From: Longimicrobiales bacterium
Lineage (GTDB): Bacteria > Gemmatimonadota > Gemmatimonadetes > Longimicrobiales > Gaopeijiaceae
Reading direction: 5' to 3'
Length of the DNA stretch: 64,000 bases
NCBI GenBank assembly: GCA_028823235.1
Contig: JAPKBW010000004.1
Span: forward strand, 62,001 to 126,000
Shown here: one piece after another, positions 1 through 64,000 of the stretch
Layout of the letters: each line of letters begins with the position of its first letter
How positions within the stretch are numbered: position 1 is the stretch's first letter
The notes under the pieces: generated by a model
What the model was told of the DNA's origin: nothing
Database searches by the model: none
What the model saw: the letters and a program-made list of their open reading frames with translations, nothing else
Translations under genes and position numbers: made by a program

Positions 1-1
1 G

Positions 2-1333
2 CTCTCACCCGCGAACCCGGACCGATTCAGCCGCATCGCGACGTATCTGACAGACGCCGAGACCGGCCTCATGCCCTCCGGCACGTATCGGCCCGAAGAC
101 GCCGAGGAGTACAGCCCGAGCTTGGGAATCGACTATGTCGGCCAGCCCACAATCGGCGCTGGTACGGATAGCTACGGGAACTACATCGGTGGCGCGACGT
201 CTGCGTACTTCTCCGACATGCTCGGGGACAAGGTCCTCGGGGTATCCCTCCAGGCGCAGGGCACGTTCAAGGACCTCGGTGGGCAGCTCTTCTACGCAGA
301 CCAGTCAGATCGATGGAACTGGGTCGTGAGTGGTGGGCGCGTTCCCTACCAATTTGGCCAAATCTATTACTCGGCAGACGACCTCGGCACATATCAGGGC
401 CTGGTGCGACAACGCATCTACATCACGTCAACGACGGGACAGATGCACTTCCCCTTCTCGACTACGGAACGGGTCGAATTCGGGCTCGGCCTCCAGAGAT
501 ACAGCTACGACTTCGAGTTGGAGAAATACTATTACAACCAGTTTGGGTCGACCGTCGGATATGACAGGGAAAGCCTTGATGCTCCGACTCCACTCAGTCT
601 GTTCCAGGTTTCCGCAGCGCTCGTTGGTGACAATTCCTATTTTGGCTTCGTGTCGCCGATCCGTGGCGGACGCTACCGCGTGGAGGTTGAACAGACCCAG
701 GGCACGGTCGACTTTACGACGGTCATCCTCGATTACCGACGCTACTACGCACCTCATCAGAACTTAACATTGGGCGTTCGGGCAATGCACTACGGTCGCT
801 ACGGCCTCGCGCCCGATGAGCAGTCTTCAGATGGCTTCGGCATCCTGAATCCGCTCTTCCTCGGCTATGAGACTTTCGTAAGGGGGTACTCCTGGGAAAG
901 CTTCGAGGCATCCGAATGTAGGAATGGGGCAACCACAGCGAACACCTGTCCGTCGCTCAACCGCCTGTATGGCAACCGGCTGGCCCTTGGATCCTTCGAG
1001 ATGAGGATTCCCTTCATCGGTGCCGAGCAGTATGGAATCATCAACTTCCCGTTCCTGCCGACCGAACTGGTTGCATTCGTCGATGGCGGCTTGGCTTGGG
1101 ACAACCAGTCCTGCTTCCGAGATCCGAATACACGTCAGTCCGTGTGCTCGATCTCTGAGCCGGTGCTGGAGTGGAGCCGGTCGTCGTCGGAACGCGTACC
1201 GGTCGTCTCTACAGGGTTCTCAGCCCGCATGAACATTATGGGATTCATGATTCTGGAAGCGTACTACGCGTATCCCTGGCAGCGACCCGAGCGCGGATGG
1301 CACTGGGGCTTCAACATGGCGCCTGGCTGGTAG
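2..1333 (+). CDS. Omp85/surface-antigen-like outer-membrane barrel protein, C-terminal part (5' truncated by window edge)
   Basis: The reading frame is already open at base 2 and runs to a TAG at 1331-1333, so the N-terminus lies outside the window. The visible ~443 residues look like an outer-membrane beta-barrel: alternating aromatic and polar strands, a VRGY motif near residue 275 of the part starting at base 71, and near the end a segment ending in FVDGGLAW followed by a last strand, as in BamA/TamA-type barrels. In related secreted proteins such a barrel often follows a TolB/PD40 propeller; that the missing half is a propeller is inference. It converges on the mlaD-like gene with a strong hairpin between them. 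Confidence 0.6.
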   Translation, partial: LSPANPDRFSRIATYLTDAETGLMPSGTYRPEDAEEYSPSLGIDYVGQPTIGAGTDSYGNYIGGATSAYFSDMLGDKVLGVSLQAQGTFKDLGGQLFYADQSDRWNWVVSGGRVPYQFGQIYYSADDLGTYQGLVRQRIYITSTTGQMHFPFSTTERVEFGLGLQRYSYDFELEKYYYNQFGSTVGYDRESLDAPTPLSLFQVSAALVGDNSYFGFVSPIRGGRYRVEVEQTQGTVDFTTVILDYRRYYAPHQNLTLGVRAMHYGRYGLAPDEQSSDGFGILNPLFLGYETFVRGYSWESFEASECRNGATTANTCPSLNRLYGNRLALGSFEMRIPFIGAEQYGIINFPFLPTELVAFVDGGLAWDNQSCFRDPNTRQSVCSISEPVLEWSRSSSERVPVVSTGFSARMNIMGFMILEAYYAYPWQRPERGWHWGFNMAPGW

Positions 1334-1356
1334 CACCACCGGGCACGAATGAATCC

Positions 1357-1402
1357 GGGGCGGCTCGCGGAGACCTGAAGAGGCCGTTCCGCGGGCCGCC
1401 CC
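1357..1402. terminator. Bidirectional hairpin between convergent genes
   Basis: A 15-base arm (1357-1371) pairs with 1388-1402 with only one wobble position around a 16-base loop. It sits between the stops of two converging genes. There is no strong T-tract, so it may act as an RNA-stabilising hairpin rather than a classical intrinsic terminator. Confidence 0.55.
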
Positions 1403-1464
1403 GTGTCACTCCCATGGACCGCCTGCGAGAGATATAGAGAGGCCGAAGCCCGGAGTGTCTAGGC

Positions 1465-2418
1465 CTAGAAGATCGAAATATTGATGTACTTCGACGGGTT
1501 CGCCTGCAGATCTTCGAGCAGCGCACTCAGCGTAAGGGCCGCGCTGTTCAGGCTCACGTAAAGCGTCTCGTCGGTCGAGAGACGCCCAAGAGTGCCTTCC
1601 CCCCGCTCCATTCGCCCAAGAACTGTGTTGAGTGATGCAACTGCTTCATCAAGGCTCTCACTCGTGCTGTTGAGCATGGCCATCGCGGAATCGGCCCTTG
1701 CGACAGCAGACGCGATGTCGGGCCCAGCCACAGACGCCGCTTCGAGGCCCTGGGCCGCGTTGGTCAGGCTGGCCGTGAGATCCGCGAGCGCACCGCGCTG
1801 GTCCCTGGTAACCGAGGACAGATCGCTGAGTAGTTGTTCGAGTTCACGTGCAGTCCCCTGCACCGACTCGACGGTTTCCTGATTAAGCATATCGTCGAAT
1901 GATCCGAGGACCGACTCAGCACGTAGACTGAGCTTATCGACAGTTGCCATCATCCCACCACCTACGGCCCCTTCACCTTGGAGCGTGTCGAAGTCAGCAT
2001 AAACTCCAGGGCCAGAGCCCCGCACGAGCTCGAGTGCTCGACCACCGAAGAGTCCAGATTCACCCATGACCGTTTCTGAGCCCACCGGAATCTGCCACCT
2101 GCCGTCAATCTCCATGGTGATCACGACCCGATCGTCCGCGACCATCTCGAAGTCGTGCACGCGACCGATGTTCACGCCCTGCATTTGAATGGGGTCGCCC
2201 GACCGGACACCGCCGGCATGGCTCACCTCAGTCACGAGCATATATCGCCCACGAAAGGTTGCCGGATCGGTCATGTAGAAAAGAACGACGATGGATGATA
2301 TCAGCCCCAGCAGGACAAACATGCCTACCTGCGCTTCCTTGCCTCCCGCCCCTCGCGGCACTGCCGCAACGATGTCCTGATCTGACGCGCCTCGGCGTCG
2401 GCTCTCCGCATCTCTCAT
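1465..2418 (-). CDS. mlaD: MCE/MlaD-family lipid-transport substrate-binding protein
   Basis: This is the periplasmic, membrane-anchored MCE subunit of an ABC system that moves phospholipid between inner and outer membrane. The 317-residue protein has a short cytoplasmic start, one membrane helix at about residues 32-50, then an MCE domain at about 55-135 with the typical GDPIQMQGVNIGRV stretch. The rest is a long alpha-helical tail, probably forming a multimer around the lipid tunnel. It is the last gene of mlaE-mlaF-mlaD and starts one base after the mlaF stop. The family assignment is firm; the exact substrate (phospholipid or another lipid) is inferred. Confidence 0.88.
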   Translation of the reverse strand: MRDAESRRRGASDQDIVAAVPRGAGGKEAQVGMFVLLGLISSIVVLFYMTDPATFRGRYMLVTEVSHAGGVRSGDPIQMQGVNIGRVHDFEMVADDRVVITMEIDGRWQIPVGSETVMGESGLFGGRALELVRGSGPGVYADFDTLQGEGAVGGGMMATVDKLSLRAESVLGSFDDMLNQETVESVQGTARELEQLLSDLSSVTRDQRGALADLTASLTNAAQGLEAASVAGPDIASAVARADSAMAMLNSTSESLDEAVASLNTVLGRMERGEGTLGRLSTDETLYVSLNSAALTLSALLEDLQANPSKYINISIF

Positions 2419-2419
2419 A

Positions 2420-3184
2420 TCATGTCACAGCCATGTCGAGGGCGGCAAACGCTGCAGCCCGATCAACGAATGCCCGAACCACACGATCCGGGCTGTCTCT
2501 GAACTCTTGGGGCGTTCCGCAGAACCGAAGCGTGCCGCTATGCAGCATCGCAACCCGATCGCAAATGGTCAGACCCATTTCCACTTCGTGCGTGACCAAG
2601 AGCGAGGTCACCTCCAGCTCCCTCGAAAGGCGTTTGATCAGGCGTTCGACCGCCGCAGTGTTGATGGGATCGAGTCCGGTCGTGGGTTCGTCCCAAAGCA
2701 GGATCTCGGGACGACCCACGATCGCCCTTGCGATCCCAACACGTTTCTTCATTCCGCCCGACAACTCTGCCGGGAGTTTTCGTAGAATTTCCCGGGGCTC
2801 GAGGTTCACGATTTCCAGCGCATCCCATACCCGTCGCGCGACTTCTGCTCGCGACATTTTGATGAGTTCCTCTTCGGGAAGGCCCATCTCCACGTTTCCG
2901 AAAACGGTGAGGGAATCGAAGAGCGCTGCATTCTGAAAGACGTACCCAATTTTCTTTCGGATCGCCTCGAGACTTCCAGGAGGACCGTCGTAAACCGAGA
3001 CGCCAGCGATCTCCACATCCCCGTAGTCGGGCACGATGAGCGACAAAGTCGTCTTGAGCAGAACACTCTTTCCGACGCCAGACGGCCCAAAGAGCGCAAA
3101 CATTTCGCCGGTCTCAACCGTCAGGTCGACGCCTTGTAATACCGGGATGTCGAAGGCCTTGTGGATATCTTTGTATCTGATCAT
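2420..3184 (-). CDS. mlaF: MlaF-like ABC transporter ATP-binding protein
   Basis: This is the cytoplasmic ATPase of the MCE lipid-transport system. It shows Walker A (GPSGVGKS), the signature LSGGMKKRVGIARA and Walker B with WDEPTTGLDP, the order typical of MlaF. The ATG at 3184 (protein start MIRYKDIHKAF) is preferred because the upstream extension is low-quality sequence that overlaps the mlaE stop. It lies 10 bases after mlaE and one base before mlaD, so the three are almost certainly co-transcribed. Confidence 0.9.
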   Translation of the reverse strand: MIRYKDIHKAFDIPVLQGVDLTVETGEMFALFGPSGVGKSVLLKTTLSLIVPDYGDVEIAGVSVYDGPPGSLEAIRKKIGYVFQNAALFDSLTVFGNVEMGLPEEELIKMSRAEVARRVWDALEIVNLEPREILRKLPAELSGGMKKRVGIARAIVGRPEILLWDEPTTGLDPINTAAVERLIKRLSRELEVTSLLVTHEVEMGLTICDRVAMLHSGTLRFCGTPQEFRDSPDRVVRAFVDRAAAFAALDMAVT

Positions 3185-3194
3185 GGCGCGTGTC

Positions 3195-3992
3195 CTACTG
3201 CAGCAAGAGCGGCGGGAACATCGCGTCGACAATCAGGATCGTGAGGATCATGAACATGACCGCCTGCGTCGTCTGCAGCCCAACGCCCTCGGCGCCACCC
3301 TTCGTCCGGAGGCCCATGTGCACCGATATCAGCGGGATAACGAATCCGAACACGACAGCCTTGGATAGCCCATAGAACAGGTCCCAGCTATGCCAGAACA
3401 GCCGGGCACCGTAGAGGAATGTCTCCTGACCGAGGTCTGCTGATACGCCGGCCATTAGCATTCCGGCCCAGACACCGATCACATCCGCGAAGGCAACAAG
3501 GAGGGGCATGGTGATAATGCCCGCGATGATTCGGGGGGCAGCAAGGACCGCGATCGGATCTCGCCCCAGAGACTTAAAGGCGTCGATCTGCTCGGAAACC
3601 ACCATAGTCCCCAGCTCGGCCGTGATTCTGGCGCCAATGCGACCGACAAGCACGATCGCCGTGAGCAGCGGACCAAGCTCAAGAACGATGCTTTGAACGA
3701 CCAGTGTCCCAAGCACGTAACGCGGCGAAGACGACACCAGCTGATAGCCCCCCTGCTGGCTAGTTACAATGCCCGCGAGAGACGCCGTAACGAACACGAT
3801 CGGGAGGCTCTGAACACCCATAACGTGCATCTGTGTGAGCACCTCTCTGCCGCTCACCTTGAGACGCACAATCGCCACAATGGAGGCCCAGGTAAGCATG
3901 CCCAGCGCACCCGCGTGATCGAGGGTGATGCGATAGGCGCGTCCGAGCTTGGCGAACCAGCCCGCCACGACGGATGTCAGAGGAAGTGCCAC
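3195..3992 (-). CDS. mlaE: MlaE-family ABC transporter permease
   Basis: This is the integral membrane permease of the Mla/MCE lipid transporter. The 265 residues contain several hydrophobic helices and the conserved central block with VLELGPLLTAIVLVGRIGARI and ELGTMVVSEQIDA, the coupling-helix region of the MlaE family. It begins with GTG at 3992, has no convincing ribosome-binding site, and is the first gene of the operon. The C-terminus is hydrophobic, as in family members of similar length. Confidence 0.9.
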   Translation of the reverse strand: MALPLTSVVAGWFAKLGRAYRITLDHAGALGMLTWASIVAIVRLKVSGREVLTQMHVMGVQSLPIVFVTASLAGIVTSQQGGYQLVSSSPRYVLGTLVVQSIVLELGPLLTAIVLVGRIGARITAELGTMVVSEQIDAFKSLGRDPIAVLAAPRIIAGIITMPLLVAFADVIGVWAGMLMAGVSADLGQETFLYGARLFWHSWDLFYGLSKAVVFGFVIPLISVHMGLRTKGGAEGVGLQTTQAVMFMILTILIVDAMFPPLLLQ

Positions 3993-4366
3993 GACCCGGA
4001 GGCTACACCGATTATGAGGTGAGGTGGGATCTGGCCCATCAATCTAGGGCAGCATCCGCATGTACGAAAAATGAAATTTCGGCCCAAACATCTTGAAATT
4101 CAACCTTCGAGGGCATGAGCACGCACGCATCGGGTCGAGATACCGAGGGTGGAGTGCCGTGCGGTCTTGGCGCACAACGTCCTCGTGCGAGAGATGCGCC
4201 CGCGATCAGTCGAGCACCCAAGGAACCGGCACATGGGCGGGTGAACGATATACAACTAGGAACCCTACCCCCAAGCATCCCACTGGGTCTTCGCATGCCG
4301 TTGAACACGCTGCCCCATGGCGATACAGTCACCGGGTCCTCCTCCCTCTTCCTTCGCAGTGAATCC
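3993..4366. other. Intergenic region between divergent mlaE and SDR gene
   Basis: About 370 bases without a convincing gene. Reading frames crossing it lack ribosome-binding sites and recognisable protein features. It probably holds divergent promoters for the mla operon and the oxidoreductase, but I could not pick out clear -35/-10 boxes. Confidence 0.4.
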
Positions 4367-5119
4367 ATGAGCAACACATCTCCACTCGCAGGTCGCACGG
4401 CACTCGTGACCGGAGCATCGGCCGGGATCGGCCTCGAGACCGCCCGCACACTCGCTCGTGCCGGGGCCGCCGTCGCGGTTACCGCGCGCAGGCCAGATCG
4501 ACTCGAAGCCCTCTGCCAGGAAATCGAGTCAGCAGGCGGTCGCGCTCTGCCGATCGCCGGGGATGTGGCTTCGCTCGAGGACGTACAGAACGTAGTCGAG
4601 CGGACGCACGAAGCCTTTGGCAGCCTGGACATTTTGGTCAACAACGCCGGGATCATGCGCATCTCCCCGATTACGGAGAATCGCGTCGAGGACTGGGCCG
4701 CCATGCTAGATGTGAACGTGAAGGGCGTCCTCTATTTCCTGTCCGCCGTTCTCCCGATCATGACCGACCAGGGGTCAGGACACATCGTCAACGTCGGCTC
4801 CGTTGCCGGACGACGCCCGTTCCCGGGGGCGTCAGTGTATGCAGCGACCAAGTTCGCCGTTCGTGCCCTCTCGTGGGGTCTGCATCTCGAGCTCGGAAAC
4901 GCTCACGGCATCCGCATCACCGATATCCAGCCCGGGTACGTGGCCACCGACCTGCTGTCGGACGACGCCGCAACCAGCGAGGCCTGGGACGAGGCATGGA
5001 AGGACCGGCGCACACTGAAGCCGGAGGATGTGGCCCGAACGATCGAGTTCGCGGTAACCTCACCGGACCATGTATCGGTCAGCGAGATACTGGTCAGGCC
5101 AACAGATCAACCCAGCTGA
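4367..5119 (+). CDS. Short-chain dehydrogenase/reductase (SDR)
   Basis: A 250-residue classical SDR, probably an NADP-dependent oxidoreductase of unknown substrate. It carries the Rossmann motif TGASAGIG near the N-terminus, the NNAG motif, the catalytic Ser in NVGSVAG and the YAATK catalytic Tyr/Lys pair. The ATG at 4367 (MSNTSPLAGRTALVTG) fits the family; the frame is open further upstream but without SDR-like residues. It stands alone, and its 3' end runs into a perfect hairpin shared with the convergent M14 peptidase gene. Confidence 0.88.
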   Translation: MSNTSPLAGRTALVTGASAGIGLETARTLARAGAAVAVTARRPDRLEALCQEIESAGGRALPIAGDVASLEDVQNVVERTHEAFGSLDILVNNAGIMRISPITENRVEDWAAMLDVNVKGVLYFLSAVLPIMTDQGSGHIVNVGSVAGRRPFPGASVYAATKFAVRALSWGLHLELGNAHGIRITDIQPGYVATDLLSDDAATSEAWDEAWKDRRTLKPEDVARTIEFAVTSPDHVSVSEILVRPTDQPS

Positions 5120-5158
5120 CCGCTGCCGCCGTCAGCGACGATTCTTGCTGAACGAGCA

Positions 5159-5190
5159 ACGGGGTGTCCAGCGTGAGCCGGACACCCCGT
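5159..5190. terminator. Perfect 11-bp hairpin between convergent genes
   Basis: The arms 5159-5169 and 5180-5190 are exact inverted repeats with a 10-base loop. The hairpin lies between the SDR stop and the M14 peptidase stop, so it is probably a bidirectional terminator. T-tracts are weak on both sides. Confidence 0.65.
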
Positions 5191-5233
5191 CTTATCAGCC
5201 CGTCACCGTGGAGGGCTCATTCGCCTTCACGGG

Positions 5234-7969
5234 CTACTGGGAGATCGGTCGTTCGTCCGTCGCACCGTAGTAGATGCCATTGAACAGGAAACCGAACGTG
5301 CCGTGCGGCTGGGCTCTGAACGTGATCTTCGGCCCGAACAGGAAGATCTTGCCCTGGCCGTAGTCAGCCTCGATTGCACCTACCCCGTCCTCTAGGTAAC
5401 GCTCGCCCCATGCCCAGCCGCTCTTGAGTGGATTCGGTGTGTCGAACCAGCCTATGCGGCGGACACCCTGCGCTTCCGCACCTGCGGTAAGCGAGAACGT
5501 GGGGGAATGACTGAAGAGCACGTTCGTCCGGTCGGCAAAGCCATGAGTGAGCGGGCTCTCGTGCTCGATCTTCATGTCTAGAACTGAGCCGGGTGTGAAG
5601 TACTGCTCACGAGTCAACGGCTGGCCGTTCTCCACGAGATGGTTCTGGACGGGAAGTCCAGCATGGTACGCCAGATTCGCAGATGAACCGATCGCGATCG
5701 CAGCGCCACCCTCTCGAACGAAGTCGAGAATCTGCGGAACCGTGCCATCCTCCGTCACGCTTCCCATGCGGCGTCGGTACTCCTCAGGGACGGTCGCCGG
5801 ATCCGGGCCACCACGGCCTCCGTATCCCCCACGACCACCACCGTCACCGGCCATCGCTGCCGGGAGCGGGATCGCTCCATCCTCGAACAGAAGAACGTCG
5901 TACTGATCCAGGTCGCCTGTGTCGAAGTCCGGCGGGAACAGCACGTCGAAGTCGAATTCAAAATCCTCGAGAATCATTCTCGTCCATCCGGACGGCATCG
6001 AACCACCGTACTGATCCCAGAGGCCGATCTTGACCGGCTCCAGCTCCATGGATGCGCCGAGTGGGACCACCCTAACGCCGATGAAGTCAAGTCCCTTTTC
6101 GGCGGCCAACGCCTCGATCAAGTCGCGATCCGCTTCGAGGTAGAAGGCACCCGCTGCGAACGCTGTCCCGCTCACGTCGATCGGATCGACAAACCATTGA
6201 ACCGACCCACCAGCAGCTAATGCGCGATTGACTGCGACGAAGGCGTCATTGATGTGATCAGTTACGTATCCTATAGCGTTCGTGGGCCCGGCCACGACAC
6301 CACCTGGAGGGGCGTCAACGACGTCGGGCACCAGCTCAAAGGGTCCGTCAAAACCTTCCATGACACGATCGAACTCGACACCCATCTGCCAAGCCAAGGT
6401 CCACCCGGTGTTGTCATACGGAGCGGTAGGAGGAGCACCAGGGAACGCAAAGTCGTTCGGATGCTGCTGCTGCTCGAACATGTCGAGGACGTGGGGACGG
6501 AATGCCTGATTCGCCTTCACCACGTATGAACCCGCAGGATATCCGGTACCCGCAACCATGAAGTCTGAAGTGGCCCGATGTACATCTACACCGTTGTACA
6601 GCAGCGTATTCACAAATTTTGTTGCGGTTAGAAAATCGCGCTGGTCCGCGGGGATAACAAAGCCACGGGGATTGCGGTCTGTCGGATCGCGGAGGATCCG
6701 CTCCCAATCGTCATGGTTCCCACGGTCCATGGCCTCGGCCGCCGCATCGATCTCGAATGGCAGCGTTGTCCACGAGTCCGTATTTCCGCGCTCAATGGAG
6801 TTCTGTCCCATCTGCCAGATGTTGAACAGAAGGTGATCGCTGTTTCGTGACGCGTAATCAAGCACAGCCCAGTTGGCGGTCTGTGAGTATTCAATCGACT
6901 GCCGGAAGTGCCAAATGCCGGGCTCAATCGGGAGCGGGAGGTCAGCCCGCGGCATCTGCTGCCGCGGGAGGAAGGGGATCTCGACCGGCGTCGGGTTTCC
7001 GATTGTTTCGGTCAACAGACCTATCATGTTCTTGAAATATGGCGTCGTGCGGAGGCCACCGTTCCACCAGGTAGAGTAGCTCGCTCCAGATCGCATCGTC
7101 GTTCCGCCCTTTCCCTCCAGCACCATACGTTGATGCATGTTCGAACCCACCCGGTCCAGTGACGTGATGATGAGCGGATCGAGATAGTGGTTCGGCGGGT
7201 CACGGAACGGCGGCGCGAACATGACAGTGCCCTGCGGTCCCGTCTGGTGATGATTGTAGACGATCTGCGGATACCACTCGCGGTACATGGAGCGGTTCAT
7301 GTTCTGGCTCTCCGCCAGGGCCGCCATGTAGAAATCACGGTTGTTATCGTGGCCCGCGTACTTGTTGTACAGGACTGGAATCCCGCTGGAAGAGCGCGTC
7401 ATCGGATCGTCCATCCGCATGTACCAGTCGGAGACCAGCGTCATTCCGTCTGGGTTCGCATGCGTCGCGAGGATGATCACATCGTCGAGAATTCGCATGG
7501 TTTCGACGTCTGTATACTCATTCAGCCGATAGACCATCTCAGTGAGCTGTGCCGCTCCCAACACTTCGGTCGCGTGCAGCCCCCCGTCGATCCAAATGAC
7601 GGCCTTCCCTTCTGCGGCCAGCGAGAGGGCCTCTTCGCGGCTGACACCGTCCGCCTTTGCCAGCTTCGCGCTGATCTCACGGTAGCGGGCGATATTAGCC
7701 TGGTTCTCAGGCGACGTGATGATCGCCTGGATATGAGGACGACCCTCCTCGGTCAGACCGAGAGTGTCTAGCACCATTCGGTCTGACTGGTTCGCCAACG
7801 TGATGAAGTACTCGTGGAGGGCCTCGTAGTTGAACAACACGTAGTCGGCGCCAACCTCGTGCCCAAAATGCTCGGTGGGCGTGGTTACACGCTCCTGGGC
7901 GAATGCCTGCATGGCGGCGACGAACGCGACCACGAGAGGCAACGCGAAACGAACAGAGATTTTCAGCAT
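5234..7969 (-). CDS. Secreted M14-family zinc carboxypeptidase-like protein
   Basis: A 911-residue exported protein with an N-terminal signal peptide ending near AFAQ (about residue 25). The M14 metallopeptidase core spans roughly residues 40-380. The first zinc-binding pair is seen in GGLHATE, a further His in YNHHQTGP, and a candidate catalytic Glu in LLTETIGNP. Beyond the core is a long C-terminal region resembling the glutamine-amidotransferase-like domain found in large bacterial M14 proteins, interrupted by a Gly/Arg-rich insert near residue 715. The likely role is periplasmic or extracellular peptide degradation. It is divergent from the first LVIVD gene and starts with ATG at 7969. 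Confidence 0.85.
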   Translation of the reverse strand: MLKISVRFALPLVVAFVAAMQAFAQERVTTPTEHFGHEVGADYVLFNYEALHEYFITLANQSDRMVLDTLGLTEEGRPHIQAIITSPENQANIARYREISAKLAKADGVSREEALSLAAEGKAVIWIDGGLHATEVLGAAQLTEMVYRLNEYTDVETMRILDDVIILATHANPDGMTLVSDWYMRMDDPMTRSSSGIPVLYNKYAGHDNNRDFYMAALAESQNMNRSMYREWYPQIVYNHHQTGPQGTVMFAPPFRDPPNHYLDPLIITSLDRVGSNMHQRMVLEGKGGTTMRSGASYSTWWNGGLRTTPYFKNMIGLLTETIGNPTPVEIPFLPRQQMPRADLPLPIEPGIWHFRQSIEYSQTANWAVLDYASRNSDHLLFNIWQMGQNSIERGNTDSWTTLPFEIDAAAEAMDRGNHDDWERILRDPTDRNPRGFVIPADQRDFLTATKFVNTLLYNGVDVHRATSDFMVAGTGYPAGSYVVKANQAFRPHVLDMFEQQQHPNDFAFPGAPPTAPYDNTGWTLAWQMGVEFDRVMEGFDGPFELVPDVVDAPPGGVVAGPTNAIGYVTDHINDAFVAVNRALAAGGSVQWFVDPIDVSGTAFAAGAFYLEADRDLIEALAAEKGLDFIGVRVVPLGASMELEPVKIGLWDQYGGSMPSGWTRMILEDFEFDFDVLFPPDFDTGDLDQYDVLLFEDGAIPLPAAMAGDGGGRGGYGGRGGPDPATVPEEYRRRMGSVTEDGTVPQILDFVREGGAAIAIGSSANLAYHAGLPVQNHLVENGQPLTREQYFTPGSVLDMKIEHESPLTHGFADRTNVLFSHSPTFSLTAGAEAQGVRRIGWFDTPNPLKSGWAWGERYLEDGVGAIEADYGQGKIFLFGPKITFRAQPHGTFGFLFNGIYYGATDERPISQ

Positions 7970-8093
7970 GGCCTTCGATACTCCAAATCAGATAGCTGTG
8001 GGGAGCGCATTTCTGCACCCACGCCTTGCTCGGTACGCAGGCTCGCGCCGACATTGCGCCGTTGCAAAACGTTCCCGAGATCAAGGTTCCGTA

Positions 8094-10124
8094 ATGTATA
8101 GACACGTACGTGCCCTGCCTCTGTTGAGTGCCGCGACAGCTCTCCTAGCCGGATCAGTCGAAGCTCAACAGTCATTGTATACGATGGTTGCGGAGCCAAC
8201 GGCTGTTGAAGTCACGGTTGGCGCATCCGCGCCCCTGACGGTGACAGTGCTCGATGCGTCTGGTGCCACTCTGGAGATACCTGTCCGATACGCTGCCCCG
8301 CGTGGGTCACTTCGAGTCCGGGATGGTGTGGTCCAGGGCCTTGAAGCCGGAGATTTCGAGATCGTTGCGACGGCGGCGCTTCCGGCCGACTTCGCGGGTA
8401 CCCCGCCCACACTGCGTATCCCGGTGTCGGTACGTTGGCCCGCGATCGCTCGGGTGGAAGTCACCTCTTCCTCTACATCGCTCTACGCAGGAACCACGAT
8501 CACCCACTCCACCCGCGCCTTTCACGGAGATGACTCGAGACGGCCCGACATCGAGGCCGTCTGGCTGAGTTCTGATCCGAGCATCGCCAGTGTGGATCGG
8601 TTTGGATCAGTAACGGCACATGCCGCGGGAGGGGTGACCATTACGGCGACGATCGAGGGCGCGCAGTCCGAGGTTTCGTATGACGTTGCCGCGTTCCCTG
8701 CGACAGCACTGACGATTGAGGGCGGTGCAGAAACGGCGTTGACCGGTGACGTGCTTCATTTCGAGGCGGCCGGGATCGGAGAGGCGGGCACGGTAAGAGA
8801 TCTCCCCGTGACCTGGGCCTACGCTTTCGTGCCAGATGACTCGATCCGGGCACCGGCCGCGGCCGCGACGGTGGAAAACGGCGCTTTCGTGGCCGAGATC
8901 CCAGGCCGGTACACTGTGCTGGCCCTGGCCGGACCTCTGGTGGCACGCGCTACGGTGGAGATTCATGGGCGGGAAGCCGTGCGAGAGATCGAGCTGCAGG
9001 GTCGCGGTTCGGTCAGCTCATCCCACACCTCCGACCTGTGGGTCTATGAAGGGCTCGACGGTCGTGACTACGCAGTAACCGGTACTTGGTCCGCATCGGG
9101 CTGGGCGTTCTTCTGGGACGTGACCGATCCGACGAACATCACGAAGACCGATTCCATTCAGGTCGACGCACGCACTGTGAACGACGTGAAGGTGTCCCCC
9201 GACGGCCGGTACGCGGCGCTTTCGCGAGAGGGTGCATCCAATCGCCGAAATGGTGTGGTCATCCTGGATCTGGCAGACCCTCGGCATCCGGTGATCGCGT
9301 CGACATTCGATTCGGACGGTGTCACCGGTGGCGTCCACAACATGTTCGCGACCAATGACTATCTCTTCGCGCTCGCGGGCGGCGACAAGTATGTGATCAT
9401 CGATGTGCGTGACCCGTACGCGCCAACGTTCGTAAGTGAGTACAACCATCCGGACAGTCGCATCCACGATGTGTGGGTCCACAATGGAATCGCTTATTCC
9501 TCCGAGTGGCAGACCGGTGTAGTCGTCGTGGACGTCGGCAACGGAGAGTGGGGCGGATCTATCGAGAATCCGGTCTTCGTGACCGCAGTGCCCTACCCCG
9601 TTGGTGCGACACACGCTGCGTTCCCCTACCTCCAGGAGTCGACCGGACATTTCTATCTCTTTCTGGGTGACGAGATCAGCGGCGGTCGCAATCAGGCGTG
9701 GGCTGGTGAAGGCGCCGACAATCAGCCGTACGACCCGGAGACGGGCACGGGCGGTGTCCAAGGGCGCATGAGTGGATACCTGCACATCATCGACTTCACC
9801 GACCCCGAGAATCCACGTGATGTAGCACGCTACGAAGTTCCCCAAGCCGGTGCTCATAACGTCTGGGTCGAAGACGACGTGCTGTACCAGGCCTACTACA
9901 AGGGCGGGTTACGAGTAGTCGACGTTTCCGGAGAGCTCATGGGCGACCTGGGACGTCAGGGCCGAGAGATCGCGATCTACAAGCCGCAGGACCCAGCGGG
10001 ATTCCTAGCGAATCAGGTGAGCGTCTGGGGCGGGCAGCCGTACAAGGGACACGTCTTCTTCAGCGACATGAACTCAGGACTATGGTCCGCGAAGCTCGCA
10101 CCGAAGGGGCGGCCAATTTCTTGA
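8094..10124 (+). CDS. Secreted LVIVD-repeat beta-propeller protein with Ig-like domains (copy 1)
   Basis: A 676-residue exported protein. The ATG at 8094 is preceded by AAGG and is followed by a signal peptide ending near VEAQQ; the frame is open further upstream without signal features. Residues about 25-290 look like two bacterial Ig-like (Big-type) domains. About 300-670 form a propeller of LVIVD-type repeats (VVILDLADPRHPV, YVIIDVRDPYAPT, VVVDVGNG). The biochemical function of this family is unknown. It is a close paralogue of the gene at 11481-13505; the central repeat block is nearly identical. It ends two bases before the stop of the opposing YVTN gene. Confidence 0.82.
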   Translation: MYRHVRALPLLSAATALLAGSVEAQQSLYTMVAEPTAVEVTVGASAPLTVTVLDASGATLEIPVRYAAPRGSLRVRDGVVQGLEAGDFEIVATAALPADFAGTPPTLRIPVSVRWPAIARVEVTSSSTSLYAGTTITHSTRAFHGDDSRRPDIEAVWLSSDPSIASVDRFGSVTAHAAGGVTITATIEGAQSEVSYDVAAFPATALTIEGGAETALTGDVLHFEAAGIGEAGTVRDLPVTWAYAFVPDDSIRAPAAAATVENGAFVAEIPGRYTVLALAGPLVARATVEIHGREAVREIELQGRGSVSSSHTSDLWVYEGLDGRDYAVTGTWSASGWAFFWDVTDPTNITKTDSIQVDARTVNDVKVSPDGRYAALSREGASNRRNGVVILDLADPRHPVIASTFDSDGVTGGVHNMFATNDYLFALAGGDKYVIIDVRDPYAPTFVSEYNHPDSRIHDVWVHNGIAYSSEWQTGVVVVDVGNGEWGGSIENPVFVTAVPYPVGATHAAFPYLQESTGHFYLFLGDEISGGRNQAWAGEGADNQPYDPETGTGGVQGRMSGYLHIIDFTDPENPRDVARYEVPQAGAHNVWVEDDVLYQAYYKGGLRVVDVSGELMGDLGRQGREIAIYKPQDPAGFLANQVSVWGGQPYKGHVFFSDMNSGLWSAKLAPKGRPIS

Positions 10125-10126
10125 CG

Positions 10127-11323
10127 CTACTGGACCGGGTCCATCCGCCAGAAGATGATGCCCCCGGCCTGCTGCCCCACTCCGACGGATCCGACCATCT
10201 CGAAGCTCTGGAGATCGTAGACGTCAACCTTCCCAGGCTCAGCGCCCTTCCCTTCGACACTTACGAAGGCGTAGCGAGAGTCTGAGGTAACCGCGACCCC
10301 GTGCGTGACAGTCGTTGTGCTCGGTACGACTGCCCTGCTCTCGCCAGTGGCCGCATCGAAGAACTGTACTTGACCGGCGCTCTTCAGGGAGGCAACCAGC
10401 ACGGTTCCGTCCGGCGTGATCCCCAGATTGTATGGCGCGCGGCCGGTCGGGAACTTCCGGACCAACGACCAGTCCGCGCGGTCGATCACGAGGATCTCGT
10501 CGGACTTGTTGCACGCGACGTAGAGCGTCTGATTGTCCGGAGCCGGCTCGACCCAGGTCGGCGAACACGAGGGTTCGGACATGGCGCCCATGGGCGCCAT
10601 GCTTTCTGAGCCCCGAATCATCCCGTTCGGGCCAGTCAAGACCTCCGGGGCGGCATAGCCGGTGAGAGCAACCTCCCGGCCTGTCGCAACCATAAACCGC
10701 CGAGAGACCTCGAAGGTACGCGTGTCGATCTCGACCATCTGGTCGTCCATCATGCAGTTCGAATACGCGTACAGCCCGTCCGGCGACATGCGGAGTCCGT
10801 GCGGCATCGTGCATGTCGCGATCTGGTCGACTTCGACCATGTCAGGGGTGTAGACCACGGATACCGTGGACGCCACGTGCTCACCGTGCAGGTTGAAATT
10901 CGCGACGAAGGCATAGAGTCCGTCGGGAGTCAGATCGAGGGTTGCAGGGAAATTTCCGAGCAGAATCGGTGCAGCGACAAGCGTGTCGGGACCAGCCGCG
11001 AACTTCCACATCTTGCCGTCCGGCACCCCGTGCGCGGTGGTCATGTAGAGGTACTTCCCGTCCGGCGACACGTTCAGACCGTGCGGCCCCTCGGTCTCGA
11101 CAGAAATCTCACCGACCGGAGTCGTTTGGTCGATCGACACGCCGGAGGCGTCAAACTTGATCCGGTGGATGAGATCGGCCGACTCCGCACCGACGTACGC
11201 GTAATACGCAGCAGCAGGCGCGGCCGAAGCAGGAGTCGGCGCCGACGTGGTACCCGCGGAGCCACCGCCACATGCAGTGAAGAGGAGAAGAACGGCGGCC
11301 GACTGGCAAATGCGTTTGTTCAT
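10127..11323 (-). CDS. YVTN-type beta-propeller lipoprotein
   Basis: A 398-residue protein starting with a lipoprotein signal peptide whose lipobox-like end is LLFTAC, followed by a Gly/Ser/Pro/Ala-rich linker. The rest is built of repeats such as SPDGKYLYMTTA, TPDGLYAFVANF, SPDGLYAYSNC and TSDSRYAFVSVEG, characteristic of the YVTN/cytochrome cd1-like seven-bladed propeller. Such proteins bind ligands or partner proteins outside the cytoplasm; the partner here is unknown. It lies on the opposite strand between two paralogous LVIVD propeller genes, which suggests a functional connection but does not prove one. Confidence 0.82.
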   Translation of the reverse strand: MNKRICQSAAVLLLFTACGGGSAGTTSAPTPASAAPAAAYYAYVGAESADLIHRIKFDASGVSIDQTTPVGEISVETEGPHGLNVSPDGKYLYMTTAHGVPDGKMWKFAAGPDTLVAAPILLGNFPATLDLTPDGLYAFVANFNLHGEHVASTVSVVYTPDMVEVDQIATCTMPHGLRMSPDGLYAYSNCMMDDQMVEIDTRTFEVSRRFMVATGREVALTGYAAPEVLTGPNGMIRGSESMAPMGAMSEPSCSPTWVEPAPDNQTLYVACNKSDEILVIDRADWSLVRKFPTGRAPYNLGITPDGTVLVASLKSAGQVQFFDAATGESRAVVPSTTTVTHGVAVTSDSRYAFVSVEGKGAEPGKVDVYDLQSFEMVGSVGVGQQAGGIIFWRMDPVQ

Positions 11324-11480
11324 GATCGACGATGGATCCTGATCGGTTGAGCGCCTCGGTTGCTGCCACGCAGGTTCAACACGATTGTATCAGCTTGGCG
11401 GCTTCCGGACTCCGGGGATGCTCCCCGCAGCGGATTAATAGGCCGAACACGATGGACCTTATCAAGGGAGCAGAAGCACG

Positions 11481-13505
11481 ATGAGAAGGAACCTTGCTTG
11501 GACGCTCGTGGCCACGGCCCTGTGCGCGTCGCCCGTCATCGCTCAGGACGCCTCCCTCGATGCGGGCCTATTGGTCACTCAGCTGGTCGCCGAGCCCGCT
11601 GAAGTTTCATTCGAAGCCGGGACGAGCACACCACTGGTCATCCGAGCCCTCGATGCATCGGGCAACAGAGTGAACGCCGAGCTTCGCATTCGCGGGCGTG
11701 GCGTGAGCTACACGGATGGAATCGTCACTGCCACCGAGGGTGGTACTGCGATGCTGATCGTCTCCGTCGTTCTTCCAGCTGATGCGACCCAGCAGCCGGC
11801 AACCTTGACGTTGCCGATCAACGTTACTTGGCCAGCCGTCGCGACCGTCGAGGTCGCTCCCCTCCAGGAAGGGGTCCTCTATTCGGGCACTCAGGTGCGA
11901 TACGGAGCCGCTGCATTTTTCTCCAGTGGTGAAGAGCACACGCAGCCCAGTTTCTCGTGGACGACATCGAATGCGTCAGTCGCCACGGTAAATTCGCGCG
12001 GTAACGTCACCGCACATGCGGCTGGATCCGTCACCCTGACAGCGTCCTTTGACGGCGTCCGCGGAACCGTTTCTCTCGACGTTCCTGCACTCCCGGCCAC
12101 CTCGCTCGAGATCGCCGGCGGGTCGGACCAGGCCCGACAGGGTGACGTCCTGAGCTTTGACGCCGTGCTGACCGGTCAGGGCGGTCCGGTCACCGATGCG
12201 CCCGTGTTCTGGACGGTGTCCTTCCAGCCGGACGACTCGATCAACGCCCCCGGCGGTGGTGGGATCATCAGCAGCGGGAAATTTGTCGGAGAGGTGCCGG
12301 GCCTCTACACCATCATGGCTTCGGCTGGAGACCTCGTGGCTCGCACCACGGTCGACGTGGCACCTCGCGAGGCTGTGCAGGAAATTCAGGTTCACGGTCA
12401 GGGATCGGTCTCGGATGTCCACACCTCCGACCTCTGGATCTACGAGGGCAACGATGGCCGAGACTACGCAGTAACCGGCACCTGGGGCGCCAATGGCTGG
12501 GCCTACTTCTGGGACGTGACCGATCCGACGAACATCGCGAAAACGGACTCGATCCTGGTCGATGCTCGTACGATCAACGACGTGAAGGTCTCACCCGATG
12601 CCCGGTATGCTGCCTTGTCCCGTGAGGGCGCCTCGAACCGCCGGAACGGTGCAGTCATTCTGGACCTCGCGGACCCGGCGCACCCGATTATCGCCTCGAC
12701 CTTCGACACCAACGGCGTCACAGGCGGGGTGCACAACATGTTCGCCACCGAAGACTACCTCTTCGCGCTCGCCGGTGGTGACAAGTACGTCATCATTGAT
12801 GTGACTGACCTGTCGAATCCGACCTATGTGAGCGAGTACAACCACCCTGACAGCCGGATTCATGATGTGTGGGTGCACGACGGCGTGGCTTACTCGTCCG
12901 AGTGGCAGAACGGGGTGGTAGTCGTTGATGTCGGGAACGGCCAATGGGGTGGATCCATCGACAACCCGGTCTACGTCACGAATGTCCCTTATCCCGTCGG
13001 CGCGACCCACGCCGCCTTTCCCTACTATCAAGAAGACACGGGCAAGTTCTACCTCTTCCTCGGTGACGAGATCATGAACCGCGAAGGTGCAGCGTGGGGC
13101 GGCGCCGGCCTGGGCGGTATCCCGCAGCAGGGCGGGACACCGTCAGTTACACGGGGCTACATCCACATCATCGACTTCACCGACCCGGAGAACCCGGTCG
13201 ATGTTGCTCGGTATGAGGCCTCCGAGTTCGGCACGCACAACCTGTGGGTCGAAGACGACATGCTCTACGTCGCCTACTACGAGGGCGGCGTACGCACGGT
13301 GGACGTCTCCGGCGAGCTGATGGGCAATCTCGCGACGCAGGGACGTGAGGTCGCTGTCTACAAGGCGAACGACCCCAACGGATACGTGTCCAACGCTCCG
13401 ATGGCCTGGGGCCCCCAGCCCTACAAGGGCAACCTGTTCTTCAGTGATTTCAACTCCGGCCTCTGGTCAGTCAAAGTGATGCCGAAAGGGCGCCCGATCT
13501 CTTGA
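11481..13505 (+). CDS. Secreted LVIVD-repeat beta-propeller protein with Ig-like domains (copy 2)
   Basis: A 674-residue paralogue of the protein at 8094-10124. It has a signal peptide ending near VIAQ, two Ig-like domains at about residues 25-290 and an LVIVD propeller to the end. The two copies share long almost identical stretches (for example GGVHNMFAT and YNHPDSRIHDVWVH) and the same C-terminal KGRPIS, while the Ig-like part has diverged more. A GGGAG-type ribosome-binding site precedes the ATG at 11481. A hairpin with a T-run follows the stop. Confidence 0.82.
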   Translation: MRRNLAWTLVATALCASPVIAQDASLDAGLLVTQLVAEPAEVSFEAGTSTPLVIRALDASGNRVNAELRIRGRGVSYTDGIVTATEGGTAMLIVSVVLPADATQQPATLTLPINVTWPAVATVEVAPLQEGVLYSGTQVRYGAAAFFSSGEEHTQPSFSWTTSNASVATVNSRGNVTAHAAGSVTLTASFDGVRGTVSLDVPALPATSLEIAGGSDQARQGDVLSFDAVLTGQGGPVTDAPVFWTVSFQPDDSINAPGGGGIISSGKFVGEVPGLYTIMASAGDLVARTTVDVAPREAVQEIQVHGQGSVSDVHTSDLWIYEGNDGRDYAVTGTWGANGWAYFWDVTDPTNIAKTDSILVDARTINDVKVSPDARYAALSREGASNRRNGAVILDLADPAHPIIASTFDTNGVTGGVHNMFATEDYLFALAGGDKYVIIDVTDLSNPTYVSEYNHPDSRIHDVWVHDGVAYSSEWQNGVVVVDVGNGQWGGSIDNPVYVTNVPYPVGATHAAFPYYQEDTGKFYLFLGDEIMNREGAAWGGAGLGGIPQQGGTPSVTRGYIHIIDFTDPENPVDVARYEASEFGTHNLWVEDDMLYVAYYEGGVRTVDVSGELMGNLATQGREVAVYKANDPNGYVSNAPMAWGPQPYKGNLFFSDFNSGLWSVKVMPKGRPIS

Positions 13506-13515
13506 GTCAGTGAGT

Positions 13516-13555
13516 GGGGGCAGTCGCCATCCGGTGGCTGCCCCCGTTAGCTTTT
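13516..13555 (+). terminator. Intrinsic terminator after LVIVD copy 2
   Basis: An 8-bp perfect GC-rich stem (13516-13523 with 13538-13545) is followed within six bases by CTTTT. It lies 10 bases after the stop of the second LVIVD gene and just before the CNNM gene, which therefore probably has its own promoter or depends on read-through. Confidence 0.65.
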
Positions 13556-13562
13556 CCACACG

Positions 13563-14810
13563 ATGGCTACGCTATTGCTCATAGTCGGGGTCGCACTCGC
13601 GATCTCGTTCCTCTGCTCGATTCTCGAAGCAGTGTTCCTCTCCATCTCCCATTCCTACGTCGCGATCTTGAAGAATCGCGGTGAGTGGTCGGGGGAATGG
13701 CTGGAACAGGCGCGCAAGAATGTCGACGAGCCAATCGCGGCGATCCTGACTTTGAACACGATCGCGCACACCGTGGGTGCGACGATGGCGGGCGCGCAGG
13801 CAGCGGTGGTATTCGGGGAAGCGAAAGTGGGCATCTTCTCGGGTGTCCTCACACTGGCGGTCCTGCTCGCGACCGAGATCATCCCAAAGACCATCGGCGC
13901 AACGTACTGGAAGAGACTGGCGACACCATCCGCGTACGTGCTTCAAGGAATGGTCCTAGCGATGAAGCCGGTGCTGATCCCCCTTGGTTGGCTCTCGGGG
14001 CTGCTCACCGGACACGCGCACGGCCCCACCGTCAGTCGTGCCGAGATCCAGGTACTCGCAGAGATTGGTCGCCGGGAAGGCACCCTGGACGACGACGAGT
14101 TCTCGGTCGTGTCCAACGTGATCGGGCTAGACGAGGTGTCGGTCGGCGAAGTGATGACGCCTCGGACCGACATGATCGGAATCGCTGCGAGTGCCACGAT
14201 CGAGGACGCCCAGTCCATGATGCTCGACACCGGCCATCTGCGGCTGCCCGTGTTCGAGGAGAACCTCGACAACATCACCGGGGTGATCCTCGGCCGGGAT
14301 GTATGGCGGGCCCAGCGCGACGGCCGAGTGTCGCTGCAAGGCGTGATCCGGCCGGTGCCGTTCGCGCCGAGCTCCAAGCGCGTCGAACACCTGATCCCCG
14401 AAATGCGGGCACAACTCACCAAGCTGGCCATCGTGGTGGACGAATTCGGTGGAACGGCCGGGCTCGTCACCCTCGAAGATCTGATCGAGGAGATAATCGG
14501 CGAAATACAGGACGAGCACGAAGGTGATGAACCATCCGCCTTCCAGGAATTGCCGGGAGGCCGTGTCCGGGTGTGGGGGGGGACGTCTCTCCGAGAAAGC
14601 TCTCAGCGACTCAATTTTGAGCCGACCGAGGATGAAGAAGATGGGTTCGAGACGATCGGCGGCCTAGTATTCGGTCGCCTCAACAGGATTCCCGTGGTTG
14701 GCGACGAAGTCCTGCTCGACTCAGGTACGCTCCTAGTCACCCAAATGAGTGGCCGCCGGATCGAGTATCTGCTGTTTCAGGCAGTGGGCGCGGAGTCTGG
14801 GTCAGACTGA
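13563..14810 (+). CDS. CNNM/CorC-type (HlyC-family) membrane protein with CBS pair
   Basis: A 415-residue inner-membrane protein of the CNNM/hemolysin-C family, whose members are linked to magnesium or cobalt efflux. The N-terminal DUF21 domain (about residues 1-150) has several hydrophobic helices. A CBS-domain pair lies around 190-320 with the hallmark VMTPRTDM, and a CorC_HlyC domain around 330-410. The old hemolysin name is misleading for such proteins. Its stop overlaps the convergent lspA stop region by nine bases. Confidence 0.87.
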   Translation: MATLLLIVGVALAISFLCSILEAVFLSISHSYVAILKNRGEWSGEWLEQARKNVDEPIAAILTLNTIAHTVGATMAGAQAAVVFGEAKVGIFSGVLTLAVLLATEIIPKTIGATYWKRLATPSAYVLQGMVLAMKPVLIPLGWLSGLLTGHAHGPTVSRAEIQVLAEIGRREGTLDDDEFSVVSNVIGLDEVSVGEVMTPRTDMIGIAASATIEDAQSMMLDTGHLRLPVFEENLDNITGVILGRDVWRAQRDGRVSLQGVIRPVPFAPSSKRVEHLIPEMRAQLTKLAIVVDEFGGTAGLVTLEDLIEEIIGEIQDEHEGDEPSAFQELPGGRVRVWGGTSLRESSQRLNFEPTEDEEDGFETIGGLVFGRLNRIPVVGDEVLLDSGTLLVTQMSGRRIEYLLFQAVGAESGSD

Positions 14811-15362
14811 GCCGGTGGGCTCTCGGCCGACACCACCGGGGGCTGAAGCGTCACCCTCTGCAGTCTTCTCAGCGGCCTCGCGGGCTCGCTCTTCCTGCTC
14901 CTCGAACCAGAACGAGATCGCAAGCAGAATTGCTCCGCACGTGATCGCCATGTCAGCGACGTTGAAGATCGGAAAATCCCACAGCCAGAGATCGACCGGG
15001 CCAAGGAAGTCCACGACCCCTTCGCTCCACCTCATGCGGTCATAGAGGTTCCCGACCGCGCCTGACACGACAAGAGAAATCGATCCGATTCTCAGGTAGT
15101 CACGGTCCTCCGCCTGGCGGAACAGCACGGTCAACAAGCCAAGCGCGATGATCGTGACCGGAATGAAGAACCAGCGCGAGTCCTCGCCCACCCGTATGCC
15201 GAAAGCAGCGCCCTTGTTGAAGGCGAGAGTCAGCGGGAGCAGTCCTCCGAAGAGCTCACTGCTCTCGAACTCCAGTGCAACCAGCGCCCAACTTTTCGTC
15301 ATGACATCGAGTGCAATGATAGCCGGGAAAGTGAGACCGAAAATGAGATATTTAGGACGCAC
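14802..15362 (-). CDS. lspA: Signal peptidase II (lipoprotein signal peptidase)
   Basis: The inner-membrane aspartyl protease that cleaves lipoprotein signal peptides before the lipidated Cys. The 186 residues include four hydrophobic segments and the family motifs: FNKGAAFGI, GNLYDRM followed by VVDFL (first catalytic Asp) and FNVADMAI (second catalytic Asp). The highly charged Glu/Arg tail is a little longer than usual. It starts with GTG at 15362. Lipoproteins in this window (10127-11323 and 51903-53879) would be substrates. Confidence 0.93.
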   Translation of the reverse strand: MRPKYLIFGLTFPAIIALDVMTKSWALVALEFESSELFGGLLPLTLAFNKGAAFGIRVGEDSRWFFIPVTIIALGLLTVLFRQAEDRDYLRIGSISLVVSGAVGNLYDRMRWSEGVVDFLGPVDLWLWDFPIFNVADMAITCGAILLAISFWFEEQEERAREAAEKTAEGDASAPGGVGREPTGSV

Positions 15363-15510
15363 GGAGTTCGTTCCTGAGCAAGCGGAGAGTCGAGCGAAAT
15401 CTGGGACCCGAAGGCGCGATCCCCAACGTCTCCAGAACCGTTAAAGTAAAAGGCACTTACGCCGTCTGGACTCGATCGTTCCCCCGAATCGCGCAGGCTA
15501 CATGACAGGG

Positions 15511-15585
15511 TTATGCCCAGCTGCTTTTCAGGCTCCAGTCTTTGGCCGGAGGGCGGTGAAAAGTGCAGACTAAAAGGAGTTAGTT
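15511..15585 (+). other. Degenerate attC/attI-like end upstream of the serine hydrolase
   Basis: An imperfect hairpin (CTGCTTTTCA at 15521-15530 with TGAAAA-GTGCAG at 15557-15568) is followed by GTTAGTT at 15579-15585. The GTGCAG...GTTAG ending resembles the right ends of the two clear attC-like sites downstream. GTTAGTT differs at one base from GTTAGGT, the R' box expected to complement the R'' box ACCTAAC of the next site. No matching left CTAAC box is present, so this is a weak call. Confidence 0.3.
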
Positions 15586-15644
15586 GGCCCGACTCGATGG
15601 TTGTTGTCAAACGCCCGTGCTCTTCTTGCCTTGGGGAAATCCAG

Positions 15645-17054
15645 ATGAGAGTAATCCTAGCAACCGTCCTCGCAGCCCTCGCTGCGTCACCGGTTCATGC
15701 GTTCCAGCTCGACCGGGAGACTGAGTCTCGCATTGACGCTGTGTTTGCTGAGTATGACCGGACGACGGGACCGGGGTGTGCGCTGGGGATCGTGAGCGAC
15801 GGCCGCCTCGTGTTCGACCGAGGCTACGGCATCGGCCATCTGGACCACTCCATACCGCTTCGAAGCTCATCTGTCTTCTACCTAGCGTCGGTCTCGAAGC
15901 AGTTCACGGCTGCTTCTGTGTTGATCGCCGCTCACGAGGGATTCCTCTCACTGGATGACGAGGTAGGGAAGCATCTACCAGAGTTTCAGGACTACGGCAC
16001 GCCGGTCACCGTTCGAAACTTGGTCCACCACACCAGCGGGGTCCGCGACTACCTCACATTGATGAGCCTCGCAGGTATCCCGTTCGAGAATATTCTTTCC
16101 GACGAGGACATGCTCGGCCTGATCGTTCGGCAGACGGAACTCAACTTCGACCCCGGAGCCGAGTATCTCTACAGCAACTCCGGATACGTCATGTTGGCCG
16201 AGATCGTGAAACGAGCCACGGGTCGGTCTCTGCGGGAGTACGCCGATGAGAAGATCTTCCGGCCACTGGGCATGATGGACACGCACTTTCACGATGACCG
16301 TGTGCACGTAGTGACCGACAGGGTCTTGAGCTATGACGAGCGGGATGAAGGGGGATGGGCCACCAACTATCTCATGAACTTCGACAAGGTTGGGGATGGA
16401 GGCCTCTACTCAACGATCGAAGATCTGGCTCGGTGGGACTCCGCGTTCTATGAGGACGTCTTCGGCATCGCAGACTTTGCCGACAAGATGTACAGGAGAG
16501 GTGTCCTCGTCGGAGGTGACACTATCAACTACGCACGTGGGCTTGGGGTTGGCGTTCGGCGCGGCCTTCCGCGAGTGGCCCACGGTGGCGGCATGATGGC
16601 ATTCCGGACCATGCTCGCGAGATATCCGGTTCAGCGAACCACAGTGATCACCCTATGTAACCAGGGTTCCGCTAACTCGGGGGCGCTGAGCGCTGCGGTT
16701 GAGGACATTGTCCTCGAGGCGGCCTTCCTCGAGGACTCTCCACCAATACAGACCGAATCCGGTGCGGAGGAAGGGGGGGCTGACCACCTCATCGTGCCGC
16801 AGGCGGTTCTCGAGACCCTGGCGGGGGCATACGCTTCGGAGGAACTGGGCTCCACCTGGGTACTTGAAGCCAGTTTAGGCGAGCTGATCCTGAAACATCC
16901 GGGTGCAGATTCTCTCAACTTGACCGCGGACAGTGAGACCGAGTTTTCCAGTTCTGGACTTGTCTTGAGCTTCGTGCGCGAGGGTGATCGGGCCGTGGCC
17001 TTTGTTCTCCAAGCGGGCCGCGTGCAAAACTTGCGTTTCGACAGGGTGCGTTAG
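15645..17054 (+). CDS. Secreted serine hydrolase, class C beta-lactamase/PBP fold
   Basis: A 469-residue exported protein with a signal peptide ending near VHAFQ. It belongs to the beta-lactamase class C/D-alanyl-D-alanine carboxypeptidase-like superfamily: catalytic SVSK at about residues 82-85, YSN at 176-178, and an HGGGM segment in place of the third KTG motif. Members hydrolyse peptides, esters or amides, so antibiotic resistance should not be assumed. The last ~90 residues form a small extra domain. The ATG at 15645 gives a clean signal peptide. An attC-like site begins 31 bases after its stop, so it may itself be an old cassette. Confidence 0.85.
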   Translation: MRVILATVLAALAASPVHAFQLDRETESRIDAVFAEYDRTTGPGCALGIVSDGRLVFDRGYGIGHLDHSIPLRSSSVFYLASVSKQFTAASVLIAAHEGFLSLDDEVGKHLPEFQDYGTPVTVRNLVHHTSGVRDYLTLMSLAGIPFENILSDEDMLGLIVRQTELNFDPGAEYLYSNSGYVMLAEIVKRATGRSLREYADEKIFRPLGMMDTHFHDDRVHVVTDRVLSYDERDEGGWATNYLMNFDKVGDGGLYSTIEDLARWDSAFYEDVFGIADFADKMYRRGVLVGGDTINYARGLGVGVRRGLPRVAHGGGMMAFRTMLARYPVQRTTVITLCNQGSANSGALSAAVEDIVLEAAFLEDSPPIQTESGAEEGGADHLIVPQAVLETLAGAYASEELGSTWVLEASLGELILKHPGADSLNLTADSETEFSSSGLVLSFVREGDRAVAFVLQAGRVQNLRFDRVR

Positions 17055-17084
17055 CTGACCATCTCGTGTCGGAGGCCTCGAGCC

Positions 17085-17192
17085 ACCTAACAAGCCATTG
17101 CTACTGGCACGGGCTCGCTGGACGGGTAAGTCAGGTCACTGTTGTGGTTTGTCACGAGGCCGCCCGTGCAGCAGAATGACGAGACGTTAGGA
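17085..17192 (+). repeat. attC-like recombination site 1
   Basis: A 108-base imperfect palindrome. The left box R'' is ACCTAAC (17085-17091) and the right box R' is GTTAGGA (17186-17192). The inner arms 17107-17114 (GCACGGGC) and 17162-17169 (GCCCGTGC) pair perfectly. The flanking CATTGCTACTG and CAGCAGAATG pair with an extrahelical base and a mismatch, as in integron attC sites folded as single strands. Its ends are nearly identical to the site at 17957-18072 while the middles differ. Confidence 0.72.
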
Positions 17193-17234
17193 AGCCTCTT
17201 TCTGGGATTTAGACCTATCCGCTGTCGAATCGGC

Positions 17235-17933
17235 ATGAGATCTGGATTGACCGTCGCGTGCGCGGGCGTGGCCTGCTTGCTAAATCCCCCTCCGGCGGCG
17301 GGGCAAGCGGAGGACTGGGGCTCTCTGGATCGGTACCGCGAGGCTAACGAGCGCCTCGGTCCACCCTCACCGGCTGAAGCCAGAGTGGTGTTCTACGGTA
17401 ATTCCATCACCGAAGCGTGGGCTGTCCATTTCGAAGAGATGTTCCCGGGCAAGCCATACGTGGGGCGAGGCATCAGCGGGCAGACCACGCCGCAAATGCT
17501 GGTGCGTTTTCGCCAAGACGTGATCGCGTTGGAGCCCTCGGTTGTGGTGATCCTCGCGGGGACGAACGATATCGCGGGCAACACGGGTCCATCGACTCAG
17601 GCCATGATCCAGGACAACCTCGCCTCGATGGTAGAGTTGGCCCAGGCGAATGGGATCAGCGTCATACTGTCGTCGGTGCTGCCGGCGTCGGAGTACCGTT
17701 GGCGACCGGGTCTCGAGCCGGGCCCCAAGATCGTCGCCCTCAACGCTTGGATACGAGACTACGCTGACGCGCATCGTGTCGTGTACCTCGACTACCACAC
17801 CGCGATGGCGGACGAAGATCTGGGCCTCGGACAGGAGTTGTCGCCGGACGGTGTGCATCCCAACCGGTCGGGCTACCGATTAATGGCGCCGCTTGCCGAG
17901 GCCGCGATCGAGAAGGCACTACGCGAGAGATGA
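17235..17933 (+). CDS. Secreted SGNH/GDSL-family esterase or lipase, probable cassette gene
   Basis: A 232-residue exported hydrolase. The signal peptide ends near AAGQA. The SGNH blocks are clear: YGNSITEAW (block I, catalytic Ser), GRGISGQT (block II Gly), AGTNDIAGN (block III Asn) and SPDGVHPNRSGY (block V Asp and His). The substrate is probably an acyl ester or an acetylated carbohydrate; this cannot be fixed from sequence. The ATG at 17235 is chosen because an earlier in-frame TTG at 17142 would lie inside the attC-like site. The gene sits alone between two attC-like sites, in the orientation and spacing of an integron cassette. Confidence 0.87.
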   Translation: MRSGLTVACAGVACLLNPPPAAGQAEDWGSLDRYREANERLGPPSPAEARVVFYGNSITEAWAVHFEEMFPGKPYVGRGISGQTTPQMLVRFRQDVIALEPSVVVILAGTNDIAGNTGPSTQAMIQDNLASMVELAQANGISVILSSVLPASEYRWRPGLEPGPKIVALNAWIRDYADAHRVVYLDYHTAMADEDLGLGQELSPDGVHPNRSGYRLMAPLAEAAIEKALRER

Positions 17934-17956
17934 TATGGAGGTCCGACCGCGCGGCT

Positions 17957-18072
17957 TCCTAACAAGCGATTGCTACTGACACGGGTCACCTGATGGGCAG
18001 CGGGCCACTCGCCTTCGGCTCGCGCCCCTTGTTCGCATGCGGTCCGTGCAGCAGACTCGCGAGACGTTAGGC
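17957..18072 (+). repeat. attC-like recombination site 2
   Basis: A 116-base imperfect palindrome. R'' is TCCTAAC (17957-17963) and R' is GTTAGGC (18066-18072), a perfect GTTRRRY core. The arms GATTGCTACTGACACGG and CCGTGCAGCAGACTC pair with extrahelical bases. R'' here is the exact complement of the R' of site 1 (GTTAGGA), as expected if 17187-18066 is an inserted cassette whose circular form restores a matched attC. Confidence 0.72.
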
Positions 18073-18188
18073 GGCGCCAAAGCGGGTCCCTGTCATGGAT
18101 CAGGAACCCCTTCCCCTTGACCGGGTTGACGCTGACGAAGGGCCTGTGGTATTACTTGCGGCTGCTATTTTCTCGACCGACCAGAATC

Positions 18189-20477
18189 ATGTCCCTCGCC
18201 GATTCTCCCCCTGTGCTCGTGAACACTAGCCCTCCCCACGGACCTTCTGACCCATCTCGCCCAGGGGGCTTGAGGCTGCGGACTCGGCCCAGCGTGCGGG
18301 CCGGAGGCGTGAATCGCGGGAGAGTGCGGCGTCTACTCCGAGCCTTTGCACCGGGTTTGTTGCTACTGGCGGTACTGGGTGGCGCGGCGAGCGCTCAGGA
18401 CGTACGGGTTACGGTGCGGGTTGAGAGCGAGGGCACGCCCGTCGAGGGAGCGCAGGTTTCGTCTGAGAGCCGCGGTGCGGTGACTGACGCGACCGGCGTG
18501 GCGGTTGTACGCCTCCCGGCGGGAGATCACCTGCTACGGGTGACGCGGATCGGGTACGCCGCGGCGGAGATCCCGCTGACGGTCTCGACCCTGGTGGACA
18601 CGACGGTCGTGGTAGAACTCGAGCAGGAGGCGATCGAGGGCGAGGAGATTCTCGTCCTCTCCACCCGTTCGGGGCGCCGGATTGAAGACGAGCCGCTCCG
18701 GGTCGAGGTCGTGTCACGCGAGGAGATCGAAGAGAAGCTCCTGATGACTCCGGGAGACATCGGCATGCTCCTCAACGAGACGGCCGGACTTCGCGTCCAG
18801 CCCACGGCGCCCTCCCTGGGCGGTGCGAGTGTGCGGATTCAGGGGCTGCGGGGAAGGTACACGCAGATTCTGTCCGACGGCCTGCCGCTCTATGGTGGCC
18901 AGACGGGCGCGCTCGGTCCGCTCCAGATCCCACCTATGGACCTGGGCCAGGTCGAGGTCATCAAGGGGGCAGCCTCGGCGCTCTATGGTGCGACTGCACT
19001 CGGGGGCGTCGTGAACCTCATTTCGCGGCGGCCGAAGAACGAACGTGAATTCCTGTTGAATCAGACGACACTGCGGGGGACGGATGCCGTTCTGTGGCTC
19101 GCTGGCGAGCCGACCGAACGATGGGGCTACACGCTTCTGGCGAGTGGACACCGCCAGGACTACGCGGACGTCGATGACGATGGGTGGGCAGACCTGCCAG
19201 CGTTTCGACGAGTCACGGCTCGGCCGAGGCTGTTCTGGAACGATGGGGACGGCAGTTCCGTGTTTGTGACCGTCGGGGGCATGATCGAGGACCGCGACGG
19301 CGGTACCGTCCCCGGAGGCACCACTCCAGCGGGGACCGAGTATGTGGAGGCGGTCGAGACGAAACGATTCGACGGGGGACTCGTCGGGACCTGGCTGCTC
19401 TCCGGCACGCGACGGGTCGCGGTACGCGGATCCGCCACGCTACAAGACCATGACCACACGTTTGGGCTGGCGCGGGAGCGAGATGTGCACTCGACCCAGT
19501 TCGGGGAAGTCGCTCTCTCTGGGCAGGACGGGGACCATCTGTGGGTGGTCGGCGCCGCGCTGACGCACGACGGCTACGACGCGGAGGACGTACCGGCGTT
19601 CGACTTCAACTACACCACCCCGGCGCTCTTCGCACAGGACGAGTACTCGCTAAGCCGGAGTGTCACTCTCTCGGCGAGTGCCCGCTTCGATCACCACAGC
19701 GAATACGGTGCGTTCGTCAATCCAAGGCTGTCGGCTCTGTTTCGGCCCGGCGCGTGGGTGATGCGTGCCTCCGTGGGTAGCGGATACTTCGCGCCATCCC
19801 CCTTCACCGAAGAGACGGAGGCCGTGGGGCTGGGTCGACTCAATCCGTTCAGTAGTCTGGAGGCGGAGCGTGCGGTGAGTGCGATGGCCGATATCGGGCG
19901 CGCCTGGGGTCCCTGGGAAGCGAACGCCACGCTATTCGGATCCAGGGTGGCCGACGCCCTTGTCGTGACTCCAGACGGAACCGGAAATGTGACGCTCTCG
20001 AATTCGTTGGAACCGGTGCGCACGTGGGGTACCGAGCTGTTGGCCCGTTACCACAACGGCCCGATCCACGCGACCGGAACACACGTATACACGAACTCGA
20101 CGGAGGGCGTCCCCGCGGGTGGAGGCAGGCGGGCGGTGCCGCTCACGCCGCGACACACGCTCGGGCTCGTCGGCGCATGGGAGTCCGAGGACAAGGGTCG
20201 CTTCGGAGTGGAAGTCTACTACACGGGTCTCCAATCACTCGACGAGAATCCCTACCGGAGTGAATCGGAGCCGTATTGGATTCTCGGCTTCCTGGTCGAA
20301 CGCCGCTTCGGCCCGGCCCGGCTATTCCTGAACTTTGAAAACATCCTCGACGCTCGACAGACGCTGCACGAGCCGCTGGTTCTTCCGTCTCAGAGTCTGG
20401 AGAGTGAGTGGGTCACCGACGTCTGGGCTCCGCTCGACGGTAGGACGCTCAATGGCGGGGTGCGCCTGATGTTCTGA
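18189..20477 (+). CDS. TonB-dependent outer-membrane receptor with N-terminal CarboxypepD_reg-like domain
   Basis: A receptor of about 760 residues for energy-dependent uptake across the outer membrane. After an unusually long Arg/Pro-rich N-terminus comes a hydrophobic signal ending near ASAQD. Then follow an Ig-like regulatory domain (TDATGVAVVRLPAG), a plug domain (VEVIKGAASALYGATALGGVVNL) and a 22-strand-type barrel. The substrate is unknown. The start is uncertain: ATG 18189 is used, but the frame is open to TTG 18117 and a GTG at 18309 gives a tidier signal peptide. It begins just after attC-like site 2, and no matching site follows it. Confidence 0.85.
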   Translation: MSLADSPPVLVNTSPPHGPSDPSRPGGLRLRTRPSVRAGGVNRGRVRRLLRAFAPGLLLLAVLGGAASAQDVRVTVRVESEGTPVEGAQVSSESRGAVTDATGVAVVRLPAGDHLLRVTRIGYAAAEIPLTVSTLVDTTVVVELEQEAIEGEEILVLSTRSGRRIEDEPLRVEVVSREEIEEKLLMTPGDIGMLLNETAGLRVQPTAPSLGGASVRIQGLRGRYTQILSDGLPLYGGQTGALGPLQIPPMDLGQVEVIKGAASALYGATALGGVVNLISRRPKNEREFLLNQTTLRGTDAVLWLAGEPTERWGYTLLASGHRQDYADVDDDGWADLPAFRRVTARPRLFWNDGDGSSVFVTVGGMIEDRDGGTVPGGTTPAGTEYVEAVETKRFDGGLVGTWLLSGTRRVAVRGSATLQDHDHTFGLARERDVHSTQFGEVALSGQDGDHLWVVGAALTHDGYDAEDVPAFDFNYTTPALFAQDEYSLSRSVTLSASARFDHHSEYGAFVNPRLSALFRPGAWVMRASVGSGYFAPSPFTEETEAVGLGRLNPFSSLEAERAVSAMADIGRAWGPWEANATLFGSRVADALVVTPDGTGNVTLSNSLEPVRTWGTELLARYHNGPIHATGTHVYTNSTEGVPAGGGRRAVPLTPRHTLGLVGAWESEDKGRFGVEVYYTGLQSLDENPYRSESEPYWILGFLVERRFGPARLFLNFENILDARQTLHEPLVLPSQSLESEWVTDVWAPLDGRTLNGGVRLMF

Positions 20478-20701
20478 CGGCGGCATGGAGTCCGTCTGGC
20501 ACACCGTCTGCTTCCCTCCCGTCCTATTCGAAAACTCCGACGAGCGTCAAAGCGAATGCGGACAGCAGGTTAGTCGGCCTGGATCCGCGGATCGTGGGTC
20601 CGGGTTCGTGCGTTTTGGAACGGGGCAGGGTGCAGACGTTTCTCTACGTGTTGGCGCTCCTCAGTCTGGCGAAAGCCGACGACCATTTACGCCAGTTCGG
20701 T

Positions 20702-20732
20702 GAACTTTCCCCCAAAAGTTCGCCAAAATGGC
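20702..20732. repeat. Two adjacent small palindromes
   Basis: GAACTTT (20702-20708) pairs with AAAGTTC (20715-20721). Immediately after, GCCA-AAA-TGGC (20722-20732) forms a second short hairpin, followed by AAAAATGGGGG. The pair could be a terminator for the TonB receptor or a protein-binding site; neither is proven. Confidence 0.35.
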
Positions 20733-20883
20733 AAAAATGGGGGTGCCATGATTCTGCTTTGCCATCAGATGGCGCGCATTTGCCGGCAGCCGAAGCCATC
20801 AGAGAAGGTCGCACTCGCGATGCAACTTGCTGATCTGTGGAAGCGAGCATGAGAGCAACCTGCACAGTTTGCCCAAATACGAA

Positions 20884-20914
20884 GCGGGCCAACACCATGA
20901 AGATGTTGACCCGC
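20884..20914 (-). terminator. Hairpin downstream of ssrA
   Basis: The arms 20884-20894 and 20904-20914 pair over 11 bases with one wobble and a 9-base loop. On the minus strand it starts 28 bases after the tmRNA 3' end and is followed by TTCGTATTTG, a modest T-rich run. A second small perfect stem lies between it and the tmRNA. Confidence 0.5.
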
Positions 20915-20941
20915 TCCTAGTTGCGAGGTTATCGCAACCAG

Positions 20942-21296
20942 TGGAGGCGGCGGGAGTCGAACCCGCGTCCGCCTTTGAATCCAGCAGAGCCGCTACGTGC
21001 GTAGACCACTATCGATCTCGCCGCGGTCGGTCAGTGGTCAACCGGGTCCGCAGCCAGCCACCTTAAATCTCGTTCCCTAACCCGGTGGCATGACCAGGGA
21101 ACCAGCCCGAATTATCGACGTCTCGGAGGACCGCCTCAGGCGGGCGATCCAGGAGACGGGCTACTAAGGAAGAACCTTAAGCGGCCATCGCCATATCAGT
21201 GTTGGCAATTAAAAGTTTTCCCAGGGTTTAACGAGGACCAAGAACCTCGGCACGCTGCTCCACGTTCACCAAACACGTCGAAACCGGGACGCCCCC
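20942..21296 (-). ncRNA. ssrA: tmRNA (transfer-messenger RNA)
   Basis: The RNA rescues stalled ribosomes and tags the nascent peptide for proteolysis. The 5' end (GGGGGCG, then a GGUUUCGAC core) pairs with the 3' CGCCUCC, including the G3-U pair needed for alanine charging. The T-arm has the standard GGGTTCGACTCCC. The 3' CCA is not encoded. The tag reading frame at 21206-21177 is GCC AAC ACT GAT ATG GCG ATG GCC GCT TAA, giving ANTDMAMAA after the charged alanine. It lies 104 bases downstream of dusB on the same strand. Confidence 0.95.
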
Positions 21297-21400
21297 GATG
21301 ACAGTGCGACCGGCCCTGGGGCCGTCCGCTTCGTGGATCTGTCAAACATCTTTGTAGAATCTAACACCAGTGCGCGACAGAGGTTCGAAATGCAGGTGAA

Positions 21401-22402
21401 CTACCCTGCCTGAGCCGTCGCCAGATGCTGCTCCCGGTACGCCTGAAGCAGCACCTCCACATCCTCGAGTGTGGTCGACTGGAAGAGTTCCGTCCGCAGT
21501 GTCCGCCCATCGGGAAGTCCCTTGGTATACCACCCAAGATGTTTGCGGAAGTCGATGATGGCCCGGTCGGGGTCTGTCTCGAACGAAATTGCGTTACGAG
21601 CATGCTCGAGGCAGATCTCGAAACGCTCGTCCACTCCCGGTTCAGGCGGCACGGGCAGGCCGTCAAGCGCAGCTCTGGCCTGCGTGAAGATCCACGGGTC
21701 ACCGTGTGAGCCTCGGGCGATCATGATCCCTGCGCACCCAGTCTCTTCGCGCATGCGCCGGGCGTCCTCTCCGGTTTTGATATCGCCGTTCCCGATGACC
21801 GGGACTTCCAAGGCTTCGACGAGATCCGCAATTTCATGCCAGCGTGCGTGCCCGGAGTACATGTCGGCCCGAGTCCGCGGGTGGATACACAGGGCCTTCG
21901 CGCCAGCTTGCTCGCACCGGAGGCCAATGGCTACCGGATCTCGAGTCGACTCGTTGAATCCGCTCCTGATCTTTACCGTCGTGGGCAGGTCGGTGGCATC
22001 GTCTACCGCGCGAATCAGGACATCGACCAGATCCAGATCGCGAAGGCACCCTGACCCACCGTTCCGCTTCACGACCTTCTTCACAGGGCATCCGAAATTG
22101 ATGTCGATGAAGTCTGGTCCGTAGCTCTCCGCCACAAATGCAGCCGCGTCTGCCATCATCCCTGCATCCGCCCCAAAAATCTGAATCCCGATCGGGCGTT
22201 CCGCTTCGTCGAAGCGGAGGTATTCACGAGATCTCTTGCTATTCATGACGATGCCGGCCGCGCTGACGAACTCGCTCACGAGCACGTCGGCCCCGAACCG
22301 CCGGCAAAGCCTGCGGAACGGGGATTCACTCACACCGGCCTGCGGAGCCAGGTAGAGGGGCACGGAGTCGCCAGCAAGCAACTCGAGAGCGTCAATGGAC
22401 AT
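21401..22402 (-). CDS. dusB: tRNA-dihydrouridine synthase
   Basis: An FMN-dependent enzyme that reduces uridines in the tRNA D-loop. The protein has about 333 residues and a TIM-barrel start (LYLAPQAGVSESPFRRLCRRFGA). The catalytic Cys is near residue 105 in INFGCPVKKV. The phosphate-binding CIHPRTR and GNGDIKT motifs are also present. The DusB subtype is the best fit but rests on general resemblance. The ATG at 22402 is chosen over a GTG five codons upstream. It is divergent from the ptsN-like gene and upstream of ssrA. Confidence 0.88.
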   Translation of the reverse strand: MSIDALELLAGDSVPLYLAPQAGVSESPFRRLCRRFGADVLVSEFVSAAGIVMNSKRSREYLRFDEAERPIGIQIFGADAGMMADAAAFVAESYGPDFIDINFGCPVKKVVKRNGGSGCLRDLDLVDVLIRAVDDATDLPTTVKIRSGFNESTRDPVAIGLRCEQAGAKALCIHPRTRADMYSGHARWHEIADLVEALEVPVIGNGDIKTGEDARRMREETGCAGIMIARGSHGDPWIFTQARAALDGLPVPPEPGVDERFEICLEHARNAISFETDPDRAIIDFRKHLGWYTKGLPDGRTLRTELFQSTTLEDVEVLLQAYREQHLATAQAG

Positions 22403-22532
22403 GTTAGAAGCTACCACAGCCCGGAATCCGAAGAAGGATTCCGGGGTACAGGGATGCTCCTCGGGGCCGTGTGTTGTATTGTCGCCCCGCTACATCTCTC
22501 ATGACCGATCGACAAACGCCGGGAGGCGGTAC

Positions 22533-22985
22533 ATGAGGTTACGGGAACTCTTCACGGAAGACGCCGTGAAACTCGACCTCGAATCCGATACGAAGGACGG
22601 CATTCTCAGCGAACTCGTCGGGTTGCTTTGGCTCGACGGAATCTCTGCTTCAAAGCTCTACCAAACCTTGAAGCGGCGAGAGAATCTCGGATCGACGGGT
22701 ATTGGAAAGGGGATCGCCATCCCTCACTGCCGCTCACTCGTCGTGAATCAGCTGCGACTGGCTTACGGCCGCCGAACTTCGGGAATGGACTTCAATGCAA
22801 TCGACAACGCGCCAGTCCAGAATTTTTTCCTGATCATCGCGCCACCGCTCGAGGTTTCGAATCAGTACCTGCCGGTGCTGGGCAAGATCGCGCAGTTCGC
22901 GAAGGACCCGGAGGTCCCGGGCCTGCTGGCGGGACTCGACTCAGTCGAAGGCTTTCTCTCGCTTCTCAGCGAGAAGGCACCGTAG
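22533..22985 (+). CDS. ptsN: PTS EIIA protein, nitrogen/fructose type (PtsN-like)
   Basis: A 150-residue phosphocarrier of the EIIA-Ntr/fructose family. The phospho-accepting His is about residue 65 in GIAIPHCRS. It is encoded without a permease nearby, which suggests a regulatory rather than a transport role. The ATG at 22533 has a good GGGAGG site seven bases upstream; the longer open frame overlaps the divergent dusB promoter region. The phosphoryl donor is probably HPr encoded at 31246-31530. Confidence 0.88.
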   Translation: MRLRELFTEDAVKLDLESDTKDGILSELVGLLWLDGISASKLYQTLKRRENLGSTGIGKGIAIPHCRSLVVNQLRLAYGRRTSGMDFNAIDNAPVQNFFLIIAPPLEVSNQYLPVLGKIAQFAKDPEVPGLLAGLDSVEGFLSLLSEKAP

Positions 22986-23018
22986 GCGAAACCTGGTGAA
23001 GCGACCCGAACGAGCGTC

Positions 23019-23468
23019 CTACTTCCTCACGTACATCTTGCGCGTGATCGGCTTGAGTCCGTTGACCGAGAGTTGCATGAGGTAGATGCCCGACGAAACT
23101 TGGCGGCCCATCTGATCGGTGCCATCCCAGTAGGCTTCGTACCGACCCGGCTGTGTATACTCGAGTTGATCGACGGCGACACCTTGCCCGGACGGATGCC
23201 TGAGCGCTACCGGGCTCGCGACAATCTGCGTCAGAATGTTGAAGATGCGGATGGACACAACGGCAGAACGCCCCTCGACGAAGAGTCCCTCCGCAAGCGT
23301 GAAGGGAATGTTGGTCTCAGGGTTAAACGGGTTTGGATAATTCTGATCGAGCTGGAATCCGTCCACCTGTCCGCTTTGCAAGGGTCCCCCGGTGTCCTGA
23401 GCGGACAGGCCAGCGGCGGCGCAAAGCAGGACTAGGAGGACAGACAAGACGCCAGTCGTGCGCCTCAT
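23019..23468 (-). CDS. Small secreted protein consisting of a Por/FlgD-type sorting-like domain
   Basis: A 149-residue protein with a signal peptide ending near LSAQD. Almost all the remainder resembles the C-terminal sorting domains of type IX secretion cargo or FlgD Ig-like domains: NYPNPFNPETNIPF at about residue 43, then a beta-sandwich with YEAYWDGTD, SSGIYLMQL and a terminal RKMYVRK. Normally such a domain ends a much larger protein. Here there is no cargo domain, so the function is unknown. It lies alone between ptsN (convergent) and selB. Confidence 0.75.
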   Translation of the reverse strand: MRRTTGVLSVLLVLLCAAAGLSAQDTGGPLQSGQVDGFQLDQNYPNPFNPETNIPFTLAEGLFVEGRSAVVSIRIFNILTQIVASPVALRHPSGQGVAVDQLEYTQPGRYEAYWDGTDQMGRQVSSGIYLMQLSVNGLKPITRKMYVRK

Positions 23469-23704
23469 CGGGACCTCCGTAAACCAATTGTGCAGTAGCT
23501 AAACGTCAATCGCGCTCCAAGTGTGATTGCCTTTGGCACGCATCCCTGTTGCATACTACGGACGGCCTTCGCGAGGGGTCAAGCAACGGCACGAATTCGA
23601 GGTAAGGAACGAGGGGTTCATGCACTATGATACCGTGTCAGCCACAATTCGTTGCCTCGACAGCCGTAGTTCGGTCGCGATCAGCCTACGGGCCTAGCCT
23701 TTGA

Positions 23705-25603
23705 TCAGGTTGGAACGTCCCTGCCCCGATCATGACGAACGGTAGAGCCACGCCCGTCAAAGTAATTAAGTAGCGGAATGAGGTGTTTTCTCGAAACCGG
23801 TAGCGCATCGCGAAACGCCCCTGGCCCGAGATCTGACTTGCCGGCCAATGTCTCGTGGATGCGGCCCTCGGCCGCGTCGAGGGCCGCCGAGGGGATGTAG
23901 AGCCCGTCTGCGATGGCCCTGACCTCGTCGAGGCTTTCAAGCCGACGAAGGAGTGATTTGAAGTCAGCATGCGTCCGGACAGACTCTGGCAGTTCCTCTA
24001 GGAACGGGGCGGCCAATCCATCCACGGACAACGCCTCCATGAGTCTGGCCGAGGCCTCGCTCTGTTCTGGCGTCGGTTCTGGCCGAAAATCCGGGAGGCG
24101 CACACCGCCCTGTACTTCCTCCAGCCGCCCATTCTCGACAAGTCGACCCAGACAGGCGTTGGCCAGCTCAATCGGCGCCCAGGCCGGGAGCACAGCCCGC
24201 ACCGCAGCCAGCGGCGCTTCGACACGAAGCGAATCGGATGCGTGGGCGACAGCCACTCCTGCCAGCAGACGACGCTCCGCTTCATCGGCGACTGCTGCTG
24301 AGAAGACCATTGAGCCGGCAGTGATTGCGCCATCCGCAAGCAGCGACTCTAGTGCCTCCGCCACACCCTGGGGGTCAAGACCCGTCCGTATGGGAAGCGC
24401 CCCTCGAGCCAGTCCAGCCCAAGTTGCGAGGGCCAGACAAGCCTCGACCTGCTCTAGCGGTGAACCGGAAACGATCAAATCGAGGTGCGTCCGCTCCTCG
24501 TCGGACAGGCGATTGCGCTTCGGTGGGGCAGGTTCGGCAACGAGACCACCACCCATCGTGATCACAGGAGAGTAGGCACGAATGACCAGACGATCGCCCG
24601 CCCGGGCCACCAGAGGTGTTTCGAGACGCAGCTGCACCCATCCGGCATCGCCAGCTGCAAGCGGATGAGCTTCCAGCAATGCACAGCGGGCCAGAACCTC
24701 AGCCGTCCCATGGTGAACATGCACGCGCTGGTTGTGCTCCAGCTTCCAAGGGGTGTCTTCGATCAGCGTCATGCGGGTCGTGAGCATCCACGAGGACTCC
24801 CACTCGGGCGCTGTGACCAGCGTTGCCCCGCGTGACACCAGATCTCGGTCTCCACCCTCACCGGTCAGAGCGACTGCCGTGCGGTCACCGGCGACGGCTC
24901 GCTCGGCTTCCCGGCCGTGGACCTGTAGCCCTCGCACTCGGGCAGACAGATCGTCAGGGAGTATCCGCACCTTGTCCCCGGTCTTCAGCTCACCACTCCA
25001 GAGGGTGCCCGTGGCGACCGTGCCCGTCCCCTGGATCGTGAACACGCGATCGAGCGGCAAGCGAGTCATGTCCCCGACCCCTGTAGCCTGTGCCCGACCC
25101 GCAGCTTTGACCAGTTCGGCGAGCAGCGCTTCAAGGCCCGTCCCCTCGGTGGCCGAGGTAGCAACACGGGGGGCGCCCGCATATCGGGTATGGGACAAGA
25201 CATCCTCGACATCCGCGTCCACAAGTTCCAGCCACTCGGGATCGACGCCGTCGCATTTGGAGAGCGCCACCACGAGTTCGGGGACGCCGAGCAGGTCGAC
25301 GATCGAGAGGTGTTCTCGCGTTTGCGGCATGATTCCCTCGTCCGCGGCGATCACGAGAAGCGCAACGTCCATACCCGCCGCGCCGGCCACCATCGCCCGC
25401 ACGAAGGCTTCGTGCCCGGGCACATCAACGACACCGAAGTGAGGGCCTCCGTCCACCGCGAGTTCCGCGAAACCCAGTTCGATCGTGATGCCTCGCGCCT
25501 TCTCCTCTTTCAGGCGATCGGTATCCGTGCCGGTAAGCGCTCGCACCAGTGCGGTCTTCCCATGATCGATATGGCCGGCGGTCCCGAGTACGACACTACG
25601 CAT
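23705..25603 (-). CDS. selB: Selenocysteine-specific translation elongation factor
   Basis: A GTPase that delivers Sec-tRNA to UGA codons with a SECIS element. G motifs are present: AGHIDHGKT (P-loop), [17 protein letters not shown] and SKCDGVD. EF-Tu-like beta-barrel domains follow, and a C-terminal winged-helix region ends near [15 protein letters not shown] at 25603 is chosen from three close ATGs because the conserved [17 protein letters not shown] begins there; 25609 and 25618 are possible. The start overlaps the recO stop by eight bases. No selA, selC, selD or selenoprotein gene is recognisable in the window. Confidence 0.92.
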
Positions 25604-26360
25604 CGGCATTCTCGACATCCCGCGGCATCACGCCTCCGAGAAAGCGAAACGACTTGAGCGGCCGACCTACCACGTGGTAGGAGACGAAGTCCGATACCAG
25701 ACCGAGATGCTGCCGACTGTGGCTCAGGCCGCCCGGAACCCGGCCCGCGATCAGTTCCTTGAGTTGGGTCCTGGCCACGGGGCCCACGCGGGGGCCCGCG
25801 GCATCCTCCCCGCACTCCAGACAACGCACCCCGCCAGCCGCGAAATCAAAGCGGCCGACTTCATCATCTTCAAGATGGGTGTCACAACGGACGCACGGCT
25901 CCAGTTGGGGTGCAAAGCCGAATGCCTCCGTGATGGCCCACAACGCCGCAAGCACCGATCCGGGAAGGCACTCAACGGGGGTGAGCGACAGGTCCTCGAG
26001 AGCCCGTTCAAGAGCCTCGAAGACACCCAGCTCTTCCTCCTGCTCCGTGTGCGCGAGCACCAGCTCGGCCACGGCCGACGCTCCGGCAAACCGCAGTATG
26101 TGACCGGCCAATTGATCCCGGAGCCGCGAACACGCGAAGTCTTTCATCGTATGAAGATCACGCTGTGGCTTCACGTAAGCTGTGAGCTCTCCGGAAGCGA
26201 AGCTCGCCAGTGCGGTCGTACCCTTCCCGGACTTTCCGCGAATGCCCTTCGCCATAACGCTGAGAAGACCGAAGTCGCGCGTATAGAACCGGAGGATGCG
26301 GCTGGTGTCACCATAATCATGGGCGCGGAGGAGCACGGCGGGCGTGGAAACGGCGGCCAC
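25596..26360 (-). CDS. recO: DNA repair protein RecO
   Basis: The 254-residue recombination mediator that works with RecF/RecR to load RecA. It has an N-terminal OB-fold (STPAVLLRAHDYGDTSRILRF) and a helical C-terminal domain with a CxxC...CxxC zinc site (CVRCDTH and CLECG). Its length matches the family. It lies between the membrane-anchored protein gene (2-base gap) and selB (8-base overlap), in one transcription unit. Confidence 0.9.
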   Translation of the reverse strand: MAAVSTPAVLLRAHDYGDTSRILRFYTRDFGLLSVMAKGIRGKSGKGTTALASFASGELTAYVKPQRDLHTMKDFACSRLRDQLAGHILRFAGASAVAELVLAHTEQEEELGVFEALERALEDLSLTPVECLPGSVLAALWAITEAFGFAPQLEPCVRCDTHLEDDEVGRFDFAAGGVRCLECGEDAAGPRVGPVARTQLKELIAGRVPGGLSHSRQHLGLVSDFVSYHVVGRPLKSFRFLGGVMPRDVENADA

Positions 26361-26362
26361 GG

Positions 26363-27484
26363 TCAGGCGTCGTCGCGCAGGCTTCGGAGCAGCTCAGCTC
26401 TCCTACGATCGTAGACCCTCCGCTCTTCAACCGTGGGGGAACTCGTGACAAACGCTTCGTCGAGTGTCGCGACCTCGAGCAGTAGACTCTGCCGACTTCT
26501 AGGAGCCTCCTTGGCCGTAGCTGGGCCAGACCGAAGGACCAGCATACCACTTCCCGCGAGTATCATCGCGAGGATGAGCGCTGCCCACTCTACCGGAGGT
26601 GTCGCGGGCCCTTCCGTCTCGACGATGTTCACTGCCCCAGCGGTCACGTCCGTGCCCGCATAGCGCGAGTACGTCGACCCCGGCTCCAACTCGATGGGAT
26701 CGATCAATTCCAGGCCCTCCACTTCGATCGAGGGGGCCGGCTCGCGAATCAGCACGTCGAGTGCCTCCGCCAGCCCCTGATTAGGAATCGAGATGATTGG
26801 CGAGTCGACGTGATATCGAACGACGAAGAGTCGCTCACCCGGCGGAATCGCAGCGCGTACGACGAGGCGGCCGTCTTCATACTCCGCCGCGTCAAACGCA
26901 ATCTCGCCCTCGCCAGCGGTCACATCGGTGGCCTCCGCCGGAAGAAGATGGCTCCAGACAATGCCCCCCGTCCGAGTCACGACCGTACGCGCCTCGTCAT
27001 TGCGCAACTGAAATAGGTCTGTAACACGCCAGCCGACGGTATCGGGTTCGAAGAACACGCTCCGGGACTGGATCGGGAGTGCCATGCCTGCGGCCGGGGC
27101 CAGGATCGTATCGTACGTGTGGATCTCATACGCTGAGTCCAACTGAGCTACGTCGGTAATCGCCGGACCGAAATAGAGCACGCCGAGATGTCGAATGGAC
27201 GCAAAGAATACGTCCCGCCCCACCTGATCTGGCACCTCGGGGAGCGTGAATGTGAAGGCTCCACCTGAGCTCAGAGAGAGTGAATCAAGCCCGCCCTGCT
27301 CACCATTCGAAAGATGATGCAGTACGACGATCCCGGCCGTCAGAGCGGTATCGCCTACGTACGCGCTCCCGTTCAGTCGAAGCTCGGCCTCCTGCGCGTC
27401 GAGCGGAAATGTCGACGTGACGGCCAGCATCAGGAAGAGGAGCGCCCGGCGTGCACCGGCCGTCTCAGAGCGTGAAACGACCAA
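26363..27484 (-). CDS. Exported protein with C-terminal membrane anchor, unknown function
   Basis: A 373-residue protein I do not recognise. An N-terminal signal sequence ends near PLDAQ. The central ~260 residues are beta-rich and look periplasmic. One hydrophobic helix at about residues 305-322 (WAALILAMILAGSGMLVL) is followed by a short charged cytoplasmic tail. The middle has a carboxypeptidase-regulatory-like flavour (LNGSAYVGDTALTAGIVVL), which is weak. The start is a TTG at 27484 overlapping the preceding gene by 20 bases, so the true start may differ. It is co-transcribed with the nuclease-family gene and recO. Confidence 0.6.
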   Translation of the reverse strand: MVVSRSETAGARRALLFLMLAVTSTFPLDAQEAELRLNGSAYVGDTALTAGIVVLHHLSNGEQGGLDSLSLSSGGAFTFTLPEVPDQVGRDVFFASIRHLGVLYFGPAITDVAQLDSAYEIHTYDTILAPAAGMALPIQSRSVFFEPDTVGWRVTDLFQLRNDEARTVVTRTGGIVWSHLLPAEATDVTAGEGEIAFDAAEYEDGRLVVRAAIPPGERLFVVRYHVDSPIISIPNQGLAEALDVLIREPAPSIEVEGLELIDPIELEPGSTYSRYAGTDVTAGAVNIVETEGPATPPVEWAALILAMILAGSGMLVLRSGPATAKEAPRSRQSLLLEVATLDEAFVTSSPTVEERRVYDRRRAELLRSLRDDA

Positions 27485-28001
27485 AGTCCTCTGGGTTCAT
27501 CGCCCTAAGGTGTTCCTTGAGCTGATCCGCGTTCAGGCTTGCTTCTGCTGAGTCCCCAACTTCAACGTCGACCGCCAGGCCAGGGGATGCGTCGCCCTCA
27601 GCGATCTCAATATCGGTGTGGTCGAGGAGACTGTCGTCTGCGAAAAGGGTGGCCGCGCAACGAAGCGCGATCGCAATCGAATCCGAAGGTCTGGCGTCGA
27701 AGGAAATCACGTCCCCGTCCTGCTCAACCACCAACTCGGCGTAGTACGTACTCTTCTCGACTCCGGTAATGAGCACCTTGCGCACCTGTCCACCGAGCTT
27801 CTTCAACATGTCGCAGAGCAGATCGGCCGTGAGCGGACGCTGAAATGGGGCACCCGCCATATACGTGGCGATCGCTTTCGCTTCCGCCGGTCCGATCCAG
27901 ATGGGAAGCAACCGCCCCCCGCCCGTCTCCTGCAGGATGACGACCGGAGTGTCTGTGGTGCTATCCACCGCAAGGCTGTGAACCTCGACCTCGACCAACA
28001 C
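27465..28001 (-). CDS. Bifunctional nuclease (BFN/DUF151) family protein
   Basis: A 178-residue member of the BFN/DUF151 family. Conserved parts include VVILQETGGGRLLPIWIGPAEA near the N-terminus and ISFDARPSDSIAIALR in the middle. Plant homologues have DNase/RNase activity; bacterial roles are poorly defined. GTG at 28001 is preferred because GGAGGG lies nine bases upstream and the family normally starts just before this point; the frame stays open to TTG 28058. Confidence 0.8.
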   Translation of the reverse strand: MLVEVEVHSLAVDSTTDTPVVILQETGGGRLLPIWIGPAEAKAIATYMAGAPFQRPLTADLLCDMLKKLGGQVRKVLITGVEKSTYYAELVVEQDGDVISFDARPSDSIAIALRCAATLFADDSLLDHTDIEIAEGDASPGLAVDVEVGDSAEASLNADQLKEHLRAMNPEDFGRFTL

Positions 28002-28133
28002 GTTGAGGGACCCTCCGGACGACGGAAACATGAGCCATGACAGGCGCGATTCCACCAATACTCCCGAAAGACCCTAGGGTTCAGCCTCCCCAGATCAAAT
28101 CGCCCGGTGCGGACCGGCTCCGAGTCCTTCCGA

Positions 28134-29318
28134 TCAGCCTCCGACGGCAGTTTTAAGATCATCTGTTCGGTTCGTCAGTTCCCACGGGAAGAACTGAACC
28201 TCAGCTGAACCACCTGCTGTCGGCACACGCATCTCCGGTGTGCGGCCGAAGTGCCCGTAGGCAGCGGTCGCTGTGTAGATCGCGTTTCGCAGCCCGAGCG
28301 TCTCGATAATTTGAGCCGGACGAAAGTCGAATACGTCTGAAACAGCCTTCGACAAGTCTTCGTCCGGGATCTCGCCCGTGCCGAACGTCTGCACATGTAC
28401 TGAAACCGGCTCGATGACGCCGATTGCATAGGCCAACTGAATCTCACACCGGCGAGCGAGACCGGCAGCCACGACGTTCTTGGCAGCCCACCGCGACGCG
28501 TAAGCGGCCGAGCGGTCGACCTTGGTCGCGTCTTTTCCAGAGAACGCACCGCCGCCGTGACGGCCTACGCCACCATAGGTATCGACAATGATCTTCCGAC
28601 CCGTGAGGCCGGCATCGCCGTGAGGCCCACCGATGACGAAGCGGCCGGTTGGGTTGATATGCAGAGTGCAGTTATCCGGATCGTATAGATCCACCGGCAA
28701 CGCAGGCAGCACAACCTTCTCCACGATGCCAGCGACCAGATCCTCCTGGCGCACCTCCGGATCGTGCTGTGTGCTGACGACCACGGTGTGAATGCGCACG
28801 GGCCGATCGCCATCGAACTCGATCGTGACCTGCGCCTTCCCGTCCGGGCGCGCCCAGGGGAGTTCGCCGCTCTTCCGCACGGCAGCGAGCTGCTCGGTGA
28901 GAGCGTGCGCGTATTGGATCGTCGCCGGCATGAGTTCGTTCGTTTCGTCGGACGCGTAGCCGAACATCATCCCCTGATCGCCAGCCCCGCCGGTATCCAC
29001 ACCCATCGCGATGTCGGGCGACTGCTGGTCCAGACTGGTGAGAACTGCACACGTCGACCCGTCGATGCCGAAGTTCGCGTTCGTGTAACCAATGCGCTTC
29101 AGCGTGCCACGAATTACATCGGGCAGGTGTACGTACCCGGTCGTCGTGACTTCGCCAGCGACCATCACGAGGCCGGTGGTGACGAGTGTTTCGCACGCGA
29201 CCCGTGACGCTGGATCCTGAACCAGCATGTGGTCGAGAACCGCGTCGGAAATCTGGTCCGCCATCTTGTCTGGATGGCCTTCGGTCACGGACTCGGAAGT
29301 AAAGAGCGTCAAGCTCAC
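28134..29318 (-). CDS. metK: S-adenosylmethionine synthetase
   Basis: It makes S-adenosylmethionine from methionine and ATP. Signatures are [20 protein letters not shown] at the N-terminus, [12 protein letters not shown] (ATP-binding hexapeptide region) and [18 protein letters not shown]. The start is taken as GTG at 29318, which has GGAG five bases upstream and gives the usual N-terminus; the frame extends to a TTG at 29351. It lies after ptsI on the same strand with a small hairpin between them. Confidence 0.94.
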
Positions 29319-29358
29319 AGGTACTCCGTGGAGAATGCAGAAAGGGAACAACAGGCGA

Positions 29359-29383
29359 GCCGATGACAGGGCCTGCCATCGGC
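29359..29383 (-). other. Small perfect hairpin between ptsI and metK
   Basis: GCCGATG (29359-29365) and CATCGGC (29377-29383) form a 7-bp stem in the 134-base gap. It could end the PTS operon or shape the metK leader. It does not match a SAM riboswitch that I recognise. Confidence 0.4.
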
Positions 29384-29452
29384 AAAATCAACCAGAACCC
29401 TACACAAACGCCCGGCGACTGACAACGGATACCGCCAAGTGCATTGGGCCGC

Positions 29453-31249
29453 CTATTCCCCCGCGTGTTCCGGGAGTGAAAGGCTCCATCGCCCCGAGAA
29501 TGCCTCGAGGTCCACAGCACCCCCGATCCCCTCGACCAGACAGTCGATGACGTCCCGGCTCGTGGGCGCGGCAAGGGCCTTCCGTGCCGCTGTGCGGGCG
29601 TCCTCGATCCGGACAGCCCGAATGACCTTCTTGATTTCAGGAAGCGACGGCCACGCCATCGAGAGAGCCATAATGTCGAGACCCAGCATAAGGAAGGCGC
29701 CCAGAGGATTCGCCGCCATCTCACCACAGACACTGACCTCGATCCCGGCGGCCCTGCCCACTCGGGCGACTTGGTGAAGCTGGCGTACCACCGCAGGATG
29801 GAAGGGATTGTAGAGCTTGGCGAGGCGTGTATTTGTCCGATCGACGGCCAGCGTGTACTGAACCAGGTCGTTGGTACCGATGGAAAAGAAGTCGCTGTAC
29901 CTCGCCAACTCAGCGGCATCGAGAGCCGCCGCGGGCGTCTCGATCATGACGCCAACCTTGTATCCCGCATTGTAAGGAATTCCCGCGCGAGCCAGTCCGG
30001 CCGCCTCCTCCTCCAGAAGGGCCCGGACCTGCCGAATCTCCTCCACGTCATTGACGAGAGGCACCATGAATCGGACGTCACCGTGTGCCGTCGACCGCAA
30101 CAAGGCACGTAGCTGAGTTCGAAACAGCTCAGGTTCGTCGAGACAGACCCGAATCGCCCGCCACCCGAGGAAGGGATTCTCCTCTTGGGGCATGTGCAGG
30201 AACATCGGGAACTTGTCGCCCCCGAGGTCGAACGTCCGGATGTAGACAGCGCTCTGCGGGAAAGCCTCCGCGGCCGCCCGGTACGACTCATACTGCTCCT
30301 CTTCGCTCGGCATCGTATTTCGCCCGACGACGAGGAACTCGGTGCGGAAGAGCCCCACCCCCTGCGCTCCGTGCGCAATCGCCTGCGCAGACTCACCCGG
30401 GAGATCAAGATTCACCCGCAGCTCCACCTGCTGGCCATCTCGTGTGACCGGCTCGAGCGCGGTCACGATCGCGATCTCCTCCTCCCACTCCGAAATACGG
30501 GACAGACGGGCATCGAAGCTCCGGAGCTCGCGCTCGCCTGGATTCACAACCACACGTCCAATGCGCCCGTCCAGGATCGCCTGCTGACCGTCGTCCGTCG
30601 TGCTGGAGATCGTACCGAGACCCACCACCGCTGGGACCTGAAGTGATCGAGCGAGCATCACCCAGTGGGCGGTGCGTGTGCCCTGATCCGTCGCGATCCC
30701 CACCACGTAGTCCAGATCGAGCTGCATGGTCAGACTCGGCGTCATATTCTTCGCCACGATGATGACCTTCTGTCCCAGCTCGGCGAGATCGGTCGGATCG
30801 TTCTTTCCGAGGAGCCTGTGAAGAATCCGGATCATGAAATCTTCAAGATCGTTGAGCCGGTCGAGCACCATAGGATGCGACGTGCGATTCCACATCGAGC
30901 GCAGCTCAAGCATGCGCAGTTCGAAGGCCCGCTCCGCCGACAGCCGGTTCTCCCGGATGTATCGAAGGGTGCCGTCTAGGACCTCCGGGTCCTCGAGCAT
31001 GAGGAGCTGCGGGTCGAAGATTCGTGCTTCTACAAGGCCCAGCCGGCCCTCCGTGAGAGCCTTGAGTTCATGGAGGTGCTCGCCTGCCCAGGAGAGCACC
31101 TCCTGGAAACGCGCGATCTCCCGATCTACTTCGGCATCTGCAATTGACTGGTGGGGCACGACCGGCACGCCCCATTCCAGCTGGAAAACCTGACCCGCGG
31201 CCATACCTTCCGACGCGGGGGAGCCATCAAGAATGGTCGAGACCGTCAC
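29453..31249 (-). CDS. ptsI: PTS enzyme I (PEP-protein phosphotransferase)
   Basis: The first PTS enzyme: it takes phosphate from PEP onto a His and passes it to HPr. The 598 residues include an HPr-binding helical region, the active-site His about residue 195 in GTRTAHWVMLARS, and a PEP-binding TIM barrel with LFRTEFL and the catalytic Cys in VSVCGEMAANP. The His segment has TAHWVMLAR where many enzymes have TSHTAIMAR. The start is a GTG overlapping the HPr stop by four bases, so translation of the two is probably coupled. Confidence 0.93.
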   Translation of the reverse strand: MTVSTILDGSPASEGMAAGQVFQLEWGVPVVPHQSIADAEVDREIARFQEVLSWAGEHLHELKALTEGRLGLVEARIFDPQLLMLEDPEVLDGTLRYIRENRLSAERAFELRMLELRSMWNRTSHPMVLDRLNDLEDFMIRILHRLLGKNDPTDLAELGQKVIIVAKNMTPSLTMQLDLDYVVGIATDQGTRTAHWVMLARSLQVPAVVGLGTISSTTDDGQQAILDGRIGRVVVNPGERELRSFDARLSRISEWEEEIAIVTALEPVTRDGQQVELRVNLDLPGESAQAIAHGAQGVGLFRTEFLVVGRNTMPSEEEQYESYRAAAEAFPQSAVYIRTFDLGGDKFPMFLHMPQEENPFLGWRAIRVCLDEPELFRTQLRALLRSTAHGDVRFMVPLVNDVEEIRQVRALLEEEAAGLARAGIPYNAGYKVGVMIETPAAALDAAELARYSDFFSIGTNDLVQYTLAVDRTNTRLAKLYNPFHPAVVRQLHQVARVGRAAGIEVSVCGEMAANPLGAFLMLGLDIMALSMAWPSLPEIKKVIRAVRIEDARTAARKALAAPTSRDVIDCLVEGIGGAVDLEAFSGRWSLSLPEHAGE

Positions 31250-31530
31250 GCCTCCACCTCCCCAAAGCCCCGCCCCACCAGAGCCGCGAGCGCGCCTACT
31301 GCGTCGACGGCGTCCTCCCCTTCGGCCGAGATCCGGAGCTGACTCCCCATTTCGGCCGCGAGCATGAGCACCCCCATGATGCTCTTCCCGTTCACCTCGA
31401 GCCCGTCCTTCTCGAGTCGTACCTCTGACGAGAAAGTGCCGGCCAGCTTGACCAGTTCGGAAGCCGGACGAGCGTGCATACCCGCGTGATTCACGATCTC
31501 GACAGTGCGTTCCACGTTGGTCTCATTCAT
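31246..31530 (-). CDS. ptsH: PTS phosphocarrier protein HPr
   Basis: A 94-residue HPr. The phospho-His is about residue 19 in GMHARPAS. The HPr-kinase target Ser is about residue 50 in NGKSIMGVLML, so both the transport and the regulatory phosphorylation sites are kept. ATG at 31530 overlaps the IID stop as ATGA. It lies between the mannose-type permease genes and ptsI, and hprK is in the same cluster. Confidence 0.93.
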   Translation of the reverse strand: MNETNVERTVEIVNHAGMHARPASELVKLAGTFSSEVRLEKDGLEVNGKSIMGVLMLAAEMGSQLRISAEGEDAVDAVGALAALVGRGFGEVEA

Positions 31531-32279
31531 CCGGACACTCCCCATGCGGCGATCAGACCGATCGCGGATACCGTGGCAATCGCGGCGGGCCGCCACGTCC
31601 TGTGTCCACCAACCACCCCTGCACCGAAGCCACACGCTGCAAGGCCGACCCAACCCGCCCCCGACTCGCCGAGCCCTCCCTGCCCTCCAATGAGAGCCCC
31701 TGCCAGTCCCCCGAGAGCGAGGACCAGCAGCGGTTGCAGTCGAGCGGTGAGGCCCGTCAGGTCCGCCTCAGCCAGTCGGCGACCAACGTTTCGGCCTGCT
31801 TCAAGCCCAGTCCGCAGCCCCCATGCCCGCAGCCAGAGATGGCCGACATTGTACACCACGAGGAAGAGACAGATCGCCGCCCAACCGGGCAAGCCGATCC
31901 AGAAGAGGGCCAGGGTGCTCACAGACACAGCGGGCAACCAGGTAGCCCAGACCAGAGCGTCTCCCAGGCTGCCGAGCGGGCCGCGGACGGCAATCTTGAA
32001 ACGGCGAATTGTTTCGGCGTCTTCTCTCTCGCTCTCCATACGGAGAGATGCCCCCAGAGCAACCGACGCCAAGTAGGGATGTGCGTTGAAGTGCTCCAGG
32101 TGTCGGTCCAGGGCCGCCTCTACAGCCGCCGGGTCGTCCGGGAACAGTCTTCTCAGGCCGGGCAGCATCGAGAAGCCGAAGCCGGCGCCCAGCATCGTGT
32201 GATAGTTCCAGGCGCCCTGGATCAGAAGAGATCGAAGGAAAATACTGATCACCGTGGTTCGCGGCAGCTTGCCAGTCAC
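31527..32279 (-). CDS. PTS mannose/fructose/sorbose-family IID component
   Basis: A membrane component of a mannose-type PTS permease, 250 residues. It begins with a helical cytoplasmic region (LRSLLIQGAWNYHTMLGAGF, LFPDDPAAVEAALDRHLEHFN) and ends with several hydrophobic helices, as expected for IID. GTG at 32279 overlaps the IIC stop as GTGA, and its own stop overlaps the HPr ATG. The transported sugar cannot be told from sequence. Confidence 0.85.
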   Translation of the reverse strand: MTGKLPRTTVISIFLRSLLIQGAWNYHTMLGAGFGFSMLPGLRRLFPDDPAAVEAALDRHLEHFNAHPYLASVALGASLRMESEREDAETIRRFKIAVRGPLGSLGDALVWATWLPAVSVSTLALFWIGLPGWAAICLFLVVYNVGHLWLRAWGLRTGLEAGRNVGRRLAEADLTGLTARLQPLLVLALGGLAGALIGGQGGLGESGAGWVGLAACGFGAGVVGGHRTWRPAAIATVSAIGLIAAWGVSG

Positions 32280-32941
32280 AGGAGTCGCGCCCCTATGATT
32301 CCGAGTGTGATCCCTGCCGCGAACAAAGTGCGACGACGACGAAATCCCCCGAGGTCGTGCAGAAGGATGCCTGCGGACACCGCTCCTCCGACGAGTAGAA
32401 GCCCGGTCGATGCGGACGAGGACAGCGGCCACCGATCTACGACAGAGCCGATAAGCAGGCGTCCCGAGAGCACACCGGTCATGGTCACCGCGCTACCACG
32501 GAGAAAGTCCGCCGCGATAGCGATGAGGTGAGAGAGACCCGGCGGAAAGCCCGAAGCCGTGTTGGACCCGGGTTCGGGAACCAGCCATGAATTGAAATGC
32601 CGTTGTGCATTCACGGAAGCACCCCCGATCTGACCCCAGACAAGCCCAACGGCAACCGCGACCGGGACTGCTCCAGCCCCCGAGAATGGCGCAGCCACCG
32701 CTACCGCCACGGCGGTGGCGGTGGCCCCTTCTGGAAAACGAGCTCCGCCCGTTGGAAACGACACCAGGAGATAAAGCTCGAGGACCGCCCCGATCCCAAT
32801 CCCCAGTTCCATGTCACCGACCGCCCACCCCATTACAGCCCCCACGACGAGGGGCCTTGAGATCATGAACTGACCCACAGCAGTACCATCGAGACCTAGG
32901 AGTCCACCGAGTAGGCCGAGGCGAAGAAGATCTGGTGGCAT
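32276..32941 (-). CDS. PTS mannose/sorbose-family IIC component
   Basis: A 221-residue polytopic protein with about six hydrophobic stretches, in line with IIC of the mannose/sorbose PTS. The N-terminal LLGLDGTAVGQFMISRPLVV and MELGIGIGAVLELYLL regions carry the family pattern. It is somewhat shorter than many IIC proteins. It follows IIB closely and overlaps IID by four bases. Confidence 0.82.
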   Translation of the reverse strand: MPPDLLRLGLLGGLLGLDGTAVGQFMISRPLVVGAVMGWAVGDMELGIGIGAVLELYLLVSFPTGGARFPEGATATAVAVAVAAPFSGAGAVPVAVAVGLVWGQIGGASVNAQRHFNSWLVPEPGSNTASGFPPGLSHLIAIAADFLRGSAVTMTGVLSGRLLIGSVVDRWPLSSSASTGLLLVGGAVSAGILLHDLGGFRRRRTLFAAGITLGIIGARLL

Positions 32942-32949
32942 GCGTTGGA

Positions 32950-33429
32950 TCAGTCCTTGAGCAGCGTCGAAAGACTGACTCGATGGGCATCAGGAAGGTC
33001 ACGAGCGCTCAATTCGACCCCTTCTGCGGCGATCGTGCGCAGGCTCTCGCGGTCCTTTTGGGTCACATATAGATAGGGAAGCAGCTCTTTGCGGCCGGGG
33101 CCATGGTGAATTCCGCCGAGGTTGACCTCTTCACCCGAGAGTAATCCCCCTTCGGCAAGGCGTCGCATCGTTCCGATGTCACGGGTCAGCAGAATCACGC
33201 GACGGTCAGACGTGCCCCATTCGGGGAGCCGGTCACGCGCATCGTCGACGTTGGCAAAGATGACCTCAGGCCCACCAGCAGCCAGTTCATAGAGCTGCTT
33301 TTCCCAGTCGCTGTCCGCGAGTTCATCATCGACGAGGACAAAGCAGTCAGGACGGAGCTGGTGACCCCAGCCAATAACTACCTGGCCGTGAATCAGGCGT
33401 TCATCGATCCGGCGGAGAACGATCGACAC
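32950..33429 (-). CDS. PTS mannose/fructose/sorbose-family IIB component
   Basis: A cytoplasmic phosphotransfer subunit of about 159 residues. The active-site His is about residue 14 in RRIDERLIHGQVVIGW. The length is normal for a free-standing IIB domain. GTG at 33429 is used because it gives the conserved N-terminus; the longer open frame overlaps IIA. It lies eight bases after the IIA stop. Confidence 0.87.
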   Translation of the reverse strand: MSIVLRRIDERLIHGQVVIGWGHQLRPDCFVLVDDELADSDWEKQLYELAAGGPEVIFANVDDARDRLPEWGTSDRRVILLTRDIGTMRRLAEGGLLSGEEVNLGGIHHGPGRKELLPYLYVTQKDRESLRTIAAEGVELSARDLPDAHRVSLSTLLKD

Positions 33430-33437
33430 GCCTGTTC

Positions 33438-33827
33438 TTATCGCTTGACGAGGGATTGACGAATCGCCTCGCGGCCATGGTCGATCGCTCGCTCCGCCAA
33501 TTCGTCGATCGGGAGTTCGCGATGGAATACGAAGTCGAGGAGCATAGGAAGATTCACTCCGGACACGACCACTCGTCGGACGCTGCCTCGGCATGAAGAG
33601 AGAGCGGCCACCCCACAACTTCCTGCCTGCAAATCGACGAACAGGATGACTGGCCCGTCGCCCAGTGCCTGGTCCAGGTCGGCCCGAAGCTGGACCGGGT
33701 TCTTGCCATCATTCGACAGAGGATGGAGTCCGTCCGCGGCACCGCCAGCAATCTTGCGAACCGCGTCGACCATGGCTCTCGCCATAGGGCCATGCGCCAA
33801 TACGACTCCGCGCACCGACTTACTCAT
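33438..33827 (-). CDS. PTS mannose-type IIA component
   Basis: A 129-residue EIIA of the mannose family. The phospho-His is about residue 12 in VLAHGPMARAM. It accepts phosphate from HPr and passes it to IIB. It overlaps the 3' end of hprK by eight bases, so kinase and phosphocarrier are coupled. It is shorter than the fused IIAB of E. coli ManX, in keeping with a separate IIB gene. Confidence 0.86.
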   Translation of the reverse strand: MSKSVRGVVLAHGPMARAMVDAVRKIAGGAADGLHPLSNDGKNPVQLRADLDQALGDGPVILFVDLQAGSCGVAALSSCRGSVRRVVVSGVNLPMLLDFVFHRELPIDELAERAIDHGREAIRQSLVKR

Positions 33828-34764
33828 AGTCCTGCTCCAGGTACTGCTTGAGCTTCGTGTCGAACGCTCGGGCGGAGTGGACGCCGCTGAACTTCAGGAG
33901 GTGGTTCATGGCCACGACCTCGGAAATGACCGTGATGTTTTTGCCCGGATTGAGCGGGACCGTCACGCGAGGTATCTGTACTTCCAGTACCTCGAGAAAA
34001 TCTTCCTCCAGCCCCGTGCGAGAGTACGAGCGATTTTGATCCCACAGCTCGAGATTCACGATGACCTCGATTCGCTTCTGCTGCCGCGTGGCGCGGACGC
34101 CGAAGAGAGCCGAAATGTCGATAATGCCGACGCCTCGAATCTCCATGTGGTGCCCCTGGCGCTCGTGCGCTCGCCCCATGAGGACATCGTTTCCCTGGCG
34201 ACTGACCATCACCAGGTCGTCGGCGACCAACCGATGGCCTCGTTCGACGAGATCGAGCACACATTCACTCTTTCCGACCCCACTCTCGCCGACAAATAAC
34301 AGTCCAACCCCGTACACGCTGGCGAGTGAACCGTGGAGAGTAGTCGACGGCGCCAAGGACAGCTCGAGAAACGGCTTAGCGAAGCGGTACAAAGCCTTGG
34401 TACTTCGAGGCGTCCTCAGGACTGGCACCCCGTGACGGGTCGCAGCCTCCAGAAAGTAGGTAGGGACGTCTAGCCCTTTCGAAACGAAGACCGCCGGCAC
34501 GGAGAACGCGAACAACCCGTCCAGTACGGTACCGGCAGCTTCAGGCTCGAGCGTCCCGAGGTATGTCATCTCCGTCTCACCGAAGACCCACATGCGGCCC
34601 TCCGGGACGCGGTCAGTGTAGCCGACGAGCGCCAGGCCCGGCGAGGTGATGTCAGCGTCGCCCGCCTGACGATCTAGCGGAGCCTCAGGATTAAGGTGCT
34701 CAAGAGCCAGAGTCTCCTTCTTGGCGTCCAGGATCTCCTGCACGGAGATGGTCTTACCGCTCAC
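33820..34764 (-). CDS. hprK: HPr kinase/phosphorylase
   Basis: It phosphorylates and dephosphorylates the regulatory Ser of HPr. The 314 residues contain an N-terminal domain, the conserved TTLHGSL, Walker A GESGVGKS at about 159-166, and the HprK signature MEIRGVGIIDI at about 207-217. It starts with GTG at 34764. It follows hpf and begins the IIA-IIB-IIC-IID-HPr-EI series, so its target is encoded in the same operon. No rapZ or rpoN is next to it, unlike the common proteobacterial arrangement. Confidence 0.93.
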   Translation of the reverse strand: MSGKTISVQEILDAKKETLALEHLNPEAPLDRQAGDADITSPGLALVGYTDRVPEGRMWVFGETEMTYLGTLEPEAAGTVLDGLFAFSVPAVFVSKGLDVPTYFLEAATRHGVPVLRTPRSTKALYRFAKPFLELSLAPSTTLHGSLASVYGVGLLFVGESGVGKSECVLDLVERGHRLVADDLVMVSRQGNDVLMGRAHERQGHHMEIRGVGIIDISALFGVRATRQQKRIEVIVNLELWDQNRSYSRTGLEEDFLEVLEVQIPRVTVPLNPGKNITVISEVVAMNHLLKFSGVHSARAFDTKLKQYLEQDYE

Positions 34765-34792
34765 TCGTCGATTTCTCCCGCGCTAGGTCGGT

Positions 34793-35119
34793 TCACTCCG
34801 TAGCGAGCCCTTCCGAGAGAGGCGTCCCCTGATGATCAACCCGCTTCTCGCGCTGATCTTTCAGAATCCGCTTCATCCTGTCCAGCACTTGAGTGAGAGC
34901 CTTCCCGAAACCCTCACCCTCGCCTCGCGCAGCCACCTGAGGCTCGCGATCTACGTGGACGATGACCTCGACCTTCTGAGTGTGCTTCTCGTCGGTATAT
35001 ATGACGTCCGCATGGGTGGCCCGTTGGTCGAACTTGTCGAGCGCTGCGAACGTTTTCGCGGTTCGTGCCAGAACTCGGCGCGGGACTTCACAATGCCTTT
35101 CGGTGATCGTGACCTTCAA
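34793..35119 (-). CDS. hpf: Ribosome hibernation-promoting factor, short form
   Basis: A 108-residue member of the HPF/RaiA (sigma-54 modulation) family, which binds the 30S decoding centre and silences ribosomes in stationary phase. The beta-alpha-beta-beta-beta-alpha pattern is seen in LKVTITERH, EVIVHVDRE and GFGKALTQVLDRMKRILKDQ. The long-form dimerisation domain is absent. A TTG at 35119 is chosen because a full AAGGAGG lies six bases upstream and no ATG or GTG fits. It precedes hprK by 28 bases. Confidence 0.85.
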   Translation of the reverse strand: MKVTITERHCEVPRRVLARTAKTFAALDKFDQRATHADVIYTDEKHTQKVEVIVHVDREPQVAARGEGEGFGKALTQVLDRMKRILKDQREKRVDHQGTPLSEGLATE

Positions 35120-35125
35120 GTCACA

Positions 35126-35132
35126 CCTCCTT
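35126..35132 (-). promoter_or_regulatory. Strong Shine-Dalgarno site of hpf
   Basis: AAGGAGG on the minus strand lies six bases before TTG 35119. It fixes the non-ATG start of hpf and is one of the best ribosome-binding sites in the window. Confidence 0.75.
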
Positions 35133-35165
35133 GAGGGACCTGTGGTATCGCACTCCAATGGGAAT

Positions 35166-36320
35166 TTACCGAGTGGGGGAGTCAGCGACCACCCGGTTGA
35201 GTACACCTTCGAAGGCCTCAGCAGAGGCATCCCAAGAGAACCCCTCGGCAAAACGCCGTGCTGCCCTTCCCATTTCCTTGCGCGTCTCAGGGCTGGCGAT
35301 CAAATCCGTCAGCGCCGCCGTGAGCGCGCCGACGTCCCCGTGTGGCACCAGACGACCCGTCTCTCCATCTCGCACCGATTCGCGAAGCCCGGGGGAGTCA
35401 CTCGCAACCGTCGGTGTCCCGCATGCGGCGGCCTCAAGGTTGGAGATCCCCCACCCTTCCTTGGGCGAAGTGAGAACGTGGATCCAGGACGTACGGAGAA
35501 GCTCCAGCTTTTCCTCCTCGGAAACGAACCCGGCAAACCGAACGCGATCCGACACCCCAAGGCCGTCCACCAGAGACGTGAGCTCCTCGAGCTGGTCCCC
35601 ACTTCCCCCGACCACAAGCTCTACGTCGGTTCCGGACTCGGCGAGGCGGGCGACAGCCTCTATCACCAAGTCCACGCGCTTGTACTTTTTCAAACGGCCA
35701 AGGAAGAGAAGTGTCGGCCGAACAGCCCGCTCGACGTCCTCTCTGGGCGTGTACCAATCCAGGTCGATTCCATTCGGAATCACCTCGATCTGCTCCGCGT
35801 TCAGCCCCCTGGCGACAAGGTCATCCTTGGTGCTCTCCGACACAGCCACCGCGGGCGTGTCCCGGAACACATGGGGTATCGGCCGTTCTAGCAGCCACGT
35901 AGCCAACGCAACCGGAACAGACGCCGCCTGGAAAGCAGTCGTACCGAAGAGGTGATGAGCCACGAGCAGGACGGGAGTCGGACTCCACCAGCCCGTGAAG
36001 AGCGGGACCTTGTTCAGATCCTCGACAACGACATCGAAGGTCCGAGAAGCGAGATGGGCCTTGAAATACCGTGGTCCTGCCATAGAAAATGTGTATCGAT
36101 GGCCGGCGCGGTGAATCTCGATGCCGTCGAGCTGCCTCTGGGGGTCACACTCCGACCAGCCTGACACCAGCGCGGTGACCTCGTGCCCCCTGGAGGCAAG
36201 CCGGCCGAAAATTTCGTGCAAGTGCTCCTCCGCCCCACCCGCCTGCGGGTTTTCCCGGTCGAGCCAATTGACGACCAGAATGCGGAGAGGTCTGCCTTCC
36301 TGCGCCTCGGCGGCGGTCAC
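35166..36320 (-). CDS. Glycosyltransferase family 4 protein
   Basis: A 384-residue GT-B fold retaining glycosyltransferase. The N-terminal domain has ILVVNWLDRENPQAGGAEEH, typical of GT4. The C-terminal domain has VIPNGIDLDWY, LFLGRLKKYKRVDL and SPKEGWGISNLEAAACGTP with the EX7E-type pattern. It probably transfers a sugar to a lipid or polysaccharide; donor and acceptor are unknown. It overlaps the nusB stop by four bases. Confidence 0.86.
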   Translation of the reverse strand: MTAAEAQEGRPLRILVVNWLDRENPQAGGAEEHLHEIFGRLASRGHEVTALVSGWSECDPQRQLDGIEIHRAGHRYTFSMAGPRYFKAHLASRTFDVVVEDLNKVPLFTGWWSPTPVLLVAHHLFGTTAFQAASVPVALATWLLERPIPHVFRDTPAVAVSESTKDDLVARGLNAEQIEVIPNGIDLDWYTPREDVERAVRPTLLFLGRLKKYKRVDLVIEAVARLAESGTDVELVVGGSGDQLEELTSLVDGLGVSDRVRFAGFVSEEEKLELLRTSWIHVLTSPKEGWGISNLEAAACGTPTVASDSPGLRESVRDGETGRLVPHGDVGALTAALTDLIASPETRKEMGRAARRFAEGFSWDASAEAFEGVLNRVVADSPTR

Positions 36321-36784
36321 GCCCCCTCCGGGCGTCCCTTGTACAGGGCGTCGAGTACCCCGTTCACGAAGCCAGGGGACTCGTTGCCACCATATGCCTC
36401 AGCCAGTCGAATCGCCTCTTGAATCGCCACCTTGGGCGGCACGTCTCCGCCGTAAAGGAGCTCCGCCGCTCCGATCCTCAGGACAGCGCGATCCATCGAT
36501 GAGAGCCGTTCCAAGCTCCAGTTGTCGAGATGCCTCCTGATAGCTCCGTCGAGTTCCGGCATGTGTTCATCCAACACGGTCATCAGGCCACGGATATAGG
36601 GCAGCCTTCTGGGAGCGATCCGTCGGGTTCCGGTCGTTTCGACCAATGCGTCTCGGAGAGACGTTTCGCTACCACCGCTCTCCCATCGGTAGTGAATCTG
36701 GAGAGCCCATGCGCGGCCCCGCGCACGATCGATCCGCTCGGAGCGGCTGAGCTTGGGCTGCTCGGCCTTCTCGGAGTCCATCAT
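36317..36784 (-). CDS. nusB: Transcription antitermination factor NusB
   Basis: A 155-residue all-helical RNA-binding protein that joins NusE/S10 on boxA during rRNA transcription. Family features include RGRAWALQIHY near the start, WSLERLSSMDRAVLRIGAAE in the middle, and VAIQEAIRLAEAYGGNESPGFVNGVLD at the end. Placement after ribH is a widespread bacterial arrangement. Confidence 0.92.
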   Translation of the reverse strand: MMDSEKAEQPKLSRSERIDRARGRAWALQIHYRWESGGSETSLRDALVETTGTRRIAPRRLPYIRGLMTVLDEHMPELDGAIRRHLDNWSLERLSSMDRAVLRIGAAELLYGGDVPPKVAIQEAIRLAEAYGGNESPGFVNGVLDALYKGRPEGA

Positions 36785-37221
36785 GTCTGATCACCACGTA
36801 GCGACAGATACACAGGCACCATCTCCAGAGCTGCCATAGCGGCTTCATATCCCTTGTTGTCTTTGCCTTCACCTGCGCGAGCCTGGGCCTGAGCGAGGTC
36901 GTCCGTCGTAAGCACGCCAAACACCACAGGAACACTGGACGCGCGTGCCACGGAACCGAGGCCACGACTGGCTTCCTGACAGACGAAGTCGAAATGGGGC
37001 GTCTCACCCCGGATAACACACCCGAGCGTGATTACTGCATCGAAACGCCGAGACGCTACGGCCTGCGCGGCCGTCGGCGGAAGTTCCCATGCCCCCGGAA
37101 CACGAATCTCAGTCACGTCTTCTGGCCGGACCCCGTGTTCGATAAGAGCCTCTCGAGCCCCCCTGAGAAGAGGCTCGGTAATCTCGGAGTTGAAGCGAGA
37201 CGCGATGACGACAACACGCAT
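36781..37221 (-). CDS. ribH: 6,7-dimethyl-8-ribityllumazine synthase
   Basis: It condenses ArP with dihydroxybutanone phosphate to lumazine, the penultimate step of riboflavin synthesis. Signatures are ASRFNSEITEPLLRGA, VPGAWELP and GCVIRGETPHFDFV with the catalytic His. ATG at 37221 is preferred (GGGGGAG just upstream, 146 residues). A TTG at 37278 overlapping the ribBA stop would add 19 residues but has no ribosome-binding site. It overlaps nusB by four bases. Confidence 0.92.
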   Translation of the reverse strand: MRVVVIASRFNSEITEPLLRGAREALIEHGVRPEDVTEIRVPGAWELPPTAAQAVASRRFDAVITLGCVIRGETPHFDFVCQEASRGLGSVARASSVPVVFGVLTTDDLAQAQARAGEGKDNKGYEAAMAALEMVPVYLSLRGDQT

Positions 37222-37274
37222 GCCCTCTCCCCCAGCGACGCCCCTTCGATCATCGACCGGCGAGCCCTCTGTAC

Positions 37275-38474
37275 TCAAAGGAGGTGTCCCATTTTGGCCC
37301 GCTTCGTTTCGAGGTAGCGCTCATTGTGTTCACCAGGCTCGACCTTTAGCGCCTCCTGTCCGGTGATCTCGATGTCGTAGCCATCGAGCCCGACAATCTT
37401 CTTCGGGTTGTTCGTGAGCAGCCGGATGGAGTGCAACTCTAGATCCAGCAAGATCTGCGCACCAATCCCGTAGTCACGAAGGTCGGGGGCAAAGCCGAGC
37501 TTCTCATTGGCCTCCACCGTGTCGAGGCCCTCATCCTGGAGATGGTACGCCTTGAGCTTGTTACCGAGACCGATCCCTCGCCCCTCTTGCCGCAGGTACA
37601 CGATCGCGCCGACGCCCTCTTCTTCGACTTGCCTCATTGCAGCCTGAAGCTGCTCGCCGCAATCGCAACGCATCGAACTGAATACGTCACCCGTCAGGCA
37701 CTCGGAGTGCATGCGCACCAGCACGTTGCTCTTCCCGGCGACTTCACCCTTCACGAGCGCGACATGCTCCCGCCCGTCCATAACGCTGCGGTATCCAATT
37801 ACGTCGAAGTCTCCGAAGTCCGTGGGCATTTTCGCTGTCGCGATTCTCTCAACCAGTCGGGTCCGTGTAAGGCGATACGCCACGAGCTGCGCAACCGTAA
37901 TGAACTTCAGGTCGTGCTCCTCCGCGAGCGCCTCGAGTTGCGGTCGGCGGGACATCTTTCCGTCGGAATCGAGGATCTCGCAGATGACCCCTACCGGCTC
38001 CAGTCCCGCAAGTCGCGCGAGGTCGACCGATGCCTCGGTCTGGCCAACCCGCCGGAGCACGCCTCCTGCCTTGGCGCGGAGCGGGAAAATGTGTCCCGGG
38101 CGCCGAAGGTCAGTTGGGACCGTGATCGGGTCCGCGAGGAGCTCGATGGTCTTCGAGCGATCCTGGGCACTGATCCCGGTCGTTACGCCGAAGCGTGTGT
38201 GTCCATCGACCGAAACCGTGAACGCCGTCCCAAGAGGGTCGGTGTTGTCATCCGTCATCAGCGGCAAGTCGAGCTCGTCGGCCCGCTCGGGCGTCAGCGT
38301 CACGCAGATCAGGCCACGTCCATACTCAAGCATGAAGTTGACGCGCTCCGGCGTCATCGCAGATGCGGCCATGACGAGGTCACCCTCATTTTCACGATCC
38401 TCGTCGTCAGCGACGATCACCATGCGGCCGCGACGAATGTCTTCAATGGCGTCTTCGACGCGGTCTAACTTCAT
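37275..38474 (-). CDS. ribBA: Bifunctional DHBP synthase / GTP cyclohydrolase II
   Basis: A fusion of RibB (about residues 1-200) and RibA (about 205-399). The RibB part has DDEDRENEGDL and the HTRFGVTTGISAQDRSKTI active region. The RibA part has HSECLTGDVFSSMRCDCGEQ with the zinc Cys residues, and LRQEGRGIGL. It opens both branches of riboflavin synthesis. ATG 38474 has GAGG eight bases upstream; a GTG three codons earlier would sit on that site. Confidence 0.95.
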   Translation of the reverse strand: MKLDRVEDAIEDIRRGRMVIVADDEDRENEGDLVMAASAMTPERVNFMLEYGRGLICVTLTPERADELDLPLMTDDNTDPLGTAFTVSVDGHTRFGVTTGISAQDRSKTIELLADPITVPTDLRRPGHIFPLRAKAGGVLRRVGQTEASVDLARLAGLEPVGVICEILDSDGKMSRRPQLEALAEEHDLKFITVAQLVAYRLTRTRLVERIATAKMPTDFGDFDVIGYRSVMDGREHVALVKGEVAGKSNVLVRMHSECLTGDVFSSMRCDCGEQLQAAMRQVEEEGVGAIVYLRQEGRGIGLGNKLKAYHLQDEGLDTVEANEKLGFAPDLRDYGIGAQILLDLELHSIRLLTNNPKKIVGLDGYDIEITGQEALKVEPGEHNERYLETKRAKMGHLL

Positions 38475-38484
38475 ATCAAACACC

Positions 38485-39084
38485 TCATTCCGCGCGCTGA
38501 GCGAGGATTCTGGCTACGTATTTTCCGATCAGATCACCTTCGACGTTCACGGCGTCTCCGGGCTCGAGGAGCCCAAGGTTCGTATGCGCGAACGTGTGAG
38601 GAATCACCCCGATACGAACCCTCGAATCGGGAAGGAGTTCACTGACGGTCAGACTAACCCCGTTGAGCGTCACCGACCCGTGATCAATCGTCTCTGAATG
38701 GACCGCGGAAGGTAACGAGAAGTCCATGGTCCAGAACGCCCCCCGCTTCGTGCGATCGGTGAGGTGTCCGATTGCATCTACATGTCCCTGAACGATATGG
38801 CCATCCAACCGAGAGCCCATTTTAAGGGCACGCTCAAGGTTGACCCGTGTCCCATCGTCATAGCTGCCAGTGATCGTCCGCTCCAGGGTCGTGCCGATCA
38901 CGTCGACGGAGAAGCTTTCGTCATCGACCGAGGTAACCGTCAGGCACCCACCGTCCACAGACACGGAATCACCGAGGGACAATTCACTCGCAAAAGCTGG
39001 AACCTCGACCCGGAAGCGCCGGGTCGTCTCTCGGTCTTCGACGCTTCTGATCGTACCGATCGCTTCGACAATCCCGCTGAACAT
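38485..39084 (-). CDS. ribE: Riboflavin synthase, alpha subunit
   Basis: It dismutates two lumazine molecules to riboflavin. The 199 residues form two similar lumazine-binding halves: MFSGIVEAIGTI with SVDGGCLTV in the first, and LDGHIVQGHVD with TLNGVSLTV in the second. It overlaps the ribD stop by one base and lies 10 bases before ribBA. Confidence 0.94.
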   Translation of the reverse strand: MFSGIVEAIGTIRSVEDRETTRRFRVEVPAFASELSLGDSVSVDGGCLTVTSVDDESFSVDVIGTTLERTITGSYDDGTRVNLERALKMGSRLDGHIVQGHVDAIGHLTDRTKRGAFWTMDFSLPSAVHSETIDHGSVTLNGVSLTVSELLPDSRVRIGVIPHTFAHTNLGLLEPGDAVNVEGDLIGKYVARILAQRAE

Positions 39085-40205
39085 CAGCCGTCCTCCTTTC
39101 GGTCCAGGATAAGCAATGTATCCGGTCCGAACAGCTCAGGTTCAGCAGACAGCGAGTACGCGTTCCAATCCAGTTGCTCGAGGCCCTCTGCGAAAGCCGG
39201 TAGTCCATTCTGCCCAATCACATGAGGGGCGATCCACAGATAGAGACGCCCAACCAGATTCTCCCGCAGAAGGGCCGCCCCCAGCGCGCTACCGCCCTCG
39301 CAGAGGATGGACTGGATGCCCAGTTCTTGGCAGACCGCAAGAACAGATTCCAGGCGAAGTCCAGTTTCGTCAGCGGGAACCGGATGCACATGAACTCGGG
39401 CCGCTTCCAGTCGCTCGATGGCGACCTCGGAGGCATCGACGCCACAGAACACATGGACCGGCGCGTCCTCAACTTCTTGCAGCAATCCCGCGTCCGCCGG
39501 AAGATTTGCATCGGGAAGGAGCACGAGACGCCTCGGCGCGGTGCTTCCCGGCGGAACGAGTCGGACGGTGAGCCGTGGGTCGTCTGCTCGTACGGTACCC
39601 GCACCCACAAGGACCGCGTCAAAGCCCGTCCGTAGTCGATGGACCTCTCGCTCGGCATCCGTGCCAGTGATCCGGGTCGCAACGCCCGGGGCAGCGGCGA
39701 TCATCCCGTCGAGGCTCATAGCGAGTTTGAGCGCGACGAAAGGGGTCGAATGGCGTGCAGCATGGAAGAATGCCGGATTCTCCGCTCGTGCCTCGGCCAT
39801 ACTTCCCACGGGTCCGATGACGCTAAGTCCGGCTTTCTGGAGGGCGACTGCCCCGCCACCTGACTTCTCACCGGGATCAGAAGCCGCGTAAACCACTCTC
39901 TTCACTCCCGCGTCGATCAGCGCCTGGCTGCACGGCGGCGTTCTTCCATGGTGATTGCACGGCTCCAGGCTTACGTAGGCAGTGCTGCCATCGGCGGTCA
40001 AAAGCGCTCGTTCGAGCGCCACGACTTCGGCATGCGGCCCGCCATACACCTCATGATGTCCTTCGGCGATCACTTCACCCGCCCGAACTAGAACGCATCC
40101 GACCATGGGATTTGGGGAAACCCGTCCCCATCCCTGGCGACCGATTTCTACCGATCGGGAGAGGTGGGCCAGGTCCTCGAGGCTCAGCGCCGTGTCCGGG
40201 ATCAT
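39084..40205 (-). CDS. ribD: Bifunctional pyrimidine deaminase/reductase RibD
   Basis: It deaminates and then reduces the pyrimidine intermediate of riboflavin synthesis. The N-terminal deaminase domain has the zinc motifs GGPHAEVVAL and SLEPCNHHGRTPPC. The C-terminal reductase domain begins near VALKLAMSLDGMIA and includes CEGGSALGAALL. It follows an outer-membrane protein gene by 16 bases. I see no FMN riboswitch in front of it. Confidence 0.94.
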   Translation of the reverse strand: MIPDTALSLEDLAHLSRSVEIGRQGWGRVSPNPMVGCVLVRAGEVIAEGHHEVYGGPHAEVVALERALLTADGSTAYVSLEPCNHHGRTPPCSQALIDAGVKRVVYAASDPGEKSGGGAVALQKAGLSVIGPVGSMAEARAENPAFFHAARHSTPFVALKLAMSLDGMIAAAPGVATRITGTDAEREVHRLRTGFDAVLVGAGTVRADDPRLTVRLVPPGSTAPRRLVLLPDANLPADAGLLQEVEDAPVHVFCGVDASEVAIERLEAARVHVHPVPADETGLRLESVLAVCQELGIQSILCEGGSALGAALLRENLVGRLYLWIAPHVIGQNGLPAFAEGLEQLDWNAYSLSAEPELFGPDTLLILDRKEDG

Positions 40206-40221
40206 TATTGCCTCGTATTGG

Positions 40222-41169
40222 TCAAAGCGTCAGGCGAATGGACGCGGATCCAAACGCCGCGCCACCGGCTGGATCATACTCACCCGAATAGCCCGGGATC
40301 GCCTCAAAGCCCTCTGCCCACCCACCCTCGAGGGAAAGCATGAGCAGAATGCTGAACGTCATCGCAGCACTTCCGAAGTACAGGCGCCTGCTACCGCTCA
40401 TGTCCCCGAGTGCCGAACCTCGCCCACCAAAGCCATCGTTCACTTCCAGGATGCTCGTCCCGATGTACTCCTCCCATCCCATGCCAGCAAGCAGTTCGAC
40501 CGCATGGATATCCTTTCCGATCGTGGCACGAATCGAGGTGATCGACGGCTCCACCTCGAACGCCGACGGGGAGACCCCGGGCTCGCCGACCTCGATCGCG
40601 CCGGAGAACCGACGCGCCCATGACACGGAGAGTCCAGGAATGGAGAAGCCTTCGCGAAAGATCCCAACTCGAACACCGACCCCGTAGGACTTGGCGTTGC
40701 CGACGAACCCCGCTTCGCTAGGCAGCAGCACAATGCTTCCACCTCCGAATACATCCGTCGCCAGAAAGCCCCCGACGGTGGGCATCAGTCGGAATCCATC
40801 GAAGAGCCCCAGCGTGACGCCTGCGTGAAGCGCTGAAGCCCTGAAGCCTTTCTCGGCTGTCCCAGCCACGTCGGCAAGGTCGATCATACCGGCATCAACG
40901 ATTCCTGCCCTGAGCGTGAAGGCGATCCGAGGACCGCCACCCACCCTGGTGCCAAGATTGGACGCCGTTCCGGTCACCTCAGAGCCGAGCCCTGTCGCCA
41001 GCCCGACATGTCCGAGCACCGCCTGCGTAGAGACTGCTCCACCGAGACAAAGTGTTGCAGGTCCTCCAGTGCGGACGCATTCCGACGCAAGCGCAGAAGG
41101 TGTCTGAGCCCCCAGCGACGAGGCGGCCATCGCCACCACCGCGACCGCCAAGACTCCTCGGAGCGTCAC
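40222..41169 (-). CDS. Predicted outer-membrane beta-barrel protein, unknown function
   Basis: A 315-residue exported protein with a signal peptide ending near SLGAQ. The rest consists of alternating Gly- and aromatic-rich strands (FRLMPTVGGFLATDVFG, SYGVGVRVGIFREG, GAAFGSASIRLTL) ending in a terminal strand, as in small barrels. No family is recognised. It starts with GTG overlapping the purM stop as GTGA and is followed by ribD, so it is embedded in a housekeeping operon. Confidence 0.68.
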   Translation of the reverse strand: MTLRGVLAVAVVAMAASSLGAQTPSALASECVRTGGPATLCLGGAVSTQAVLGHVGLATGLGSEVTGTASNLGTRVGGGPRIAFTLRAGIVDAGMIDLADVAGTAEKGFRASALHAGVTLGLFDGFRLMPTVGGFLATDVFGGGSIVLLPSEAGFVGNAKSYGVGVRVGIFREGFSIPGLSVSWARRFSGAIEVGEPGVSPSAFEVEPSITSIRATIGKDIHAVELLAGMGWEEYIGTSILEVNDGFGGRGSALGDMSGSRRLYFGSAAMTFSILLMLSLEGGWAEGFEAIPGYSGEYDPAGGAAFGSASIRLTL

Positions 41170-42194
41170 AGGTAGGTGACCCCTTCACCCTCCACCGTCG
41201 ACCCGATCATCCACGCCTCGACACCGCAATCGGCCGCAGCGTCCAAGATGACGCTGACATCGGACGAGTCGACTGCGACGATCATGCCGACGCCCATGTT
41301 GAACACACGGTCCATCTCTTCCCGCGCGACACCGCCCGCGGCCTGCATCGTCTGGTACACGGCCGGGACTTCCCAACCTGCCCTGTCCACAGACGCACCG
41401 ATCCCGTTAGGCAAAACGCGCGGCAGGTTACCGGGGACGCCTCCCCCGGTGACATGCGCGAGGCCCCGCACGACACCATCCGCCAGGGGACCGCGAAGCG
41501 CCGTCAGGTAGCTCCGGTGCACGGCCAGAAGTTCGTCACCTACAGCGTGACCCGTGCCGGGCATTTCGTCTTCGATGCCTAGTCCCATGACCTCGAACAC
41601 GATCTTGCGAGCCAACGTGTAGCCGTTCGTATGCAAGCCCGTCGAAGCGAGGCCGATCAGGGCATCTCCAGCCCGAATGGCGGAACCATCGATGATCTGG
41701 TCACGTTCGACCGAACCCACGATGAAGCCCGCCAGGTCATACTCGTCTGCCGCGTAGAAGTCGGGCATCTGCGCGGTTTCGCCACCGAGCAGTGCGCAGG
41801 CATTCTCTCGACACGCAATCGCCACGCCTCGTACAACGTCCTGTACGACAACCTCGTCCATCTCACCGGTCGCGAGGTAGTCAAGGAAGAACATGGGCTT
41901 CGCGCCCTGCACCAAGATGTCGTTGACGCAGTGATTCACGAGGCACTGCCCCACGGTGTCGTGGCGGCCCGTCGCAAAGGCGAGTTTCAACTTCGTGCCT
42001 ACGCCGTCTGCGCTGGACACAAGCACCGGCTGATTGATGTCGTCCGGCACCTGGTACAGGCCCCCGAACTGGCCGAGTTCCGAGAGCGTGAAGCGGTCAC
42101 GGGTCGACGCGACGAGTTCCTTCAGACCTTCTTTCGTCCGCTCTGCCGCATCAAGGTCTACACCGGCATCCGCGTAACTCAGTCCATCAGACAT
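41166..42194 (-). CDS. purM: Phosphoribosylformylglycinamidine cyclo-ligase (AIR synthetase)
   Basis: The fifth step of purine synthesis. The 342 residues show SSADGVGTKLKLA, CVNDILVQGAKPMFFLDY, LLGGETAQMP, GLASTGLHTNGYTLAR and HVTGGGVPGNLPRVLP, the standard ATP-binding and catalytic blocks. It overlaps the upstream PfkB kinase gene by eight bases and the downstream outer-membrane gene by four. Confidence 0.95.
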   Translation of the reverse strand: MSDGLSYADAGVDLDAAERTKEGLKELVASTRDRFTLSELGQFGGLYQVPDDINQPVLVSSADGVGTKLKLAFATGRHDTVGQCLVNHCVNDILVQGAKPMFFLDYLATGEMDEVVVQDVVRGVAIACRENACALLGGETAQMPDFYAADEYDLAGFIVGSVERDQIIDGSAIRAGDALIGLASTGLHTNGYTLARKIVFEVMGLGIEDEMPGTGHAVGDELLAVHRSYLTALRGPLADGVVRGLAHVTGGGVPGNLPRVLPNGIGASVDRAGWEVPAVYQTMQAAGGVAREEMDRVFNMGVGMIVAVDSSDVSVILDAAADCGVEAWMIGSTVEGEGVTYL

Positions 42195-43116
42195 GGTCCG
42201 CTACCCTCACATGGGTTTCGAACGCTGTGATCTTTCGAAATTCTTCGACCCTGGCGAGCACGGAGGTCTCTTCGAGGTCCCGGAGCATTTCAACGCTGAA
42301 CTTCTCGCAGGCGAACGATCCGAGCGCTGACCCGAAGACCATGGCCCGGCGGAGGTTGTCGGGTGACAGCGAGCCTGAGCGTGCGAGGTGTCCCATGAAG
42401 CCACCCGCGAACGAATCGCCCGCGCCAGTAGGATCGAACACCTCCTCGAGCGGGTATCCGGGCACATAAAACAGCCAGTCGTCAGCGAACAAAATGGCTC
42501 CGTGCTCACCCTTCTTCACAATCACGATCTCGGGGCCGCGCTCCTGAACCCAACGCGCCGCCTTGAGCAGATTCGGCTCGTCCGCAAGCTGACGAACTTC
42601 CTCGTCGTTCACCATCAGGATCCGGACACGAGGCAGGAGATCGAGAAGTCGCTCGCGAGCGCCATCGATCCAGAAATTCATCGTGTCGCAGGCAACGACC
42701 TCAGGTGCCGCCACCTGATCCAGGACATCGTGCTGGAGCGAGGGGTCGATATTTCCCAGAAATACGAACCGTGCGTCACGGAAAGAGTCGGGGATTTTGG
42801 GCTGGAAGTCGGCGAATACTCCGAGCTGTGTGTCGAGCGTGTCCCGAGAATTCACATCGTTGTGGTAGCGCCCGGCCCAGAAGAAGCTGTCACCCTTCGC
42901 CTTCTCGATGCCCGAGAGGTCCGCGCCACGGCTCGCGAGAAAGTCCAGATCCGCCATTGGGTAGTCGTCACCAACGACTCCGACGACCTGCACAGGATGA
43001 AACAGTGTCGCGGCGGCCGAGAAATACACGGCAGAACCACCGAGCACACGCTCAGCCTTCCCGAACGGAGTCTCGACCGAGTCGAGTGCAACGCTGCCCA
43101 CACAGAGAATCGACAT
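42187..43116 (-). CDS. PfkB-family carbohydrate/nucleoside kinase
   Basis: A 309-residue ribokinase-fold kinase. The N-terminus (ILCVGSVALDSVETPFG, then LGGSAVYFSAAATLF) and the PfkB signature DPTGAGDSFAGGF with the catalytic Asp are clear. Its place between argS and purM suggests a nucleoside or ribose-type substrate, but this is inference. It follows argS with no spacer. Confidence 0.85.
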   Translation of the reverse strand: MSILCVGSVALDSVETPFGKAERVLGGSAVYFSAAATLFHPVQVVGVVGDDYPMADLDFLASRGADLSGIEKAKGDSFFWAGRYHNDVNSRDTLDTQLGVFADFQPKIPDSFRDARFVFLGNIDPSLQHDVLDQVAAPEVVACDTMNFWIDGARERLLDLLPRVRILMVNDEEVRQLADEPNLLKAARWVQERGPEIVIVKKGEHGAILFADDWLFYVPGYPLEEVFDPTGAGDSFAGGFMGHLARSGSLSPDNLRRAMVFGSALGSFACEKFSVEMLRDLEETSVLARVEEFRKITAFETHVRVADHV

Positions 43117-44802
43117 CTATTCGCCTTGTTCGTCCCGCACCATGCGCACGGGAGCTTCGATAGCTAGGAGTTCGAGTCCGTTCCGTAGAACGATTTGCAC
43201 AGCACGTGCCAGGGCCAGCCGAGCGCCCCGTAGCGCGGGATTTACAGTTAGGACCGCAAGTTCTGGATTGCGACTGGGGTTGCCCGCGTGGTACCACGAA
43301 TTCGCGACGCTCGCGGTCTGCTCAAGGTAGTCGCACACGATGTGCGGCGACGTCTGTTCAGCTGCGCGGGCTACCACGCCGGGGAAGTCCCCCAGCTGTT
43401 TGACCAGCTCGCGCTCCACCTCGTTGCTGAGAAGAGACACGTCGGGCGAAGATACGTCCGCGCCAACCTCCTCCTCCGCCTTCCGGAAGATCGAACACAT
43501 GCGCGCATGAGCGTACTGGATCTTGTAGACGGGGTTCTTGTCAGACTGGTCGAGGGCCACGTCCAAGTCGAACAGGAGATGTCCGTCGGGCTTCCTCATC
43601 TGGAAGAAGTATCGTGCGACATCCACACCGACCTGGTCGTACAGCTCTCGAAGCGTCATGCCCGAACCTGCGCGCTTCGAGAACTTCACCTCTTCCCCGT
43701 CCCGTATGACCCGCACCATCTGGTGAAGCACGTACTCGGGGTACCCGGCGGGAAGTCCTAGTGCCTGGAGGCCAGCACGGACCCGGTCGACCGTTCCGTG
43801 GTGGTCGGACCCCTGTACGTTGACCACCCGCTTGAAGCCGCGATTCCACTTGCTCATGTGGTACGCCACGTCGGGCACGAAGTACGTGGGCAGCCCATTA
43901 CTCCGGACCATGACGCGGTCCTTCTGGTCTCCGAACCTGGTCGATTCGAGCCATGTCGCTCCGTCCTTTTCGTACACGAGGTCGGCGTGTCGAAGTTCCT
44001 GAATCGTCGAGTCAACGAATCCGTCATCGTAGAGCGAACTCTCGAGGAAGTACTCGTCGAAATGCACCCGGAAATCCTCAAGGTCTGCGTCCTGCTCGGC
44101 TCGAAGGACGCGAACGGCGTGACGCTGAACTTCCCCGAGAGCTTCCTCAGAGTCGTCCGCCAGAAAACGGTCCCCGACTTCGGCCGCGAAGCTCTCGCCT
44201 ACGTCCCTGATGTAGTCCCCGCGATATCCGGCATCGGGGACGGAATCATCCGCTCCGAGTCCCTGCCGATAGCGTGCCCGAACACTCAGAGCCAGTAACT
44301 CTATCTGACGACCGCTGTCGTTGTAATAGTACTCTCGATGGACAGCCCATCCGGTCCATTCGAGGAGTGAGGCAATCGCGTCCCCGAGTGCGGCTTGGCG
44401 ACCGTGGCCGACATGCAGCGGGCCGGTCGGGTTCGCTGAAACGAACTCGACCATCACGGACTGTCTTGCCCCGGTATCGTTGCGTCCCCACGCTGCGTCC
44501 GCCGAGAGAATGTCCTCAACGACGGATCCGACCGCAGCCGAGGCAAGCCTGAAATTGAGGAAGCCCGGTCCGGCAATCTCAACAGATTCCAGACCCGCTG
44601 ATTCGAGATCAAGTCGCGACACAATCTCTTCGGCGATGTTGCGGGGAGCACGCTTGAGCACGCGGGCAAGTGTCATGGCCACATTGGTGGCAACGTCCCC
44701 ATGCGCTGGGTCCCGGGGCCGCTCCAGTTTCACCTCCGCGTCCCCTGCGCCCATCTCGGCGAGAACTGCGGAAAGTGCGTACTGAATCGATTCGTTCGAC
44801 AT
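43117..44802 (-). CDS. argS: Arginyl-tRNA synthetase
   Basis: A class I aminoacyl-tRNA synthetase of 561 residues. The N-terminal Add-1 domain is followed by the HIGH-type motif NPTGPLHVGHGRQAALGD, then YFFQMRKPDGHLLFDLD and a DALR anticodon-binding domain. The KMSKS position reads VKFSKRAG. The C-terminus LLAIEAPVRM is typical. It begins two bases after the FmdB-like stop. Confidence 0.94.
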   Translation of the reverse strand: MSNESIQYALSAVLAEMGAGDAEVKLERPRDPAHGDVATNVAMTLARVLKRAPRNIAEEIVSRLDLESAGLESVEIAGPGFLNFRLASAAVGSVVEDILSADAAWGRNDTGARQSVMVEFVSANPTGPLHVGHGRQAALGDAIASLLEWTGWAVHREYYYNDSGRQIELLALSVRARYRQGLGADDSVPDAGYRGDYIRDVGESFAAEVGDRFLADDSEEALGEVQRHAVRVLRAEQDADLEDFRVHFDEYFLESSLYDDGFVDSTIQELRHADLVYEKDGATWLESTRFGDQKDRVMVRSNGLPTYFVPDVAYHMSKWNRGFKRVVNVQGSDHHGTVDRVRAGLQALGLPAGYPEYVLHQMVRVIRDGEEVKFSKRAGSGMTLRELYDQVGVDVARYFFQMRKPDGHLLFDLDVALDQSDKNPVYKIQYAHARMCSIFRKAEEEVGADVSSPDVSLLSNEVERELVKQLGDFPGVVARAAEQTSPHIVCDYLEQTASVANSWYHAGNPSRNPELAVLTVNPALRGARLALARAVQIVLRNGLELLAIEAPVRMVRDEQGE

Positions 44803-44804
44803 CG

Positions 44805-45116
44805 TCAGGAGTCCGACGAGCCGGAGGATCCACCCTTGTCGGAAGATCCGCTGGATTCGGCCTTCGTGCTCGGCTCCTTGGGCGCCGCCTCGGAAGACGA
44901 TTCGCCCTTGTCAGCCGAGGCCTTCTTCTTGTACTCGTCGGAGCGGGTCTCTGTGATGTAAAAGCCGTCACCCTTGAAGAGAAACCCAGCCCCACCAGAG
45001 ATCTTACGCTGGGCGGCCGCGCCACAGTCAGGGCACTCGGTTACGGGGTCATCCGACATCTTCTGAAAGATCTCGAAGCGATGGCCCTTCTGGCACTCGT
45101 AGTCGTACGTCGGCAT
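44805..45116 (-). CDS. FmdB-family zinc-ribbon protein
   Basis: A 103-residue protein with an N-terminal FmdB zinc ribbon: MPTYDYECQKGHRFE followed by CPDCGAAAQRKISGG. The second half is a low-complexity Ser/Lys/Glu/Gly-rich tail. FmdB is a putative regulatory domain and its role is not settled. ATG at 45116 gives the classical N-terminus. Confidence 0.83.
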   Translation of the reverse strand: MPTYDYECQKGHRFEIFQKMSDDPVTECPDCGAAAQRKISGGAGFLFKGDGFYITETRSDEYKKKASADKGESSSEAAPKEPSTKAESSGSSDKGGSSGSSDS

Positions 45117-45203
45117 GGAAGGCGGACGGTTGGTCGGACGCGGAAACCGCTCCGATGGGGCGACTTGGAAACCCAAAAAATTAACCCTGAGAGCGAGCGG
45201 TTG

Positions 45204-46739
45204 CTACCCGTCCCATGTGCCCCATTCCTCGCGCAGTGCATCACTGATCTCACCGAGCGTCGCACCCTTCTTCACGGCGCCGACGAGCGCGGGCATGAGG
45301 TTCCCATCCGATGCGGCCAACTGGCGAACCGCATCGACCTCTGAGCGCACCGCACCGTCGTCGCGTGCCTCACGAAACGAGCTGAGTTGAGCGACCTGAC
45401 CGGCCTCGAGCGTGGAGTAATCGGGTTGACCGATTCGGGGAGACCTTTCGTCTTCGGCATGGACATTCACGCCGACGACCGGCCGGGCTCCCGACTCGAT
45501 CTCCATCTGGAATCGATACGCCGCCTGATGAATTTCTTCCTGCATGTACTCGATGGCCTGAGCGGCTCCGCCCATCTCATCGATGCGCTCGAGGTATTCC
45601 ACGGCGAGGCGCTCGACCTCATCCGTCAGCGCCTCCACATAGTGCGAGCCACCCAATGGGTCTGCGGTCCGGGTCACCCCAGACTCCGACGCCAGAATCT
45701 GTTGGGTACGGAGTGCCAGCTTCGCAGACTCTTCGGTCGGGAGGGCCAAGGCCTCGTCGTAGCCATTTGTGTGAAGCGACTGCGTGCCGCCGAGTGTCGC
45801 CGCCAAGGCCTGCACCGCGACTCGAATCACATTGTTGAGCGGTTGCTGAGCAGTGAGCGTCGACCCTCCCGTTTGTGTGTGGAACCGCAGACGACAGGCG
45901 TGATCAGAGGCTCCGTAACGCTCACGGAGAAGCCTGGCCCACAAACGACGTGCCGCCCGGAACTTCGCGACCTCTTCAAGCAAATCATTGTGGGCCGCGA
46001 AGAAGAACGACAGGCGAGGCGCAAAGGACTCCAACTCGAGGCCTGCGTCGAGTGCTCGCTTCACATATTCCAGTCCGTTTGCGAACGTGAAGGCGATCTC
46101 CTGCGGTGCCGTGGACCCGGCCTCACGGATATGGTATCCCGAGATGGAGATCGTATTCCACTTCGGTACCTCGTGGGCACAGAAATCCATGATGTCAGTG
46201 ATGAAACGAAGGCTCTGGTCCACGGGATAGATGTAGGTACCGCGAGCGATGTACTCCTTGAGTACGTCGTTTTGAATCGTCCCACTCAACGCCGAGCGAT
46301 CGACTCCTTGTTCGTCACCGAGCGCGACGTAAAAGGCCAGCAGGATGCCCGCTGTTGAGTTGATCGTCATCGATGTCGACACTTCGCCAAGCGGGATCCC
46401 GGCGAGGAGTCGTCGCATGTCATCAAGTGAGTCGATCGCTACCCCGACTCGACCGACCTCACCGGCTGCCATGGAGGCATCCGAGTCGTATCCCATCTGT
46501 GTAGGCAGGTCGAACGCGACGGAGAGTCCGGTCTGGCCTTGATCGAGCAGATACCGAAAACGCTCATTCGTCTCTTCAGCCGTCCCGAAGCCAGCGTACT
46601 GCCGCATCGTCCAGACGCGCCCCCTATACATGTCCTCGTACACGCCCCGTGTGTAAGGAAACGCGCCGGATTTTTCCTCATTCCCGTAAGAGCGATCCAC
46701 TTGGATCCCCGAATCGGTCCGCTTGATCTGATCAGACAT
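45204..46739 (-). CDS. Methylmalonyl-CoA mutase, large-subunit catalytic domain
   Basis: A 511-residue TIM-barrel subunit of an adenosylcobalamin-dependent acyl-CoA mutase. Landmarks are [74 protein letters not shown] and [19 protein letters not shown]. The B12-binding domain is absent, so it needs a separate small subunit that is not in the window. Neighbouring carboxylase genes make methylmalonyl-CoA the likely substrate; isobutyryl- or ethylmalonyl-CoA mutase are alternatives. It overlaps the biotin-carrier gene by one base. Confidence 0.88.
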
Positions 46740-47263
46740 CAGTCTGTATTCTCCTCAGCCTCGATCGGCGCGAGGTCCACGAGAAGCTGATCTTTCTCAA
46801 CCGCCTGTCCTTCCGCCACCATCACCTTCGTCACAATGGCGTCAGCTTCAGCTGTGAGTTCGTTCTCCATCTTCATGGCCTCGACGATCACGACGCCCTG
46901 ACCGGCTCGAATCGTATCTCCCTCGGATACCTCGATCCGCATGACCATCCCGGGCATCGGCGCAACAATCGGGCATGGGCCCACAGAGCCGCTCCCGGCA
47001 CCTGTCATGTCCCGGATCGCTCGCGTGCGTTCATCGACGGCTTCGGCCCGAATTTTCCGTCCCCGTAAGTGCAGATCCCAGGTCTCGGGACCGGTCCGTC
47101 GGGCCGAGATGCGATGCGAGACACCATCCACGATCAGGGAGCGAATCGGACCACCCTCGAGGTGGGCGAAGTCCACGGCACATGGCAGCCCGTCGACCAA
47201 GACCTTCGGGCCATTGAGCTCGACCACGTGGGTTCGGTCACCCACAGCTACGTGGTAGATCAC
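46739..47263 (-). CDS. Biotin carboxyl carrier protein of an acyl-CoA carboxylase
   Basis: A 174-residue protein whose last ~75 residues are a biotinyl domain. The biotin Lys is about residue 131 in [10 protein letters not shown], preceded by [11 protein letters not shown]. The N-terminal ~90 residues resemble the linker region of acetyl/propionyl-CoA carboxylase alpha chains. It would carry CO2 from the biotin carboxylase at 48561-50057 to the carboxyltransferase at 50353-51903. It overlaps rlmD by four bases. Confidence 0.86.
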
Positions 47264-48558
47264 GCCCCGTCCTCCACCCGCCTCAGCGCGACCAGTGTTT
47301 CCACATGCGCCGTCTGCGGGAACAGGTCAAATGCTTTCACGCTCTCGACCTCGTACCGAGACTCTAGAGCGCGCAGGTCGCGAGAAAGCGTGCCCGCATC
47401 ACAGCTGACGTACACAATCCGCTCGGGTGGATTGTTCAGGATCAAGGGTGGCACACTCGCATCGAGTCCTCCGCGAGGCGGGTTCACCAACAGCACATCG
47501 GCCGGCAAAGTGTCTGGCAACAGCATCTCAACGGAGCCACGCACGACGGAAAAACCCTCGGGCGCGTCGTTCTCTGCCAATTCCACCGCCGACGCGTCCA
47601 ACTCGATCCCGACCACAGACCAGCCGCGGGAGGCCAGTGCCCGCCCATACGTCCCATTCCCGCAGTACGCGTCGACGAGCTCCACAGCTGATTCGTCCTT
47701 GTCAGCACCCTCTTCGGCGAGCAGGTGAGAGGGAGCTCCGACGACCTCCAGCACGTAGTCACGAAGCGCGACCGCGGCATCCCGGTTCACCTGCTCGAAC
47801 GACGTACCTCCGCGAGCACCAGGCGTACCCAGCACGAGTGACGGACCCTTCTCCGTGCCGGCCGCCTCGTGCCACACGGCAACAATCGCCGGGACCCGCT
47901 CGACCAGAGCCCGACCTGTCCAGCCCCTGGCACCACCCTGCACTACGAGTTCCACTCCATCGTCTCCGAGGCGAAGCGTCAGCCGAAGCCGACCGGCCTC
48001 CGGGAGATGTCGAGCACCGGGCCCCCAGCTTTCCCGCAGTGCCTCCCACACGTTTGTCAGTTCATCGAGTGGCAGCAGGCATTCTCGACCTACCTCAATG
48101 ACGTGAGCCGGCTTTCCAAGGGCATGGAATCCCGCAACGACACGGCCCCCTCTCAGCCGCCGAAGAGTGTAGGTGACACGGCTCCGATACCGCTCCTTGC
48201 TCGGGGACGGAACGACCTCCGGCGGCTCAATTCCTTCGAGACCACCGATGCGCCCAAGGGCGTCCGCTATGAATCGCCCCTTCCATTCAATTTGCCGCGC
48301 GTACGGAATGTGCTGCAGCTGACAGCCGCCGCACTCCGAGTACAACGGACACGAGGCCTCGATGCGGTCCGGCCCTGGCTCGAGCAGCGCTTCGACCGAA
48401 CCGGTCGCCCAACGGGGCTTACTCTTCTCAATCTGGATTCGAACCAGATCTCCCGGAGCAGTTCTCTGGATGAACACGACGCGGCCATCAGGCAGGTCAG
48501 CAACGCCACCGCCGCCTGACCCGAGCGCTCTGACACGGACCTCTGGATTCTCGCTCAC
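47260..48558 (-). CDS. rlmD: 23S rRNA (uracil-C5) methyltransferase, RlmD/TrmA family
   Basis: A SAM-dependent RNA m5U methyltransferase of 432 residues. An N-terminal TRAM-like domain is followed by iron-sulfur Cys residues about 70, 76 and 79 (CPLYSECGGC). The SAM-binding VDAYCGNGTYG and NPPRGG motifs and the catalytic Cys in YVSCDAGTLSRDL follow. Whether the target is U1939 or U747 of 23S rRNA cannot be told from this. It is wedged between carboxylase genes with overlaps on the downstream side. Confidence 0.87.
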   Translation of the reverse strand: MSENPEVRVRALGSGGGGVADLPDGRVVFIQRTAPGDLVRIQIEKSKPRWATGSVEALLEPGPDRIEASCPLYSECGGCQLQHIPYARQIEWKGRFIADALGRIGGLEGIEPPEVVPSPSKERYRSRVTYTLRRLRGGRVVAGFHALGKPAHVIEVGRECLLPLDELTNVWEALRESWGPGARHLPEAGRLRLTLRLGDDGVELVVQGGARGWTGRALVERVPAIVAVWHEAAGTEKGPSLVLGTPGARGGTSFEQVNRDAAVALRDYVLEVVGAPSHLLAEEGADKDESAVELVDAYCGNGTYGRALASRGWSVVGIELDASAVELAENDAPEGFSVVRGSVEMLLPDTLPADVLLVNPPRGGLDASVPPLILNNPPERIVYVSCDAGTLSRDLRALESRYEVESVKAFDLFPQTAHVETLVALRRVEDGA

Positions 48559-48560
48559 TA

Positions 48561-50057
48561 TCAGTCTCCCCCTACGCTACCGGTCCTGCGCCACGCGGAC
48601 ATCGGTGATCCACTGTTCATTCTCATTCGAGGTGCTCGACGCCGACGGTGCTCGTCTTCGAGCATCGCGGCCGCGATGGCCGCAGGGACCATTTGATCCT
48701 CCGGACAGTCGGGTTCGAGCAGGTCTGGGTGTTCTTCGAGGTATCGGATAGTGAAATCCCCTGATCGGAAATCGGCCTCGTCCATGACGCGGCGATGGAA
48801 CGGTGCGCAGGTCTCAACACCCGCAATGACGAGCTCGTCCAGGGCTCGCGCCATGCGGTCGATCGCCCCGCTGCGGGTGGGCGCTGATACGATCAACTTT
48901 GCCAGAAGAGGGTCGTAATATAGCGAGACCTCTCCACCTTCGAGCACGCTTCCATCCCACCTTACACCCGGCCCAGTCGGCACCTCGAGGTGCGTGACTG
49001 TCCCGGTCGAGGGGAGAAAGCCGCCGATGTGGTCCTCCGATGTGATTCGGCACTCGATCGCGTGTCCGCTGAGCCGAACGTCCGCTTGGGCGAAGGCCAG
49101 CTTCTCCCCCGAGGCGACCCGGAACTGCCACTCCACAAGGTCCAGCCCCGTCACAAGTTCGGTCACGGTGTGCTCGACCTGAAGGCGCGTGTTCATCTCG
49201 AGGAAGAAAAATTCACCGTTCTCATAGAGGAACTCGATGGTCCCGGCGCCCCGGTAGTCCACCGCCTGCGCGGCCCGAACTGCGGTTTCACCCATTCGAG
49301 CGCGGTCCTCCTCCGACAGCACCGGCGACGGAGCCTCCTCAATGAGCTTCTGATGCCGTCGTTGAATGGAGCACTCACGTTCGCCCAAGTGTACCAGATT
49401 GCCATGTGCGTCGCCGAGTACTTGGATCTCGATGTGCCTCGGTCGCGCGAGGTACCGTTCCAGGTACACGCTGCCATCACCGAACGCCGCGAGTGCCTCG
49501 CGCGACGCAGCCTCGAATGCCCGTTTCAGGTCGTCAGGCGCCTCGACGACCCGCATGCCCTTCCCGCCCCCGCCAGCCGAAGCTTTCAAAAGAACCGGAT
49601 ACCCGATGATATCGGCAGCTTCGGCCGCCTCGTCGGGGCCCGCCACGGCATCCGTGAGGCCAGGCACGATCGGAACCCCGGCCGCAGCCATGCGGCGACG
49701 CGCTTCAGTCTTGTCCCCCATCGCTGCGATCGTCTCGGAGGTCGGTCCGATGAAGATCAGACCGGCGGCCTCGACCGCGGCCGCGAAATCGGCCCTCTCG
49801 GCAAGGAATCCGTACCCGGGATGGATCGCCTCTACCCCTTTGGCCAAGGCGAGCTCAATGATCGCGTCGCCCCGCAGATAGCTCTCCGCGGATGGCGCGG
49901 GGCCAATGCAGTAGGCCTCATCGGCCTCAAGCACATGCGCGGCCAGTCGGTCGGCCTCGGAATACACGGCGATTGTCCGGATCCCACATTCGCGGGCACC
50001 TCGGGCGATTCGGACGGCGATTTCGCCGCGATTTGCGATAAGGACGGAGCCGATCAA
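48561..50057 (-). CDS. Biotin carboxylase subunit of acetyl/propionyl-CoA carboxylase
   Basis: An ATP-grasp enzyme that carboxylates biotin, 498 residues. The start IGSVLIANRGEIAVRIARGA, the ATP lid KASAGGGGKGMRVV, ECSIQRRHQKLIEE and EMNTRLQVEHTVTE are all present. With a separate carrier and carboxyltransferase it forms an acyl-CoA carboxylase; the adjacent mutase points to propionyl-CoA. It starts with TTG at 50057, 2 bases separate it from rlmD, and about 290 bases from the carboxyltransferase gene. Confidence 0.9.
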   Translation of the reverse strand: MIGSVLIANRGEIAVRIARGARECGIRTIAVYSEADRLAAHVLEADEAYCIGPAPSAESYLRGDAIIELALAKGVEAIHPGYGFLAERADFAAAVEAAGLIFIGPTSETIAAMGDKTEARRRMAAAGVPIVPGLTDAVAGPDEAAEAADIIGYPVLLKASAGGGGKGMRVVEAPDDLKRAFEAASREALAAFGDGSVYLERYLARPRHIEIQVLGDAHGNLVHLGERECSIQRRHQKLIEEAPSPVLSEEDRARMGETAVRAAQAVDYRGAGTIEFLYENGEFFFLEMNTRLQVEHTVTELVTGLDLVEWQFRVASGEKLAFAQADVRLSGHAIECRITSEDHIGGFLPSTGTVTHLEVPTGPGVRWDGSVLEGGEVSLYYDPLLAKLIVSAPTRSGAIDRMARALDELVIAGVETCAPFHRRVMDEADFRSGDFTIRYLEEHPDLLEPDCPEDQMVPAAIAAAMLEDEHRRRRAPRMRMNSGSPMSAWRRTGSVGGD

Positions 50058-50180
50058 GACGTGGCCGGGATCAGAGGGATGCGATCAGGGGGAGGTACTG
50101 AAGCCCCTGAAGTTATCAGCCCACGTCAGAAAACAGGTAGGCGGTCGCCCGGTCTGCGCGCAGAGAGTGCCACACGCGTC

Positions 50181-50339
50181 CTAGTACCATGCCGCCCCTG
50201 TTACGACAGTCCCTTCGCCGCTGCAGATAATATCGGAATTGATGTCTTCTTCGTCCCCGTAGCTGGCCAGAATGCTCCGGAGCCGATCCGGCGTGTCTAG
50301 GGTACGATGCCCTGGCGACGGCGGCGGGTTCCCACCCAA
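50181..50339 (-). CDS. Possible small protein between carboxylase subunits
   Basis: An open frame of 52 codons from TTG 50339 to TAG 50181, in the only sizeable gap of the carboxylase cluster (50058-50352). The end reads SILASYGDEEDINSDIICS and then GEGTVVTGAAWY. I do not recognise it and see no ribosome-binding site. A small accessory (epsilon-like) subunit is possible by position only. The rest of the gap shows no other gene. Confidence 0.25.
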   Translation of the reverse strand: MGGNPPPSPGHRTLDTPDRLRSILASYGDEEDINSDIICSGEGTVVTGAAWY

Positions 50340-50352
50340 CGTGCAGGCCCTT

Positions 50353-51903
50353 CTAAAGCGGGATGTTTCCGTGCTTCCTGGCCGGATTTTCATCTCGCTT
50401 GTTCCGGAGCATATCAAGCGCGGAGATGAGGCGCGGACGCGTATCCCGCGGGTCGATCACGTCATCGACGTAGCCACGGGCAGCCGCCACATAGGGGTGG
50501 GCAAACTTCTCGCGGTACTCTTCGATTCTGGCCTCCGTTGCCGCCTGGGGGTCTTCTGAGTCGGCGATCTCCTTCCTGAAAAGAACCTCGACGGCACCCT
50601 TGGGACCCATCACCGCGATCTCAGCCTGAGGCCAAGCTAGATTCACGTCGCCCCGGATGTGCTTAGAGTTCATGACATCGTAGGCTCCACCGTACGCCTT
50701 CCGAGTGATCACCGTGAGCTTCGGCACCGTTGCCTCGGCGAACGCGTACAAGAGCTTCGCCCCATGCCGGATGATGCCACCGTGCTCTTGGGCGACCCCA
50801 GGCAGAAAGCCCGGTACATCTTCGAGTACCACCAGCGGGATGTTGAACGCGTCGCAGAAACGGACAAAGCGAGAGCCCTTTACGGACGCATCGATGTCGA
50901 GCACACCGGCCAGTGCAGCGGGCTGATTCGCAACAATGCCCACCGCGTGTCCACCGAGGTGCGCAAAGCCAACGAGCAGATTCCCGGCGAACCGTTCGTG
51001 CACTTCGTAGAAGTCACCCTCGTCTACGACATGCCCTATCACTTCTCGCATGTCATAGGGATGATTGGGGTTATCCGGAACAACTTCGAGCAATTTTTCA
51101 TCTCGTCTGTCGTACGGATCTTCGCAGCCCGCATCCGGTGCGAGGTCTCGGTTGTTCTGTGGGAGAAAGCGGATCAGGTCACGAACCGAGGCCAGGCACT
51201 CGGGCTCCGAGTCACAGGCGAAGTGTGCCACGCCCGACTTCGAGGCATGGACGTCTGCTCCCCCAAGCCCTTCCATGTCGATGTCCTCGTGGGTCACTGT
51301 CTTAACAACATTCGGGCCGGTCACGAACATGAAGCTGGTCCCGCGGACCATGTACACGAAGTCAGTGATTGCGGGGGAGTAGACCGCCCCACCCGCACAC
51401 GGCCCGAGGATCACGCTGATCTGGGGAATGACCCCGGATGCCATGGTGTTCCGCAAGAAGATGTCGGCATAGCCCCCGAGGCTGGCCACACCTTCTTGAA
51501 TTCGAGCGCCCCCCGAGTCGTTGAGCCCAATGATGGGCGCCCCGTTCTTGAGGGCCATGTCCTGAAGCTTCACGATCTTTTCAGCGTGCGCCTCAGACAG
51601 AGAGCCTCCGAATACTGTGAAGTCCTGGCTGTACGCATACACGAGGCGGCCGTGGACCGTCCCGTATCCAGTGACGACCCCGTCTCCGAGTACCTTCTGA
51701 TCGGCCAGCCCGAAATCGGTCGACCGGTGCGTCACGAACCGATCGAGCTCTACGAATGATCCCTCGTCCAGTAGTAGGTCGAGGCGTTCTCGAGCCGAAA
51801 GCTTGCCGCGGGCGTGTTGCGCCTCGATTCGCGCCACCCCACCACCCAGTTCAGCCTGCGCCGAAAGCTCTGCGAGGGTCTCTAATTTTTCGTGAATCGA
51901 CAT
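50353..51903 (-). CDS. Acyl-CoA carboxylase carboxyltransferase subunit (propionyl-CoA carboxylase beta type)
   Basis: It transfers carboxyl from biotin to an acyl-CoA. The 516 residues form a crotonase-fold pair. Recognisable parts are [92 protein letters not shown] and [17 protein letters not shown]. It overlaps the preceding lipoprotein stop by one base. Confidence 0.92.
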
Positions 51904-53879
51904 CAGCGTCTTCCCTGATCTTCCCGGCGGTTATTGGCTGCTTCATCCTGGCTCCCCAAAGTATCCTCGGGCGCCGGCCGGAGCTCCAAAGGCGTCAGCG
52001 CACGGTTCTGGATTCGAACGACTTCCGTCCCCCTAACCACTCGACCGTCGATCACAGAGAAGATCCCGGTCGCGCCCTCAATCGCTTCAAGGGAGCCAAA
52101 CGAGGCTTGGACTTGCTCCGGGGACACCCGCCCCGGCCGCAGGGCCTCCAGCAGCAGTAACAGGGCGTCGTACCCGATCGACGCTGTCGATCCGACCAGA
52201 CTGCGCTGGAAGTACTTCTCGTACGCCTGCCGAAAACGAAAGTCACCGGCGGAGCCAACCCCGGCGCCGACTGCGGCGGTCGCGACCACTCCTGTCGTAT
52301 GGCGCGTATCCACGACCTGGAGCGTCTGGGGATCAGTCCAAGCGGAAGTTCCAAGGATCTCGATCGCGAGCGTGTCGAGTCCAAAATGAGTCACCTGGGG
52401 AGCCAGAAAATCGATGTCTTCCAGGGGAACCGGAAGGAAAATCGCGGTCGGCTGAAGCTCCTCCACATGCAGCGTGTCGTCTTCGGTAAGACCAAGCGCA
52501 GTAATCTCATCCCGACGCAGAGCGTCCTGGGCAGCTTGAATCTGCGGCTCAAAGAAGGTGGCTCCGGCCTGATAGCCGAAGCGCCCGACGACAGGCATGC
52601 CCATCGACGCAGCAGCCCTTTCGAACGCATCGGCCTCCGCCTCGGCTTCGGGCGTCTGCGGATGCACGATCGCGATACGCTGGAACGCTCTCGATACGGC
52701 ATAGTAGGCCAGGGACGCCGCCGCCTCGATATTCGCACCCTCTAGTGAGTAGGCACCCTGTCCCGCCCTGTCAGCGCTTCGAGCGGTCGGCGAAACCAAG
52801 GTGACATCGTAGTTCCTCACATCGCCCGCCAAAAGCAGATCGCCGTCCTGCAGCATGCCTATGATACCCTGGACGCCCTCCGCTTCGAGTTCCTGTACGG
52901 CCTGCGCCGTCAGCTCAGGATCCCCTTGGTCGTCACGAACGATCAACTCGACCTGGTAGTCATCCCCAAGCGCAGTCGCAGCTGCGACCTCGATCCCCTC
53001 CGTAAGGAGCATCGAGAATTCCGCGAGCGCTGGAGGGCCTCCCATTGGTAGAACTACGCCGATCCGGAAGCTGGTCGTCCGGCCCCTACCTGCAGGCAGT
53101 TCGCCCGCGAGTACGCCCCGAGCCCAGAGCAACTCCTCACCGGCTACGCCGTCATCGATCGATCGCTGGGCGTAAATGGTGGCTGATTCCGTCCGATCCA
53201 TCTCAAGGAAGCCGACCGACAGCCGGGCCTCGGCTATCGGCGTCAGCGGTCCACGGACTGAGACTCCGTCCACAACGCTCTGGATTTCAGCTAACTCGAG
53301 CGAGTCCGTTGCCATTCGTACCATGGCCACGGACTCCTCCATCTGGGACGGATTAGCCGCTTCGTCGATTCGCAACAGCCGGTCTAGGCGGGCACCGTGA
53401 TCCTCGGAGTTCGCACGCGCCTGCAGAAGCCGCGCGCCGGGCCCACGCCGATCTCCGGCTGGCAGCAGTCCGGCGTACTGCCCCGCCGCGACATCCGCTG
53501 CGGGAAAATCACGGTTCTCCAGGTGCGCCCGTGCCGACATCTCAAGTGCCGCACCCGACACGTCAGACGCCGGGAAACGCTCAATAAGGTCCTCGGCAAT
53601 CCGGAATACTTCAGAGAAGCGTCCAGCGTCAAACGAAAGCTGAGCCTCCGCAAACAATTCTTCTGCCACACGCTGCTCAACCGCACTGATCGGCCCCGGA
53701 GACACGACGACGGGTACGTCTAGTCCAGGGCCAAGCCGAGCATCCGTCGATTCAGCCTCTCGAGTCCCACTCCCGACCGTCTGGCAGGCCGAGGTGAGTG
53801 TCCACGCGACACACCCAAGAAGGCAAAAGAAACGCCCGAACGCATATCGCGTCCGGGCGCTCCTGAACTGACCCCTCAC
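51903..53879 (-). CDS. Lipoprotein with TPR-like region and periplasmic-binding-protein (Peripla_BP_6) domain
   Basis: A 658-residue protein with a signal peptide ending in a lipobox (LTSAC, Cys near residue 32). Residues about 60-260 are helical and repeat-like. From about 270 ([20 protein letters not shown]) a branched-chain-amino-acid-receptor-like domain runs to the end. The order is reminiscent of LpoA, the activator of penicillin-binding protein 1A, but homology to LpoA is not established here. GTG 53879 is the only start that keeps the signal peptide; an intrinsic terminator overlaps its first codons. Confidence 0.75.
53825..53859 (-). terminator. Intrinsic terminator of rpsA, inside the next coding sequence
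   Basis: On the minus strand an 11-bp stem with one wobble (53849-53859 with 53833-53843, 5-base loop) is followed at once by TTTCTTTT (53832-53825). It starts 60 bases after the rpsA stop and coincides with about codons 7-19 of the lipoprotein gene. Confidence 0.7.
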
Positions 53880-53918
53880 CGAAAACCCTCACTACGAGGC
53901 ACTTTCGACATTGGGCGC

Positions 53919-56087
53919 CTAGTCCTCCTTTTTGGCGTCATCACCAGACGCAGCCTCTGTGGCCTCCTCAGCATCGGCCGCAGGTGCTTCTTCAGCTTCA
54001 GCTTCGACGGCTGGCGCCTCCTCCTCAGGAGCATCCTCACCATCGGTGGCAGCCTCGGCTTCAACCTCAGCAGCAGCTGTTGCTGCTGACTCAGGTGCAC
54101 CGCCCTCCGCTGCCGCCGTCGCAGGCTTGCTCGTGGCACGTGGCTTCACGAACGCGTCGTCGTCGTCGGCCTCAGCTGCTGATGCTACCGCCGCTGCCGC
54201 TGCTAGGGCCTCAGCTGCTGCGATCCGGCCTGCTTCGATCTCTTCCTGAGACTTCCGCTCCGGCACTTCCGTTACTTCGAGCACGATACGGCGATTCGCC
54301 GCATCCGACTCGATAATTCGGAGGGAGACCGTGTCTCCCGCGCCATAGTGCTCCTCAAGACGCTCTGGGTTATCGACATCGACCCCGGTGTGTGATATCG
54401 GGGCGAAGCCTTCAATATCGTCGCCGAGATTCATGACCACACCCTTCTCCTGCACGCGGGCCACTGTGGCATCGAGTTCGACCCCCGGAGCCAGTCGCTC
54501 AGAGATGGTTGGCCACGGATCATCCGTAAGCTGCTTGATGCCCAGGCTGATCCGCTTGTTCTCGGCATCCACGTCGAGAACCATGATTTCGAGCTCTGCA
54601 CCCTTCTGAACCACTTCGGACGGATGCTCGACACGCTTGGTCCAGCTCATGTCCGAAACGTGGACGAGTCCGTCGATGCCAGGCTCGATCTCCACGAAGG
54701 CGCCGAAGGAGGTCAGGTTCCGCACCGTACCGCCGAGCTTCGTACCCGTCGGGTACTTCACCGGCAGTGCCAGCCACGGATCTTCCTCGATCTGCTTCAT
54801 ACCGAGCGAAATCTTCTCGTCGTTCGGATCGACCTTGAGCACCACAGCCTCGATGTGCTCTCCAATCGAAACGACCTTCGAGGGGTGCCGCACGTTACGG
54901 GTCCAGGACATCTCAGAGATGTGGACCAGACCCTCGACGCCCTTCTCAAGCTCGACGAAGGCACCGTAGTTCGTAATCGAGACGACACGGCCCCCGACAC
55001 GCGAACCGACCGGATACTTCTTGTCGATATCGGTCCACGGGTACGGAAGGAGCTGCTTGAGTCCGAGCGATATGCGCTCGCGGTTCCAATCGATGTCGAG
55101 AACTTTCACGTCGATCTTGGAGCCGATATCCACGACTTCGGACGGATGTCCGACGCGACCCCATGACATGTCCGTGATGTGGAGCAGTCCGTCGAGACCG
55201 CCCAGATCGATGAAGGCGCCGAAGTCAGTGATGTTCTTGACCATACCTTCGCGGACCTGACCAACCAAGAGCTCTTTCACGAGGGTCTCGCGCTTCGTCT
55301 CGCGCTCGGCCTCGAGAATCACGCGACGCGAAACAACAATGTTCCGGCGACGCTTGTTGAGCTTGATGATCTTGAACTTGTAGACCTCGCCAATGAGGTC
55401 TTCGATGTTCGGCACGCGACGGAGCGCGATCTGCGACCCCGGAAGGAAGGCGTCCACGCCCATGAGATCGACGGTGACACCACCCTTGATTTTTCGGACC
55501 AGCGTTCCCTTGACCGGACGATCGGCCTCGTGGGCCTCCCGGATCTTCTCCCAGACGCGGAGGAAGTCGGCCTTCTTCTTGGACAGCACAACAACGCCGT
55601 CGTCGTCTTCAAGGCTCTCGAGGAGAACTTCGACTTCCTCGCCTTCGACGGGGACGTCCTTGAACTCGTCGAGGGCGATTGCACCCTCACTCTTGAAGCC
55701 GAACTCAAGGATTACCGACGTGTCGGTAACCCTGAGGACGGTGGCGTTGACGATCTCTCCTTCCTTAAAGGCTTGGAAACTGCCGCTGAACTGCTCGAGC
55801 AGCGCTTCGAAGTCGGCCTTCGAGGTGGAGAGAACTTCCTCTCCATATGGATCGTAGAAAAGCTCCGGGGAAATCCCTTCTGGGATGTCCATGAGGGCGA
55901 CCGCTATAGCTGCCTGCTCTGCGGCTTCCTCTGCTGCAGCTTCTTCAGCGGTGATGGTCGTGACTTCGCCGGTCAGCGCATCGATGATCACTTCCTCGCC
56001 TTCGGCAAGGTCATCGTTCTCAGCGTCGGTGCCAGCGTCCACCACTGCGGACTCGGCCTCGGGGGTGGGATTCTCGATATCAGTCAT
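53919..56087 (-). CDS. rpsA: 30S ribosomal protein S1, extended
   Basis: It binds mRNA at the 30S platform to start translation. Six S1 (OB-fold) domains occupy about residues 95-600; three successive ones carry the near-repeat HPS(E/K)VV. At 722 residues it is well above the ~557 of E. coli. The extra length comes from an acidic N-terminus of about 85 residues and an Ala/Glu-rich C-terminal tail of about 110 residues ending AKKED. The cmk-rpsA neighbourhood is widely conserved. Confidence 0.93.
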   Translation of the reverse strand: MTDIENPTPEAESAVVDAGTDAENDDLAEGEEVIIDALTGEVTTITAEEAAAEEAAEQAAIAVALMDIPEGISPELFYDPYGEEVLSTSKADFEALLEQFSGSFQAFKEGEIVNATVLRVTDTSVILEFGFKSEGAIALDEFKDVPVEGEEVEVLLESLEDDDGVVVLSKKKADFLRVWEKIREAHEADRPVKGTLVRKIKGGVTVDLMGVDAFLPGSQIALRRVPNIEDLIGEVYKFKIIKLNKRRRNIVVSRRVILEAERETKRETLVKELLVGQVREGMVKNITDFGAFIDLGGLDGLLHITDMSWGRVGHPSEVVDIGSKIDVKVLDIDWNRERISLGLKQLLPYPWTDIDKKYPVGSRVGGRVVSITNYGAFVELEKGVEGLVHISEMSWTRNVRHPSKVVSIGEHIEAVVLKVDPNDEKISLGMKQIEEDPWLALPVKYPTGTKLGGTVRNLTSFGAFVEIEPGIDGLVHVSDMSWTKRVEHPSEVVQKGAELEIMVLDVDAENKRISLGIKQLTDDPWPTISERLAPGVELDATVARVQEKGVVMNLGDDIEGFAPISHTGVDVDNPERLEEHYGAGDTVSLRIIESDAANRRIVLEVTEVPERKSQEEIEAGRIAAAEALAAAAAVASAAEADDDDAFVKPRATSKPATAAAEGGAPESAATAAAEVEAEAATDGEDAPEEEAPAVEAEAEEAPAADAEEATEAASGDDAKKED

Positions 56088-56265
56088 CGTCTCTGGGGCT
56101 CACGCAGAATGCGGAGCTCTCTCTGTGCCGAGCCTCGGTGGGCGAGGGTCGGGTTCGGGTTCGTGAAAAGGAAAAAGAAAGCCGGAATCGACCAACAGAA
56201 GCGGTCAGTTCCTAGCCGTGCAAAGCTAGAGGCGCCTCATAACAGCGTCAACTAATCGGAAGAGG

Positions 56266-56946
56266 TCAATCCAGCCTATCCACGCGTGTCACAATCGACT
56301 CGACCTGCTCTGCGAACGAGAGGCGCGTGGTGTCCAGGAGGTGTGCTCCCTCGGGCATGCGCAGCGGCGAGTGCTTGCGTTCCGAGTCGTGCCGATCGCG
56401 CTCAGCGATGGAACTGGATTGTGTCGTGACATCATCATCGCTCGGCTCCTTCACCCCCTGATCGCGAAGTCGGCGCCGAGCCCGCTCGGCCAGGTCCGCG
56501 ACCAGATAGACTTTCACTTCAGCACCCGGGAACACGACGCTACCCATGTCACGCCCATCGGCGACCAGGTCTCCGTGCTCACCAGCGCTGCGTTGCAGCG
56601 TCATCAGGCAGGCCCGTGTCGGCGCCAGGCTGGCGAGGTGCGCCACCCGCGATGTGACCTCATGAGTCCGAAGCTCGGTATGTACGACGCGGCCACTCAC
56701 AACGACGTCGAACCCTGAATCAGTGGGGGTAACCGACACGTCGAGTGCCCGCATCTCCTCCTCCGATAGGCCATCCCAGTCAGACTCGGGCACCTCGGAC
56801 TCGAGCAACGCGAGCGTGAGCGCCCTGTAAAGCGCCCCGGAATCGAGGTGTCGAAACCCGAGACGTGCGGCGACAGCTTTTGCAGTGGTGGACTTCCCTG
56901 ACCCCGCCGGGCCATCGAGTGTGACGATCGGTCCTGTGCGACTCAT
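56266..56946 (-). CDS. cmk: Cytidylate kinase
   Basis: It phosphorylates CMP and dCMP. The 226 residues include the P-loop LDGPAGSGKSTTAK, the CMP-binding HLDSGALYRA, and DGRDMGSVVFPGA followed by KVYLVADLAERARRR. It overlaps the aroA stop by four bases and precedes rpsA by 178 bases, a stretch that may hold an rpsA promoter. Confidence 0.94.
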   Translation of the reverse strand: MSRTGPIVTLDGPAGSGKSTTAKAVAARLGFRHLDSGALYRALTLALLESEVPESDWDGLSEEEMRALDVSVTPTDSGFDVVVSGRVVHTELRTHEVTSRVAHLASLAPTRACLMTLQRSAGEHGDLVADGRDMGSVVFPGAEVKVYLVADLAERARRRLRDQGVKEPSDDDVTTQSSSIAERDRHDSERKHSPLRMPEGAHLLDTTRLSFAEQVESIVTRVDRLD

Positions 56947-58241
56947 ACGCTTCCAGTGATACGGGTTACTGTTTCGCGAAAGCCCGGGAAACTCAGATCA
57001 GCCAGACCGAGGTGCTCGACCTCAAGTTCGTTTTGACCTACCGAACCCAGCGCACCGAACGCCATCGCAATGCGGTGATCCGAGAACGTTCGGACCCGGC
57101 CTTTGAGCGGTCCTGCGGTGCCCTGTACGACGAGCCCGTCCGGGAGTTCCTGCGCGTCTCCTCCGATGGCCCGGATGTTCGCCACCATCGCGGAGATTCG
57201 ATCGGACTCCTTGTGACGCAGCTCAGCCGCTCCGGTAATCCGTGTGACTCCGGTCGACACTGCCCCGAGCGCTGCGATCATTGGCAGCTCGTCAATCAGC
57301 GCGGGCACCTCATCCTCTTCGACCGTAACACCCCGCAGTTCCGTCGCACGGACTGTGATGTCACCTGAGGGTTCAGGCCCCGGCGTATCCGACGTCTCAA
57401 TGGAAAGTTCGGCGCCCATTCGGCGGAGCACATCGAGAAAGGCCGTTCGCGTAGGATTGAGGCCAACTCCCGCGACGGTCAGCTCCGGTCCAGCCGTACC
57501 CAGCGCCCCGATCGCAAGCAGGAATGCCGCAGAAGAGAGGTCCCCGGGGATCCGCAGGTCGAGCGGTCCGATCCGTTCAGGCGGGTCGCGCATTTCGACC
57601 CTCCAGCCGCCCGCGGTGACGTGGGACAGGACAGAGACCCCGACCTCGTTGAAGAGACGTTCGGTATGATCTCGGGATTTTCGCGGTTCGGTGAACAGCA
57701 CGAAGGCCTGTCCCACCAAGCCTGCGAACAGAACAGCACTCTTTACCTGTGCGCTTGCGACTTCGCCGGGCCAGTCAATCGACTCCAGCGGTCCGCGACC
57801 CTCGATCCGGACCGGAAGCCGATCCGGCTGGCCCACACAAGTGATCGACGCGCCCATGGCTGTGAGGGGATTGATGACTCGCCCCATCGGTCGCCCCTGA
57901 AGTGAAGCATCTCCGTCTAGTGTCGCAGTCAGCGATGAACCACAAAGAACACCGGTCAACAAACGCGCTCCAGTGCCACTGTTTCCGAGATCGAGCAGAC
58001 CGTCCGGAGAAAGGAGCCCCCGAAGGCCCACCCCTTCGATACGTATCTCGCTCCCGTCTTCGGGCAATACGGGTATGTCGACGCCGAGACGTCGAAGGGC
58101 CTGCGCCGTCGACTCAGCGTCTCCCCCGTAAAGCAGACCAGACAAATGGCTCTCACCCTCCGCCAACGCAGCCAAAATGAGCGACCGCTGTGAAAGTGAC
58201 TTGTCGCCGGGGACTCTCACTCTCACGCCGGCGTCCGCCAC
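56943..58241 (-). CDS. aroA: 3-phosphoshikimate 1-carboxyvinyltransferase (EPSP synthase)
   Basis: The sixth step of the shikimate pathway. The 432 residues show PGDKSLSQRSLILAA, GNSGTGARLLTG, LQGRPMGRVINPLTAMGA and ELRHKESDRISAMVANI. It lies 10 bases after the RNase Z stop and overlaps cmk by four bases. Confidence 0.95.
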   Translation of the reverse strand: MADAGVRVRVPGDKSLSQRSLILAALAEGESHLSGLLYGGDAESTAQALRRLGVDIPVLPEDGSEIRIEGVGLRGLLSPDGLLDLGNSGTGARLLTGVLCGSSLTATLDGDASLQGRPMGRVINPLTAMGASITCVGQPDRLPVRIEGRGPLESIDWPGEVASAQVKSAVLFAGLVGQAFVLFTEPRKSRDHTERLFNEVGVSVLSHVTAGGWRVEMRDPPERIGPLDLRIPGDLSSAAFLLAIGALGTAGPELTVAGVGLNPTRTAFLDVLRRMGAELSIETSDTPGPEPSGDITVRATELRGVTVEEDEVPALIDELPMIAALGAVSTGVTRITGAAELRHKESDRISAMVANIRAIGGDAQELPDGLVVQGTAGPLKGRVRTFSDHRIAMAFGALGSVGQNELEVEHLGLADLSFPGFRETVTRITGSV

Positions 58242-58251
58242 GGTCGGATGA

Positions 58252-59196
58252 TCAGGACGAAGGCTCGGCGGGCTCCGCCATGTCGCCTGACCGCAGTGGC
58301 ACCTCGACGCTCATCCCGTCTCGGGCGATTCGGGTCGAGGGGAAGATGGAACGTGCCTCTTCCTCTAGGCCCCGCGTATCGTCCGAATACCGAGCCGACA
58401 GGTGGGTGAGCAGAAGTTCTCCTGCGCCCGCTTCGAGAGCGACCTTGGCGGCATCAGAAGCCGTGCTGTGGCCCGTGTGTCTGGCCCTCTCCTCTTCCTC
58501 TGCGCCGAACGTGGCCTCGTGGACCAGTACATCGGCAGACCGAGCGCTCTCCACCGTCTGGGCGCATGGACGTGTGTCTCCGGAGTACACGACGGTTCGA
58601 CCCGGTCGAGCCTCGCCCACAAACTCCGAGGCTTGAATCACTCGTCCATCGACCTCGACGTCCTCTCCACGGTGGAGTTGTCCGAACATCGGCCCTTCGG
58701 GGATTCCCATCTCCCGGGCAAGGCCGATATCGAAGCGTCCGAGCCGATCGTCCTCGACAAGAGCCCAGCCCACAGCCGATGTGCCGTGTTGGACATCGAA
58801 GGCGACGATTCGATACTCGTCGGCCCGGTGTCCTTCTCCCGCGCGGCATTCAATGATTTCGACTGGGAACCCAATCCGGTCCTCGCCCAGCCGAACGATC
58901 GCGTCGAGCGTCCTAGTCGACCCCCTGGGTCCGTAAATCGTTAATGCGTCTTCACGCCCCTGTAGCGCCATCGTGCGGAGGAGCCCGGTGATTCCCAGCA
59001 CGTGATCTGCATGCGTATGGGTCACGAAGATCGCTAGGACACCGAAGCCGCTCTGGTAGCGCATCATCTGGCGCTGGGTCCCTTCCCCACAATCAAACAG
59101 GAAGAGGTCTCCCTCTCGCTGAACTGCAATGCCGCTGACATTACGCCCGACCGTAGGTCGAGCGGCAGCGGTTCCGAGAAAGGTGAGGCGAATCAT
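58252..59196 (-). CDS. rnz: Ribonuclease Z (tRNA 3' processing endonuclease)
   Basis: A metallo-beta-lactamase-fold enzyme that removes tRNA 3' trailers. The 314 residues contain [14 protein letters not shown], the zinc motif [30 protein letters not shown] and LLTHLSARY. Its length fits the short bacterial form. Because the tmRNA here lacks an encoded CCA, such processing before CCA addition would be relevant. Confidence 0.93.
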
Positions 59197-59276
59197 TGAG
59201 TGCCTGCCGAGATCAGCGCGGGTGCGTGATCACCCGAACGGAGCCAACGTAGCGGGCCGCTGCCGGATCCGGAACG

Positions 59277-61355
59277 CTACCAGATCCTGAACTGGATCTG
59301 AACGAGGCGTCCAGGCTGCGGAAGGCCACACTGATCGAAGACCGCCGCGTCCGTAACGTTTCGCATCGACGCAGATGCATCCATGCGACTCAGCACTCTC
59401 GATTTCCCGAGACTGAAGAGCCGCCGAACGGTCAGGTCCAACGGGGCGCTGCCGTCGAGAGGCTGCAACCCGCCCGCCTCAGGGTTCTCACACAACTGCT
59501 GACTCATGTACCGGACCGCAACGCTGCCCCTGAAGGCAGCGAGAAGCGGTCCCTCAAGGCCGAACTTTCCGGCCAATGCAGGTTCGTACTCGAGCTCAAC
59601 TTCCCTGCCGTCAGCCTCGAATCCTTTCACATCCTGCAGCGTGAGGTCACCTGTCAGGGTGGCGCCCCCAAGCCTCCCGACCGCCAGCAGTTCTACACCG
59701 GCTCCCCTGATCTCGTCTTGGTTCACCCGCTGAAAGCGCCTGACTCCATCCGAGCCCGTCACGGACCTACGAACAATCGCGTCCGTCAGTTGATGGTAGA
59801 AGCCAACCATCTGAATCTCACCGACCCGGTTCGTCATCGTGAACCCGGCTTCCGAACCGAACAGCGTCTCGGGTTGCAGATTCGGATTCGGCTCGAATCG
59901 GCCAAGTGCGCCTGAATAAAATTCGCGCAGTGACGGAAAACGTGACCGGCGACTCGCCCCACCGTGAAGTAGAACGCCATCGGCGACGAGCGTACTCAGT
60001 CCGAGTCGAACACCGTAGTCGGTGATCGACTCTACCGAGGGCTTGTCTCCGGACTCCGGCGTGTCGGAACCGTCGACGGCTCCTCCGAGCGAAACACTCG
60101 ACAGGTCACTTGCACCGAAACGAAACTCCGTCTCCATACCGACGCTCCACAGCCGCTGGCGATAGCTGTTCATACCTCCCGGTGTGAGAACCTCGTCGTG
60201 GACCACGTCAGCGTAGGTGGCGGACGCCCGCAGATCCCCACTAGCGCCGATCGTATGTTCGCCGAGAACACGGGCTGTCAGGACACGGTCGTCGGAGCCC
60301 TCAGTCTCGTCGACTGTGTCATAAGCCTCCGAGGCGAACTGCTCGATCAGCGTAGATCCGAGATCGACTCCAATACTCGCCTCCAGGTCTCCCTCACCGA
60401 CGCCCGTCTCACGTTGCCCGGTACCCCCGGAGAGAGCCGCCAGCATTCTCTGCTGCTCTGGATACCTCCATAGCCGAGGATCGTCCTGGTGCGCCTCAGG
60501 AGGAACACCGCGCTCGACGTCGTATCCGGACGCGGAGAACGAACCCCAGGTGCCCTCGTCTGACCGATACCTCGCCGTGACGAAGCCATCAATTCGCTCA
60601 GCGTCGCTGTTGAGGCGCAGGTCGTCTTCGGCCAAGTACTGTGGCCGGAGGGTGGGGTCCTCTTCAGCTTTTTCGGCGACCGGCACACCGCTCCGGTCCT
60701 GAAAGCCGAACCCACCGCGGAACACCCACTGGTCATCGACGTCATCGACCAGATGCCCACCGGTAAGTGAGACATTCATCCCACCTGTCCCATCGTAGGC
60801 CAAGCCGACGGACAGCGGATCGACCGATCCGATCCGGGATTGCCCTCTGGCCACATCGACCTCGACGACACCTCCCAGCGTGTTCGGCCCGTACAACACT
60901 GATGAAAGGCCTCGCACGAGCGTGATTTTTCGCGCCGCTGTGAGGGGAATGATCGACATATCCGTCCGGTGGTCCCACCCGATGGTCAAAGGCACCCCGT
61001 CCATCAGAATCGCGATCTGGCGATCCTCTGAACCACGGAGCGCCGGCTGCATCTCACCGCGACTGTTGGCGCGGATCTGGATGAGCGGCATCGCTCGGAG
61101 CACCTGCTCCATCGTGGGCGCCGGGATCGACCCGAGTGAGTCGAGGGCGATCACCACACTGCTCGACCCACCGCTGGTCAGTGCCGGCTTGGCCACGCTT
61201 ACCATGATGCCCCCAAGGAATCGCACGGAGTCGGGAATAATCGAATCCGGGGGATTCTGTGCGGCAACACAGGAAGGCCCGATTGCCAATGCAACCGGGA
61301 CGGCTCGGAGCCATCCGAGAGAGACGCAGGAATGCAGGATGTTGCGGTGAACCAT
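59277..61355 (-). CDS. TonB-dependent outer-membrane receptor
   Basis: A 692-residue receptor. The signal peptide ends near CVAAQN. A plug domain at about 65-180 includes LRGSEDRQIAILMDGVPLT and ITLVRGLSSVLYGPNTLGGV. A 22-strand-type barrel follows, ending RLVQIQFRIW with a terminal aromatic. It has no CarboxypepD_reg-like domain, unlike the receptor at 18189-20477. The substrate is unknown, and I see no cobalamin riboswitch in its 200-base leader. Confidence 0.87.
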   Translation of the reverse strand: MVHRNILHSCVSLGWLRAVPVALAIGPSCVAAQNPPDSIIPDSVRFLGGIMVSVAKPALTSGGSSSVVIALDSLGSIPAPTMEQVLRAMPLIQIRANSRGEMQPALRGSEDRQIAILMDGVPLTIGWDHRTDMSIIPLTAARKITLVRGLSSVLYGPNTLGGVVEVDVARGQSRIGSVDPLSVGLAYDGTGGMNVSLTGGHLVDDVDDQWVFRGGFGFQDRSGVPVAEKAEEDPTLRPQYLAEDDLRLNSDAERIDGFVTARYRSDEGTWGSFSASGYDVERGVPPEAHQDDPRLWRYPEQQRMLAALSGGTGQRETGVGEGDLEASIGVDLGSTLIEQFASEAYDTVDETEGSDDRVLTARVLGEHTIGASGDLRASATYADVVHDEVLTPGGMNSYRQRLWSVGMETEFRFGASDLSSVSLGGAVDGSDTPESGDKPSVESITDYGVRLGLSTLVADGVLLHGGASRRSRFPSLREFYSGALGRFEPNPNLQPETLFGSEAGFTMTNRVGEIQMVGFYHQLTDAIVRRSVTGSDGVRRFQRVNQDEIRGAGVELLAVGRLGGATLTGDLTLQDVKGFEADGREVELEYEPALAGKFGLEGPLLAAFRGSVAVRYMSQQLCENPEAGGLQPLDGSAPLDLTVRRLFSLGKSRVLSRMDASASMRNVTDAAVFDQCGLPQPGRLVQIQFRIW

Positions 61356-61556
61356 GAGGACGAGAATCGATACAAAGGAGTGTACAAAGGCCGGCGCGTG
61401 ATATGACGTAAAACTTCTTTTGTTCCTTGGCTCCGCGGTACCGCATGGGACCGTTCAAAGGTCACCCGGCGCTGACGATCTGCTGAGCCGGAATCGGTTG
61501 GACATCCACAGTTTTGGCACGTATCGTGGACCGATACCGCCGCCCTCGGAGGCCTA

Positions 61557-62867
61557 ATGCACAGTCGTCGCTCGTTCCTTGGTACCATGTCCCTTCCCGC
61601 CGCCGCAGCTGCGACGGGCTTCACCTTCCGTCCGACTGAGCTTCGAGCCGACGCGATCGACATCGCGGCGAATCTGAAAAGCCATCTCGGGACAGCCGCC
61701 GACGTCGTCGCCGACGAGGACTTCTGGTTTGAGGTTCAAGGCGCCTTCACGGTTGATCGCACACTAGTGAACCTGAACAACGGTGGTGTGAGTCCAGCGC
61801 CGAAGCTGGTCCAGGATGCCATGAAGCGGCACCTCGACTACTCAAACCTGGCTCCAACCTACACGATGTGGCAGATCTTGGAGCCACAGCGCGAGGGGAC
61901 CCGCGAGCGCATGGCACGCGCATGGGGTGTGGACGCCGAAGAGGTCGCGTTTACGCGGAACGCCTCAGAGAGTCTCCAGACGATGCAGTTCGGGATCGAT
62001 CTCGAACGCGGTGACGAGGTCCTGACGACGACACAGGACTACGGGCGAATGATTACGACGTTCAAGCAGCGCGAGCGCCGTGAAGGCATCGTCCTGAAGC
62101 AGATCCAGATTCCGGTGCCCGCCGAAGATCCGGCAGAGATCGTCCGCCTGTTCGAGGAAGCGATCACGCCTCGAACCCGGATGATCCTGGCCTCTCACAT
62201 GGTCAACCTCACAGGCCAGATCCTGCCGGTGACCGAACTGACAGCAATGGCTCGTCGGCACGGCATTCCACTCGTCATTGATGGGGCGCACTCGCTCGCC
62301 CACTTCGACTTCGATCTCGGTGAGCTCGATGTCGACAACTACTCGTCCAGCCTTCACAAATGGCTATTCGCTCCGCATGGAACTGGTTTCCTCTACGTCC
62401 GAAGGGACAAGATCGCGGACGTCTGGCCACTCATGGCCGCTCCGGAGACACAGGACAACAACATCAGGAAATTCGAGGCCATCGGGACACACCCTGAGGC
62501 TCCCTACCTGTGTATTGGGGAGGCACTCACCTTCCATGAAGGCCTTGGCGCGGCTCGGAAGGCTGCCCGACTGGTCTACCTCAGGGACTACTGGGCGAAC
62601 GAACTGCTCCAGCACGACAACGTGCGGCTGAACACCAGCCAGAAGGAGGGCTTCGCTTGCGGCATCGCCAATGTCGAGGTCCTGGGCGTCGAGCCGAACG
62701 CGCTGCGCGACTACCTTTGGGATGCGCACCGCATCATTACGGTGAGCATCAACCACGCCGAGTTCCAGGGACTTCGCATCAGCCCCAGCGTGTACACGAC
62801 GCTGCCAGAGCTCGATCGGTTCGTCGATGTGATGAGCCACGTCGCACAGAACGGCCTCCCCACCTGA
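61557..62867 (+). CDS. Tat-exported class V aminotransferase (isopenicillin-N-epimerase-like)
   Basis: A 436-residue PLP enzyme of the class V aminotransferase/cysteine desulfurase fold. The N-terminus HSRRSFLGTM followed by an Ala-rich hydrophobic stretch is a twin-arginine signal, so the folded, cofactor-loaded protein is probably exported. LNNGGVSPAP, FTRNASESLQT, VIDGAHSLAHFDF and the PLP Lys in SSSLHKWLFAPHGTGFLYV are clear. The substrate is unknown. It is followed after 11 bases by the S9-type gene. Confidence 0.86.
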   Translation: MHSRRSFLGTMSLPAAAAATGFTFRPTELRADAIDIAANLKSHLGTAADVVADEDFWFEVQGAFTVDRTLVNLNNGGVSPAPKLVQDAMKRHLDYSNLAPTYTMWQILEPQREGTRERMARAWGVDAEEVAFTRNASESLQTMQFGIDLERGDEVLTTTQDYGRMITTFKQRERREGIVLKQIQIPVPAEDPAEIVRLFEEAITPRTRMILASHMVNLTGQILPVTELTAMARRHGIPLVIDGAHSLAHFDFDLGELDVDNYSSSLHKWLFAPHGTGFLYVRRDKIADVWPLMAAPETQDNNIRKFEAIGTHPEAPYLCIGEALTFHEGLGAARKAARLVYLRDYWANELLQHDNVRLNTSQKEGFACGIANVEVLGVEPNALRDYLWDAHRIITVSINHAEFQGLRISPSVYTTLPELDRFVDVMSHVAQNGLPT

Positions 62868-62878
62868 GCCCACACCAC

Positions 62879-64000
62879 ATGAGCCACTCACCCACCGGCG
62901 GGCGCATCGATTTGCGCCCCGCCCGCTTCGTTGCGTCCCTGCTCATTTGCGGGACACCCATGATCACGGGCGTCGAGGTGGCCGCGCAGGCGGCGTTCTC
63001 AGTCTCAGACGTGATGTCGTACTCGTTTGCGTCCGGGCTGGTCGCTTCGCCTGAAGGCAATCGGATCGCGTGGATCGAGAACCGTGAGGGCGAGCGGAAT
63101 ATCTGGGTGGCAGCCGGTCCGGAATGGCGGGGGCGCGCGCTCACCGCGTATCAAGGGGACGACGGTCAGGAGTTGACTGGATTGACGTTCGCGCCGGACG
63201 GCGAGCAGGTGATGTACATCCGCGGAGGGGCGCCGAATCGCGAGGGAGAGGTCCCGGATCCACTCTATACTCCTGACGAGGAAGAGCGCGGCGTCTGGAT
63301 TGTAGACTGGGAGGGCACCGACCCTGCACAGGTCGTCGAAGGAGGTGGGTTCTCGTTGTCACCCGACGGGGAGCGTATAGCCTACGCCCAAGGTCGCGAC
63401 ATCTTCGTGTTGCCGCTCTCTCAGGAGGCCGAGGCGGAACGAGTAGCACGGATCAGGGGGTCCGCCGGCTCTCTGACATGGTCGCCAGGTGGGGAGAGTC
63501 TCGCTTTCGTGAGCGGGCGCGGCGACCATGCCTTCATTGGCGTGCTCGACCTCGCCGAGGAGCGGGTCACGTACCTCGACCCGAGCGTCGCGAACGACGG
63601 CAGCCCTGTATGGAGTCCTAACGGCCGTCAGATCGCATACCTGCGCGTTCCGAACGAGCGGGTCGTTCAGATGTTTGCTCCAAGGCGTGAAGCGCTCCCC
63701 TTTTCGATTCGTGTCGCCGACGCGCGCACGGGCCAGGGCCGCGAAGTCTGGAAGGCGTCGGAGGGTGTCGGCAGTGCGTTCAGCGGGGTGGGCGCAGCTA
63801 ATCAGCTTTTCTGGGGTGCACAGGACCGACTGGTGTTCCCCTGGGAGGGAGACGGCTGGAAGCACCTGTACAGCATCTCGACGAATGGCGGCCAGCCGAC
63901 GCTCCTGACTCCCGGGGCGTTCGAGGTCCAGTTCGCCGGAATCACGCCAGACGGTGAGACCGTCGTCTTCGACTCGAACCAGGATGACGTGGACCGGAAG
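62879..64000 (+). CDS. S9-type peptidase or PD40 propeller protein, N-terminal part (3' truncated by window edge)
   Basis: The frame opens at ATG 62879 and runs without a stop to the last base (374 codons). A hydrophobic segment (FVASLLICGTPMITGVEVAAQA) acts as signal sequence. The rest is built of PD40/WD40-like blades: LTFAPDGEQVMYIRGG, SLSPDGERIAYAQG, TWSPGGESLAFVSG, VWSPNGRQIAYLR and GITPDGETVVFDS. This matches the N-terminal propeller of dipeptidyl-peptidase IV/S9 enzymes; the catalytic domain, if present, is outside the window. It is probably co-transcribed with the aminotransferase. Confidence 0.8.
   Translation, partial: MSHSPTGGRIDLRPARFVASLLICGTPMITGVEVAAQAAFSVSDVMSYSFASGLVASPEGNRIAWIENREGERNIWVAAGPEWRGRALTAYQGDDGQELTGLTFAPDGEQVMYIRGGAPNREGEVPDPLYTPDEEERGVWIVDWEGTDPAQVVEGGGFSLSPDGERIAYAQGRDIFVLPLSQEAEAERVARIRGSAGSLTWSPGGESLAFVSGRGDHAFIGVLDLAEERVTYLDPSVANDGSPVWSPNGRQIAYLRVPNERVVQMFAPRREALPFSIRVADARTGQGREVWKASEGVGSAFSGVGAANQLFWGAQDRLVFPWEGDGWKHLYSISTNGGQPTLLTPGAFEVQFAGITPDGETVVFDSNQDDVDRK

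Follow-up and report, generated by a model that had tools for sequence, protein, structure and literature searches.

How did a hydrolase gene flanked by two matched palindromic sites come to lie in the chromosomal interval between lspA and the tmRNA gene? The interval is contained within the 64 kb stretch of DNA analysed here, which we refer to as the window, and its features are listed in Table 1. We find that it almost certainly carries a CALIN, made up of one and probably two integron cassettes that lie outside any integron platform and were presumably mobilised by IntI/attC excision and integration. A CALIN is a cluster of attC sites lacking an integron-integrase, for which the default threshold of IntegronFinder 2 is two attC sites (Cury et al., PMC9024848); the window has two such sites with no intI nearby, and neither the intI nor the attI of a complete integron was found in the genome to which it belongs.

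Table 1. Features of the lspA–tmRNA interval and its flanks (window coordinates)
Feature	Position	Strand	Remarks
lspA, conserved left flank	14802..15362	(-)	Homology to congeners stops within 15362–15404
Candidate left core site GTTAGTT of first cassette	15579..15585	(+)	6/7 to expected GTTAGGT
Serine beta-lactamase-family protein	15645..17054	(+)	PF00144, E 6.7e-61; longer reading starts at 15513
attC site 1	17085..17192	(-)	Folding strand is bottom; congener-only model R2: 87.0 bits, E 5.7e-27
Gene cassette, 880 bp	17187..18066	(+)	Between G/TT points; site 1 R′ and site 2 R″ agree at 7/7
SGNH/GDSL hydrolase	17238..17933	(+)	PF13472, E 1.5e-30; N-terminus signal-peptide-like, by eye only
attC site 2 (attC of SGNH cassette)	17957..18072	(-)	R2: 88.9 bits, E 1.2e-27
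TonB-dependent receptor, right neighbour	18117..20477	(+)	Elsewhere in the two congeners possessing it
tmRNA (ssrA)	20941..21296	(-)	3′ end faces variable interval
tRNA-dihydrouridine synthase-like gene (dus), conserved right flank	21401..22417	(-)	Genus comparison

Direct reading of the sequence places the R″ and R′ boxes of site 1 at 17085–17091 (ACCTAAC) and 17186–17192 (GTTAGGA), and those of site 2 at 17957–17963 (TCCTAAC) and 18066–18072 (GTTAGGC). Both sites conform to the attC core RYYYAAC ... GTTRRRY, the last R′ base being an A in site 1. The bottom strand of each folds with R′ paired to R″, a spacer left unpaired, a long arm, and two single-base bulges that lie on the same arm. Two copies of the conserved site end are present in the window when up to three mismatches are allowed (0 expected), and 13 in the whole assembly, compared with no occurrence of a reversed control pattern. 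Because the fold energies of the two window sites taken singly are unremarkable (z of -1.67 and -0.88, not significant), the structural case for attC rests on the site family. Rfam has no attC family, and an Rfam scan of the window returned the tmRNA only. RNAalifold recovered only 9 pairs from a MAFFT alignment of the sites, since palindromes with variable middles align badly, and a hand-made structure and Infernal alignments were therefore used.

Two covariance models were built. The first (R1), from 12 sites of the window's own genome and a structure of 22 pairs, has 88 % of its cells paired, as against 29–49 % when the partners are slid, and in a scan of the genus it found 19 sites in the window's genome; of the 13 congeners, seven gave between 1 and 15 sites and six gave none. 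The second (R2) draws on 25 sites, all of them from congeners, the own-genome sites being left out to avoid circularity; 93 % of its cells are paired (23–56 % when slid) and it contains 61 double-change cells against 22.8 in shuffled data (0/500), values to be read in the light of an alignment fitted to the structure, which favours pairing. A scan of the 64 kb with R2 returned the two window sites and nothing else, each with an E-value of about 1e-27, these values being rough owing to short calibrations. From searches of the genome contigs, the family numbers about 20 sites in the window's assembly, most of which belong to a single array on contig C7 and share one strand there, and further members are present in the congeners; within arrays the sites lie on one strand with one cassette-sized segment between neighbours. 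The segments 17085–17192 and 17957–18072 are thus attC sites, and a function in recombination is predicted from their sequence.

A segment that had once been a circle joined at G/TT would be expected to carry a left end complementary to the R″ found at its right end. This is what is seen here: the R″ box of site 2 (TCCTAAC) complements GTTAGGA, the R′ box of site 1, letter for letter, whereas the R″ box of site 1 (ACCTAAC) does not. When the two most variable letters of each pair were scored over 47 adjoining site pairs from several genomes, 60 of the 94 letters matched, as against 32±4.5 in shuffled pairs (0/20000), and no excess of R′/R″ matches was present within single sites. Complete 7/7 matches are found in 11 of 13 neighbour pairs in the intI-bearing congener G004 and in only 1 of 14 in the C7 array (a hand count from the table of 47 pairs); since such matches are rare in C7 and the window pair is itself 7/7, the C7 array would seem to be old and the cassette of the window recent. 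The cassette has a single gene, which reads toward the attC site at 17957 and whose product matches the SGNH/GDSL family PF13472 over its full length and is here carried as a gene cassette. We conclude that 17187–18066 is an integron gene cassette carrying an SGNH/GDSL hydrolase. The first-pass annotation, made from the window alone, had described two palindromic attC-like sites with shared ends and extrahelical bases, a cassette with these bounds and an R′/R″ signature of circularization, and an exported hydrolase in the expected orientation; site positions and cassette bounds are exact, the bulges and the signature hold, the sites are recovered by our home-made congener model and the gene is real, export being judged by eye only.

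The same cassette unit occurs at a different locus in a sister species. On contig C59 of congener G011 the same SGNH gene (79 % amino acid identity) lies between attC sites (L218:10479-10579 and 11334-11443), 145 bp after a tRNA-Met gene, whereas the window cassette is on contig C4 of its genome. The DNA homology between G011 and the window spans 17157–17996, which is the whole cassette body from the R′ half of the first attC into the second. The lspA–tmRNA–dus interval of G011 contains neither the SGNH gene nor an attC site, and the hydrolase gene is absent from this interval in the congeners, so that a fixed gene with conserved flanks, the outcome that would have counted against the earlier proposal, was not what the relatives showed. 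There is thus good support for regarding the cassette as a mobile gene deposited by a gene-capture system of known type. The tRNA-Met platform is common to G011 (L218:10260-14905) and G010 (L204:1-726). In G010 a fragment of intI adjoins the tRNA-Met gene, and in G011 the array lacks intI, so that it resembles a platform from which the integrase has been lost. A platform of the G010 type was sought and not found at the trkA/tRNA-Met locus of the window's genome, which is present with no SGNH gene, attC site or intI in the stretch examined. The closest relative of the SGNH protein (82 % amino acid identity) is encoded in a Gemmatimonadota metagenome-assembled genome (JAPPOV010000042; L050), where decayed attC halves lie on both sides of the gene and the bases after the left junction are the same as in the window. 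It is from the nearest SGNH relatives that bear a name that the window's genome is assigned to Gemmatimonadota. The remaining homologues are at unrelated places, and proteins about 60 % identical are widespread in Bacteroidota. We note that contig JAJKIV010000333.1 (L056, L057) carries the same 7.1 kb in inverted orientation at both ends of its 44 kb, which is probably an assembly artefact.

The beta-lactamase-like gene lies just before attC site 1 and is correctly oriented with respect to it; this gene is probably the first cassette, with site 1 as its attC. Its best match in the 13 congeners has 45 % identity, none is at this locus, and none of the congener homologues is flanked by attC. The left core site remains a candidate, as about 0.4 matches of 6/7 are expected by chance in 280 bp. 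The initial picture of a single cassette thus holds for the SGNH cassette itself and probably falls one short in number.

Both cassettes lie in variable DNA. In the genus, lspA on the left and tmRNA–dus on the right are conserved and the DNA between them is different in every species with both flanks assembled; positions 15363–20940 of the window are thus a gene-content hot spot genus-wide, the cargo of which comprises here the beta-lactamase-like gene, the SGNH cassette and the TonB-dependent receptor gene. No precise empty site could be made out in the congeners, the flanks having diverged and the lspA-side homology stopping before any candidate core site, and no integrase gene was found within the interval. 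An island targeting the tmRNA gene was considered and ruled against, as the interval contains no directly repeated copy of the tmRNA 3′ end. In G003 and G005 (L173, L174) the lspA match contains an in-frame stop codon.

No IntI was found in the window's assembly, which is 97 % complete: the best match to TIGR02249 scores 82 bits against a cut-off of 265, and the two proteins that match Phage_integrase well resemble XerC and XerD. IntI proteins above this NCBI curated cut-off are encoded by congeners G004, G006 and G008, and a fragment by G010, giving three or four of 13 depending on how the fragment is counted; IntI genes with an attC site just downstream are seen among the congeners. The intI of G008 is oriented toward the first attC, and an intervening attI-like GTTAGAG matches the R″ of that attC at 7/7, and G004 has the same geometry with weak site scores. 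This arrangement is known from Treponema (PMC3607928) and is a feature of these congeners, not of the window's genome, in which no attI can be assigned as intI was not found. The C7 array contains about 16 attC sites on one strand over up to 47 kb (G000:C7:1-47045) and the contig starts inside it, the first site being at base 116, so that loss of the integrase is not separable from an assembly gap; platform flanks are not shared among G004, G006 and G008, and the piece preceding C7 could therefore not be placed. CALIN counts are known to be inflated by draft assemblies (PMC9024848). The array includes 24.7 kb without recognised sites (20992-45739), and those of its cargo genes that could be named encode mainly hydrolases (M42 and M20 peptidases, alpha/beta hydrolases, HAD and amidohydrolase proteins) together with a GNAT acetyltransferase. 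The first-pass description of a small cluster without an integrase, in a lineage where integrons are little described, thus needs revision: the lack of an integrase applies to this assembly, given that the gap before C7 could hide intI; a search of the genome yields some 20 sites, including the larger array on C7; and integrons of Gemmatimonadota are already on record (PMC8618304), with a large array in Gemmatirosa (PMC9024848).

Action of IntI on attC bottom strands at G/TT is the established mechanism for the integron family, and it is from the cassette anatomy that we infer it here. The SGNH gene would have been excised by IntI as a circle, through recombination at G/TT between the folded single-stranded bottom strands of its attC sites, and the circle, or a short run of cassettes, would later have been integrated in the lspA–tmRNA interval, presumably at a secondary (attG-like) site; the trace of this would be the agreement, at 7/7, of the cassette's left end with the R″ of the attC belonging to it. 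As imperfect palindromes of 100–120 bp with conserved ends, present several times per genome, the sites might instead be taken for some other interspersed repeat (REP, MITE-like or terminators). This reading is contradicted by the exchange of R′ and R″ between neighbours and not within sites, by one-strand arrays with a cassette-sized segment between sites, by congener IntI genes with a site just downstream and by the occurrence of the same gene between sites at different loci, and we consider it extremely improbable.

With mobilisation by IntI and attC retained as the preferred explanation, the way in which the cassettes reached this interval can be viewed in two ways. They may have been inserted one by one at an attG-like site through the trans action of an IntI, whether the cell's own (hidden before C7) or one formerly present, and to this we would give just short of an even chance. 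Cassette integration at attG is documented (Loot et al. 2024, as described in PMC12444791 and PMC12901181), C7 begins inside its array so that a platform could be missing there, and lone sites are also present on C12 and C24; against this, a nearly complete assembly yielded no integrase, the decayed look of the C7 array suggests that recombination has ceased, and the left target site is only a candidate. The second view, plausible at somewhat less than an even chance, is that both cassettes came together with the TonB-receptor gene in a more extensive segment, foreign or rearranged, that had become detached from an integron array elsewhere and lodged in the tmRNA-adjacent hot spot. The variability of the entire interval accords with this, as does the absence of the TonB and beta-lactamase-like genes from this place in the congeners; moreover, attC site 2 and the lone C12 site are 82–87 % identical to sites of G004, above their identity to sites of the C7 array (up to about 77 %). 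This likeness to G004 may nevertheless reflect shared ancestry of the site type, and the interval holds neither a repeat of the tmRNA 3′ end nor an integrase gene.

CALINs and the principle behind them are already known. The window resembles those described previously (PMC9024848) in its two attC sites, its cassette gene in the expected orientation and the lack of intI nearby, and differs in that the sites were called with home-made models rather than the published attC model. Similar small chromosomal clusters are found away from the ilvD platform in Xanthomonas, where the integrase has been lost in some lineages (PMC12444791); the present example is from a different phylum, and its locus is not common to the congeners. 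The C7 array is comparable to sedentary chromosomal integrons of the Vibrio and Xanthomonas type in its one-strand organization and lineage-specific attC sites, although no integrase was found in the assembly, the array is decayed and several of the cassette genes are fairly long hydrolases. What is added is one cassette caught at two chromosomal loci in two uncultured Gemmatimonadota congeners, a natural series of integrase-bearing and integrase-lacking sister species in which integron decay and cassette persistence outside arrays can be followed, and an attC family model with IntI sequences for a little-studied phylum. It is a rather doubtful, speculative extension that cassettes in this genus, of marine type, still spread off-platform (to the lspA–tmRNA interval and to the lone attC sites on C12 and C24) in an integrase-less species with a decaying main array, fed from outside the cell's own integron and with cargo biased to exported hydrolases.

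The attC-like site on C24 (L224:4366-4484) scores 50.5 bits with R2. The lone attC on C12 (L025:8972-9660, corresponding to G000:C12:39971-40659) is 87 % identical to site 2 of the window, and the gene before it encodes a product whose first 122 residues match a congener protein of 600–650 amino acids, the remainder being missing; this truncated product looks like the N-terminus of a GspE/PilB-type ATPase.

Follow-up and report, generated by a model that had tools for sequence, protein, structure and literature searches.

A predicted mannose-family sugar phosphotransferase system encoded with its own HPr kinase in Gemmatimonadota

Results

What function is served by a set of mannose-family phosphotransferase system (PTS) genes that lies beside genes for an HPr kinase and a ribosome hibernation factor? 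The question is raised by eight consecutive genes on the minus strand, from 35119 to 29453 of the window (the whole 64,000-nucleotide stretch that was analysed), in the order hpf-hprK-IIA-IIB-IIC-IID-HPr-EI. These genes and the neighbours relevant here are:

35166..36320, minus: glycosyltransferase, upstream neighbour, 46 bp from hpf; PF00534; same position in relatives
34793..35119, minus: hpf, short ribosome hibernation factor family protein, 108 aa; PF02482, 40.5 bits (cut-off 23.7)
33820..34764, minus: hprK, full-length HPr(Ser) kinase/phosphatase, 314 aa; PF07475 and PF02603; TIGR00679, 327 bits (cut-off 240)
33438..33827, minus: IIA, mannose family, 129 aa, His12; PF03610, 34.4 bits (cut-off 21.4)
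32950..33429, minus: IIB, mannose/sorbose family, His14; PF03830, 117.5 bits (cut-off 27)
32276..32941, minus: IIC membrane subunit, 221 aa; PF03609, 54.2 bits (cut-off 26.3)
31527..32279, minus: IID membrane subunit, 250 aa; PF03613, 130.5 bits (cut-off 25)
31246..31530, minus: HPr, 94 aa, His19 and Ser50; PF00381, 99.3 bits
29453..31249, minus: Enzyme I (EI), 598 aa, His195; TIGR01417, 514 bits (cut-off 341.7); Pfam N-terminal, mobile and C-terminal domains
28134..29351, minus: metK, downstream neighbour; Pfam S-AdoMet synthetase domains; same position in relatives
22395..22985, plus: PtsN-like EIIA (PTS_EIIA_2 family); PF00359, 85.3 bits, residues 51-193

The open reading frames and the Pfam profile search, in which all eight proteins exceed their cut-offs, confirm the gene order given in a preliminary description of this DNA, and also its statement that a complete permease, EI, HPr and a full-length HprK are encoded in one tight gene string. 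The genes were there called fused, but they are eight separate reading frames. The junctions, from hpf to EI, are +28, −8, +8, +8, −4, −4 and −4 bp; the claim that most overlap by 4–8 bases therefore holds by a bare majority (four of seven), the other three being short gaps of at most 28 bp. The NCBIfam cut-offs are exceeded by HprK, HPr and EI and not by the four permease proteins or hpf (31.7 against 40.9 for yfiA). The hpf gene starts with TTG, with AAGGAGG upstream, while the true starts of the metK frame, taken from its first start codon, and of the PtsN-like frame are probably internal. HPr is the sole PF00381 match genome-wide at E ≤ 0.001, and no GAF domain is among the Pfam matches of EI. 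By their scores, IIA and IIC are divergent family members.

The genes from ribD through the glycosyltransferase, upstream of hpf, are packed end to end, so the transcript may start upstream of hpf. Scans of 28000-40500 gave 2 promoter-like sites (2.5 in shuffled sequence) and 4 terminator-like sites (7.1 in shuffles). Since neither is above chance, the borders of the transcript cannot be set from sequence. Rfam gave no match at gathering score in 20000-45000 except tmRNA.

The preliminary description held that all phospho-His sites and the HPr Ser are kept, and this is true of the window and of its relatives. Conservation was read from rows spanning 60% or more of the corresponding protein in the window, with the window itself included, together with L055 and L059, apparent duplicates of L019 and L003. 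His19 and Ser50 of HPr, the latter being the HprK target, are kept in 61 of 61 rows, His195 of EI in 59 of 59, and His14 of IIB (numbered from the GTG at 33429) in 43 of 43. His12 of IIA is kept in 51 of 52, the exception being a protein truncated at that point (L013). HprK has both its N- and C-terminal domains, and seven of its residues are invariant in 62 of 62 rows; we take its residues to be the P-loop, the catalytic His and the acidic residues. At one locus (L039), Ser50 is present even though hprK is gone, and therefore the Ser alone is no proof of HprK kinase activity. An unusual Trp follows the phospho-His of EI; it occurs in 41 of 57 rows, and we rejected it as a peculiarity of this genome.

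IIA, IIB, IIC and IID belong to the mannose-family permeases by their Pfam scores, although they stay below the NCBIfam subfamily and equivalog cut-offs. The AlphaFold model of IIC (pLDDT 88.0) matches Man-PTS chains, among them 6k1h_B (TM 0.68), and the IID sequence matches the mannose IID chain 6k1h_Z in the PDB with E = 4e-28. In Foldseek searches of the PDB, all matches of the IIC and IID models at E ≤ 0.001 (11 and 13, respectively) are Man-PTS chains, with moderate TM-scores of 0.48–0.68 relative to the query. Thus, both subunits are predicted from these models to fold like ManYZ-type chains. Pocket residues were judged from Lactococcus lactis mutants (PMC10783117, like all papers cited here consulted in excerpt). 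In 37 of 38 rows the WN motif of IID has retained its Asn, which appears on our reading of the alignment to correspond to L. lactis N28, mutation of which abolishes sugar uptake (PMC10783117). For D25 of L. lactis IIC, an important Asp, the alignment gave no certain counterpart in this IIC.

Among the matches listed, the closest named relatives are in Gemmatimonadota. All eight genes occur in the same order in 20 of the 31 named loci among these matches, and the other 11 have fewer genes but never another order; the gene order is thus not due to chance. IID was found, as a single copy, in 162 of 200 sampled genomes. The searches for IID, IIA, HPr and HprK were genome-wide, in differing genome sets, and those for IIB and IIC covered the loci only. 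One of 182 HprK matches (G137, E 2e-4) falls under the family cut-off. We accordingly rejected uniqueness of the operon. The arrangement had been presented as special, but it is common in the phylum and has published precedents: the operon itself is ordinary for Gemmatimonadota, and its outline is already known from other bacteria. Among the papers listed from one open-access library, we recognised none on this operon in Gemmatimonadota, which is weak evidence, as papers merely mentioning Gemmatimonas were left unopened. An apparent loss of HPr and EI at one locus (L025) was rejected as an assembly join: within the IID frame the sequence turns into a string of unknown bases, and unrelated genes follow.

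HprK occurs without IID in 21 of the 200 genomes. Fifteen of these belong to one family (f1), in which IID is gone and hprK-HPr-EI is kept; ten of the fifteen retain IIA, and five have hprK-HPr-EI alone. We read 20 of the 21 at the locus, the exception being G009, with hprK and HPr on different contigs. In other genomes the whole cluster has been deleted in place, and the entire set, including the regulators, has been lost repeatedly among the relatives. The tree had 56 rows with the window, after removal of L055, L059 and every locus lacking at least two of the three genes ribBA, glycosyltransferase and metK; L038 and the loci of families f8 and f10 were among the rows left out.

A search for CcpA- or RapZ-like partners had been proposed, and we found neither a LacI/CcpA-type protein nor RapZ in this genome. 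None of 36 genomes, the window's included, gave a RapZ match (0 of 36), while the same search matched 6 of 14 control genomes. A LacI-type HTH (CcpA family) was found in 1 of 13 genomes searched, which was not the window's, and in 9 of 14 controls. The CcpA of Firmicutes-type catabolite repression was thus not found here, and the outputs that textbooks give for HPr-Ser-P are not in evidence. The PtsN-like gene lies about 6.5 kb from the cluster on the opposite strand. A strong PF00359 match is present in 31 of 31 genomes that were searched for PF00359 and in which HPr was seen, versus 2 of 15 without HPr, a co-occurrence that is confounded by physical linkage and incomplete metagenome-assembled genomes. 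The 36 genomes used for the PF00359, RapZ and IIA searches were hand-chosen out of the 200; the remaining HPr-less genomes and G121 were added to this comparison, which excludes G082, a genome with a PF00359 match that lay outside the HPr search. On the sequence evidence, the PtsN-like protein is likely a second acceptor of phosphate from HPr.

Discussion

We propose, with a probability of about 0.8, that the cluster encodes, in a single string of genes, a mannose-family sugar PTS together with an HPr kinase and the proteins of general phosphotransfer. EI would receive phosphate from PEP and hand it on to His19 of HPr, from which it would pass to His12 of IIA and then to His14 of IIB, and finally to a sugar that would enter through the IIC-IID permease. 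HprK would phosphorylate Ser50 of HPr and so throttle or redirect this flow, and a second branch probably leads from HPr to the PtsN-like protein. We infer this scheme, including the origin of the cluster discussed below, from the genes present and their order, their active sites, how the proteins are predicted to fold, what is conserved, and the patterns of presence and absence with their scars.

Why is hpf present? In five f10 loci the order is lptB-rpoN-hpf-hprK-HPr-EI, and in two f8 loci the cluster follows rpoN, which adjoins hpf in the loci read from both families. The window shares the hpf-hprK-IIA-HPr-EI neighbourhood with pts clusters linked to rpoN, but its own cluster contains neither ptsN nor rapZ, and the rpoN of this genome lies on a different contig (G000:C8). 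Because of the f8 and f10 loci and the gammaproteobacterial rpoN operon, as described in excerpt, this neighbourhood looks ancestral. The association of hpf with hprK thus has the look of a relic, which would have been inherited from an old rpoN-hpf-hprK-pts cluster and detached from rpoN in most loci read. The preliminary description instead saw a link between sugar influx, HPr-Ser phosphorylation and ribosome silencing. Such a dedicated circuit, coupled through co-expression with hpf, would fit the finding that hpf precedes hprK in 44 of the 49 loci (counted with a profile built from those loci's own matches), with at most 30 bp between them in 19 of the 21 measured. However, the five loci that lack hpf all have hprK and IIA-IID, and hpf remains at one locus from which hprK has gone (L039) and at another that has lost the PTS genes (L071). 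Furthermore, few genes of the set diverge as much as hpf, with 27–55% identity to relatives, and its neighbourhood looks ancestral to the rpoN cluster. The link to ribosome silencing is therefore not supported, and we consider the circuit very unlikely.

Decay of the permease, with transport lost, is also very unlikely. IIC is short (221 aa versus 266 for ManY), and IIC and IID (33–67% and 40–65% identity to relatives) diverge faster than HPr or EI. Nevertheless, 20 columns of IIC are invariant among 31 sequences and 41 of IID among 23, the predicted folds are confident, the frames are intact in the window, and a tblastn search of those permease-less loci that were read detected no remains of IIB-IID. 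It is possible, if doubtful, that the system is mainly regulatory, with selection on EI-HPr-HprK acting on PtsN (and IIA), and the permease a dispensable add-on or sensor and not a bulk importer. The genomes with HprK and no IID favour this: the active sites in the f1 loci are unchanged, and a PF00359 match is present in 21 of 21. A permease kept as a single copy in most genomes would be unexpected for a useless add-on, though, and the regulators themselves have been lost with the rest. This alternative is compatible with the sugar PTS that we favour.

The relatives form a series: the full system, IIA only, hprK-HPr-EI alone, HPr-EI without HprK, and nothing. We regard this deletion series as the most useful result, a natural experiment in which relatives keep the regulators without the transporter, and it could reveal the role of HprK and a permease-less PTS in bacteria without the CcpA and RapZ routes. 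Tentatively, the selected ancestral core in Gemmatimonadota might be the EI-HPr-HprK relay, with PtsN as its standing acceptor and the permease as a detachable input. The phylum would then replay, through intermediates that can still be seen, the stepwise loss inferred for Proteobacteria, first of IIB-IID, next of IIA and last of HprK, and HprK, without CcpA or RapZ, might gate phosphate to PtsN.

How does this cluster compare with known systems? That many Gram-negatives with hprK lack IIB-IID, as previously stated, agrees with the excerpts of PMC2405797, PMC13104625 and PMC2937029, and the authors of PMC2405797 propose loss of IIB-IID in most proteobacterial lineages. As here, the Desulfovibrio vulgaris cluster is akin to the rpoN-pts genes and combines a putative transporter of the mannose class with HPr and EI-R (PMC2405797). 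Unlike that rpoN-type cluster, the present one belongs to a different phylum, has rpoN, ptsN and rapZ elsewhere, and sits between rib-nusB-glycosyltransferase and metK. In Pelobacter carbinolicus (Pcar_1929-1936), PtsI, PtsH, IID, IIC, IIB and IIA are likewise serial by locus number, but hprK, present here, is reported missing (PMC3543383); the PTS of its Geobacteraceae relatives, without IIB-IID, is termed 'vestigial' in the same paper. The alphaproteobacterial hprK-manX-ptsO system (Brucella) also combines HprK, a mannose-type IIA and an HPr-like protein, with no CcpA and with PtsN as another acceptor (PMC2937029, PMC13104625). It resembles the permease-less clade of Gemmatimonadota and differs from the window in having no permease and EI-Ntr in place of EI-R (PMC2937029, PMC13104625); HprK is truncated in alphaproteobacteria (PMC2405797). 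Finally, the permease is of the same mannose family, and by prediction the same fold, as the IIAB-IIC-IID of E. coli ManXYZ, from which it differs in its separate IIA and IIB proteins, its shorter IIC and its linkage to HPr, EI and HprK.

Operon layout and flanks

The consecutive gene order from hpf to EI given in the preliminary description was right. The features in the window are as follows.

35119-29453, minus strand: the eight genes hpf, hprK, IIA, IIB, IIC, IID, HPr and EI
46 bp upstream of hpf: glycosyltransferase gene
36317-40205, minus strand: ribD, ribE, ribBA, ribH and nusB, end to end, running into the glycosyltransferase gene
Downstream of the operon: metK
22395-22985, plus strand: PtsN-like EIIA (PF00359), beside a dihydrouridine synthase gene and close to the PTS operon
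20939-21296, minus strand: tmRNA gene (Rfam RF00023)

All eight proteins pass their Pfam cut-offs, and HprK (TIGR00679), HPr (TIGR01003) and EI (TIGR01417) also pass those of NCBIfam. The matches of IIA, IIB, IIC, IID and hpf fall below the NCBIfam cut-off, and these are therefore divergent members. The junctions from hpf to EI are +28, -8, +8, +8, -4, -4 and -4 bp. Judged by ORF starts, those from ribD to the glycosyltransferase are a 1 bp overlap, a 1 bp gap and three 4 bp overlaps; with these genes packed end to end upstream, the transcription unit may be longer than was first drawn. No riboswitch was matched by Rfam at 20000-45000.

Active sites and permease

HPr His19 and Ser50, EI His195, IIA His12 and IIB His14 do not vary among the relatives examined, nor do seven residues of HprK; the single exception is one truncated IIA row. 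Ser50 is present at locus L039 although hprK is gone there, so its presence is no evidence of HprK action. L039 retains hpf and HPr-EI, and lacks IIA and the permease as well as hprK. The EI phospho-His motif (29453-31249, His195 region) is RTAHW; the Trp after the phospho-His is found in 41 of 57 rows, and TSHT in the five rows from f10, which among the families listed is the only one outside the window's class.

Structure models of IIC and IID were built from alignments including the window's sequences (n = 31 and 23) and have pLDDT values of 88.0 and 87.3. At E <= 0.001, Foldseek matched them to Man-PTS chains only (11 for IIC, 13 for IID), with TM-scores to the query of 0.48-0.68. The Asn of the IID WN motif is conserved in 37 of 38 rows and, by our own reading of the alignment, would correspond to N28 of L. 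lactis IID, which lies near the sugar pocket and for which a mutant is described (PMC10783117). Asp18 and Gln24 of IIC are invariant (41/41 rows); in the alignment to ManY, Asp18 falls at a gap and Glu26 stands opposite Gln24, and the match to L. lactis D25 is ambiguous.

Distribution in Gemmatimonadota

Related IID proteins occur at no fewer than 31 named loci, and among the matches listed all are labelled Gemmatimonadetes, Gemmatimonadota or a taxon within. Gene-neighbourhood comparison of the 31 listed (at least 31 exist) shows the full set of eight in one common order at 20, and a partial set, with no other order seen, at 11. In 10 of the partial sets, what is missing is hpf or would fall past a contig end; in the other, L025, the sequence is interrupted by a stretch of unknown bases. 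The flanks ribBA-ribH-nusB-glycosyltransferase and metK are common to the loci that extend that far, except L017, where metK was not matched, though the next gene was.

The phylum sample comprised 200 genomes, among them that of the window, with a completeness of at least 80 %. IID was found in 162, with a single match per genome, and HprK in 182 at E <= 0.001, 181 of them exceeding the family cut-off. Both were present in 161 genomes, HprK alone in 21, IID alone in one and neither in 17; in the sole IID-only genome (G035) the IID match begins at the contig end.

Loss of the permease and of the cluster

The modest interest of the locus comes mainly from a deletion series. Within the window's family, genera g2 and g16 include fifteen genomes that have HprK and lack IID. 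Ten carry hpf-hprK-IIA-HPr-EI and five hpf-hprK-HPr-EI, and the genome-wide IIA search agrees with this reading; in G067, a sixteenth case, HprK is missing and the locus reads hpf-HPr-EI. In permease-less G098, hprK is split across two frames (L040), a pseudogene or a sequencing error.

HPr had no match in 15 further genomes, 13 of which (all but G002 and G193) were read around the glycosyltransferase. At seven (L063, L064, L065, L070, L072, L073 and L075, of which L075 belongs to the window's genus) the cluster is deleted, and the distance from glycosyltransferase to metK is between 25 and about 450 bp. Remnants of the lost PTS survive between these two genes in two genomes of a single genus: hprK fragments in L063 (3748-3899, E 3e-7) and an 87-residue EI fragment in L064 (6129-6389, 66 %, E 5e-23). 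L071 keeps hpf and none of the PTS genes at the site. In the five g5 genomes (L066-L069, L074) the glycosyltransferase has none of these neighbours and so does not mark the site.

Three neighbouring proteins gave a tree of 56 rows. It calls for a minimum of 5 changes in the permease state, at least 4 of them forced by well-supported branches: one at the clade comprising g2, g16 and L071, and four that correspond to deletions of the whole cluster. For hprK-HPr-EI lacking IIA, the minimum is 3 changes. The tree came from a quick search and was midpoint-rooted; which way the changes ran is therefore judged from family placement and the scars.

Partner proteins and the hpf-hprK pairing

The PtsN-like EIIA is a likely second acceptor from HPr. 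Among genomes searched for PF00359, all 31 with an observed HPr have a strong match (E below 1e-17), as do 2 of the 15 HPr-less genomes (G002, G193). In seven of the other HPr-less genomes the sole match is a weaker one, within an open frame of >700 codons; one has a weak partial match and five have none. Linkage and MAG gaps could contribute to this co-occurrence. The search for CcpA- or RapZ-like partners, suggested in the preliminary description, gave no RapZ in 36 genomes (6/14 controls positive) and a LacI-type HTH in 1 of 13 (controls 9/14), the window's genome being without one.

Why does hpf accompany hprK? Two genomes of family f8 (L061, L062) read rpoN-hpf-hprK-IIA-IIB-IIC-IID-HPr-EI, with lptB also seen in L061. 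The five f10 loci read (L049-L052, L054) are lptB-rpoN-hpf-hprK-HPr-EI and contain neither IIA nor a permease. In the gammaproteobacterial rpoN operon, too, the hibernation factor lies together with ptsN and rapZ (PMC13104625). From these rpoN-linked arrangements we infer that the pairing is probably an inherited neighbourhood. rpoN itself is present in 25/25 genomes tested, and in the window's genome lies on a separate contig. hpf is present at 44 of 49 loci having both the glycosyltransferase and hprK, and absent at five (L014, L016, L023, L029, L030), where gaps of 57-144 bp are too small for it. The proposed unusual circuit from sugar influx to ribosome silencing is thus unsupported.

Comparison with published systems

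No Gemmatimonadota paper on the operon was recognised in a limited literature search. Comas et al., who discuss the putative mannose-class system of Desulfovibrio vulgaris, suggested IIB-IID loss for most proteobacterial lineages (PMC2405797). The Pelobacter carbinolicus genome is described as having PtsI, PtsH, IID, IIC, IIB and IIA in series, and Geobacteraceae as carrying vestigial versions (PMC3543383); in Brucella the relay is reported to work with neither permease nor CcpA (PMC2937029). Given these full and permease-less systems, the window operon is a further example of an already known PTS arrangement.
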